A stretch of 34,119 nt of DNA from positions 1-34,119 of the forward strand of contig JARFNK010000038.1 of the NCBI GenBank assembly GCA_029167225.1. Direction: 5' to 3'. The notes under the pieces are model-generated. The model was not told where the DNA came from and did no database searches. It worked only from the letters and a program-made list of their open reading frames with translations. This DNA is from Sphingobium arseniciresistens (GTDB lineage Bacteria > Pseudomonadota > Alphaproteobacteria > Sphingomonadales > Sphingomonadaceae). Below, in pieces: positions 1 to 34,119 of this stretch. How positions within the stretch are numbered: the first letter of the stretch is position 1; every line of letters begins with the position of its first letter. The position numbers and the translations under genes are program-made.

Positions 1-796
1 CATCGTCAATACCGAATGCCACGTTCCCAAAACGTTCTCCGACTTGGCCAAAATCGCAGCTTGGGGCCGACTGGGCCTGATACGCGCGTACTGCGCTATC
101 AGCTTGCCGCGCTCACCCGATCCGAGATCGAGGGCAGGGGAGCCGCCGGGCCAACCTTTCCCGTAAGTACCATCGCACATGATCGTTCCGCCCAAGCCCG
201 CAGGGCGAGGTCGGAAAATCTAGCGGCCCTCTGGCGTGCTGGTCCCAGCGTCGCGCTGTTCGCAGAAGCCGAGTTGGCCCCCACTCTGGATCTGTTCGCC
301 AATGCCGAGCGCGCACGCGAAGGCGTGATCGGTGAGGCCCAACTCACGGCCGAGCTGGCGGCACTGCACGGAAAGCTCGGCGATCGCATCGAGGCGGGCG
401 AACGCCCGTCGCTCCCAATTGGTCTGGAGGTGGATGCGGGTGCGCGTTCGCCCGCAATCGAAGGCGATGAGCACCGCTTAGGGGTGAATCTGGTTGGCAG
501 GTCAGGGCTCCGTTGGCGGGAGCCCTGATCCGAGGCGACCAAGTTCGTCAAGAATCTCGGTAAAGATAGCGGCATTCATCCAAGTCGATCCATATGGGGC
601 GATACGGATCTTCGATTTTTTCGAACCAATTCCTCAATCTCATACGGTCAGCCGCAGCATCTTCCTGATCGCGGCTCGGACCCTCGCCTCCGAAACACCC
701 TATACCTGATCGATAGACGCCCAAGGCAGCGAACGGTCGATCATCCGCCGCCTCGTTCCAATGGCCTTGCCAGCAAATCCGTGGGTGCGGGCCGCG
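1..796. other. Region without a recognisable gene
   Basis: I find no protein family here. A plus-strand frame is open from 16 to 528 (170 codons). A minus-strand frame from a GTG at 474 to a stop at 220 (84 codons) has a strongly GC-rich third position, as real genes in this window do, but its product matches nothing I know. The two overlap, so at most one is real, and either could be a relic. A 9-bp inverted repeat, CAGGGCTCC (503-511) and GGAGCCCTG (519-527), forms a hairpin at the end of the plus frame and could be a terminator, though no T-run follows. From 530 to 796 every frame is short and nothing is supported. Confidence 0.35.
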
Positions 797-1348
797 TCAG
801 GTGTGCCGATCCACAAGATCGCCCGGATAGTCGATATCGCGCAGTTCCCGCCGTGATGCCTCGACCATGACAGCATGGGCGAGAAGCGACCGCGCGCCCA
901 TTTCGCCCTTGAGGGCGTCGAGCGCATCGAACCAACTGCTGCCGAAAACGGCCGGCGGCATGCGACGGCCGCCGGTGCTGGAGGCGAGGATGGAATCGGG
1001 ACCGCTCAGGCCGTCGAGCAGGCAACGAAAATGGGCGATGGACACAAATGGCATGTCGGCGAGGCCGATAAGAACGGCGTCCATACCGGCTTTGCGCGCT
1101 GCGCCGACGCCCAGGCGGATGGAATGTGAGAGGCCTCTCTCCGGCTCCGGATTGCGGATCGCGAGAAACTCAGCCGGCCAGGCGAGGCCTGCGCCGCCGG
1201 TCACGACGATCCGGGCCTTGAGATCCAGGTTCATCAAGGTGCGGGCGGCATGATGGCCCAACGGAATGGCGTCCAGCATCGCCGCCAACTTGTCTGCCCC
1301 AAACCGGCTCGACAAGCCCGCCGCCAGGAGAACCGCCGCGACCTTCAT
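797..1348 (-). CDS. MocA-like molybdenum cofactor nucleotidyltransferase
   Basis: A 183-residue NTP-transferase-like protein. The N-terminal signature LAAGLSSRFGADK (residues 8-20) is the nucleotide-binding loop of the MobA/MocA group, and LADMP (96-100) is the second conserved motif, with the metal-binding Asp. Enzymes of this type attach CMP (MocA) or GMP (MobA) to molybdopterin. The MocA form serves xanthine-dehydrogenase-family hydroxylases, which fits the Mo hydroxylase encoded upstream on the same strand (12133-14316). It is the last gene of the catabolic run, about 110 bp beyond the cytochrome gene. Its length is typical of short MocA-like proteins. CMP specificity is inferred from context. 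Confidence 0.85.
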   Translation of the reverse strand: MKVAAVLLAAGLSSRFGADKLAAMLDAIPLGHHAARTLMNLDLKARIVVTGGAGLAWPAEFLAIRNPEPERGLSHSIRLGVGAARKAGMDAVLIGLADMPFVSIAHFRCLLDGLSGPDSILASSTGGRRMPPAVFGSSWFDALDALKGEMGARSLLAHAVMVEASRRELRDIDYPGDLVDRHT

Positions 1349-1457
1349 GATCGTCCGGCCGGCATGGGATCATGATCGCGACGGCCAGTCGGGACCAGTG
1401 AGCGGGGCTGCCGCACGCCACAAGCACTCGACCATCGCGCCGGCCAGCCGCTTGCGA

Positions 1458-1835
1458 TCATTTCGCGTGCAACCCCTTCAACCAGGCGATCAACGCTGCG
1501 CGCCTGGCAGGATCGGGCACGCTGATCGTCATGCGCGTTCCCGGGACTTTTCTGATCGGTGCGGCGAGAAAGGCGTCCAGCGTCCTGTCGTCCCAGCGCA
1601 GCTTCGACGCCTTGAGTGCGGAGGAATAATTGAACCCGGGCGCGGTTCCGGCCAGACGGCCGTACACGCCATTAAGGTTCGGGCCGACACCGCTGGGCAC
1701 GCCCTTCTGCACCGTGTGGCAGGCCATGCACTGGTTGGCGGCGGGCGGCACTGCAGGAGATGCCGCCAACGGGGTCAGGGCCGACAAGGCGAGGACGAGG
1801 GGAACCAGGGCGGCAATCATGGGAGCGGGTTTCAT
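1458..1835 (-). CDS. Periplasmic class I cytochrome c
   Basis: A 125-residue small cytochrome c. Residues 1-25 are a hydrophobic Sec signal peptide ending near an ALA/AAS-type cleavage site. The haem site is CMACH (Cys36, Cys39, His40), and Met102 in PGTRM is the likely sixth ligand. GPNLNGVYGR (51-60) is the conserved segment after the haem motif in this family. AAGGACG lies just upstream of the ATG as ribosome binding site. A cytochrome c next to a FAD-less two-subunit Mo hydroxylase is a familiar arrangement, and this one most likely accepts electrons from the enzyme encoded at 11619-14316. That pairing is inferred, since the two loci are about 10 kb apart in the same cluster. Confidence 0.87.
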   Translation of the reverse strand: MKPAPMIAALVPLVLALSALTPLAASPAVPPAANQCMACHTVQKGVPSGVGPNLNGVYGRLAGTAPGFNYSSALKASKLRWDDRTLDAFLAAPIRKVPGTRMTISVPDPARRAALIAWLKGLHAK

Positions 1836-1959
1836 GCGACGTCCTTATCTTCATTGCCTGACACAGGGCTTCGTCTGCGAAATGCCATCTTGAGGGATGC
1901 AGGCCTTTGGAGATTCATCGATTTTGGAGCCGTAGCGCCGCCATAGACTTACGCCGGCG

Positions 1960-2985
1960 CTATTGTCGCGCCAGCATATCGAGCGCCACATCCACGATCA
2001 TGTCTTCCTGACCACCGACCATTTTGCGGCGCCCGAGTTCAACGAGGATCGAGCGGGTATCGATGCCATATTCGTCGCTCGCTTTCTCGGCGTGGCGCAG
2101 GAACGAACTGTAGACACCGGCATAGCCCAGGGTGAGGGTTTCCCGATCCACCTGGACCGGGCGGTCCTGCAACGGACGGACCAGTTCCTCCGCTGCGTCC
2201 ATCAGCGCGAACAGATCGCAGCCATGGGTCCAGCCCATGCGGTCGGCGGCCGCAATAAAGACCTCGAGCGGCGCATTACCGGCGCCGGCGCCCATTCCGG
2301 CGAGGCTGGCATCGACCCGGACAGCGCCACCCTGCACGGCGACGATGCTGTTCGCCACCCCCAGGCTCAGATTGTGGTGAGCATGCACTCCGCGCTGGGT
2401 TTCGGGCTTCAGGACCCGGTCATAGGCGGCAAGCCGCGCGGCATATTGGTCCATGGTCATGGCGCCGCCGGAATCGGTGACATAGACGCAGTGCGCGCCA
2501 TAATCCTCCATGAGCTTCGCCTGGCTGGCAAGCGCGTCGGGCGCGCTCATATGGCTCATCATCAGGAAACCCGAGACGTCCATGCCGAGATCGCGCGCAG
2601 CCTCGATATGCTGCTTCGAAACGTCCGCTTCGGTACAATGCGTCGCCACGCGCACGGACCGCACGCCCATCGCATAAGCGCGCTTCAGATCATGCACCGT
2701 GCCGATGCCGGGTAAGAGCAGCGTGGTCAGCACGGCTTTCTCAAGCACCTCCGCCACTGCGCTGATCCAGTCCCAGTCGGTGTGCGCGCCGAAGCCATAG
2801 TTGAAGCTGGAGCCGGACAGGCCGTCACCATGCGCAACCTCGATCGCATCCACCCCCGCGGCGTCGAGCGCCTTTGCGATCGAACGGACATGCTCGATCC
2901 CATATTGATGACGGATGGCATGCATGCCGTCGCGCAGGGTGACGTCCTGAATGTAGAGCCTTCCGGCTGCCGGATCGATGGTCAT
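1960..2985 (-). CDS. dmpG: 4-hydroxy-2-oxovalerate aldolase
   Basis: A 341-residue DmpG/BphI/MhpE-family aldolase that splits 4-hydroxy-2-oxopentanoate into pyruvate and acetaldehyde, with a divalent metal ion. The N-terminal [12 protein letters not shown] (residues 16-27) carries the conserved Arg, Asp and catalytic His. [11 protein letters not shown] near residue 200 carries the two metal-binding His, and the [13 protein letters not shown] loop is also typical. Length is normal for the family. Its ATG overlaps the stop of the acetaldehyde dehydrogenase gene by 4 bp (ATGA), so the two are probably translationally coupled. In this family the two proteins form a complex that channels acetaldehyde. 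Last step of the lower meta-cleavage pathway. Confidence 0.95.
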
Positions 2986-3938
2986 GCAGCGGTCCTTTCA
3001 TGCATGCGCAGCGCGATCTTCTCGGCGGTCCTGAGCGCCGCCGAGGTCATGATGTCGAGATTGCCGGCATAAGCGGGGAGGTAGTGTGCCGCGCCTTCCA
3101 CCTCGAGGAACACGGAAACCTTGAGGCCGGTAAGGTCGCCGTCCATTTCGGGTATCCGCAACGGGCGGTTCTGGCCGATCCGCTCGAACTGCACTGCCTG
3201 CTTGAGACGATAGCCGGGGACATAGGCCTGCACCTGGGCCACCATGTCCTCGACCGACCGGCGGATCGCATCCTGGTCGGCCTCTTCGCACAGGCAATAG
3301 ACCGTGTCCCGCATGATGAGCGGTGGCTCTGCCGGGTTCAGGATGATGATCGCCTTGCCGCGTCCAGCACCGCCCACGGCGACGATCGCCTGCGATGTCG
3401 TTTCGGTGAACTCATCGATATTGGCGCGCGTCCCCGGCCCCGCGCTCTTGCTGGAAATCGAGGCGACAATCTCACCATAATATACCTTTGCCACCCGATT
3501 CACCGCGGCGACGATCGGGATCGTCGCCTGCCCGCCGCAGGTGACCATATTGACGTTGGGGGCGTCGAGACAGGCATCCCCGTTCACCGGCGGGACGACA
3601 TAGGGTCCGATCGCAGCGGGCGTGAGATCGACCATCCGCTTGCCGGCGGCAAGCACCAGCTCGCTGTTGCGCTTGTGCGCACCCGCACTGGTCGCGTCGA
3701 AGACAATGTCGATATCCTCGAACTGCGGCATCGCGATCAGGCCGTCAATTCCCTCATGGGTCGTCGGGACGCCTAGTCGCTGCGCGCGCGCCAGGCCGTC
3801 GGATTGGGGATCGATTCCCACCATCGCGCCCATTTCGAGGACGTTGGACAAACGCATCACCTTGATCATCAGATCGGTGCCGATATTGCCTGAGCCGATG
3901 ATCGCGACCCTGGCCTTGCGTACAACTGCTTCGCCCAT
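2982..3938 (-). CDS. dmpF: Acetaldehyde dehydrogenase, acetylating
   Basis: Converts acetaldehyde, NAD+ and CoA to acetyl-CoA (DmpF/MhpF/BphJ family). Seen: N-terminal Rossmann motif [16 protein letters not shown], the nucleophile Cys in [16 protein letters not shown], and the [14 protein letters not shown] segment typical of the family. The open frame runs up to 3998, but the ATG at 3938 (MGEAVV...) is chosen: it gives 318 residues, places the Rossmann motif at the usual position, and lies one base past the stop of the hydratase gene. The gene overlaps the aldolase start by 4 bp. It works physically with the aldolase in this pathway. Confidence 0.95.
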
Positions 3939-3939
3939 G

Positions 3940-4725
3940 TCAGACCCCCGTGAAAGAAAAAGAACAGGCGCCGACCCCGGCGATATCGGCACGAACATGA
4001 GCGCCGGCCTTCAGCGCGGCCATCGGCCCGAGCGCGCCCGCGAGCAGGATATCGCCGGCTTTCAGCGGTTCGCCGCGCCGGGCCAGCGTTCGGGCCAGCC
4101 AGGCGGCGGCGTTCAGCGGATTGCCGAGCGCTGCAGCGCCCACGCCGGTCGAAACCACGTTGCCGTCGATGCGCATCTCCATTGCCGCTCCTTCCAGGTC
4201 GATCCCGGCCAGCGGCAGGCCCTGATCGGCCAGCACGAAGAAGGCCGAGGAACCGTTGTCGGCCACGGTGTCAGCGAAAGAAATCTTCCAGTCGGCGATC
4301 CGGCTGTCGACGATCTCGATCGCGGCGTGGACGCTGGCGACCGCGGCAGCGACCTCGTCCGGCGTCGTATCCTTCGAGGGCAGGTCCGCTCCCAGCACGA
4401 AGGCGATCTCCGCCTCGGCCTTCGCCTGGATGCAGCGCGCCGGATCGAGCAGACCGCCGTCGGTCACCTGCATGTCGGCGAACAGCACACCGAAATCGGG
4501 CTGGTCGACGCCCAGCTGTTGCTGCACCGCCGCGGCGGTCAGCCCTGCCTTGCGGCCGATGATCCGGCGGCCCTGGCTTTCCCAGAACCGGGTGTTGATT
4601 GCCTGAACGGCATAGGCGCCCGCCGCATCGACGGGTTCCAGACAGTCGCGCAGCGGCGGCACGGCGCCGGTGGCATAGGCATCGCGCAAGCGTTGCGCGG
4701 CACGCTCATGAAGGGGGTTGGTCAT
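3940..4725 (-). CDS. dmpE: 2-hydroxypenta-2,4-dienoate hydratase
   Basis: A 261-residue protein of the DmpE/MhpD/BphH family, which adds water to 2-hydroxypenta-2,4-dienoate to give 4-hydroxy-2-oxovalerate. [11 protein letters not shown] and [11 protein letters not shown] carry the three acidic metal ligands expected in this fold, and the C-terminal [12 protein letters not shown] region is also typical. The frame is open upstream to 5418, but that part is a shadow of the M20 gene. The ATG at 4725 (MTNPLHERA) gives exactly the family length and lies 8 bp after the M20 stop. Its stop is 1 bp from the acetaldehyde dehydrogenase start. It acts between the C-C hydrolase and the aldolase. Confidence 0.95.
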
Positions 4726-4733
4726 TGTATCTT

Positions 4734-6062
4734 TCACGATCCCAGTCCCAGCGCATCGCGCTTGCGGGTGAGTGTATCGATGCTGCACAGCAGGATCTTG
4801 CGGATGCACGGGAGCAGGTCGGGGACATAGGTGGCGCCCATCCCGCCCAGCCCTTCGGAAACCGGCTCGGGCGAGTTCTGGGCCGGCCACGGCCAGCCGA
4901 TCCGGGCGGTGGGAATTCCAAGCCGGCGCAGCGCAGCGCCGTCGGTCTGCCCGCCCAGCGGATCGGGGACGCCATGAGGCCGCCCCTCGACATGCTCCCA
5001 GCTGCGCAGCGCGGACTGGACGATCCAGTTGTCGGGATCGGTCGTGCCGCCGGGAACCGAGCCATACATTTCCCAGTCGGCGTCGATGTCGGGATGGCGC
5101 GCGCGGAAGTCTGCCATGAACTGCGCGAACTGCGCCTTGACCTCGGCGGGGCTGGTGCGCGGGTTGATCCTGATGTCGAACCACAATTCGGTGACCGCGC
5201 TGGGGAAAGCGGGCCGCTCGGGCCACCCGGCGCGAACGCCCGATATCCAGCCGTGCGGATAGACATTCCCCGAGCGGTTGCGCTCGGCATAGGCGATGAT
5301 CCACTGCTCGAGTTCGGGGATCATCACGGCTGCGGGCAGGATCGAACTGCGGAACTCGGGAACGCCGCGCGGGATGCCCGCATAGCCGAGTGTTCCCTTG
5401 AGCCGGACCTTGAACCACCCCATGCCCGGCTCTTCGTTATAGACCCAGTTCCAGGGCTTCATGATGAGCGCGAAATCGGCGGCCATGCCACGATGGAACA
5501 GATGCTGAAGCCCACTGCTCATCCCTGCCTGATTGCGCTCGGGGATGGTCGTGGGCATGCCCCCGTCGCACAGACCGACGACGAGGTCGCCGACGAGCGG
5601 CACGTCCGCCTCGATCAGCGCCGTCGCGACTTCGACCATGCTGGCGACCATCGCCTTGGGATTGGAGGATCCCAGGCCATAGACCCAGTCGCCGACCATA
5701 TGGGCCGATGGATGGAGGTCCACGAACCCCTTTTCGCCCGCCCAGGGATAGTCGCTCTCGTTCGCTTCCAGATGCGTGTCGATCGGCGAATAAAGCAGCA
5801 GGGCTGCCCCGCCGCCAGAACCTCGCCGCTCACCCAGCACATTGACGGACATGTCCGACATGCGGTCGATCCGGGTGCGCAGACCAATCCGCTCGAGATG
5901 GTCCGCGAGGAAATCGGCAACGGCGCGCGTGTCGCCTGTCGGCGAGTGGATGTCGGTGAGATCGAACAGCAATTGCTTCACCCGATCGGGATTGATCTTC
6001 GCGCTTGCGAGGGCGAACGCGTCGAGCTGAGCCCTTTCGATACCGTCTTCATTGGGTGCCAT
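4734..6062 (-). CDS. M20-family peptidase/deacylase-like protein with unusual active site
   Basis: A 442-residue protein with the overall M20 (ArgE/DapE/carboxypeptidase G2) layout. At each position where M20 enzymes carry a zinc ligand or the catalytic Glu, this protein differs. The HxD motif reads SPID (residues 92-95); the bridging Asp of the GxxxxDxK stretch is Asn134 (SSNPKA); the Glu-Glu pair is replaced by DGGM (166-169); the EP motif is KPW with Lys202; the dimer-domain His is Tyr227 (KGTLGYAG); and the last His falls at GGMGATYV. The reading frame is intact, with normal codon use and operon position, so this is not simple decay. It may hydrolyse by another mechanism or serve a non-catalytic role. 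It abuts the amidase gene with no gap, which suggests a joint job on an amide intermediate. Function inferred only. Confidence 0.75.
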   Translation of the reverse strand: MAPNEDGIERAQLDAFALASAKINPDRVKQLLFDLTDIHSPTGDTRAVADFLADHLERIGLRTRIDRMSDMSVNVLGERRGSGGGAALLLYSPIDTHLEANESDYPWAGEKGFVDLHPSAHMVGDWVYGLGSSNPKAMVASMVEVATALIEADVPLVGDLVVGLCDGGMPTTIPERNQAGMSSGLQHLFHRGMAADFALIMKPWNWVYNEEPGMGWFKVRLKGTLGYAGIPRGVPEFRSSILPAAVMIPELEQWIIAYAERNRSGNVYPHGWISGVRAGWPERPAFPSAVTELWFDIRINPRTSPAEVKAQFAQFMADFRARHPDIDADWEMYGSVPGGTTDPDNWIVQSALRSWEHVEGRPHGVPDPLGGQTDGAALRRLGIPTARIGWPWPAQNSPEPVSEGLGGMGATYVPDLLPCIRKILLCSIDTLTRKRDALGLGS

Positions 6063-7253
6063 TCAAACCTCCCTCAATGGGGCATGCGCCACGATTGCGG
6101 CCGCATTCGAAAGCAGCTGCCGGTCCTGGCCGCGAGGCCCAATCATCTGAAGACCCAGCGGCAGGCCATCCTGTGTCCACGCCCCCGGGAAGCCGAGGCA
6201 TGGTACGCCCAGCGCCGTCCATATCCGCTGGAAGGCGGGGTCTCCGGTCGATCCGAGACCGAGCGGAGCCACGCCCGGCGCGCCGGGCAACAAGAGCAGA
6301 TCGACCGATGCGAACAACGCGTGTGACCGTGCCACGCCGTCGCGCTGCGTCTGTAGCGCATCACGATAGGATGACTCGGATTCCGCCGCGCCGGCGTCGA
6401 TGAAGGCGCGAAACACGTCGCTGACGAGGTCGGGATGCCGACGTCGGATATCGCCAAGCGCCACCCAGGCCTCACGCCGATGGATGATTTTCTGTGCCTC
6501 GGTCAGCGCAGCGACCTCCTCATCCGGTTCGATATTCACGACGGCTATCCCGGCATCGCCCAGGCGCGCGGCGAAATCGAACAGCGCCTGCCGCATGTTT
6601 TCCTCGGCCACAGGCCAGGCCGGGGATTGGCACAGGCCGACGGTGAGAGAGGTCGCTGGCGGCGGGAGCGCGGTTTCTCCGGAAAGGACGGCATCGGCCG
6701 CGATCAGCGGATCGAGCGCTCGGGCGAACAGGCCTAGCGTGTCGAGGCTGGGTGCCGTCGGCAGCACGCCTTCGAGCGGATAGCGCCCGAAGCTGGGCTT
6801 GAAACCGAGCACGCCGCAATAGCTGGCAGGGCGGATGACCGACCCTGCCGTCTGCGTGCCGAGCGCCAGATCGGCCTGGCCGTCCGCCACCACCGCGGCC
6901 GAGCCGCTCGACGAGCCTCCGGGCGTGCGGGCCGGCGCGTGTGGATTGACCGTGGGCCCGGGCGAGTAGGCGGCGAATTCCGCCGTCACCGTCTTGCCGA
7001 GTATCGCCGCTCCGGCCGTGCGCAGCAGCGCGACGGCTTTCGCATCGTCTGTCGCGACATTATCCCGGAAAATCGGTGAACCATGTGTTGTCGGCATACC
7101 GGCGACATCGATCACATCCTTGACGCCGAGGGTGAGGCCATGGAGCGGACCGCCGCCGCAGGCGTCCTGCGGCGCGAGATGCGCCCAGCCTTGCACGACG
7201 GCATCGCGCGCTACGATATCCTGAAGCGATTTCGGAGACATGGACACGATCAC
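6063..7253 (-). CDS. Amidase, amidase-signature family
   Basis: A 396-residue Ser-cisSer-Lys hydrolase. The triad is visible: Lys45 in GLTLGVKDVID, cis-Ser114 in PGGSSSGSAAV, and nucleophile Ser138 in TQTAGSVIRPAS. The family hydrolyses carboxamides (or carbamates and ureides) to acid plus ammonia or amine. No signal peptide is seen, so it is probably cytoplasmic. The first possible start, GTG at 7253, overlaps the extradiol gene stop by 4 bp (GTGA). An ATG at 7241 is the alternative, and neither has a strong ribosome site. Its place inside a ring-cleavage operon suggests it opens a lactam or removes an amide from the pathway substrate. The true substrate is unknown. Confidence 0.88.
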   Translation of the reverse strand: MIVSMSPKSLQDIVARDAVVQGWAHLAPQDACGGGPLHGLTLGVKDVIDVAGMPTTHGSPIFRDNVATDDAKAVALLRTAGAAILGKTVTAEFAAYSPGPTVNPHAPARTPGGSSSGSAAVVADGQADLALGTQTAGSVIRPASYCGVLGFKPSFGRYPLEGVLPTAPSLDTLGLFARALDPLIAADAVLSGETALPPPATSLTVGLCQSPAWPVAEENMRQALFDFAARLGDAGIAVVNIEPDEEVAALTEAQKIIHRREAWVALGDIRRRHPDLVSDVFRAFIDAGAAESESSYRDALQTQRDGVARSHALFASVDLLLLPGAPGVAPLGLGSTGDPAFQRIWTALGVPCLGFPGAWTQDGLPLGLQMIGPRGQDRQLLSNAAAIVAHAPLREV

Positions 7254-8119
7254 CCGCCGCCCGGCCGATGGCCCCAGAGCATGGGCGCATCATAGATCTT
7301 CACGTCCCAGTTCTCGTCGATTTCCCTGCCGCCGGTGCCGAACTCCAGCCAGAAGCCCGATGGCGTCTCGATGTAGAAGCTCTGCATATGGTCGTTGGAA
7401 TGCTTGCCCGGCTCGAGCTTCACCGGGAACTGCCGGTCGCGGATGCGGTCATAGGCATATCCCACATCGTCGATCGAGTTAGTCTCCAGCATGATATGCA
7501 TCAGCGTGCCCGCCGGGCAGCCGGGAGACTCCGCGAGCAGGGCAAGCGAATGATGGCGGCGGTTGCAGTGCAGGAAGACCGCATCATTGCCATCCCAGGA
7601 GATATAGTCGGAAACCTCGAACCCCATCACCTCGCGATAGAAATCCAGCGCCGCCTTGATGTCCTCGACCCAGTAGACGATGTGCCCCAGGCCCATGTCG
7701 TCGGTCTTGAAGCCACTCATCCCGTAGCGGGGAGAAAAGGGCGTGTTGGAGACGAGCGGCCCGTAGAAGATCTCGCAGTTCGCCTTGAGATGGGGGTCGG
7801 TATAACTGTACAGCGCCTTTACCTTGCGCTCGGAGCACAAGGCGGCGCTGCCCGCTTCGGTCCGGATTCCAAGATCGGTCAGGCGTTTGGCGAGCGCATC
7901 CAGCGCCGTCAGGGACTTCACCTCCCAGCCCATCGCGCGCAGGCTGTCCGTTGGGGCAGCGTAGAGCGAGAGGCGATGATGATGGGCGTCCATCCGGAAA
8001 TCGAGTGCCTCTGAAGACTGCGGGACCAGCTCGAGGCCGAACACATCCTCGAGCAGCACGCGCCAGCGCTCCGGATTGCTGACGTTGAAGGCGAGATATC
8101 CCAGATTGCTGATGGCCAC
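7250..8119 (-). CDS. Type I extradiol ring-cleavage dioxygenase (BphC-like)
   Basis: A 289-residue, two-domain vicinal-oxygen-chelate dioxygenase of the 2,3-dihydroxybiphenyl 1,2-dioxygenase group, which cleaves a catechol next to the hydroxyls using Fe(II). The metal ligands fall where the BphC family has them: His146 (GLGHIVYW), His208 (LMHIML) and Glu259 (FWLEFG). His241 and Tyr250 of the active site are also present (GKHSNDH, SFYIET). The open frame reaches 8410, but the family N-terminus (AISNLGYLAFNV) begins at a GTG at 8119 with AGGGGA just upstream, 16 bp after the reductase stop. Carbazole clusters usually have the two-subunit LigAB-type CarB instead, so the substrate here is likely different. 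Confidence 0.92.
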   Translation of the reverse strand: MAISNLGYLAFNVSNPERWRVLLEDVFGLELVPQSSEALDFRMDAHHHRLSLYAAPTDSLRAMGWEVKSLTALDALAKRLTDLGIRTEAGSAALCSERKVKALYSYTDPHLKANCEIFYGPLVSNTPFSPRYGMSGFKTDDMGLGHIVYWVEDIKAALDFYREVMGFEVSDYISWDGNDAVFLHCNRRHHSLALLAESPGCPAGTLMHIMLETNSIDDVGYAYDRIRDRQFPVKLEPGKHSNDHMQSFYIETPSGFWLEFGTGGREIDENWDVKIYDAPMLWGHRPGGG

Positions 8120-8135
8120 GGACGGTCCCCTGTCT

Positions 8136-9164
8136 TCATTCGCTCGCGACGAACTGTTCGGCGTGAATATTTTCCGGACTGAGGCCGAGGCTCTCGAGGC
8201 GCGCGCGGGCGGCGTGGATGAGCCCAGCCGGGCCGCACAGATAGGCGACGCTGCCGGGGTCCATTTCACCCAGCGCCTGCACGGGATTGCCCTTGAGCAG
8301 GCCGTCGGCGGGCTGGCCATGTTCGACCGAAATCCTGGCGGTGAGGCCGGGCATCCACATTTGCCGCAATTCGATTTCCTCGCGGAAGAACAGCCCCCTC
8401 TCGCCGGCACAACCGAAGCTCAGCAGGATCGGGGGCTTGCGTCCCGACCGTTCGCGGATTGCATCAATCATCGCCATCATCGGCGCGAGACCGGTTCCGC
8501 CGGCCACCATGACATGCGGGCGCTGGTCCTTGTCGGCGAGGAAGAAGGACCCGAACGCTCCCTCGATCTCAAGGACGTCGTCGCGCCTGGCCGAGCCGGT
8601 CAGCCATTTCGACATCGCGCCATCGGGCAGGAGGCGGATCAGCAGCTCGATGCGGGGCAGGGCGGATGGCGGGCTGGCGATTGAATAGCTGCGTTTCAGA
8701 TCCGTGCCGGGCACCTGCACCTGGATGTATTGCCCCGGCCGGAAGGCGATTTCGTCACCTTCTGCCAGTTCCAGCACCAGCTTCACCGCGTCCTCCGCGA
8801 TCCGCTCCACCGCATCGACGAAGGCGGAAGCCTTGCGCGGCCCATTGCCGCCCGCCGTGCTGGGATAGCCCAGCGCAAAATCGCAATCGCCGCTGGCCAT
8901 GGTGCGGCAGAGCAGCCGTCGGCCCTCGGCAACCTCGGACTGGAGCAGGGCGCTGGAGGCGCCTGTCATCATCTCGGCCGAGCCTTTCATAAGATCGGCA
9001 ACGCATGTAGAGCAGGCCCCGCTCCGGCACTGGAAAAGAACCGGCGCTCCAGCCTCGATTGCGGCATGAAGCACGGTTACCCCGGATTGCACCGGAAACC
9101 GATATTCCCTGCCGTCGCTGAACGACAGCCGGACCGAGGAGGGGGCGTCGCAAGTCTCCGACAT
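8136..9164 (-). CDS. Oxygenase reductase: [2Fe-2S] ferredoxin, FAD and NAD(P)H domains
   Basis: A 342-residue electron-transfer protein for the Rieske oxygenase. The N-terminal domain is a plant-type ferredoxin with CRSGACSTC and a later LLC supplying the four Cys. The middle FAD domain has RPGQYIQV and RSYSIASPP. The C-terminal NAD(P)H domain has GGTGLAPMMAM, a GCAGERGLFF segment and a closing CGPAGLI...HAEQF motif. This domain order matches class IB reductases such as BenC and OxoR. It means the system needs no separate ferredoxin, unlike carbazole dioxygenase (CarAa/Ac/Ad). The ATG at 9164 (MSETCDAP) is chosen over the longer open frame because it starts just before the ferredoxin domain and lies 5 bp past the oxygenase stop. 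Confidence 0.93.
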   Translation of the reverse strand: MSETCDAPSSVRLSFSDGREYRFPVQSGVTVLHAAIEAGAPVLFQCRSGACSTCVADLMKGSAEMMTGASSALLQSEVAEGRRLLCRTMASGDCDFALGYPSTAGGNGPRKASAFVDAVERIAEDAVKLVLELAEGDEIAFRPGQYIQVQVPGTDLKRSYSIASPPSALPRIELLIRLLPDGAMSKWLTGSARRDDVLEIEGAFGSFFLADKDQRPHVMVAGGTGLAPMMAMIDAIRERSGRKPPILLSFGCAGERGLFFREEIELRQMWMPGLTARISVEHGQPADGLLKGNPVQALGEMDPGSVAYLCGPAGLIHAARARLESLGLSPENIHAEQFVASE

Positions 9165-9169
9165 GCGCG

Positions 9170-10504
9170 CTAATCCTTGATCTTCTCGACGAAATAGCCG
9201 GGCTTCTTGCCTTCCGCGAGCCGCCGCATGCGAATGCTCGACGTCTTGGTGGCGCCTTCGACGCCTCGTCCCGGCTTGGCGATGCCGCGATTGTAGCGCG
9301 ACGCGAGCTTTCGCCAGGTGATCGGCGAAATATCGGTGGCGACCAGCTGCTCCTCGTCCCAGCCCGTGCCGTCGGCATAGAATTCCTGCATCCCTTCGCG
9401 TGCGTAAAGGTCCGCATTGTTGAAGCCTTCGAGACAGAGCGGCTTGTACACATTGTCGAACCGATATTTGAACGTCGCGCGCTCGGCGTCGGTCTTGCAG
9501 ATTTTGACCAGAACTTCCCAATATTCATAGGTGTCGTCGGTAATCGGTACATACCATTCATACTGGCAGACATGTTCTTCGGGCCAGTTCTCGACCATCA
9601 GCACGCCCGGCAGCACGACCGATGTCCGATAGCCATGCCCGACAAGGCCCGGAATAGTGACGCCGAGTTCCTTGTTTTCGAGGATCGGTTCCCATTTGTC
9701 GGTGAACAGCCACTGCATCAGCCCCTTGGGGCCGTCCTCGTCCTCGATCGGAGAGATGCAGTCGTCGCTGACCGGCCGGATGCCCAGCGGAAGCACCCAG
9801 TTCTGGACGTGAAGGAAGGGCGAATCCTTGTGGACAAGGATATGCGCATTGTCGAAGCCGTTTTCGCACGCGACCCGCCAGTCGGCCTCGCCGGTGCGAT
9901 GGATGCCAAGGCACACCGCATCTTCGTCGAGAAGGCCTGGAGCCGCCGGCCAGAGTGGATGCGGGAAGCGCTCCGAACTCTCGGGAAAGCGCACCGGCAG
10001 GTCATGCGCCAGCGGCGGCACGTCCTCATCGGGGTAATCGTCCTCGCGCACGAACACGAAGATCATGCCGGCGACTTCCTGCACCGGATAGGTGGTCAGC
10101 CCGGTGGTGCCGATCAACGGATCGTCGGGGTTGCCCACGATCGTCGCGAGCTTGCCGTCATCCAGATTGAAGGTGAAGCCGTGATACCAGCACGTGATGG
10201 TCCGCTCGTTGAAACAGGTCGGCTTGGCGGAAAGCCGCACGCCGCGGTGAAGGCACCGGTCCTTGATCGCCTTGACCCCCGAAGGAGTGCGGCGCAGCAG
10301 GATCTGGATGCCGCAGATCTGCACGCCCTCTACCGCGTCTTCGGGCAATTCCTCGCTGAAGAGCGCGGGATACCAGTGATTGATGAACCCCCACGAGGCG
10401 TCCTTGTAGGGCTGATACTGGCTTTGCGTGCGCGCATCGTTCGTGCAGCGATCGCTGGTGACATTGAGACGAGAGGTGCGGCGCACCGGAACCTTTTCAG
10501 TCAT
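9170..10504 (-). CDS. Rieske non-haem iron oxygenase, large subunit (CarAa/OxoO-like)
   Basis: A 444-residue terminal oxygenase. The Rieske cluster ligands are Cys84 and His86 (CLHRG) and Cys105 and His108 (CWYHG). The catalytic iron ligands are probably His221, His225 (NGFDNAHILVHKDS) and an Asp near 365 (LEGFNNADLYARE). From memory, these segments and WYVPI, LPGVL and the C-terminal WRKLASRYN closely follow carbazole 1,9a-dioxygenase CarAa. The group also contains 2-oxoquinoline 8-monooxygenase, and its members form alpha-3 trimers without beta subunits; no beta gene is present here. The ATG at 10504 has AAGGAG 8 bp upstream. It probably hydroxylates or dihydroxylates an aromatic ring adjoining a heteroatom. 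Substrate unproven. Confidence 0.93.
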   Translation of the reverse strand: MTEKVPVRRTSRLNVTSDRCTNDARTQSQYQPYKDASWGFINHWYPALFSEELPEDAVEGVQICGIQILLRRTPSGVKAIKDRCLHRGVRLSAKPTCFNERTITCWYHGFTFNLDDGKLATIVGNPDDPLIGTTGLTTYPVQEVAGMIFVFVREDDYPDEDVPPLAHDLPVRFPESSERFPHPLWPAAPGLLDEDAVCLGIHRTGEADWRVACENGFDNAHILVHKDSPFLHVQNWVLPLGIRPVSDDCISPIEDEDGPKGLMQWLFTDKWEPILENKELGVTIPGLVGHGYRTSVVLPGVLMVENWPEEHVCQYEWYVPITDDTYEYWEVLVKICKTDAERATFKYRFDNVYKPLCLEGFNNADLYAREGMQEFYADGTGWDEEQLVATDISPITWRKLASRYNRGIAKPGRGVEGATKTSSIRMRRLAEGKKPGYFVEKIKD

Positions 10505-10529
10505 CTTCCACTCCTTCCCGGATGCGTGC

Positions 10530-11411
10530 TCATGCGCGCATGAAAGCGCCGACGACGTCGTCATGCTCTTCGGGCCGTTCCCATTGCGGCCAGTGCGCGC
10601 AGCCCTTCATGATATGCTTGGTGGCGCCAGGGATGATTGCTTCCAGCCGGTCGGCAGCGTCAGGCCCGTGGATCGGGTTCTTGTCGGTCCACAGCACCAG
10701 CGTCGGGCAGGCGATCTTCCGGATATCCGGTTCGCGCCAATAGAATTCGCCGATGTTCGGCGCGAACAGGAGGTTGTAATATTCTACCAGCGCCTTCTGC
10801 GTCGCAGGGATGGTCCACAGCGCCCGGCGCAGCTCGACCAGTTCGTCGGTCACGCCGCCCAGCGGCATCAGCCATTCGAGGCGCTTCCTGAGCAGTTCGG
10901 GCGTCGGATTGAGCAGCGCGTTGAGCGACGTCGCCCGGAGCGAATCCAGGTCGCTTTCACCCTGATGCACATAGGCCGGATCGAGCTCCATGCCCCAGGA
11001 GGTGTTGAGGATGACCTTCGAGGTACGGTCGGGATGGTTGATCGCCATGTCGAACGCGATCCAGCCGCCGAGCGATTCTCCCTCAACGGCCGCTTTCTCG
11101 ATCCCCATATGATCCATCAGGTTCAGAAGCTGGTCGGTGAACTGCGACAGCCAGTGATTAGGCGCGCTGGAGGGCGCGTCGGAAAAAGGCGGGCAGGAGG
11201 ACATGCCATGCCAGATGAAATCGATTGCATAAGGCTGGCACGACTGGGCGAGCCGATTGAGATTACGCGAATAGGTTTCGGCGTGGCCGCCGCCGCCATG
11301 GAGCAGAAAGAGCGGTTCGCCCGTCCCGGGGGCCGAAATGCAGCGCGTTCGATATTTGCCCGTGTCGATGAAGCGCGTCTCGGTGCCCAGCAGATCGATA
11401 TGAATGGTCAT
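10530..11411 (-). CDS. Meta-cleavage product (C-C bond) hydrolase, alpha/beta fold
   Basis: A 293-residue alpha/beta hydrolase of the BphD/CarC/MhpC type, which hydrolyses the vinylogous 1,5-diketone made by extradiol cleavage, releasing 2-hydroxypenta-2,4-dienoate and a carboxylic acid. The oxyanion segment HGGGG is at 38-42, the nucleophile Ser113 is in GESLGG, the Asp is in VLWTDKNPIHGPD, and the His is in GCAHWPQWERPEEH. The ATG at 11411 follows GGAGGG at ideal distance; the 18-codon upstream extension is not needed. First gene after the promoter at 11492-11519 and 25 bp ahead of the oxygenase gene, so it probably leads the main operon. Confidence 0.92.
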   Translation of the reverse strand: MTIHIDLLGTETRFIDTGKYRTRCISAPGTGEPLFLLHGGGGHAETYSRNLNRLAQSCQPYAIDFIWHGMSSCPPFSDAPSSAPNHWLSQFTDQLLNLMDHMGIEKAAVEGESLGGWIAFDMAINHPDRTSKVILNTSWGMELDPAYVHQGESDLDSLRATSLNALLNPTPELLRKRLEWLMPLGGVTDELVELRRALWTIPATQKALVEYYNLLFAPNIGEFYWREPDIRKIACPTLVLWTDKNPIHGPDAADRLEAIIPGATKHIMKGCAHWPQWERPEEHDDVVGAFMRA

Positions 11412-11458
11412 GGTCCCTCCGGGGGGCGACGCTGGACATCCCAACTGTCGCGATGTGA

Positions 11459-11531
11459 TTTGCACAAATTATATCTACGATTCGAGTGTATCTTATATTG
11501 ATGATCGATCAAACGTCAATGAATGTGCAAA
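11459..11531 (-). promoter_or_regulatory. Sigma70-like promoter with flanking inverted repeats
   Basis: Reading the minus strand upstream of the hydrolase gene: TTGACG (11519-11514), a 16-bp spacer, then TATAAG (11497-11492), a good match to a housekeeping promoter. The spacer contains TTGAT-CGATC-ATCAA, a small dyad. The promoter is bracketed by an 8-bp inverted repeat, TTTGCACA at 11459-11466 and TGTGCAAA at 11524-11531 on the plus strand, about 65 bp (six helical turns) apart. That layout would suit a dimeric regulator or looping repressor. The regulator is not encoded in the cluster. Confidence 0.6.
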
Positions 11532-11618
11532 GGCCATTCTGTCGGCGGCGGTTGCCTGAAATCGGATGTCCGAACCGGCTTTCAGCAGACTGAAGGCCGG
11601 TGCCTTGGGGCTGCGCGC

Positions 11619-12083
11619 TTATCCCTTGCCGCTGAGGGTGCCCGAGGCTGACCGGATCGCCGCCCTGATCCGGTCGTAGGTCCCGCAGCGGCAAATATTT
11701 CCTGCCATCCCGGCATCGATCGCCGCCTCGTCGGGCTGTCTGCTGTCCCGCAGCAACGCTATCGCGCTCATCAGTTGCCCTGCCTGACAATAGCCGCATT
11801 GCGGAACGTCGAGATCGATCCAGGCGGCCCGCAAGGCATCCGCCTCGGGACCGGCAACGCCCTCGATCGTGGTGATTTCGCCCGACACGTCGGCGACAGC
11901 CATCGAGCAGGACCGAATGGGCGCGTTGTCGAGATGAACGGTGCAGCAGCCACACAACCCCATCCCGCAGCCGAACTTCGGCCCCTTGATGCCAAGCCCA
12001 TCCCGCAGCGCCCAGAGGAGCGGCGTATCGGCAGGCACGTCCACTTCGTGAACAATGCCGTTGACCTTCAGCTTGTAGGTCAT
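11619..12083 (-). CDS. Mo hydroxylase small subunit, two [2Fe-2S] clusters (IorA-like)
   Basis: A 154-residue iron-sulfur subunit of the xanthine-oxidase family. The first cluster uses Cys39, Cys44, Cys47 and Cys59 (GCGMGLCGCC); the second uses Cys96, Cys99, Cys131 and Cys133 (QCGYCQAGQ and ICRCG). It passes electrons from the molybdenum site to an external acceptor. There is no signal peptide of its own; in this family it is thought to ride out of the cytoplasm on the Tat-exported large subunit. The ATG at 12083 (MTYKLKVNG) is chosen over the longer open frame. It lies 49 bp after the large-subunit gene and is the 3' member of that pair. Absence of a FAD subunit gene matches isoquinoline 1-oxidoreductase-type enzymes. 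Confidence 0.92.
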   Translation of the reverse strand: MTYKLKVNGIVHEVDVPADTPLLWALRDGLGIKGPKFGCGMGLCGCCTVHLDNAPIRSCSMAVADVSGEITTIEGVAGPEADALRAAWIDLDVPQCGYCQAGQLMSAIALLRDSRQPDEAAIDAGMAGNICRCGTYDRIRAAIRSASGTLSGKG

Positions 12084-12132
12084 GCAAGCCCTCTCCTGAT
12101 TGGCGAATTGCCGTGCGCGCGGACGCCCGGCC

Positions 12133-14316
12133 TCATACGTCCAGTCCTTCGGCGTTGATCGGAAGTGACCGGATCCGCCGCCCGGACGCTGCAAAAATCG
12201 CGTTGCAGACCGCCGCGGCAATGTGGGGCACGCCGGCCTCGCCCACGCCTCCGGGATCCGCGTCGCTCTCGATGAACTCGACCTGTACCTCAGGCGCCTG
12301 AGGCATCCGCAAGAGCGTATAGGTATCGAAGTTCGTCTGCTGCGGCCGCCCGCCATCGAAGGTGATCGCGCCGCACAACGCTGCCGAGAGGCCGAACAAT
12401 ATGCCGCCCTGGATCTGGCCCGCCGCACCGAGTGGGTTGACGACGCGCCCGCAATCGACAGCGCAATAGACCCGCTTCACCTCGAGCGTGTTGCCGCTGA
12501 CGGCAACCTCGGCGACCTGCGACAGCTTGGTGCCCCAATAATCCTGGATCGCGACCCCCCGGCCATGGCCAGCGGGCAATGGCCGCGTCCAGTCCGCCAT
12601 CTTCGCCACATGATCGAGCGTCTTGAGCAGGCGCGCGCTGTCGGGCACTCCCGCGAGCAGCTTGCGGCGATATTCGACGGGATCCTGTCCTGCCCGATGC
12701 GCGAGTTCATCGAGGAAGCACTCGACTGAAAGGCAGGTGTTGACGTTGCCGACCGAACGCATCCACTGAACCGTCGGCCCCTGATCGGTGGTGTGAAGTT
12801 CGACTCGCAACCCCGGAATGCGATAGGGCAGGTCACGCGCACCGGCGACCGAGGTGGTGTCGATCCCCTTTTCAATGAGGAAAGCGAACTCGTTTCCCTT
12901 GGCCGGCGACTGCGCCACGATCCGGTGCAGCCAGCTCGACGGCAGGCCGTCGTCGCCCAGCGTCGCTTCAAGCCGGTCATAGGCCATGGGGCGATAGAAG
13001 CCGCCCTGTATATCATCTTCGCGCGGCCACATATTCTTGATCGGACGGCCCGCGATATCGCCACCATGCTCTCGGGCCGCCTTCACGATCTCGGCCGTTT
13101 CGACCACCATGTCCTCGGTGGGGCTGGCGCGCCGTCCGAAACCTCCGCCCATATAAAGGGTGTGGATCCTCACCGTCGGTTCAGCATAGCCGAGAATGCG
13201 CGCGACCTCCTTGCGATCGAGGCTTTGATACTGCGTGCCGACCCAGACATCGCACCCATCCGACGATGCCTGGATCGTGCAATTGAGAGGTTCCATGGGA
13301 GCATGGGCAAGATAGGGTACGGAATATTCCGCCGTAACAAGATCGGAGCCCTGTTCGATCTTTCCCTTCTCGACGGCGAGGAGCCCCGGCGTCTGCGCCA
13401 GGCGCCGATATTCCTCCAACAATTGCGCGGAGGTGAATTTGCTCCCTTCGGGCTCATCCCATTGAACCTGAAGAAGCTTGCGCCCGGACAAAGCCGCCCA
13501 GAAGCTGCTGGCGATCACCGCCACGCCATTGGGCAGCCTGACCACCCCCAGCACGCCAGGCGCCTTCGACGCCTGGCCAGCATCGTAGCTGCGCAATGTC
13601 GCGTAGCGGCTGGGCGCGCGCGCAACGGTCGCCACCAGCATGTCGGGAAGTGCGAAGTCCACGCCATAGGGCAGCTTGCCGTGCACGACGGCGGGGGTCT
13701 CGCGCTTGCGCACCGGAGTGCCGATCAGCGTGAAATCCTTCGCCCCCTTGAGGACGATCTCCTTCTTCGCCGGCGGCCGCAGTTTCGTAGCGTCGGCCAC
13801 AAGTGCGCCGAAGCTCGCCTTCTTCCCGCCAGGCCCCTCGACACCGCCGTTACGCGCCGAGCATGCGCTGACCGGCACTTTCCATCGGGTGGCCGCGGCG
13901 TGGATCAACATCATCCGCGCCGCTGCCGCGGCTTCCCTTGTCGTCTGGTAGAACGCCGCCGTGCTCGTGCTCGCCGCCGTCGCCTGGAGGCCACCGAAAA
14001 TCGGGTTGCCGAATGCAGGATCGACCGGCGCCGCTTCCACGTTGATGGCGTCCCACCGAGCGCCCAGTTCGTCCGCCAGCACCATCGCCAGCGACGTGAA
14101 AATGCCCTGGCCCATTTCCGTGGCGCCGATGATAGCGGTCACGCGATCATCCTTGCCGATGCGCAGATAGGCGTTCGGGGCAAAATCGTCACTGCCCGGC
14201 TGCGGCTCGCCGGCATGGGGCCCGCCAAAGTGGCGAAAACCGATCCAGAGGGCGACACCTCCGGCCGCCCCGGCACCGAGAAGGGCACGCCGGCTGATCT
14301 TGGCAGGCTCCGTCAT
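12133..14316 (-). CDS. Mo hydroxylase large (molybdopterin) subunit, Tat-exported (IorB-like)
   Basis: A 727-residue molybdopterin-binding subunit of the FAD-less xanthine-oxidase branch (isoquinoline 1-oxidoreductase / periplasmic aldehyde oxidase type). The N-terminus carries a twin-arginine signal (SRRALLGAGAAGG, residues 9-21). GGGFGRR (around 390) is a cofactor-binding motif, and GVGEAGVP holds the catalytic Glu near residue 693. It would add a water-derived hydroxyl to a carbon beside a ring nitrogen, or oxidise an aldehyde, in the periplasm. GAGGGA precedes the ATG. Electrons would pass through the small subunit to a c-type cytochrome such as the one at 1458-1835. The exact substrate cannot be told from sequence. 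Confidence 0.92.
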   Translation of the reverse strand: MTEPAKISRRALLGAGAAGGVALWIGFRHFGGPHAGEPQPGSDDFAPNAYLRIGKDDRVTAIIGATEMGQGIFTSLAMVLADELGARWDAINVEAAPVDPAFGNPIFGGLQATAASTSTAAFYQTTREAAAAARMMLIHAAATRWKVPVSACSARNGGVEGPGGKKASFGALVADATKLRPPAKKEIVLKGAKDFTLIGTPVRKRETPAVVHGKLPYGVDFALPDMLVATVARAPSRYATLRSYDAGQASKAPGVLGVVRLPNGVAVIASSFWAALSGRKLLQVQWDEPEGSKFTSAQLLEEYRRLAQTPGLLAVEKGKIEQGSDLVTAEYSVPYLAHAPMEPLNCTIQASSDGCDVWVGTQYQSLDRKEVARILGYAEPTVRIHTLYMGGGFGRRASPTEDMVVETAEIVKAAREHGGDIAGRPIKNMWPREDDIQGGFYRPMAYDRLEATLGDDGLPSSWLHRIVAQSPAKGNEFAFLIEKGIDTTSVAGARDLPYRIPGLRVELHTTDQGPTVQWMRSVGNVNTCLSVECFLDELAHRAGQDPVEYRRKLLAGVPDSARLLKTLDHVAKMADWTRPLPAGHGRGVAIQDYWGTKLSQVAEVAVSGNTLEVKRVYCAVDCGRVVNPLGAAGQIQGGILFGLSAALCGAITFDGGRPQQTNFDTYTLLRMPQAPEVQVEFIESDADPGGVGEAGVPHIAAAVCNAIFAASGRRIRSLPINAEGLDV

Positions 14317-14386
14317 ATCATTCCCTCTCGACCCGATAGGCTTATCTCGTTCTCTTCATATCCTGCCCCGGAAGGCGTGTACCCGT

Positions 14387-14421
14387 CGCGGGAGATGGAA
14401 ATGAAGGTCCAATCTCCCGCG
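14387..14421 (-). terminator. Hairpin between receptor remnant and Mo hydroxylase
   Basis: A perfect 10-bp inverted repeat, CGCGGGAGAT (14387-14396) and ATCTCCCGCG (14412-14421), with a 15-base loop. It lies just past the stop of the TonB-dependent receptor frame and upstream of the Mo hydroxylase. No T-run follows, so it may be a weak terminator, an mRNA-stabilising stem or an operator. Confidence 0.4.
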
Positions 14422-14484
14422 AAGACCGATGCAATGGTGGTTCGGACGTGTTCAAGTATCAGCACCTCATCTCGAACCGGGGTA

Positions 14485-16358
14485 TCATTTGAACTTCGCC
14501 GCGAGCGTGATGCCGTAAGTCGCCGGCTGCCCAGCAAAGCGGCTGATCGTGTCGTAATCGGTGAAGATATTGGTCACATAATATCTGTTGAAGATGTTCT
14601 TGCCAAAAACCGTCACAGTATATTTTCCATCGTCGAACGACGCGCCTATACGCGCATCGACGGTTGAATATCCATCGATCGTGTAGGTGTGCGAAGGATC
14701 GACGGACGACGCGAAATCGGGCGTGAGAACGAGGGCTCTGGATCCTCCGATATTGGCCAGCGCCTTGCTGCGTGCCGAAAACACAATCCCAACGAAGGGC
14801 GAGACGCTTCCCATCTTCCAGCTGTAATCCGCCCCGATCCTGACCTGATATTTGGGCGTATAAGGAATGACCGAGCCGGCATAGTCTGTCTCGACGCCGG
14901 CTGTGTTCGGACCCGAAAATTTGGTTATCTTGCTGTCGAGAAAACTGCCGGAAGCCGAAATCGAGAAGCCCGTGAAAGGCGTAAGCGTGGCGTCCATCTC
15001 CAAGCCGAACATCCGGGACTTGGGCACGTTTGTCAGCGCATCCAGGATGCCGAAGATGGGATCCACGATCTTCCCACGCAACTGCTTGTTTTCATAGTCA
15101 TAGTAGAAGGCTGCGCCGGTCACCTGCAGAACCCGGTCCAGGGTATGGAACTTGAAGCCCGTCTCGAACGACAGGAGGGATTCCTGTTTGACGGGTAGGA
15201 ACTGCTGGAACGTCGCCGCCGACGCGATCGGGAAGCTGCCCGCTTTATATCCTCGGGCCGCATTCACATACAGCAACAGGTTGCTGGTCGGCTTATAGTC
15301 GATGCCGGCCCGCCAGGATATATTATGCTCCTTGAGAAGGCCGTGATATTCGCCCGGAAGATAGGTCGCCGGCGTTCCGTCGAGTGTCGTGTTGTCAAAT
15401 GGAGCGCAACCCGTGCCAATCGGAGGCACCGTAACTCCCGTCGGCGTGAATCCAGCTACAGGATAGGCACCTGACTGGATGGAATTGATTAAATAGTCGA
15501 AGGCGCTCGAAAAGGATCCGTCGCCGGGATCTCCGGTGCAGGTCGAGGCCGAGCGGCGGGCGTTCGTATAACGCACGCCGCCCTTCACGGTGAATTGGCT
15601 GCTCAGATCATATTCGAGATTACCGAAAAACGCGTAATTGCGCATATGCTGGTCGGAATAATTATCGGAGCCGGTGTAGCCGTAAAGCGGAACGGTGCTC
15701 AGCGTGCCGAACTTTTCGAGTTCATATTGATAGACATGGCTCTTTTCATAATTGGCGCCAACCACCCAGCGAAGCGGCGATCCGCCGTCATCGGCCAGTC
15801 GCAGCTCCTGGTTGAAGGATTTTATGTAGCCGCGATCGACGATGAAATCGTCCAGCGACAGGGATGTCCCATCGCTTTCCAGGCCCTGGTTGGTTCGATA
15901 GTCGACATAGGACGTGATCGACGTCAAGGTGATGCCGTCTGCCACCTTCCAGTTTGCGCGTAACGCTCCCTGGTAGAATTTGTGATCGCCGTGCGGCCGC
16001 GTCGATGGCGTCCAGTCAGCGGCCCGCGCGTTGAAGGGCGCGAACGGATAGGCGACCAGCGCCGGATCGGTTCCGGGCGAATATTGCGACAGCAACGTCT
16101 GATATTGCGGCGCCTGCGGGTCGCTCTGGTCACGCCACGCGTTGAAGGTGAGTTCGAAGTCGAGCCGGCTGCTGGGCGTCCAGTCGACGATGGCGCGACC
16201 GCCATAATAGCCCAGTTTGCCCAGCGTGTCCGCACGGGTATAGCTCTTCTGCCAATCGTCCGCTCGCGCGCCCGTAAAGGCGATCCGGGCCTTGATCGTA
16301 TCGGACAGCGGGCCGCTCACATAAAGATTGCCCTCCAGGTCATTGAAGCGCCCATAAG
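14485..16358 (-). pseudogene. TonB-dependent receptor, 5'-truncated by transposon
   Basis: About 620 native residues of an outer-membrane TonB-dependent receptor: the segment SGPLSDTIKARIAFTGA just after the plug domain, then the beta-barrel, ending in a family-typical aromatic-rich strand (PATYGITLAAKFK). The signal peptide, TonB box and plug domain are missing. Native sequence stops at the transposon end (16359). The open frame continues into the transposon to an ATG at 16569, giving a 694-codon chimeric frame whose first 70 or so residues come from the terminal repeat. Such a product would lack export and TonB coupling and is unlikely to work. The intact receptor probably imported the substrate of the neighbouring pathway, as is common in sphingomonads. 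Confidence 0.85.
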
Positions 16359-16494
16359 TGTAGGCGCTTGCAACCGTAGCAGCTTCTGCTCGCAAACAGC
16401 GCCTTTTCCTGCCCAGATTACCTGACAACGAGCCGACTATGCTGCTCACGCTATCCGACAATGTGCTCGCCATCATCCGCGTCTGCTCGCAAAC
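16359..16494 (+). repeat. Left terminal inverted repeat of the transposon
   Basis: Begins TGTAGGCG. CTGCTCGCAAAC occurs at 16386-16397 and again at 16483-16494, with further TGCTC cores between (for example the CTGCTCACGCTAT and GTGCTCGCCATC stretches). These are the likely transposase-binding sites. About four-fifths identical to the right end by eye. Confidence 0.85.
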
Positions 16495-16537
16495 GGCAAA
16501 GGGCCGCTCATGGTATCTGCCAACTACAAAGTCGAGA

Positions 16538-17065
16538 TTAGCAGTCATTTGCTGATGCGCGATGCTCACGCAGCTTTGTGGAACCCAAGATCAGAAAGTA
16601 CACGATGGGGCAAACCACCATCAGCATCACTGCTGGATCGGTAGCCCATCTCGTTGGGCCATCGCTGTCCGGCTCACTTGCTACCGCGAGCATGAGCGCG
16701 ATTGATCCTCGCACAGCGGCGTAGGTGGCAGGAACAAGCAGGATGTGGAGAAGCCACCCGTAGCGGAACCGCATGGCGCCAAACCAGCAGAGTACAGCTA
16801 TGGCGGGTGGAGCGAGTGTGGCGGCTACGAAGCCGCAGAACCAAATGGCAAACCCTGCCGGAGTCAGCGTATCGCGATAGTAGCTGGCGATCCCATCCGG
16901 TCGCAATCCGAGAGCGACGAAAGAGCCTGCGACGACAACGGCACCCAAAGCCGTCAGTCCGACGCCACGCAATGTCCCGTGTCTCGGCATCAATCTATGC
17001 AATCCAGTAAGCCATTGATCAGGCTGCTCGCACTTTGGCTCGGAAGAAGGTCGTTTCCGACCCAA
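16538..17065 (-). CDS. Unknown membrane protein, transposon cargo
   Basis: I do not recognise the family. The frame codes for up to 175 residues with about four hydrophobic segments (for example GVGLTALGAVVVAGSFVALG, AIWFCGFVAATLAPPAIAVL, LLHILLVPATYAAVRGSIAL and a C-terminal MLMVVCPIVYFLILG). It is probably an inner-membrane protein. The first ATG (17065) overlaps the upstream gene by 47 bp; an ATG at 16987 (MPRHGTLRG), 31 bp after that gene's stop, is a plausible true start. It lies within the transposon and is probably co-transcribed with the 17019-17711 gene, away from the transposition genes. Confidence 0.6.
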   Translation of the reverse strand: MGRKRPSSEPKCEQPDQWLTGLHRLMPRHGTLRGVGLTALGAVVVAGSFVALGLRPDGIASYYRDTLTPAGFAIWFCGFVAATLAPPAIAVLCWFGAMRFRYGWLLHILLVPATYAAVRGSIALMLAVASEPDSDGPTRWATDPAVMLMVVCPIVYFLILGSTKLREHRASANDC

Positions 17066-17711
17066 TCAGATCGGGGTCGATCCCGCTCTCCTCGGCGGCC
17101 AGTTGCTGGATGATCCGCCAAATCTCGGGGGCGGTGAGGCGCGCGCCGTCGCGGGCAAGCCTGCCACGGTTCTGCTCCGTGACCAGTCGGGCGAGATCGC
17201 CGATAGTGTCGCACCTCCGAGGTAATCGCCGGCGGTCGAGGTGCCGTAACCATAGCCCCGCGTAGGCGCTCGCTCCAGCAGCGAAGATGCGAAGGGGAGG
17301 TGCCAGCGTCGTGAAGGCGAGGATCGCGACCGCGACAGCGAAGCAGAGACCACTGACAATCCCAAGCCATCCGGCTCGCGTCGCCGGCATCTTGAGGTCG
17401 GTATCGGCTTCCAGGTCGCTGAACGCTTGGCGCAGCTTCCCACCGATCAGCGGCGCCAACGGCGCATCCGGCCCGACGTGCCGGCCAAGCCCGAGCGCGC
17501 GTCGAAGCCTGTAGAACGTCATCTGCGTGGCGCATGTCGTGCCGCCCCCGCTGTAGGCTGCGACATGCGCGACGACATGGTCACGCACCTCGCCGAACGT
17601 TGTCCAAGGCAGGTTCGAGCGCAGGCGCAGATCGAAGGTGCGCTCGATTGCGAGGAAGAAGTCGGTGTCGTCGCCATCACCGACCCAGCCAACCGTATCG
17701 AGCACCTGCAT
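17019..17711 (-). CDS. Unknown membrane protein with acyl-carrier-like ends, transposon cargo
   Basis: A 230-residue protein of unknown function. The N-terminal region (DTDFFLAIERTFDLRL, then TFGEVRDHVVAHVA) resembles the second half of an acyl-carrier-protein fold, but without the phosphopantetheine Ser. Residues 110-155 form two membrane segments (GLCFAVAVAILAFTTLA, IFAAGASAYAGLWL). The C-terminal stretch (EIWRIIQQLAAEESGIDPDLIGSETTFF) resembles the first helix and loop of an acyl-carrier fold. The carrier-like reading is my own pattern recognition, not a database result. It is the first gene of a two-gene minus-strand unit that diverges from the resolvase gene. Confidence 0.6.
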   Translation of the reverse strand: MQVLDTVGWVGDGDDTDFFLAIERTFDLRLRSNLPWTTFGEVRDHVVAHVAAYSGGGTTCATQMTFYRLRRALGLGRHVGPDAPLAPLIGGKLRQAFSDLEADTDLKMPATRAGWLGIVSGLCFAVAVAILAFTTLAPPLRIFAAGASAYAGLWLRHLDRRRLPRRCDTIGDLARLVTEQNRGRLARDGARLTAPEIWRIIQQLAAEESGIDPDLIGSETTFFRAKVRAA

Positions 17712-17876
17712 GAACCCGGCTCCTCAGCGGTTCTGCAAAACGACCGTTTCTGACGAGCCGATCGCCTTGCTGGGCCGGCAACGTAAATCTGCGGGCCGCA
17801 CTTTGTCAAAACTGTTCTGGAAACCCGCGTCGCAAAACGGTATGCCCCGCACGAGTTTGGAGAAGATCAGACGCTC
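17712..17876. promoter_or_regulatory. Divergent intergenic region, possible resolvase res site
   Basis: 165 bp between the divergent cargo gene and the resolvase gene, the usual position of a res site in resolvase-encoding transposons. Three copies of CAAAACNG (17736-17743, 17807-17814, 17833-17840) may be resolvase sub-sites, but spacing is irregular and no clean dyads are seen. It must also hold promoters for both directions. Confidence 0.3.
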
Positions 17877-18473
17877 ATGCGGGTCGGCTATGCCAGGGTC
17901 AGCACCAGCGACCAGAACCCCGAGCTCCAGCTCGATGCGCTGCGGCGGGCCGGCTGCGAGCGGGTGTTCACCGAAAAGGCGTCGGGCGCGCGCGATGACC
18001 GGCCCGAACTGGCGCGCATTCTGGAAGACGTGCTGCGCGCAGGCGACACGCTGGTTGTTTGGAAGCTCGACCGCCTCGCCCGCTCGCTCAAGAAGTTGAT
18101 CGCCACGGCCGAGGATCTGGAGCGCGAGAAGATCGGGCTGGTGTCGCTGACCGAGAGCATCGACACGACAACGCCGGGTGGCATGCTCACCTTTCACGTG
18201 TTCGGCGCCATCGCGCAGTTCGAGCGTGCCCTGATCCGCGAGCGAACTACCGCGGGGCTAGTGGAGGCGCGCCGGCAGGGTCGCAAGGGTGGCCGCCCAT
18301 CGGCAATGCGCCCGAGCGACGTCGCCGCGGCACGGGCGATGATGAAGGAGGGCACGTTGCCGGTGCGCGACATCGCCAAGCGCATGGGCGTGTCGGTCGC
18401 GACCCTCTATCGCTATGCAGGCAAGCGCGGCAGCGGTGCATCGATCAAGGAGGCTGCAACAGCCCATGGCTGA
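17877..18473 (+). CDS. Serine resolvase (TniR-like)
   Basis: A 198-residue small serine recombinase. The N-terminal catalytic domain starts RVGYARVSTSDQNPELQLDA with the nucleophile Ser near residue 9-10. VVWKLDRLARS (around 60-70) carries the conserved Arg residues, and the ERALIRERT region leads into the long E helix. The C-terminal HTH (PVRDIAKRMGVSVATLYRYAG) binds the recombination site. It would resolve cointegrates formed by the transposase. GGAG lies upstream of the ATG. Its 3' end overlaps the transposase start by 8 bp, so the transposition genes form one operon. Confidence 0.93.
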   Translation: MRVGYARVSTSDQNPELQLDALRRAGCERVFTEKASGARDDRPELARILEDVLRAGDTLVVWKLDRLARSLKKLIATAEDLEREKIGLVSLTESIDTTTPGGMLTFHVFGAIAQFERALIRERTTAGLVEARRQGRKGGRPSAMRPSDVAAARAMMKEGTLPVRDIAKRMGVSVATLYRYAGKRGSGASIKEAATAHG

Positions 18474-20118
18474 CCGGGCGAAGCGACCGCCTGGAGAGGC
18501 GCTGATCGATCTTCGCCGACGGTTGTCGCTGTTGCCCCCACGCGACCCCGGTCGCACCGAGATCATCGCCCGTGCGGCCGAGGCCTATGGCATCTCCATC
18601 TGGACCCTTTACCGGGCGTTGCGCGAGCTGAACCGCCCCAAGTCGGTGCGCCGGTCCGACCATGGTGCGACGCGGGTTGCCCCGCAGGCCGAGATGGAGC
18701 GCTACGCCGAGATCGTCGCCGCACTGAAGATCAGGACCACCAACAAGAAGGGCCGGCACGTTTCGACCGCCCGCGCCATCGAGTTCCTGGAAACCGATGG
18801 CGTCGAGACGCCGGAGGGCCTGGTCAAGGTAGCACCCGGCCTGCTGAAGCGGGCGACCATCGACCGGCTGCTCCGCTCATCAGGGCTGGACTATGCCCGC
18901 GTGACCCGCCCCCACGCAGCCGTTCGTTTTCAGGCGCGGCGATCCAACGAGCTGTGGCACTTCGACATGAGCCCGTCCGACCTCAAGCAGGTCGAGGCGC
19001 CGCTCTGGATCGAGCAGGGTCGCGGCAAACCCACGCTGATGCTGTTCTCGGCCGTCGATGACTGCTCGGGCGTGGTCTACCAGGAATATCGCAGCGTCTA
19101 TGGCGAGGATGCCGAGTCCGCGCTGCGCTTTCTATTCAACGCCTTCGCCGCCAAGCCTGAGCCCGAACTGCCGTTCCAGGGCCTGCCGGTCACGATCTAC
19201 ATGGACAACGGCCCGGTCAGCCGGTCGCGCGTGTTCCAGTCGGTGATGGGCAGCCTCGGCGTGCGCGTCCTCACCCATCTGCCGCCGAAGGCCGACGACC
19301 GGCACACCGCGGCCCGCGCCAAGGGCAAGGTCGAGCGGCCGTTCCGCACGGTGAAGGAGGTGCACGAGACGTTGTACCACTTCCACAAACCCAAGGACGA
19401 GGCGGAAGCCAATCTGTGGATGCGGCGTGCGCTGGTCACCTACAACAACGGCGACCATCGTTCCGAGCCACACGCGCGGATCGAGCACTGGCTGCGGCAC
19501 CTGCCCGGCGATGGCGTGCGGGCCATGTGTTCATGGGAGCGGTTCTGCGCCTTCGCTCGTGAGCCCGAGCGGCGCACCGTTGCGGGCGACGCGACCGTCT
19601 CGGTTGAGGGCGCTTCCTACGAGGTCGAGCCCGAGCTCGCCGGCGAGACGGTGACGCTGCTCTGGGGGCTGTTCGACCAGCAGCTCTTCGTGGAGCATGA
19701 CGGCAAGCGGCATGGCCCTTACGAGCCGTCGCGCGGCGCCGTGCCGCTCTACCGCTATCGCAAGTATCAGAAGAGCCGCGCCGAGGAGCGGCTCGACAAG
19801 GTGGTCCGGCTCGCTGACCAGCTGGGGCTGCCCCGCGCGACCGTGACGGGCGGCGACCGGCCGCTGCCGTCGCTGCCGCCCTCCACCGCAGGGCTCGCGG
19901 TGCGGCAAACACCTTTTCCGGAGCCGGCGGTCGAGACGGCATACCCGACCGGGCTCGCGGCGCGCCACGCCATCGTCGACCAGCTCCGGCGACCGCTCGG
20001 CTCGCTGCCTGAGGCAGACCGCGCCTTCATCGACGCGCTGCTGGGCGAAACGCTCGACAAGACCATCATCGCTGACCGCATCCGAGAGCGGTTCCAGTCA
20101 AGACGGGGGACAAGCTGA
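18466..20118 (+). CDS. DDE transposase (TniA/Mu-like integrase core)
   Basis: A 550-residue retroviral-integrase-fold transposase. Seen: N-terminal HTH (ARAAEAYGISIWTLYRALREL, about 36-56), the catalytic core with Asp167 (LWHFDMSPSD), Asp247 (TIYMDNGPVS) and Glu290 (KGKVERPFRT), and a C-terminal beta domain. The ATG at 18466 has AAGGAGG upstream and is preferred over the longer frame from 18415. The stop overlaps the ATPase start as TGATG. Length and the partner ATPase match the TniA/TnsB/MuA group, while the core resembles IS481-like transposases, so the subfamily is uncertain. Confidence 0.9.
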   Translation: MADRAKRPPGEALIDLRRRLSLLPPRDPGRTEIIARAAEAYGISIWTLYRALRELNRPKSVRRSDHGATRVAPQAEMERYAEIVAALKIRTTNKKGRHVSTARAIEFLETDGVETPEGLVKVAPGLLKRATIDRLLRSSGLDYARVTRPHAAVRFQARRSNELWHFDMSPSDLKQVEAPLWIEQGRGKPTLMLFSAVDDCSGVVYQEYRSVYGEDAESALRFLFNAFAAKPEPELPFQGLPVTIYMDNGPVSRSRVFQSVMGSLGVRVLTHLPPKADDRHTAARAKGKVERPFRTVKEVHETLYHFHKPKDEAEANLWMRRALVTYNNGDHRSEPHARIEHWLRHLPGDGVRAMCSWERFCAFAREPERRTVAGDATVSVEGASYEVEPELAGETVTLLWGLFDQQLFVEHDGKRHGPYEPSRGAVPLYRYRKYQKSRAEERLDKVVRLADQLGLPRATVTGGDRPLPSLPPSTAGLAVRQTPFPEPAVETAYPTGLAARHAIVDQLRRPLGSLPEADRAFIDALLGETLDKTIIADRIRERFQSRRGTS

Positions 20119-21095
20119 TGCTCGCCGACGTTCAATCCAGCTACGGGCTCGCCCGCCCGTTCCAAGGCGTCGGCAACTTCGAGACAGAGCATCAGCGCAA
20201 CCTCGTGCGCGAGGTCTGTGCGGCCGTGCAGACCGGCAGGTTGATCGTCGTCTCCGGCCTGGTCGGATCGGGCAAGACGCACCTGCTGCGCCGCATCGAG
20301 GACGAGCTGGCCCGGGCGGGCAAGGTCGCCGTCGCCAAGTCGCTTGCGGTCGACAAGCGCCGCACCTCGTTGCCCTCGCTGATCGAGGCGCTGTTCTACG
20401 ATCTCTCGCCCGGTGACCGTGCCCAGGTGAAGATTCCCAAGCAGGCCGAGCGCCGCGAGCGCGACCTGCGCGACATCATGCGCAAGGGCAAGCGCCCGGT
20501 CGTACTGGTGGTCGACGAGGCGCATGACCTGCACCACAAGACGCTGACCGGCCTCAAGCGGTTGATGGAGGTGGTGGCTGATGCCGGCGTGCTGCTGTCG
20601 GTCCTTCTGGTCGGCCATCCTCGGCTACGCAACGACCTGCGCCGCCCGCAAATGGAAGAGATCGGCTACCGCACGACCACCTTCGACTATGAGGGCATCG
20701 GCGCCGAACGCCGCGACTATGTTGCCTGGCTGCTCGGCGCCTGTGCGGCCGAGGGGGTCAAGGTTGCCGACTTGATGAACGAGGACGCGATCGACCTCAT
20801 CGCCGAGCGCCTGCGCACCCCGCTCCAGATCGAGATGCACCTGACACTCGCCTTCGAGCAGGGCTTCCGCTTCGCTGCCAAGCCCGTCACGGCCGAGATC
20901 GTCGAGCAGGTGCTGTCGCGGGCGATTGACGACCTCGAACCCACGCTGACGCGCAACGGTTACGATGCGGGCGCGCTCGCCAGCCAGCTCAACACCCGGC
21001 CGTCCGACATACGCGCGTTCCTCGCCGGAACGCTGGACGCCGAACACACCCGCGACCTGACCGAGCGGCTCCGCGAAGCCGGTGTGCCGATATGA
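20118..21095 (+). CDS. AAA+ ATPase, transposition regulator (TniB/TnsC-like)
   Basis: A 325-residue ATPase with Walker A GLVGSGKT (47-54), Walker B VVLVVDEAHDL (128-138) and a sensor segment VLLVGHPRLRNDL. Proteins of this type (TniB, TnsC, MuB, also annotated ExeA-like) bind DNA and direct the transposase to a target. The start overlaps the transposase stop (TGATG), implying translational coupling and matched amounts of the two proteins. The C-terminal part, ending RLREAGVPI, has alpha-helical DNA-binding character but no motif I can name. Confidence 0.9.
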   Translation: MLADVQSSYGLARPFQGVGNFETEHQRNLVREVCAAVQTGRLIVVSGLVGSGKTHLLRRIEDELARAGKVAVAKSLAVDKRRTSLPSLIEALFYDLSPGDRAQVKIPKQAERRERDLRDIMRKGKRPVVLVVDEAHDLHHKTLTGLKRLMEVVADAGVLLSVLLVGHPRLRNDLRRPQMEEIGYRTTTFDYEGIGAERRDYVAWLLGACAAEGVKVADLMNEDAIDLIAERLRTPLQIEMHLTLAFEQGFRFAAKPVTAEIVEQVLSRAIDDLEPTLTRNGYDAGALASQLNTRPSDIRAFLAGTLDAEHTRDLTERLREAGVPI

Positions 21096-21195
21096 TACTG
21101 GCTGTCCTCGCCTTGGTATCTCCCGCACGCGGACGCAACGCATGTCGTCTGTGCCACCGATTGTGGACGTTGCGCTTCTCTCATAGCCTGCCGGC

Positions 21196-21765
21196 ATGAA
21201 CAGGCATCTTACCGCAGCTTCTTTATCGATCGTCAGCTTGCTCAGCGCGTGCTCGGCCTCGGCCGAGAGGAGGTTGGAGGGACGAGTCTTCGACATCCCG
21301 AGAGCCAACGACATATCCGACAATGATAAGCCGTTCTTTCTACCAGCGCTCGATCCCAGCGACGGGTTCTCGTTCTACCTAAATCCGAGCGCAAGCTTGC
21401 CGGAGCGAAACTTGGTGGGCGTGGCAAGCAAGAAGCGGATGTGTGCCCGCGCAGCGGGAACAGAGGCGCTTGTCAACTCGACTGTCTGCGCAAGTCGCCC
21501 GCTTTCATGGCGCGGCCGAACACTGCGCAAGGTAAGTGATGGTGTTTTCTGGACATACCAGTTGCCAGCCGAAGCAGGTCAGAAGCGTCCTCCATCGCTG
21601 GCGAGTTGCTCCGCCATGGGCGGAGGCTCGCGGCCGGGGCTCTGCACGGCCAATCTGCCGTATGACAATCTCGTGCTGACGATTCACTTCCGAGACAATC
21701 AGGTCGGCTCGCTCCAGGCATTATACGATCAATCCGTTGCTAGCCTGAGGAAGTGGGAGCGCTGA
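21196..21765 (+). CDS. Putative lipoprotein, transposon cargo
   Basis: A 189-residue protein of unknown function. The N-terminus is a lipoprotein signal with lipobox LSAC (lipidated Cys19 after LTAASLSIVSLLSAC). The mature part has several Cys (for example RMCARAAG, VCASRP, ASCSAMGG, LCTANLP), so periplasmic disulfides are likely. It lies between the ATPase gene and the right transposon end, 100 bp after the ATPase stop, and is probably passenger DNA. Confidence 0.65.
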   Translation: MNRHLTAASLSIVSLLSACSASAERRLEGRVFDIPRANDISDNDKPFFLPALDPSDGFSFYLNPSASLPERNLVGVASKKRMCARAAGTEALVNSTVCASRPLSWRGRTLRKVSDGVFWTYQLPAEAGQKRPPSLASCSAMGGGSRPGLCTANLPYDNLVLTIHFRDNQVGSLQALYDQSVASLRKWER

Positions 21766-21855
21766 TGCTTACGGCAAACCCGGCGGGAACGATCGCTGCC
21801 AGACCGCTCACCGGCACTCCTCGCTATTGGCAGAAAGCGAGAACAGGCCTTCTCC

Positions 21856-21991
21856 GTTTGCGAGCAGGCGCGGATGATGGCGAGCACATTGTCGCATAGC
21901 GTGAGCAGCATGGCCCACCTGCTGTCAGCAAATCTGAGCAGAAATCCGCGCTGTTTGCGAGCAGAGGCCAGTATCTTTGCAATCGCCTACA
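21856..21991 (-). repeat. Right terminal inverted repeat of the transposon
   Basis: Complement of the left end: tip CGCCTACA at 21984-21991, with GTTTGCGAGCAG at 21953-21964 and 21856-21867, 97 bp apart exactly as on the left. The shared GTGAGCAGCAT and GATGGCGAGCACATTGTCG stretches lie between them. Confidence 0.85.
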
Positions 21992-23076
21992 CGTAGCAGG
22001 CCATCGTTGATGCCGGCCATTTGTCGCGCCTCAACGCCCATGTCGGCATGCGTCATCGTCGCCGGATGAGAGATGAGGCTTTCGACGCCTCCCAGCGATT
22101 CTGCGAGCGTAAAGGTGCCGATCGCGGTGATAAAGCGGCCCACCGCCTCGACCCCGCCTTCGAGCTCAAAGCTCAACATGGCGCCGAAACCGTGCTGTTG
22201 AGATGTGGCAATGACATGGCCTGGGTGGGAGGCGAGGCCGGGATAGTGCACAGCGCACACTCGGGCGTGCTGCTCCAGATATTTGGCAATCATGCCTGCG
22301 GTCCGCTGCTGCCGCTCAATACGTGGGAACAGCGTCCTCAATCCTCGTAACGTCAGCCACGCATCAAAGGGGGCGCCCGTCACCCCTACGACGTTCGCCC
22401 AGACAGCGAGCTTCAGGTATTCGTCGGCATCGGCCGTGATGACAGCGCCGCCGATCACGTCCGAATGGCCGTTGAGATACTTGGTGGTGGAGTGGATTAC
22501 ATAATCCGCCCCGAGTGTGAGCGGCCGTTGCAGCGCTGGCGAGAGGAAGGTGTTATCGACTGCAACTCGCGCGCCGGCGGCCTTGGCGAGCGCGCAGATC
22601 CCGCGAATATCGACAACGCGCATCAGCGGATTGCTCGGGGTCTCCACCAAGACTAGCGCCGGCTTGTCGGAGAAGGCAACGGCGAGCGCATCCCCATCCG
22701 ATTGATCGATAAATGTTACCCGGAATTGCCGTTTTGCGGCTCGCGCCAGCAGGAGGCGGCGGGTTCCGCCGTAGCAGTCGTGAGGTGCCAACACGAGATC
22801 GTCGGAATCAATCTGCGCCAGAAGCAGATCGACAGCGGCCATGCCGCTTGCCGTAATGACCGCACCCGCGCCATGTTCGAGGCGAGCAAGCGCTTCGGCG
22901 AGCATCGCCCGCGTCGGGTTTCCCGCGCGACCATAATCCAATTCGCGCGGCTGCTCAAAGCCCTCGAAAGTGAAGGTGCTTGTCAGATAGATCGGCGGAG
23001 CCACCGCCCCAAATGCCGCATCGGTTGCCACGCCGTACGTTGCGGCAATCGTCTCGGGTGCTTGTTCTTTCGTCAT
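21925..23076 (-). CDS. Cystathionine gamma-synthase-like PLP enzyme, 3'-truncated
   Basis: A Cys/Met-metabolism PLP enzyme of fold type I. The phosphate-binding SGMAAVDL (77-84), PHDCYGGTRRLL, VETPSNP (144-150) and the PLP Lys199 in STTKYLNGHSDVIGG are all present. It would join an activated homoserine with cysteine (MetB) or sulfide (MetZ-like). Native sequence ends at GLLR, where the family goes on for roughly 15-20 residues. From 21991 the frame runs into the transposon end and reads a foreign tail (GDCKDTGLCS...) to a stop at 21925. The core is complete, so activity is possible but doubtful. Unrelated to the catabolic cluster. Confidence 0.85.
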   Translation of the reverse strand: MTKEQAPETIAATYGVATDAAFGAVAPPIYLTSTFTFEGFEQPRELDYGRAGNPTRAMLAEALARLEHGAGAVITASGMAAVDLLLAQIDSDDLVLAPHDCYGGTRRLLLARAAKRQFRVTFIDQSDGDALAVAFSDKPALVLVETPSNPLMRVVDIRGICALAKAAGARVAVDNTFLSPALQRPLTLGADYVIHSTTKYLNGHSDVIGGAVITADADEYLKLAVWANVVGVTGAPFDAWLTLRGLRTLFPRIERQQRTAGMIAKYLEQHARVCAVHYPGLASHPGHVIATSQQHGFGAMLSFELEGGVEAVGRFITAIGTFTLAESLGGVESLISHPATMTHADMGVEARQMAGINDGLLRVGDCKDTGLCSQTARISAQIC

Positions 23077-23157
23077 CAGGGCCTCTTATACGCCGCGGAT
23101 CGCACGATAAAGCCAATCAACGATCCAGGCTGTGGGCTTGCGCCACCGATGGGCCCG

Positions 23158-24396
23158 CTACCGGAATTTGGCCATCAGCCGTCCAACTGCGCCGGCTTCA
23201 GCTGTAAGATTGCGATTGTACGCGAGCGGCATGCGCGGGCTTTTCCAGCGCAGCGCGTCCATGATCCCGGCCAGATCCTCGCCGCTCGCGAACAGATCCT
23301 GGTTGAGCCCGATCCGCGTCGAATGCGCGCTGATCCCCTTGAGCAGCCGCGCCAGATCATCCGCGGTCAGATCGGGCAGAGCGCCACGATCGAACGCCCG
23401 CTGGATCATCGATCGATAGATTGGGCCGATGGACGCGGGATGAAGCGCCACGGTGCCGAGGTCATACTCGACCCGTGCCGGTAGCGCCGGCTTCGACAGG
23501 GTCTTGCGCAGATCCCACGTCTCTCGCCCTGAGATGCTGTCGATCGGCCGACCCCGCACGGCAGCGCGGGCCTTGTAGCGCCGCACCTGCACCCGCCGGA
23601 ACAGCGGCCCTGCGGTGATCCCGGCCGCCTCGGTCCAGGCCGCGATCGCCGCGACGGTGCGCGGGCTCAGAAACGCGGTTGCCCCCTCCCCGTCCTGATC
23701 GCCTTTGCTGCGCAAGATCTGCAGCAGACGCGCCTCGGGGTCGATCGCCTCCTCGATATGTTCGACCGCGACCGCCACCAGCTCGGAGGCCCGCAGCCCG
23801 GTGTCGTAAGCCGTCGACAGCAGCGCCCGATCACGCAGGCCCGGCAGATCGTCTCCGCAACTCTCGAGCAAGGCGCGGATGTTGAGCCCGCGCGCCTTGT
23901 CGCGCTCGACGTCGCGTACCGGACCTTTGAACCGTAAGGGCCGCGCCTGCTTTTGTGCCGCCCCCTTCTCGCGGCGGACCGCCTGCAGCCGCAGCTTGAC
24001 CAATGGGGCGGGCGTCGGATCCTTCAGATCGAGCAGCTGGTGGATCTTGGCGATCGACGCCTTGTAGCGGGAGAGCGACGCTGGCCGGCTCCCCTTCCCC
24101 GCCCGGGCATCGAGATAATCGGCCACGGTCTCGGCCGTTGCCGGCAGCGCAATCCGGTTGGAGCGCCGGCACCAGGCATCGAATGCTTCGACATCGGATT
24201 TTAGAGCGCGGATGCTGTGCGGCGACGAGGCGGCTTGGTACGCTGCGATCAGCGCCTCGTTGACGGTGATACGCTCGCCGGCGCGCATCTGCACGATCGT
24301 CCAGGCAAGGTCGACCGGGGCCCTGACAGCCGGCAGGTCCGCCTCCGACGGCGCTACAGCGGTTTTCGGCCCTTCCCGGGCAGTTTCGGTGCCCAT
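23158..24396 (-). CDS. Tyrosine site-specific recombinase/integrase
   Basis: A 412-residue tyrosine recombinase. The N-terminal core-binding (SAM-like) domain spans about 45-125. The catalytic residues are Arg202 (TGLRASEL), Lys231 (RSKGDQDG), His358 and Arg361 (SAHSTRIG), Trp384 and the nucleophile Tyr393 (LAYNRNL). Long, highly diverged integrases like this are frequent on sphingomonad plasmids and can serve element integration or plasmid dimer resolution. It is transcribed away from the HTH protein gene at 24540, with repeat operators between. No attachment site was recognised. Confidence 0.9.
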   Translation of the reverse strand: MGTETAREGPKTAVAPSEADLPAVRAPVDLAWTIVQMRAGERITVNEALIAAYQAASSPHSIRALKSDVEAFDAWCRRSNRIALPATAETVADYLDARAGKGSRPASLSRYKASIAKIHQLLDLKDPTPAPLVKLRLQAVRREKGAAQKQARPLRFKGPVRDVERDKARGLNIRALLESCGDDLPGLRDRALLSTAYDTGLRASELVAVAVEHIEEAIDPEARLLQILRSKGDQDGEGATAFLSPRTVAAIAAWTEAAGITAGPLFRRVQVRRYKARAAVRGRPIDSISGRETWDLRKTLSKPALPARVEYDLGTVALHPASIGPIYRSMIQRAFDRGALPDLTADDLARLLKGISAHSTRIGLNQDLFASGEDLAGIMDALRWKSPRMPLAYNRNLTAEAGAVGRLMAKFR

Positions 24397-24426
24397 GATG
24401 CGCCACGCTCCTCAACGTCGCTTGTA

Positions 24427-24467
24427 GCTTATCTTATAAAGAGGCGTCAATTCCGCTTATATGATAA
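24427..24467. promoter_or_regulatory. Direct-repeat operator between divergent genes
   Basis: Two near-identical 13-mers, GCTTATCTTATAA (24427-24439) and GCTTATATGATAA (24455-24467), 28 bp apart in an AT-rich divergent intergenic region. They could be binding sites for the HTH protein encoded at 24540, controlling it and the integrase. They also supply -10-like hexamers. Confidence 0.4.
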
Positions 24468-24539
24468 CTGCACTTATCGCATGTCCATGTCTCGACCGTA
24501 TTTGAGGGGGAAACTAACTACTGACTTTGGTTTCCATTC

Positions 24540-25499
24540 ATGACAGGCTACGCCATGGATACCGCACAGCAATGGGCCGAGCGCCGTGCCGAAACGATGC
24601 TGCAGCTCGGGCGCCTCGACGGCCGGCTGCGCGGCAGCCCCTGCACCGACATCTTCCTCGCAAAAGCCCGGCTTCACGGGGCTGTAGCACTAGCGGGCCT
24701 CGCCGGCGTGCCGATCGATTTGAGCGATCTCCAGGACTGGATCACCGGGCGAACATCCCCTCCCCGCGCCTCCGAAGGCCTCAACGATCCAATCTCGGTG
24801 GCGGCGGTATTCCACCTCGCGATCAGCCGCGACGAAGATAGTCGCGACCCGATCCTGCGGGCCACGCTCAACGCGCTCCGAACCGTGCTTGATGATCGGT
24901 CGGCGGCCGCCTTGTGGGGGGGAGAAGATATCGCCCACTTTGGGCCGCTGTGGCGAACCGTCCGACAACACGCCGCCCTGCCCTTCCCCAAAGGCGGCCT
25001 GCGGGCGATCGCCGATCGCGTCTTCGCCATCGCCGACCTCACCCGCGCGAGCAGCGCTGACGCGGCCGAAGTCGTGACGGTCGATGGCCGCGCGCTATCG
25101 CTGCCGTCACGCGCGCCCGACCGCAACTGGCTGATCGCGGTCGCCGTGCCGACGATGCTGTTCCGCGCGCGCGTCACCACCCGTGTCATCCCGTCCTTCG
25201 TTCTGCTGCCCAAATTCCTGCCGCCGACACCGGCGAAGTTGGCCGACATGATGGCGGATGAGCTCGCGAAAGCCGTTCGTGCCGGGTTGCAGGAACTCGA
25301 TGCCATCGAGGCAGCGTCGGCCGACGCGATCGACGCCCTGTCGGTGACCAAGCGCAGTCGGGCGCCGCTGCTCGCGCGCCTGCAGCTCGCCTATCCGGGT
25401 CTGCAAGCCAAGGCCGTCGCCCAATTACTCGAGATATCGCCCCAGGGCGCGAGGAAGCTGCTGGCCAGCCTCAGTCCACCGGCATCATCCACGGCATGA
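24540..25499 (+). CDS. DUF1612-like protein with C-terminal HTH
   Basis: A 319-residue protein (314 if the ATG at 24555, MDTAQQW, is used). The N-terminal helical region (RAETMLQLGRLDGRLRGSP, then KARLHGAVALAGLAGVPIDL) and the C-terminal HTH-like stretch (KAVAQLLEISPQGARKLLASL, about 290-310) match my memory of DUF1612/HTH proteins found beside integrases in alphaproteobacterial plasmids. The function is unknown; a DNA-binding regulator is the simplest idea. Divergent from the integrase, with shared operators. Its 3' end overlaps the end of an ATPase pseudogene on the other strand. Confidence 0.55.
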   Translation: MTGYAMDTAQQWAERRAETMLQLGRLDGRLRGSPCTDIFLAKARLHGAVALAGLAGVPIDLSDLQDWITGRTSPPRASEGLNDPISVAAVFHLAISRDEDSRDPILRATLNALRTVLDDRSAAALWGGEDIAHFGPLWRTVRQHAALPFPKGGLRAIADRVFAIADLTRASSADAAEVVTVDGRALSLPSRAPDRNWLIAVAVPTMLFRARVTTRVIPSFVLLPKFLPPTPAKLADMMADELAKAVRAGLQELDAIEAASADAIDALSVTKRSRAPLLARLQLAYPGLQAKAVAQLLEISPQGARKLLASLSPPASSTA

Positions 25500-25660
25500 A
25501 TGAATCAAACAGCTGCAGCGTAAACGCGGGTCGCCGTGCGCGGGGCTGTGGAGCATGCCCTTCGCGATCAGGCTGTTGCGCGTCGGTGCCAATGACGACG
25601 GCTTGCGGCCGAAATGATCGGCACTAGCGATCGAGGGACAAGGCCCCTGCCCTGCGCGGC
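25471..25660 (-). pseudogene. C-terminal relic of an AAA ATPase gene (frameshifted)
   Basis: The minus strand reads IASADHFGRKPSSLAPTRNS and then LIAKGMLHSPAHGDPR, after which the frame breaks. One base over it continues FTLQLFDSFMPWMMPVD and stops at 25471. This matches the winged-helix end of a common ATP-binding protein family whose C-terminus reads like SLIxKGMIYSPAHGDTAFTVPLFDxFM. A single missing base near 25530 in the GAC-CCG-CG stretch explains the break. No upstream Walker motifs remain, so only the tail survives. Confidence 0.65.
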
Positions 25661-26066
25661 CGACCCCGCAAGGCGTTCGATACATTAGCTCCGCCGAAAG
25701 ACATCGACGATATCGGCTCCGCCTTCGATCGGGAAACGGCCGAATTCGACGCTCGCTTCGGTTCGTTGGCCAACAGCGCCAGACGCCGCCGCGGGAAGTT
25801 CGCATCAAGCATGATCGCGCGCCCCCGGTCCACCGCCGGTTGCCAACCAGTCGCGCCAATTGGTCGGTTTCCTTCGGTACGAAACCGCGCCAATTTACGT
25901 CTCGAAAACAGAGTGTTAGCTCGATTTTCGCGCATATTGCCCGGCGCTACGGCGCCCCTCGTTCGTTCGGTTGGACTATGCCCCTGCTCCGCGCCACCAA
26001 ACCGGCCCACAAACTGAACGGAAGATCCAAAGCATGCGGTTCGCCTGATCTCTTTTGCACACAACA
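25661..26066. other. Intergenic stretch without a supported gene
   Basis: About 400 bp between the ATPase relic and the parA promoter. Minus- and plus-strand frames of 76-147 codons overlap here, but none has a recognisable motif or ribosome site. The GC content falls towards the parA side (from about 25900). It may be decayed insertion or backbone DNA. Confidence 0.4.
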
Positions 26067-26110
26067 TTGACGATTGAATGGAAACCGGCTTATGTAACCA
26101 TAAATTGGTT
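26067..26110 (+). promoter_or_regulatory. parA promoter with overlapping dyad operator
   Basis: TTGACG (26067-26072) and TATGTA (26091-26096), 18 bp apart, form a sigma70-like promoter ahead of parA. Overlapping the -10 and start region is the dyad AACCA-TAAAT-TGGTT (26096-26110). ParA-type proteins with an N-terminal HTH commonly repress their own operon from such a site. Confidence 0.55.
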
Positions 26111-26124
26111 CAGGATGGAAGACA

Positions 26125-27333
26125 ATGGCCGAATTGACTTCAGATGCGTCGCGAATAGCAGAATTGGCGGATGCGGGCGTCCGCATGATTGAGCGGCTTC
26201 GCCGCAAGGCCTTCCTTCCCGATACCCGCAAAGGTCTCGATGTGCGTTATGGAATCGCCGAAGCCGCCACGCTCCTCGGCTGTTCGACCAACCGCATCCG
26301 CATGGCCGAGGAGGACGGTCGCCTCCCCCAGCCGCCCGCTACCGATTCGGGACGCCGGGCGGGCTACACGATCGAAGAGCTCCTTCATATGCGCGATGTC
26401 CTTGGCGCGTCGCCTGCCCGCGCGCCCCTCGATCAGCCGCCCATCATCGCTGTCCAGAATTTCAAAGGCGGCGTCGGCAAATCGACCGTTACCACCCACC
26501 TTGCACATTATTTGGCGGTGCAGGGTTATCGGGTCCTGGTCGTCGATTGCGACAGCCAGGCTACGACCACGACGTTGTTCGGACTCAATCCGCATTTCAA
26601 TGTGACGCGCGAGGAGACGCTTTATCCCTACCTCTCGATCGACCCGACCCAGGCCGACCTACTCTACGCCGTAAAGAAGACGCCCTGGCCCAATGTCGAT
26701 CTCATTCCCTCCAACCTCGAACTATTCGACGTCGAGTATGAGATGGCGGCTGCCGGCGCTGACGGTGGAAGCATTCTCGCAACGCGTTTTCGCAAACTCA
26801 AAGCGGGCCTGATGGACCTGGCGCGCTCTTACGACGTGGTCCTTCTCGATCCGCCTCCGGCACTCGGAACGATCAGCCTCGCGGTGATGCAGGCCGCCAA
26901 TGCGCTCATCGTCCCCCTCGCAGCAACAACCCCCGATTTCTGCTCCACGGTCCAATTCCTATCCATGATGGAGCAGGTCATCGGACAGCTCGGCCAAGCC
27001 GGCATCGACGTAGATTATTCGTTCGTCCGGCTGATCTGCTCGAAGTTCAACGGCAATGATCCGGCTCACGCCATGGTCCAGCAAATCATGGAGCAGACGT
27101 TCGGGCCTGCCCTACTCCCGGTACCCATCCTCGAGTCCGCAGAGATTAGCCACGCCGCGATGCGAATGATGACCGTCTATGAACTCGACAAACCCATCGG
27201 AACCGCCCGCACGCATAAGCGGTGCCGGTCCAACCTTGATGAAGCACTCGGACAGGTCGAGCAACTCGTTCGCAGAGGCTGGGGACGCGTTTCGCCGGTA
27301 AGCGAGGAAGCCCTTGTCAATGAAGCGGCCTGA
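26125..27333 (+). CDS. parA: Plasmid partition ATPase ParA/RepA type, with N-terminal HTH
   Basis: A 402-residue type Ia partition ATPase. An N-terminal MerR-like HTH (YGIAEAATLLGCSTNRIRMAE, about 42-62) precedes the deviant Walker A KGGVGKST (114-121), the nucleotide-binding DCDSQATTT, and Walker B DVVLLDPPPALG. It moves plasmid copies apart using ATP and the ParB-parS complex, and the HTH domain allows autorepression at the dyad upstream. It also resembles RepA of repABC plasmids, but the downstream initiator is of a different family. Followed 62 bp later by parB. Confidence 0.93.
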   Translation: MAELTSDASRIAELADAGVRMIERLRRKAFLPDTRKGLDVRYGIAEAATLLGCSTNRIRMAEEDGRLPQPPATDSGRRAGYTIEELLHMRDVLGASPARAPLDQPPIIAVQNFKGGVGKSTVTTHLAHYLAVQGYRVLVVDCDSQATTTTLFGLNPHFNVTREETLYPYLSIDPTQADLLYAVKKTPWPNVDLIPSNLELFDVEYEMAAAGADGGSILATRFRKLKAGLMDLARSYDVVLLDPPPALGTISLAVMQAANALIVPLAATTPDFCSTVQFLSMMEQVIGQLGQAGIDVDYSFVRLICSKFNGNDPAHAMVQQIMEQTFGPALLPVPILESAEISHAAMRMMTVYELDKPIGTARTHKRCRSNLDEALGQVEQLVRRGWGRVSPVSEEALVNEAA

Positions 27334-27395
27334 TCTTCATCACTTCGTCGCGGGTCGCATATCCGCCATTTCACTATCCTTAGGGGGCGGGCACA

Positions 27396-28457
27396 ATGGC
27401 GCGTAATCAGAAGGACTATCTGGCCGACCTCCTCGCCGACGACGAGGCACCAGTGCCCGCGCCCGCCGCTGATGAAGCCAGCGGCCCGATCGCGCCACCA
27501 GCACGCCCCGACCGCATGCGCGGGACCACGCTGCTCAGCCGGGAGTCTGCGCTTGCGCGCGTCGCAACCGGCGAAGTCCGGCAGGTCACTCAGATGCTTC
27601 TCGATCCTGCACGTGTTCGTGTCTGGACCGGCAACGCTCGTCACTACAACCATCTGACTGAGGAGAATTGCCGGGAACTGATCGACTCGATCCTCGCAGA
27701 AGGTGGACAGAAGGTGCCCGCCGTCGTGCGGCGCATCGACAATGACCCAGATCACGACTTCGAAGTTATTGCTGGGACCCGCCGCCACTGGTCGATTTCC
27801 TGGCTGCGCCGAAACTCCTATCCGGAGATGCAGTTCGTCGCCCAGGTCGTGGCGCTCGACGACGAGGCCGCCTTCCGACTTGCAGACCTTGAGAATCGAG
27901 CCCGAAAAGACGTCTCCGACCTGGAGCGCGCCCGGAACTACGCCGCCGCTCTTCGCCAGCACTACGGCAACCATATGACCCGGATGGCAGATCGGCTCAA
28001 GGTATCGAAGGGTTGGCTCTCCAAGATGCTGAAAGTCGCTGCACTGCCCGACGTGGTGGTTTCGGCTTTCGCCTCCCCCGACGATATTCAGTTGAAACCG
28101 GCCTATGCCCTCGCGCAGCTATTCGACGACAAGGCGAGAGCGGCGACAATCACTAGCGCCGCAAAGCAGATCGCGAAGCTGCAAGCGGAACGCCGAATGA
28201 GCGGCGACCTTCCCTTTCCCGCAGCGGAGGTGCTTCGTCGCCTTCATCTGGCGACCGAGAGCAAGGCCGACGTCGCCGAGCCCTTCACATACAAGAGCAA
28301 GATTGGGCGCGACGCGCTCAGCCTCGTCTCGTCCAATCGGCAAGGGGCGACAATCCGACTCCATGCCGGCTCCGGCGCAACCGAGGACGAACTCCTTCGC
28401 GGGCTCCGAGAAGCCCTCGCCCATCTCGATGCCTCGGGCCGTGGCTTGCTGCGCTGA
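27396..28457 (+). CDS. parB: Plasmid partition protein ParB
   Basis: A 353-residue centromere-binding protein. The N-terminal domain has the ParB CTP-binding region, with GTRRHW (127-132) in place of the usual GERRxxA-type box. The middle HTH is TRMADRLKVSKGWLSKMLKV (about 195-215). The C-terminal part is the dimerisation domain. It binds parS and loads ParA. Three 16-bp palindromes directly downstream (28464-28698) are its probable binding sites. GC-rich purine sequence (GGGGGCGGGC) precedes the ATG. Confidence 0.93.
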   Translation: MARNQKDYLADLLADDEAPVPAPAADEASGPIAPPARPDRMRGTTLLSRESALARVATGEVRQVTQMLLDPARVRVWTGNARHYNHLTEENCRELIDSILAEGGQKVPAVVRRIDNDPDHDFEVIAGTRRHWSISWLRRNSYPEMQFVAQVVALDDEAAFRLADLENRARKDVSDLERARNYAAALRQHYGNHMTRMADRLKVSKGWLSKMLKVAALPDVVVSAFASPDDIQLKPAYALAQLFDDKARAATITSAAKQIAKLQAERRMSGDLPFPAAEVLRRLHLATESKADVAEPFTYKSKIGRDALSLVSSNRQGATIRLHAGSGATEDELLRGLREALAHLDASGRGLLR

Positions 28458-28462
28458 CCAGA

Positions 28463-28698
28463 TGTTTCCCCGGGGAAACACCTGCGAAACGGCCTATCCC
28501 GTCCGCGTCACGAGTCATTCGGGTCGAAGTTTCCCCGGGGAAACATCCCATGAGTCATACGCTGCCAGCCCCGACGACCGCGCAAAGGGAGCGAATGCGT
28601 CGAACGCGCCAAGCTGGAACTCACTTGGCAACGGCCCTCCCCACCATAACGACCACCCGCGCCCTGCCCTTCCATCGAGAAAGTTTCCCCGGGGAAAC
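28463..28698. repeat. Three parS-like palindromes (centromere)
   Basis: The perfect 16-bp palindrome GTTTCCCCGGGGAAAC occurs at 28464-28479 (18 bp palindromic with flanking T/A), 28529-28544 and 28683-28698. It has the GTTTC...GAAAC arms of the classical bacterial parS (TGTTTCACGTGAAACA) with a different centre, and lies immediately after parB. This is therefore the likely partition site. The 384-bp gap between parB and repA holds no gene I can support. GAGTCAT repeats (28512-28518 and 28552-28558) flank the middle copy, and the repA promoter must lie in the 3' part. Confidence 0.85.
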
Positions 28699-28841
28699 AA
28701 AGTGAGGCTGAGGCAAGCCACCACATCGAAATCCGAACGACCGCATCCCCACTTTCAGCGTTCGGCCAACTCCTCTACCTTGTCGCTACTATTAAAAACC
28801 GCGCTCGCACGCGCTCAATCCCGTACCGCCAGGCACACCCC

Positions 28842-30065
28842 GTGACAAAAGCAAGACAAGCTCACATCAGCGAGCAATTCGACCTCTTCCTGCCCTATAT
28901 CTCTGACCTCCCCTTGCGCGATCAGCGTGAGATGATGGAGCGTCCCTTCTTCAGTCTCGCGAAGTCCAAGCGGGTCAAGCCGATCGACTATAACTCTCCC
29001 GACGGGAAACTCTGGGTCCACGTCTCCGCCAACCCGGACTATGGGATGGCTACCATCTGGGACGCCGACATCCTGATCTACTGCGCCTCAACGCTCGCTG
29101 ACATGGCACGGCGCGGCGTCAACGACGTCCCGCGCAAACTCCATCTTATGCCTTATGATCTGCTCCGTGCGATCGGCCGTCCAACCACAGGACGCGCCTA
29201 CGAATTGTTGGCTCAGTCGCTCGACCGCCTTGTCTCGACCACGGTCAAGACTAACATCCGAGCCGAGAACCGACGCGAAGCTACCTTCAGCTGGCTGGAT
29301 GGCTGGACCCAACTGGTCGACGAGAAGACCGAGCGATCGCGCGGAATGACCCTAGAGCTCAGCAACTGGTTCCACGAGGGTGTTCTCATGCAGGGCGGCA
29401 TCCTCTCCATCGACCGAGCCTATTTCGATATAAGCGGCGGCCGCGAGCGCTGGCTCTACAAGGTTGCCCGCAAGCACGCCGGGGGGGCCGGCGAGGCCGG
29501 GTTTGCCATCTCCCTGCCGACCCTCTTCGAGAAATCTGGCGCCGAAGGCCAGTATCGCCGCTTCAAGTTCGAGATTGCAAAAATCGCCGAGCGCAACGAG
29601 CTGCCGGGCTATTCGATCGCGATCGAGCAGGCACCTGGGAAGCGGGAACCCAGCCTGCGTATGCGGCGCAGATCCGAGGCTGACACCGAACAAACATCTC
29701 GACCCAAGAAGGGGGGGGCGCAACGCCGATCGGAGCCGAAGGGCGCGGCCAAGGCCCTGAACGCAAATCCAACGACGGCGGCCCCGTCTCCACCGGACGG
29801 AGCGCCGGATCTCCTTGATGTTCGCAGTATGGTTCGAAGGACCGTGACGACGCTTTCGTCGAAAGCCACCGAGGGGTTCATCACCGACGCCACGCTTCAA
29901 ACCCTTCGCGGCGAATGCCCTGGTTGGGACTACCAGAACCTCCATTTGTTGTTTCGGGAGTGGATCGACGGTGATCCCTCGCGCACACCCGTCAACTACC
30001 AGAACGCCTTCATCGGCTTCGTTCGGCGATACGACAAAGAAAACCGACACACGCTGAGGAATTGA
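28842..30065 (+). CDS. repA: Replication initiator protein RepA (RPA family)
   Basis: A 407-residue plasmid initiator of the replication-initiator-A family found in alphaproteobacterial plasmids. Typical segments: the early RDQREMMERPFFSLAKSKR stretch, YGMATIWDADILIYCAS, RPTTGRAYELLAQSLDRL (winged helix), and GGRERWLYKVARKHAG. A low-complexity linker (about 275-325) leads to a C-terminal domain. It binds the iterons downstream to open the origin. The start is GTG at 28842; the family N-terminus begins nearby, though no clear ribosome site is seen. The origin follows directly after the stop. Confidence 0.92.
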   Translation: MTKARQAHISEQFDLFLPYISDLPLRDQREMMERPFFSLAKSKRVKPIDYNSPDGKLWVHVSANPDYGMATIWDADILIYCASTLADMARRGVNDVPRKLHLMPYDLLRAIGRPTTGRAYELLAQSLDRLVSTTVKTNIRAENRREATFSWLDGWTQLVDEKTERSRGMTLELSNWFHEGVLMQGGILSIDRAYFDISGGRERWLYKVARKHAGGAGEAGFAISLPTLFEKSGAEGQYRRFKFEIAKIAERNELPGYSIAIEQAPGKREPSLRMRRRSEADTEQTSRPKKGGAQRRSEPKGAAKALNANPTTAAPSPPDGAPDLLDVRSMVRRTVTTLSSKATEGFITDATLQTLRGECPGWDYQNLHLLFREWIDGDPSRTPVNYQNAFIGFVRRYDKENRHTLRN

Positions 30066-30668
30066 GGGATGCGCCGCAGCGGAGCCCACACACCCCCAGC
30101 CGATAGGGATCGCACTCGCCGCCCGCCATGCAATGCCTCGCAGCGAGGGCCGATTCCCGCGGAGATCCCGACCGAAGCGTTCCCGAAGTGTCGGGCCTGG
30201 CCGACCGGATGCGCCAGGATCGCGCGTCAGGCGTCATGTCGCCGGCACTATCGATGCCTCTTGAACGTCATTCTCGACATGCGGCGCCAAAATGATTCAA
30301 ATCGCGCCGCACTTTCCACCCTTTTTTCGATCCTTCGACACATCAGGAACGAATCACGGTCCTCCGGGAACCGATGGTCGACACTTCGGGAACACAACGC
30401 CCGACACTTCAGGAACGCATCATCGACACATCAGGAACAGGCGAATGATCGCGACTCGCACGAATCCAAGGGTTTCACCGCAGGAATCAGGCGGCTAACT
30501 ATCTAACACCTATAGAAACCAATCTAACAGCTCAGATTCTTCTTTTCCTTCAATAGGATAAGGGAAGAAGACCGTTGGCCCAATCTGCGCCCGATCGTAA
30601 AATGATCATGCCCATCCGCGGGAAGGGAGAGGAGAGGGGCTTGGCGAAGGGACGCAGGAGATACGATC
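30066..30668. repeat. Iteron-type replication origin (oriV)
   Basis: No gene lies here. Four direct iterons, consensus CGACACWTCRGGAAC, sit at 30336-30350, 30379-30393, 30402-30416 and 30424-30438. A degenerate fifth (CCTCCGGGAAC, ending 30371) fills the gap, giving a pitch of 21-23 bp, about two helical turns. One inverted copy, GTTCCCGAAGTGTCG, is at 30179-30193 nearer repA and could serve autoregulation. Downstream is an AT-rich patch (about 30485-30555) with ATCTAACA repeated at 30501 and 30522, a likely melting region. Confidence 0.8.
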
Positions 30669-31538
30669 ATGCCCCTCACCGCCGAGATGCCCTCACAAGA
30701 ACTGGTCGATATCGTTGGAGCCTTGGGAGGCACGTGGCACGGCTATGTCGCAATGTGCTCCTGCCCCGCGCATAACGATAGCGAGCCGAGCCTGTCGCTC
30801 CGTCAGGGCAACAGCGACATTCTCGTCAACTGTTTCGCGGGTTGTGATCGGCAGGACATACTTCGCGAACTCAGGCGCATCCGTGTCACTCGCCATTACC
30901 CACGACCTGCCCCCTCACATCCTGCTTCCGCCGGGAACGCTCAACGCATCTGGGACCAGGCGCACGAAATCCACGGAACGCTAGCGGAGCGCTATCTTGC
31001 CATACGGCACCTGCTGCCAGCCCCTGCGGACGCGCGCTTCCACCCACGCTGCCCGTACCTTCCCAAACCCCGAACGCAGTTTCTTCCCGCGTTGCTGGTC
31101 GCGGTGCGCGCGAGCCACAAACTGGTCGCAATCCAACGCATCTTTCTCGATCCCGAAACGGCCTATTACACACGCAAGGTGATGCTCGGTCGGCCCCTGA
31201 ACGGTGCTTGGCGGGGCGGGGAGGGCGGCACATCCCTCGCGATCGCAGAAGGCTTCGAAGACGCCCGCGCGTTCTCGCTTCTCCATAACATGCAGTGTTG
31301 GGCAAGTTTGGGCGCCGGCCGTCTCAGTCATCTCATCATACCCGATGCGATCACGCGGCTCGTCATCGCCGAGGACAATGACGTCGAGGGGCGCGCAGCC
31401 GCCGCCGATGCCGAGGCACATTACGCACGGCCAGGCCTGACGATCGAGCGAGCACCTCCGCCACGACCCTTCAAGGATTGGGCTAAGGTTCTCTACGCGC
31501 GCGCCAACCAGATTTCGGGCATCGCTGCCACGGGCTGA
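30669..31538 (+). CDS. Toprim-domain primase-like protein
   Basis: A 289-residue protein. The N-terminal CHC2-like zinc motif uses Cys32, His35, Cys55 and Cys59 (SCPAH and NCFAGC). A central DUF7146-like domain contains FHPRCPYLP. The C-terminal Toprim domain has Glu194 (AIAEGFEDA) and Asp236/Asp238 (VIAEDNDVEG). Such small primase-like proteins are typical plasmid-backbone genes near repA in sphingomonads and may prime plasmid or conjugative replication. AGGAG precedes the ATG at ideal distance. Followed 62 bp later by the methyltransferase/helicase gene. Confidence 0.87.
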   Translation: MPLTAEMPSQELVDIVGALGGTWHGYVAMCSCPAHNDSEPSLSLRQGNSDILVNCFAGCDRQDILRELRRIRVTRHYPRPAPSHPASAGNAQRIWDQAHEIHGTLAERYLAIRHLLPAPADARFHPRCPYLPKPRTQFLPALLVAVRASHKLVAIQRIFLDPETAYYTRKVMLGRPLNGAWRGGEGGTSLAIAEGFEDARAFSLLHNMQCWASLGAGRLSHLIIPDAITRLVIAEDNDVEGRAAAADAEAHYARPGLTIERAPPPRPFKDWAKVLYARANQISGIAATG

Positions 31539-31600
31539 AGGAGGAGAGGGGGATCGAGAGTGTGATGCTGCCGAGGGTGCAGCCGCACAGGAGATCCCCG

Positions 31601-34054
31601 ATGACCGACCTTTTCGAAGCGGCCCAGCACGCCAATCGCGCAGCCGCGACCCGTCTAATTGCCCATCTTCACACGGGCGACCGGATCACCCGGCGCCACC
31701 TGAACGAGGCTATGATCGCCGCCTTTGGTGGCACGGATGCCGACGGTCGCTGGACGCAGCGCGACAGTTTCGAAATCCTCGAACACGCCATCGCGCTTCA
31801 TCTACGCACCAACCCCTACTGTTTGGCCACGCTCACCGACGTCGCGGCCGCGAGCGAGCTCCTCGGTCGACTCCCCACGCAAACCGTCCGCAGTGAGGAG
31901 CAGATCGAGTGGCAGCAATTCTCGACACCCGTCGACATAGCCGCGGTCGCGGTTTTGCTGGCAAACGTACAGCCCGATGACGTCATCCTCGAACCGAGCG
32001 CCGGCAATGGACTTCTCGTGGCGCAATGTGGGGCTCACCAGGCTTTGCACCTGAACGAATTGGATCCCACGCGGCGCGGACGTCTCTCGGCAGTGTTCCC
32101 ACGCGCGACCATCACCGGTCATGACGGCGCCACGATCGGTTCCACCCTCTCCAGCGCCGAACGGCCAACCCTCATCCTCATGAATCCGCCATTCTCGCGG
32201 TCCCTCGGACGCGGGGCCGACGACTATGCAGCCGTGCGCCACCTGCAGGCAGCGCTCCGGCGCCTTCGCCCTGGCGGACGCCTCGTCGCGATCATGCCGG
32301 ACTGGTTCGGCCCGAGCGCCAGGATGCGAGACCAGTATGAGACGGTCCTGCGCGAGACGACCGTGCGAACCTCGATCCGCCTCGAGAAATGCTACCTCAA
32401 ACACGGCACGTCGATCGCGGTCCGGCTCTTCGTCATCGACAAGATTCCAGGCAAGAGTCCGCCGGCCATCATCCAACGCTCCTCGATCGCCGAGCTGCTC
32501 GACGCGATCTCGATCAGCGACCGCGCGCCTCTGCGCAGCGATTTGGCGTCAGCAACACCCAAACGCAGCACCGGAATCTCGATGTTCAGGGCCGTCAAAA
32601 GCAGCCGCTCCGACCCGCGTCCCTTTCATGCTCCTGTCCGCAACGATGTGCTTCCTGTCGAGTATTCATCTCTGGAGACGCCGGCCCCGCTGCTCGACCA
32701 AACCGACGTCTATCTGCCTTATCGCCCGAGCCGCATAGTCTTTGCCACGGCCGGCGAGCATCCCACCGCTCTCGTCGAATCGGTCGCCATGGGCTCAATC
32801 CCGGCACCAATCCCGACGCATATGCCGCGTCTTCCCGAACGCACGGTGGCCGAGCGCCTCCTGTCCGCTTCGCAGCTCGAAACCGTCGTCTATGCGGGCC
32901 ATGCCTGGTCTCAGTCTCTCCCGGGCCGCTTCAAGCCCGACAAGGAAGGCGTCGGTCTGACGATCGCAGAAGACGGCGCCGCTTACCGCAAAGGCTTCTT
33001 CCTGGGCGATGGAACCGGCGCCGGCAAAGGCCGCCAGATTGCGGCCTGTATCCTCGACAATTGGCTGCAAGGCCGTCGCCGGAACATCTGGGTGACGAAG
33101 AACGAGCCGCTCCTCGAGGATGCCCGTCGAGACTGGACTGCGCTAGGTGGCTTGACCGGAGACATCCAGCCTTTGGGCAACTGGAAGATCGACGAACCGA
33201 TCAAGTTGGATCAGGGCGTCCTCTTCGTAACTTACCCGACGCTTCGATCGATGCGCGGCGACCACACCCGCCTGAAGCAGATCATCGATTGGGTCGGCGA
33301 AGACTTCGAAGGCGTCATCGCTTTCGACGAGGCGCACGAGATGGGCGGCGTCGCAGGCGGGGAGGGGGCTTTCGGCGCGAAGAAGGGGTCTCAACAGGGC
33401 ATTTGCGGTGTTCTGCTACAAAACCACCTGCCAGGCGCCCGCGTCCTTTACGCCTCCGCTACGGGCGCGTCGGACGTGAACAACCTCGCCTATGCCGTGC
33501 GTCTCGGTCTCTGGGGCCCGGAGACGGCCTTCGCCGATCGCGAACAATTCATCAGCGGCATCCGCAAGGGAGGCATCGCCGCGATGGAGCTGGTGGCGCG
33601 CGACCTCAAGGCGACTGGACTCTACATGGCGCGCGCATTGAGCTTCGCCGGTGTCGAGTACGACATATTGAGGCACGAGCTGACGCCCGCCCAGATCGAG
33701 ATCTACGACACCTATGCCGACGCCTGGGCCATTATCCACCAGAATATGGAGAGGGCCCTCGAACTCACCGGCATCGTCGATGCTCTAGAAAATGCTACGC
33801 TCAACAGCGGCGCCAAGGCATCTGCACGGTCTCGCTTCGAGTCTACCAAGCAGCGGTTCTTCGGGCAGGTCCTGCTTTCGATGAAACTGCCGACCGTCAT
33901 CGCCGCGGTCGAACACCACCTTCGAGCGGGCCAGTCGGTCGTCATGCAGCTCGTAACAACCGCCGAATCCATTCTTGACCGACGCCTGGGCTCACTCGGA
34001 CCTGATGAGCGCGCTGCGCTGGAAATTGACCTGTCTCCCAAGGAATATGTCTAA
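31601..34054 (+). CDS. Methyltransferase-helicase fusion (strawberry-notch-like), 3'-truncated
   Basis: An 817-residue product. The N-terminal half is a SAM-dependent DNA methyltransferase: EPSAGNG (131-137) is the SAM motif and NPPF (195-198) the N6-adenine-type catalytic motif. The second half is a superfamily 2 helicase: GDGTGAGKGRQ (about 469-479) is motif I, FDEAHEMGG (about 575) motif II, and YASATGAS motif III. Plasmid proteins of this family run to about 1400 residues with a second helicase lobe. Here the frame stops at SPKEYV, inside that lobe, at the start of a 20-bp palindrome. The ATG at 31601 (MTDLF) has AGGAG upstream. It is probably broken by an insertion that begins at the window end. 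Confidence 0.82.
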   Translation: MTDLFEAAQHANRAAATRLIAHLHTGDRITRRHLNEAMIAAFGGTDADGRWTQRDSFEILEHAIALHLRTNPYCLATLTDVAAASELLGRLPTQTVRSEEQIEWQQFSTPVDIAAVAVLLANVQPDDVILEPSAGNGLLVAQCGAHQALHLNELDPTRRGRLSAVFPRATITGHDGATIGSTLSSAERPTLILMNPPFSRSLGRGADDYAAVRHLQAALRRLRPGGRLVAIMPDWFGPSARMRDQYETVLRETTVRTSIRLEKCYLKHGTSIAVRLFVIDKIPGKSPPAIIQRSSIAELLDAISISDRAPLRSDLASATPKRSTGISMFRAVKSSRSDPRPFHAPVRNDVLPVEYSSLETPAPLLDQTDVYLPYRPSRIVFATAGEHPTALVESVAMGSIPAPIPTHMPRLPERTVAERLLSASQLETVVYAGHAWSQSLPGRFKPDKEGVGLTIAEDGAAYRKGFFLGDGTGAGKGRQIAACILDNWLQGRRRNIWVTKNEPLLEDARRDWTALGGLTGDIQPLGNWKIDEPIKLDQGVLFVTYPTLRSMRGDHTRLKQIIDWVGEDFEGVIAFDEAHEMGGVAGGEGAFGAKKGSQQGICGVLLQNHLPGARVLYASATGASDVNNLAYAVRLGLWGPETAFADREQFISGIRKGGIAAMELVARDLKATGLYMARALSFAGVEYDILRHELTPAQIEIYDTYADAWAIIHQNMERALELTGIVDALENATLNSGAKASARSRFESTKQRFFGQVLLSMKLPTVIAAVEHHLRAGQSVVMQLVTTAESILDRRLGSLGPDERAALEIDLSPKEYV

Positions 34055-34071
34055 TGTGGAGCTCCACATTA
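34052..34071. repeat. 20-bp perfect palindrome at gene break
   Basis: TAATGTGGAGCTCCACATTA is a perfect palindrome that supplies the stop codon of the methyltransferase-helicase frame. TGT and TG starts with dyads are common at insertion-sequence tips, so it is the likely end of an element that extends beyond the window. The last 48 bases (34072-34119) hold nothing I can assign. Confidence 0.55.
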
Positions 34072-34119
34072 AACGTATTCTTTGCAGTCGCAGTTTATGT
34101 CGAGCGTGGCGGCGAGAGA

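Follow-up and report, generated by a model that had tools for sequence, protein, structure and literature searches.

A probable plasmid-borne operon for the degradation of quinoline-like compounds in Sphingobium arseniciresistens and its M20-fold protein, a candidate for ring C-N cleavage

The stretch of DNA considered here, called the window, comprises 34,119 nucleotides from Sphingobium arseniciresistens and is a plasmid stretch that probably carries an operon for the degradation of quinoline-like pollutants. All genes described below for the window lie on its minus strand. Nine genes between positions 1960 and 11411, all with open reading frames, encode in order an alpha/beta hydrolase, a Rieske oxygenase (OxoO), a reductase (OxoR), an extradiol dioxygenase, an amidase, an M20-fold protein, a hydratase, an acetaldehyde dehydrogenase and an aldolase. 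An earlier note on this DNA had claimed this order with tiny gaps and a single transcript. The gaps from hydrolase to aldolase are 25, 5, 16, −4, 0, 8, 16 and −4 nt, and the nine-gene stretch is one tightly packed operon. Its start, placed by the note at the hydrolase gene, had to be moved upstream, since a two-subunit Mo hydroxylase and the remnant of a TonB receptor gene precede the nine genes. Scans of the window for promoters (3 promoter-like sites vs. 2.1 in shuffles) and terminators (4 vs. 5.8) gave counts not above chance.

The Mo hydroxylase consists of a large subunit (12133–14316; MoCoBD_1 and MoCoBD_2 domains) and a [2Fe-2S] subunit (11619–12083; Fer2 and Fer2_2, with cysteine motifs), which we take to be of the IorB and IorA types, respectively. 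The best solved match of the large subunit is the aldehyde dehydrogenase large subunit 8gy3 (246 bits), and the score to quinoline 2-oxidoreductase (1t3q) is only 63.5 bits. An SRR at residue 8 resembles a twin-arginine motif, and the enzyme is probably exported. It probably forms the lactam on which OxoO would act. The TonB-dependent receptor remnant (14485–16384) matches TonB_dep_Rec_b-barrel without a Plug match. Compared with an 812-residue copy with Plug, carried by contig C66 of the same genome, it lacks roughly the first 188 residues; in a tblastn search with that copy residues 189–811 alone aligned, at 16359–14491. The remnant borders a transposon-like segment, with an inverted repeat at 16385 and 21965. 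In the window copy, both the TonB gene and the region upstream of it are interrupted. Beyond the aldolase gene lie those for a small c-type cytochrome (1458–1835; CMACH, a CxxCH motif; Cytochrom_C, 26 bits), a possible electron acceptor for the hydroxylase, and a MobA-like nucleotidyltransferase (797–1348; NTP_transf_3, 95.6 bits), which possibly makes the form of Mo cofactor needed by it. Neither has a match beside the C66 copy of the operon (L010).

OxoO (9170–10504; Rieske and Aromatic_hydrox domains) is 72% identical (314/438 residues; 789.6 bits) to the solved 2-oxo-1,2-dihydroquinoline 8-monooxygenase 1z01, and scores 292.7 bits against the best CarAa. It contains CLH...CWYH at 84 and HILVH at 221 (the CxH/CxxH and HxxxH motifs) and NNAD at 362, and matches the homotrimeric ring-hydroxylase family PF11723 in Pfam. 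Of the earlier assignment to a CarAa/OxoO-like oxygenase, the OxoO part stands and the carbazole or intermediate part does not. The difference in scores makes a quinoline-type pathway, by way of a 2-quinolone, well supported by sequence comparison. A carbazole-type pathway was ruled out by the identity of the oxygenase and by searches of the pCAR1 and pCAR3 carbazole stretches, which gave no M20 and no amidase match. OxoR (8136–9164) has Fer2, FAD_binding_6 and NAD_binding_1 domains, bearing out the reductase with a built-in ferredoxin described earlier, and this ferredoxin is of the plant type; its profile scores to MmoC (235 bits) and BenC (208 bits) are both below cut-off.

The extradiol dioxygenase (7250–8119) is of the BphC type, as had been proposed, with BphC_D1 and Glyoxalase domains and the His/His/Glu motifs kept; with its first 7 residues left out it scores 279.8 bits to TIGR03213 (BphC), below the cut-off of 366.45, and 189 bits to 1han. 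The alpha/beta hydrolase (10530–11411; Abhydrolase_1; GxSxG, WTDK and CAHWP motifs) has meta-cleavage product hydrolases as its nearest solved structures (64 bits) and is the proposed enzyme of that step; its start, MTIHIDLLGT, is also found in the C66 copy. The hydratase (3955–4725; FAA_hydrolase) resembles 2-hydroxypenta-2,4-dienoate hydratases of the MhpD type, scoring 291.6 bits to PRK11342 with 4 extra codons in front, under the cut-off of 350. The acylating acetaldehyde dehydrogenase of the MhpF type (2982–3938; AcetDehyd-dimer) and the 4-hydroxy-2-oxovalerate aldolase of the MhpE type (1960–2985; DmpG_comm) exceed their cut-offs, with 478.8 bits to TIGR03215 (282.25) and 577.9 bits to TIGR03217 (286).

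The amidase-signature hydrolase (6063–7253; PF01425, 229 bits; GVKD, GGSSSGS and TAGSV motifs) is nearest to malonamidase E2 (1ock; 227 bits over residues 15–384). The C66 contig carries a diverged second copy of the operon in the same gene order, with 58–92% protein identity; this and the recurrence of parts of the order in many genomes show that the order is not due to chance. Upstream of the C66 copy on the same strand are genes for a type III CoA-transferase (best score to succinate-glutarate CoA-transferase, below cut-off), an HMG-CoA-lyase-like protein, and LeuC- and LeuD-like proteins, a set that could take citraconate to pyruvate and acetyl-CoA. This set adjoins the C66 copy and not the window copy, and it was not complete in the examined flanks of other loci; three more LeuC copies (61–63%) are present in the genome. 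Together with the malonamidase-like amidase, it suggests that the acid half of the substrate becomes (methyl)maleamate. In keeping with the earlier note, the substrate is probably a nitrogen-containing aromatic that is turned into a lactam, with an amide probably in its acid half.

The M20-fold protein (4734–6062) was assigned by its match to 5k8p, Foldseek, conservation and co-occurrence. Its score to 5k8p, a 5-nitroanthranilate aminohydrolase, is 76 bits alone and 106 bits as a profile. The Foldseek hits ranked 1–12 are all this aminohydrolase (E 1.7e-28 to 3.2e-27), with TM-scores of 0.55–0.62 and 21–22% identity in the Foldseek alignment. The M20 metal site is made up of HxD, a bridging Asp, Glu-Glu and a terminal His. 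The window protein has P93, N134 and G167/G168 at the positions read as those of the His, the bridging Asp and the Glu of M20 enzymes, and carries PID, SNPK, DGGMP and GGMGATY where the metal motifs are expected. The relation in fold claimed by the earlier note holds, and the M20 metal ligands are changed; there is no Pfam match to the protein at E 0.001, and a relative from genome G058 reaches 20.1 bits with PF01546, below the cut-off of 24.6. A metallopeptidase is ruled out by the changed site. These changes, together with Ala285 at the position of R289 in the aminohydrolase, make a metal-hydroxide mechanism unlikely. R289 was placed by means of the title of an R289A entry and of the residue that differs between two aligned aminohydrolase chains. 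Among 33 M20-fold sequences DT, SNPK, GGMP, KPW and QTDG are invariant, and the metal-ligand positions are changed in both clades seen. If the C-N-cleaving role proposed below holds, the second clade (36% identical), found beside a Rieske oxygenase with 29–30% identity, would form a system of its own in parallel.

The earlier note regarded the amidase and the M20-like protein as odd additions to the operon. In a set of 80 related OxoO loci, with M20 counted at ≥40% identity and the amidase at ≥28%, they are regular companions of OxoO and OxoR: M20 lies near OxoO in 68/80 loci, 10 of the 12 remaining genomes carry it at another place, and an amidase match is nearby in 69/80. Nor do the neighborhoods show either protein acting outside the pathway, a result that the note had considered. 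The M20 protein is the better conserved in sequence. Since the amidase is as constant as M20, linkage alone cannot say which of them frees the nitrogen. In an order-level sample of 396 genomes, M20 was present in 6/6 genomes with OxoO at ≥67% and in 0/5 with a CarAa-like oxygenase. The 11 loci nearest to the OxoO of strain 86 among the matches listed (86–90%; Pseudomonas and Stutzerimonas) all have M20, in 8 cases near OxoO and in 3 elsewhere in the genome. The supposedly unique gene set recurs as well: 19/80 loci are of the window type, defined by an amidase at ≥50% or a hydrolase at ≥70% identity, and 16 of the 19 have a malonamidase-like amidase (≥50%). An MDR alcohol dehydrogenase (ADH) with a cupin neighbor is found in 41/61 loci of other types, within 1.5 kb in 41/41; ADH (≥45%) or cupin occurs in 0/19 window-type loci, and neither is among the window ORFs run against Pfam.

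The genes that precede this core differ among relatives. QorMSL is absent from the window, which has the IorAB-like enzyme instead; IorAB-like large subunits lie near only 2/80 loci (L049 and L088). For both reasons quinoline itself is no more than a candidate substrate. QorMSL is present in relatives G058, G008 and L053, and the relatives with QorMSL carry a LigB-type extradiol enzyme. In G058 and G008, of the same genus, OxoO-OxoR-M20 follows QorMSL, CoxG-like and XdhC-like genes, with an HTH regulator of opposite orientation between the two groups. The G058 large subunit scores 1057.8 bits to 1t3q, and the G008 one (L013 and L015) shares 89% identity with the G058 subunit. Both G008 clusters lack a match to the window amidase at 1e-10. 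They were considered as natural amidase-free cases, in which M20 would be the sole possible remover of nitrogen, and this was ruled out, as both hold a 47-residue amidase C-terminal remnant (residues 418–464 of the G058 amidase, 72%) between cupin and SDR genes. The loss is thus secondary, and these clusters might be decaying. Genome G393 has M20 with no OxoO or OxoR match, in a locus with a styrene-type monooxygenase, TonB, an amidase and an extradiol gene whose alignment begins only at residue 72; this is apparently the same cluster after a deletion. A styrene-type monooxygenase (≥45%) is found in 10/80 loci, 2 of the window type and 8 others. An indole-type substrate was judged unlikely for the window, where no such monooxygenase was seen; the available part of a paper on skatole monooxygenases contains none of the terms Rieske, amidase, oxindole or M20 (PMC11434297), and those of an auxin paper (PMC12633357) and an oxy-PAH paper (PMC9836352) held nothing bearing on the cluster. 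Taken together, oxoO-oxoR-M20, usually with the amidase, is a core combined elsewhere with differing entry modules (QorMSL, IorAB-like, styrene/indole-type monooxygenase) and lower modules.

We give about an even chance to the view that this plasmid-borne operon degrades a quinoline-type azaarene, either quinoline or a ring-methylated form, with C-N cleavage by the M20-fold protein. The IorAB-like hydroxylase would oxidize the carbon beside the nitrogen to give the 2-quinolone lactam, and OxoO/OxoR, enzymes assigned by homology, would oxygenate C8, or C8 and C8a, presumably yielding 8-hydroxy-2-quinolone or a C8/C8a oxygenated form. The M20-fold protein would then break the C8a-N bond, leaving 8-hydroxycoumarin in its open form, a catechol whose side chain is a (Z)-acrylamide. 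From here the steps follow from the enzyme families. The BphC-type enzyme would cleave the catechol ring, the hydrolase would release 2-hydroxypenta-2,4-dienoate and a (methyl)maleamate, and the amidase, which could act before or after ring cleavage, would free ammonia to leave maleate or citraconate. The hydratase, aldolase and acetaldehyde dehydrogenase would complete the C5 half.

The link to coumarins comes from other organisms. In the available text on a quinoline degrader, 8-hydroxycoumarin and 2,3-dihydroxyphenylpropionate are proposed intermediates, ammonium is released, and the exchange of ring N for O appears as one conversion with no enzyme named (PMC9029321). The literature searched, which covered few subscription journals, names no gene for the C-N step in the parts available, and no paper was found in it that assigns an identical cluster to a substrate. 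Pseudomonas mandelii HcdE reduces hydroxycoumarin, did not use quinolin-2-one, and is encoded in an operon that also holds the cupin HcdF, according to the available part of that report (PMC7913881). If the ADH at OxoO loci is alike, the ring nitrogen would be gone before it acts.

An M20 fold without metal may have been recruited as an aromatic C-N-cleaving enzyme. The product of OxoO, a lactam either hydroxylated or angularly dioxygenated (an N-acyl hemiaminal or hydroxyanilide), would be opened by it to give a catechol-amide. In this way the protein would account for the C-N cleavage step in the coumarin route of quinoline degradation and, where other entry modules precede it, for that of indole-type oxindoles. 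We put this forward tentatively, as a possibility that falls short of an even chance. It is rather improbable that the protein is instead a non-catalytic helper, for example a pseudoenzyme that stabilizes OxoOR or the lactam, while nitrogen leaves by angular dioxygenation and spontaneous opening and the amidase hydrolyzes a (dihydroxyphenyl)acrylamide before ring cleavage. The changed ligand positions in both clades and the frequency of the amidase would fit such a role, as would the membership of OxoO in PF11723, which includes CarAa, an enzyme whose reaction is angular. Many motif residues are invariant, however, which is odd for a mere scaffold, and the CarAa clusters examined had no M20 match.

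Amides are the usual substrates of M20 and amidase-signature folds, and a cyclic-dimer amide hydrolase (3a2p, 63 bits) is among the matches of the amidase. One of the two proteins could therefore be a lactamase acting on the N1-C2 amide of a hydroxylated quinolone, after which the extradiol enzyme would cleave an ortho-aminophenol ring. This is unlikely, in that the intermediates proposed in the quinoline degrader need C8a-O and not C8a-N (PMC9029321, as available in part), the ADH-cupin pair at other loci points to coumarins, and the extradiol enzyme is of the BphC type. Every enzyme class in the window also fits, on paper, a pathway for phenanthridine or phenanthridinone, in which the IorAB-like enzyme would oxidize C6, an angular attack would follow at C4/C4a, the BphC-type enzyme would cleave 2'-carbamoyl-2,3-dihydroxybiphenyl, and the hydrolase and amidase would yield phthalamate and phthalate, respectively. 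The BphC-type extradiol enzyme of the window, in place of the LigB-type one of the relatives with QorMSL, speaks for it. The closeness of OxoO to the quinolone enzyme, that of the amidase to an enzyme whose substrate is the amide of a small acid, and the citraconate-type genes of the C66 copy speak against it, and we consider it very unlikely.

If the M20-fold partner carries out the C-N step, one conserved gene closes the gap in many proteobacteria, a metal-independent reaction is added to a large hydrolase fold, and M20 becomes a marker gene for degraders of azaarenes and possibly of indole-type compounds. Exchange of the entry modules around a constant core would also explain why a single chemistry can serve several N-heterocyclic pollutants.

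The nearest solved relative of the M20-fold protein, by sequence and fold, is the 5-nitroanthranilate aminohydrolase of Bradyrhizobium (5k8m–5k8p), which exchanges an aromatic amine for a hydroxyl. The window protein has P93, G167 and A285 in place of its His, Glu and R289; we presume the aligned His and Glu to be site residues, as in M20 enzymes generally. The aminohydrolase serves aromatic catabolism, and its amino group removal is hydrolytic (PMC10306065, available in part). For the window amidase, malonamidase E2 as the best match among solved structures indicates a candidate activity only by homology.

Carbazole clusters (CarAa, pCAR1 and pCAR3) share with the window the oxygenase superfamily, at 39–41% identity, and a similar logic of meta-cleavage and lower pathway. 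They have a separate ferredoxin and a two-subunit ring-cleavage enzyme; the window has neither. The hcd cluster of P. mandelii 7HK4, for 7-hydroxycoumarin, likewise has extradiol and hydrolase genes and, by its description, a zinc ADH encoded in one operon with a cupin, like 41/61 of the non-window OxoO loci and unlike those of the window type; no Rieske oxygenase or M20 is mentioned in the available text. The closest parallel is the quinoline pathway of Pseudomonas putida 86, whose OxoO is 72% identical, with a reductase with built-in ferredoxin and the same 2-quinolone lactam logic. There XenA reduces 8-hydroxycoumarin, according to the available part of the report (PMC5519977). Strain 86 uses QorMSL, whereas the window has the IorAB-like two-subunit hydroxylase and a BphC-type extradiol enzyme, without the ADH-cupin pair.

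The nine minus-strand genes from 11411 to 1960 stand in the order described by the earlier note (hydrolase, oxygenase, reductase, extradiol enzyme, amidase, M20-like protein, hydratase, dehydrogenase, aldolase), and all reading frames are open. The gaps between neighbors are small (25, 5, 16, −4, 0, 8, 16 and −4 nt), and the single transcript proposed there is therefore likely; a promoter and terminator scan of the window gave no signal above chance. Pfam and NCBIfam back all nine assignments except that of the M20-like protein (M20; 4734..6062, minus strand). The aldolase and acetaldehyde dehydrogenase scored above curated cut-offs. The hydratase (291.6 bits vs. 350) and the extradiol enzyme (279.8 bits vs. 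366.45, the query lacking its first 7 residues) scored below theirs and are thus named at the superfamily level only. The oxygenase, which had been placed in the carbazole/2-oxoquinoline branch, belongs to the oxoquinoline side and not with the carbazole oxygenase CarAa. Against solved structures it scored 789.6 bits to 2-oxo-1,2-dihydroquinoline 8-monooxygenase (OxoO; 1z01), with 314 of 438 aligned residues identical, and at most 292.7 bits to CarAa, which settles the assignment.

The order of the nine genes stands, but the boundary does not, since same-strand upstream genes lengthen the operon. These encode the [2Fe-2S] subunit (12083-11619, minus strand) and the Mo-cofactor large subunit (14316-12133, minus strand) of a hydroxylase that we take to be IorAB-like, with the biology this name presumes. 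A twin-arginine-like motif at the start of the large subunit suggests that it is exported. Next upstream is a TonB receptor gene missing about its first 188 residues; downstream of the nine genes come two that could assist the Mo hydroxylase, one for a small cytochrome c and one for a MobA-like transferase. The receptor gene is truncated by a transposon-like segment with an inverted repeat near its ends (16385 and 21965), which carries a resolvase (17877-18473), an integrase-core protein (18415-20118) and an ATPase (20118-21095). A Cys/Met PLP-enzyme ORF (21925-23076) ends within the repeat on the other side, so two different genes flank the segment. The contig is probably plasmid DNA, since its backbone (26125-34054) includes ParA, a SopB/ParB-type protein and an RPA replication initiator, along with a Toprim/DUF7146 protein and a large protein of the AAA_34 family that also weakly matches a methyltransferase.

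A diverged second copy lies on another contig of this genome, C66, which also bears conjugation genes. Its order, TonB-iorB-iorA-hydrolase-oxoO-oxoR-extradiol-amidase-M20-hydratase-dehydrogenase-aldolase, is that of the window, with 58–92% protein and 73–80% DNA identity, and its large subunit has the same twin-arginine-like motif. Neither the cytochrome c nor the MobA-like transferase gene was found adjoining it. Upstream, on the same strand, are genes for a family III CoA-transferase (succinate-glutarate CoA-transferase, 243.1 bits; succinyl-CoA:mesaconate CoA-transferase, 219.5 bits; both far under cut-off), an HMG-CoA-lyase-like protein (276.8, over its cut-off of 246) and subunits resembling LeuC (753, over 510) and LeuD (256, over 167), with one unassigned ORF before TonB. 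This citraconate/citramalate-type set (L009:2602-6810) is accompanied by a pyruvate carboxylase downstream of the cluster (L010:11219-14665). The complete set was not found in the examined flanks of any other locus; four of these loci had a CoA-transferase match alone; three further LeuC copies (61–63%) occur in the genome. A MarR-type regulator near the C66 copy (L009:1743-2420), with relatives (36–45%) in many OxoO loci, has no match in the window, from which it was possibly lost with the transposon insertion.

Relatives of OxoO were sought in one genome per species, and the best 80 of 131 stretches (L018-L097), with flanks of up to 10 kb, were tallied. Among these 80, the reductase OxoR (at least 45%) was found in 72, M20 (at least 40%) in 68 and an amidase match of at least 28% in 69; M20 is thus about as constant a companion of OxoO as the amidase. 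The M20 proteins form one group, mostly at 62–72% identity. The amidases are diverse, with 16 of the 80 loci at 50% or more and most others at 28–44%. In 51 of 68 loci M20 lies no more than 400 nt behind OxoR, on the same strand; in the other 17 it is further along that strand (1.1–2.3 kb in 16, 8.7 kb in L026), with the extradiol gene, and usually the amidase, in between. Loci with an amidase at 50% or a hydrolase at 70% identity or more were classed as window-type. They number 19 of 80, with the extradiol enzyme (at least 40%) in 18 and M20 in 16; L045, with an amidase at 49.9%, was left out despite its window-type order. A genome-wide search found M20 elsewhere (63–72% identity) for 10 of the 12 loci without it nearby and gave no match in the genomes of L018 and L023, which are metagenome-assembled, with OxoO contigs of just 5.5 and 3.1 kb.

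Among 396 genomes of the order, with at most four candidates scored per genome and misses therefore possible, OxoO (at least 67%) was present in 6 and M20 (at least 67%) in 7, including all six with OxoO. The sole M20 genome without OxoO, G393, is accounted for by an apparent deletion: its cluster (L104) keeps M20 and amidase, lacks OxoO and OxoR, and has an extradiol gene aligning only from residue 72. G072 gave weak matches only, to both proteins. Five genomes with a CarAa-like oxygenase (39–45%; in G328, 39% and 48% in two pieces) had no M20 match at 1e-20. Two same-genus genomes, G009 and G036, hold a compact second-clade cluster (L102:8153-13357, L103:5211-10409) of a distant Rieske oxygenase (29–30% to OxoO), an M20-like protein (36%), a LigB-type extradiol enzyme and two hydrolase-family genes.

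Other genes accompany OxoO in places. A styrene/indole-type monooxygenase occurs in 10 of the 80 loci (L032, L038, L042, L045, L046, L054, L075, L085, L090, L096), with a flavin-reductase match in seven and an Asp/Glu/hydantoin-racemase family match in four, which hints at oxindoles, derived from indole or skatole, as a feed into the same core. Varying sets of DUF1302, DUF1329, RND and Ycf48-like genes accompany Pseudomonas clusters (L059, L067, L081 and similar) and perhaps transport a hydrophobic substrate.

A link to quinoline is provided by G058 and G008, of the same genus, where OxoO-OxoR-M20 follows quinoline 2-oxidoreductase-type (QorMSL), CoxG- and XdhC-like genes, with an HTH regulator between in opposite orientation. 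The G058 large subunit scored 1057.8 bits over 783 residues to quinoline 2-oxidoreductase (1t3q). On a single contig, G008 has two such clusters separated by about 1.6 Mb (L013-L016). Compared with their G058 counterparts, all three Qor subunits are 85–89% identical in each G008 copy (L013, L015) and 67–80% identical in L053. With the window amidase as query, neither G008 cluster gave a match in about 15 kb upstream and 12–13 kb downstream, M20 being present. Queries with other amidases picked up, in each cluster, 47 residues of an amidase C-terminus, located where the gene would be expected and flanked by cupin and SDR genes (L014:8821-8961, L016:8222-8362). The two large ORFs that follow downstream encode conjugation proteins (TrbI, CagX). 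Judged from this remnant, the amidase is lost in G008. The enzyme may not be needed there, as a dihydroxycinnamamide could lactonise and shed its ammonia, or else the clusters may be in decay. The remnants in both clusters rule out G008 as proof that M20 alone frees the nitrogen.

The solved protein nearest M20 is 5-nitroanthranilate aminohydrolase (76 bits with the single sequence, 106 bits with a profile of 33 sequences including the window protein). With an AlphaFold2 model (mean pLDDT 79.0, pTM 0.74), the first 12 structural matches were to this enzyme (E 1.7e-28 to 3.2e-27), other M20 proteins following from 5.7e-21. Agreement is only moderate (TM-scores 0.55–0.62, rmsd about 12.4–13.0 Å), the high rmsd in the model perhaps reflecting a different domain angle. 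Asp95 is conserved in 33 of 33 aligned sequences; so are Pro93, Asn134 and Gly167-Gly168, at what we take to be the positions of the metal His, bridging Asp and catalytic Glu. The aminohydrolase likewise has Asn at the bridging position. The same changes occur in three distant-clade sequences, one of which (L105) has His in place of the near clade's Tyr412, the last M20 ligand position; His97 is conserved throughout the near clade but not beyond it. The aminohydrolase, in the excerpts consulted, removes an aromatic amino group hydrolytically (PMC10306065) and is grouped with enzymes believed to follow SNAr-type routes via metal-hydroxide intermediates or aryl-ester hydrolysis (PMC11903332). 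M20 may resemble it in outcome, but is not classifiable with it because the metal-site positions are changed.

Two routes to C-N cleavage can be drawn. OxoO would form an 8-hydroxylactam, whose C8a-N bond the M20-fold protein would hydrolyze via the keto-imine tautomer. Alternatively, the OxoO product would be an angular diol (8,8a). As an N-acyl hemiaminal it would open poorly unaided, and the M20-fold protein would expel its amide; without M20 the diol would dehydrate to the 8-hydroxy product. The 8-hydroxy product is known from the isolated enzyme. Expulsion of an amide under the angular-diol route would explain why an amidase nearly always accompanies OxoO.

As to the acid half, 41 of the 61 loci that are not window-type, and none of the 19 that are, have an MDR alcohol dehydrogenase gene no further than 1.5 kb from a cupin gene. 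By description, the pair is like that of the Pseudomonas mandelii hcd operon, where, in the excerpt consulted, the zinc alcohol dehydrogenase HcdE catalyzes reduction of the coumarin double bond but does not accept quinolin-2-one as a substrate, and lactone hydrolysis is proposed for the cupin HcdF (PMC7913881). If the pair acts alike, the ring nitrogen would be gone before the reductase acts. Since no such reductase was found in the window-type loci, the side chain there would stay unsaturated, the hydrolase giving a maleamate-type acid. The solved protein closest to the window amidase is malonamidase E2 (227 bits), by name a small-acid amidase. Citraconate would fit the C66 gene set, and hence a methylquinoline substrate, which is suggestive only.

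The earlier interpretation is thus supported in part: the nine-gene observation is confirmed, and the operon is a new variant of a pathway class already known. What makes it interesting is the M20-fold partner, through which an unassigned C-N cleavage step becomes testable. The carbazole clusters differ from the window operon in that the pCAR1 and pCAR3 stretches have neither an M20 nor an amidase match; under the angular-diol route they would need no M20, because the carbazole product would be an ordinary hemiaminal.
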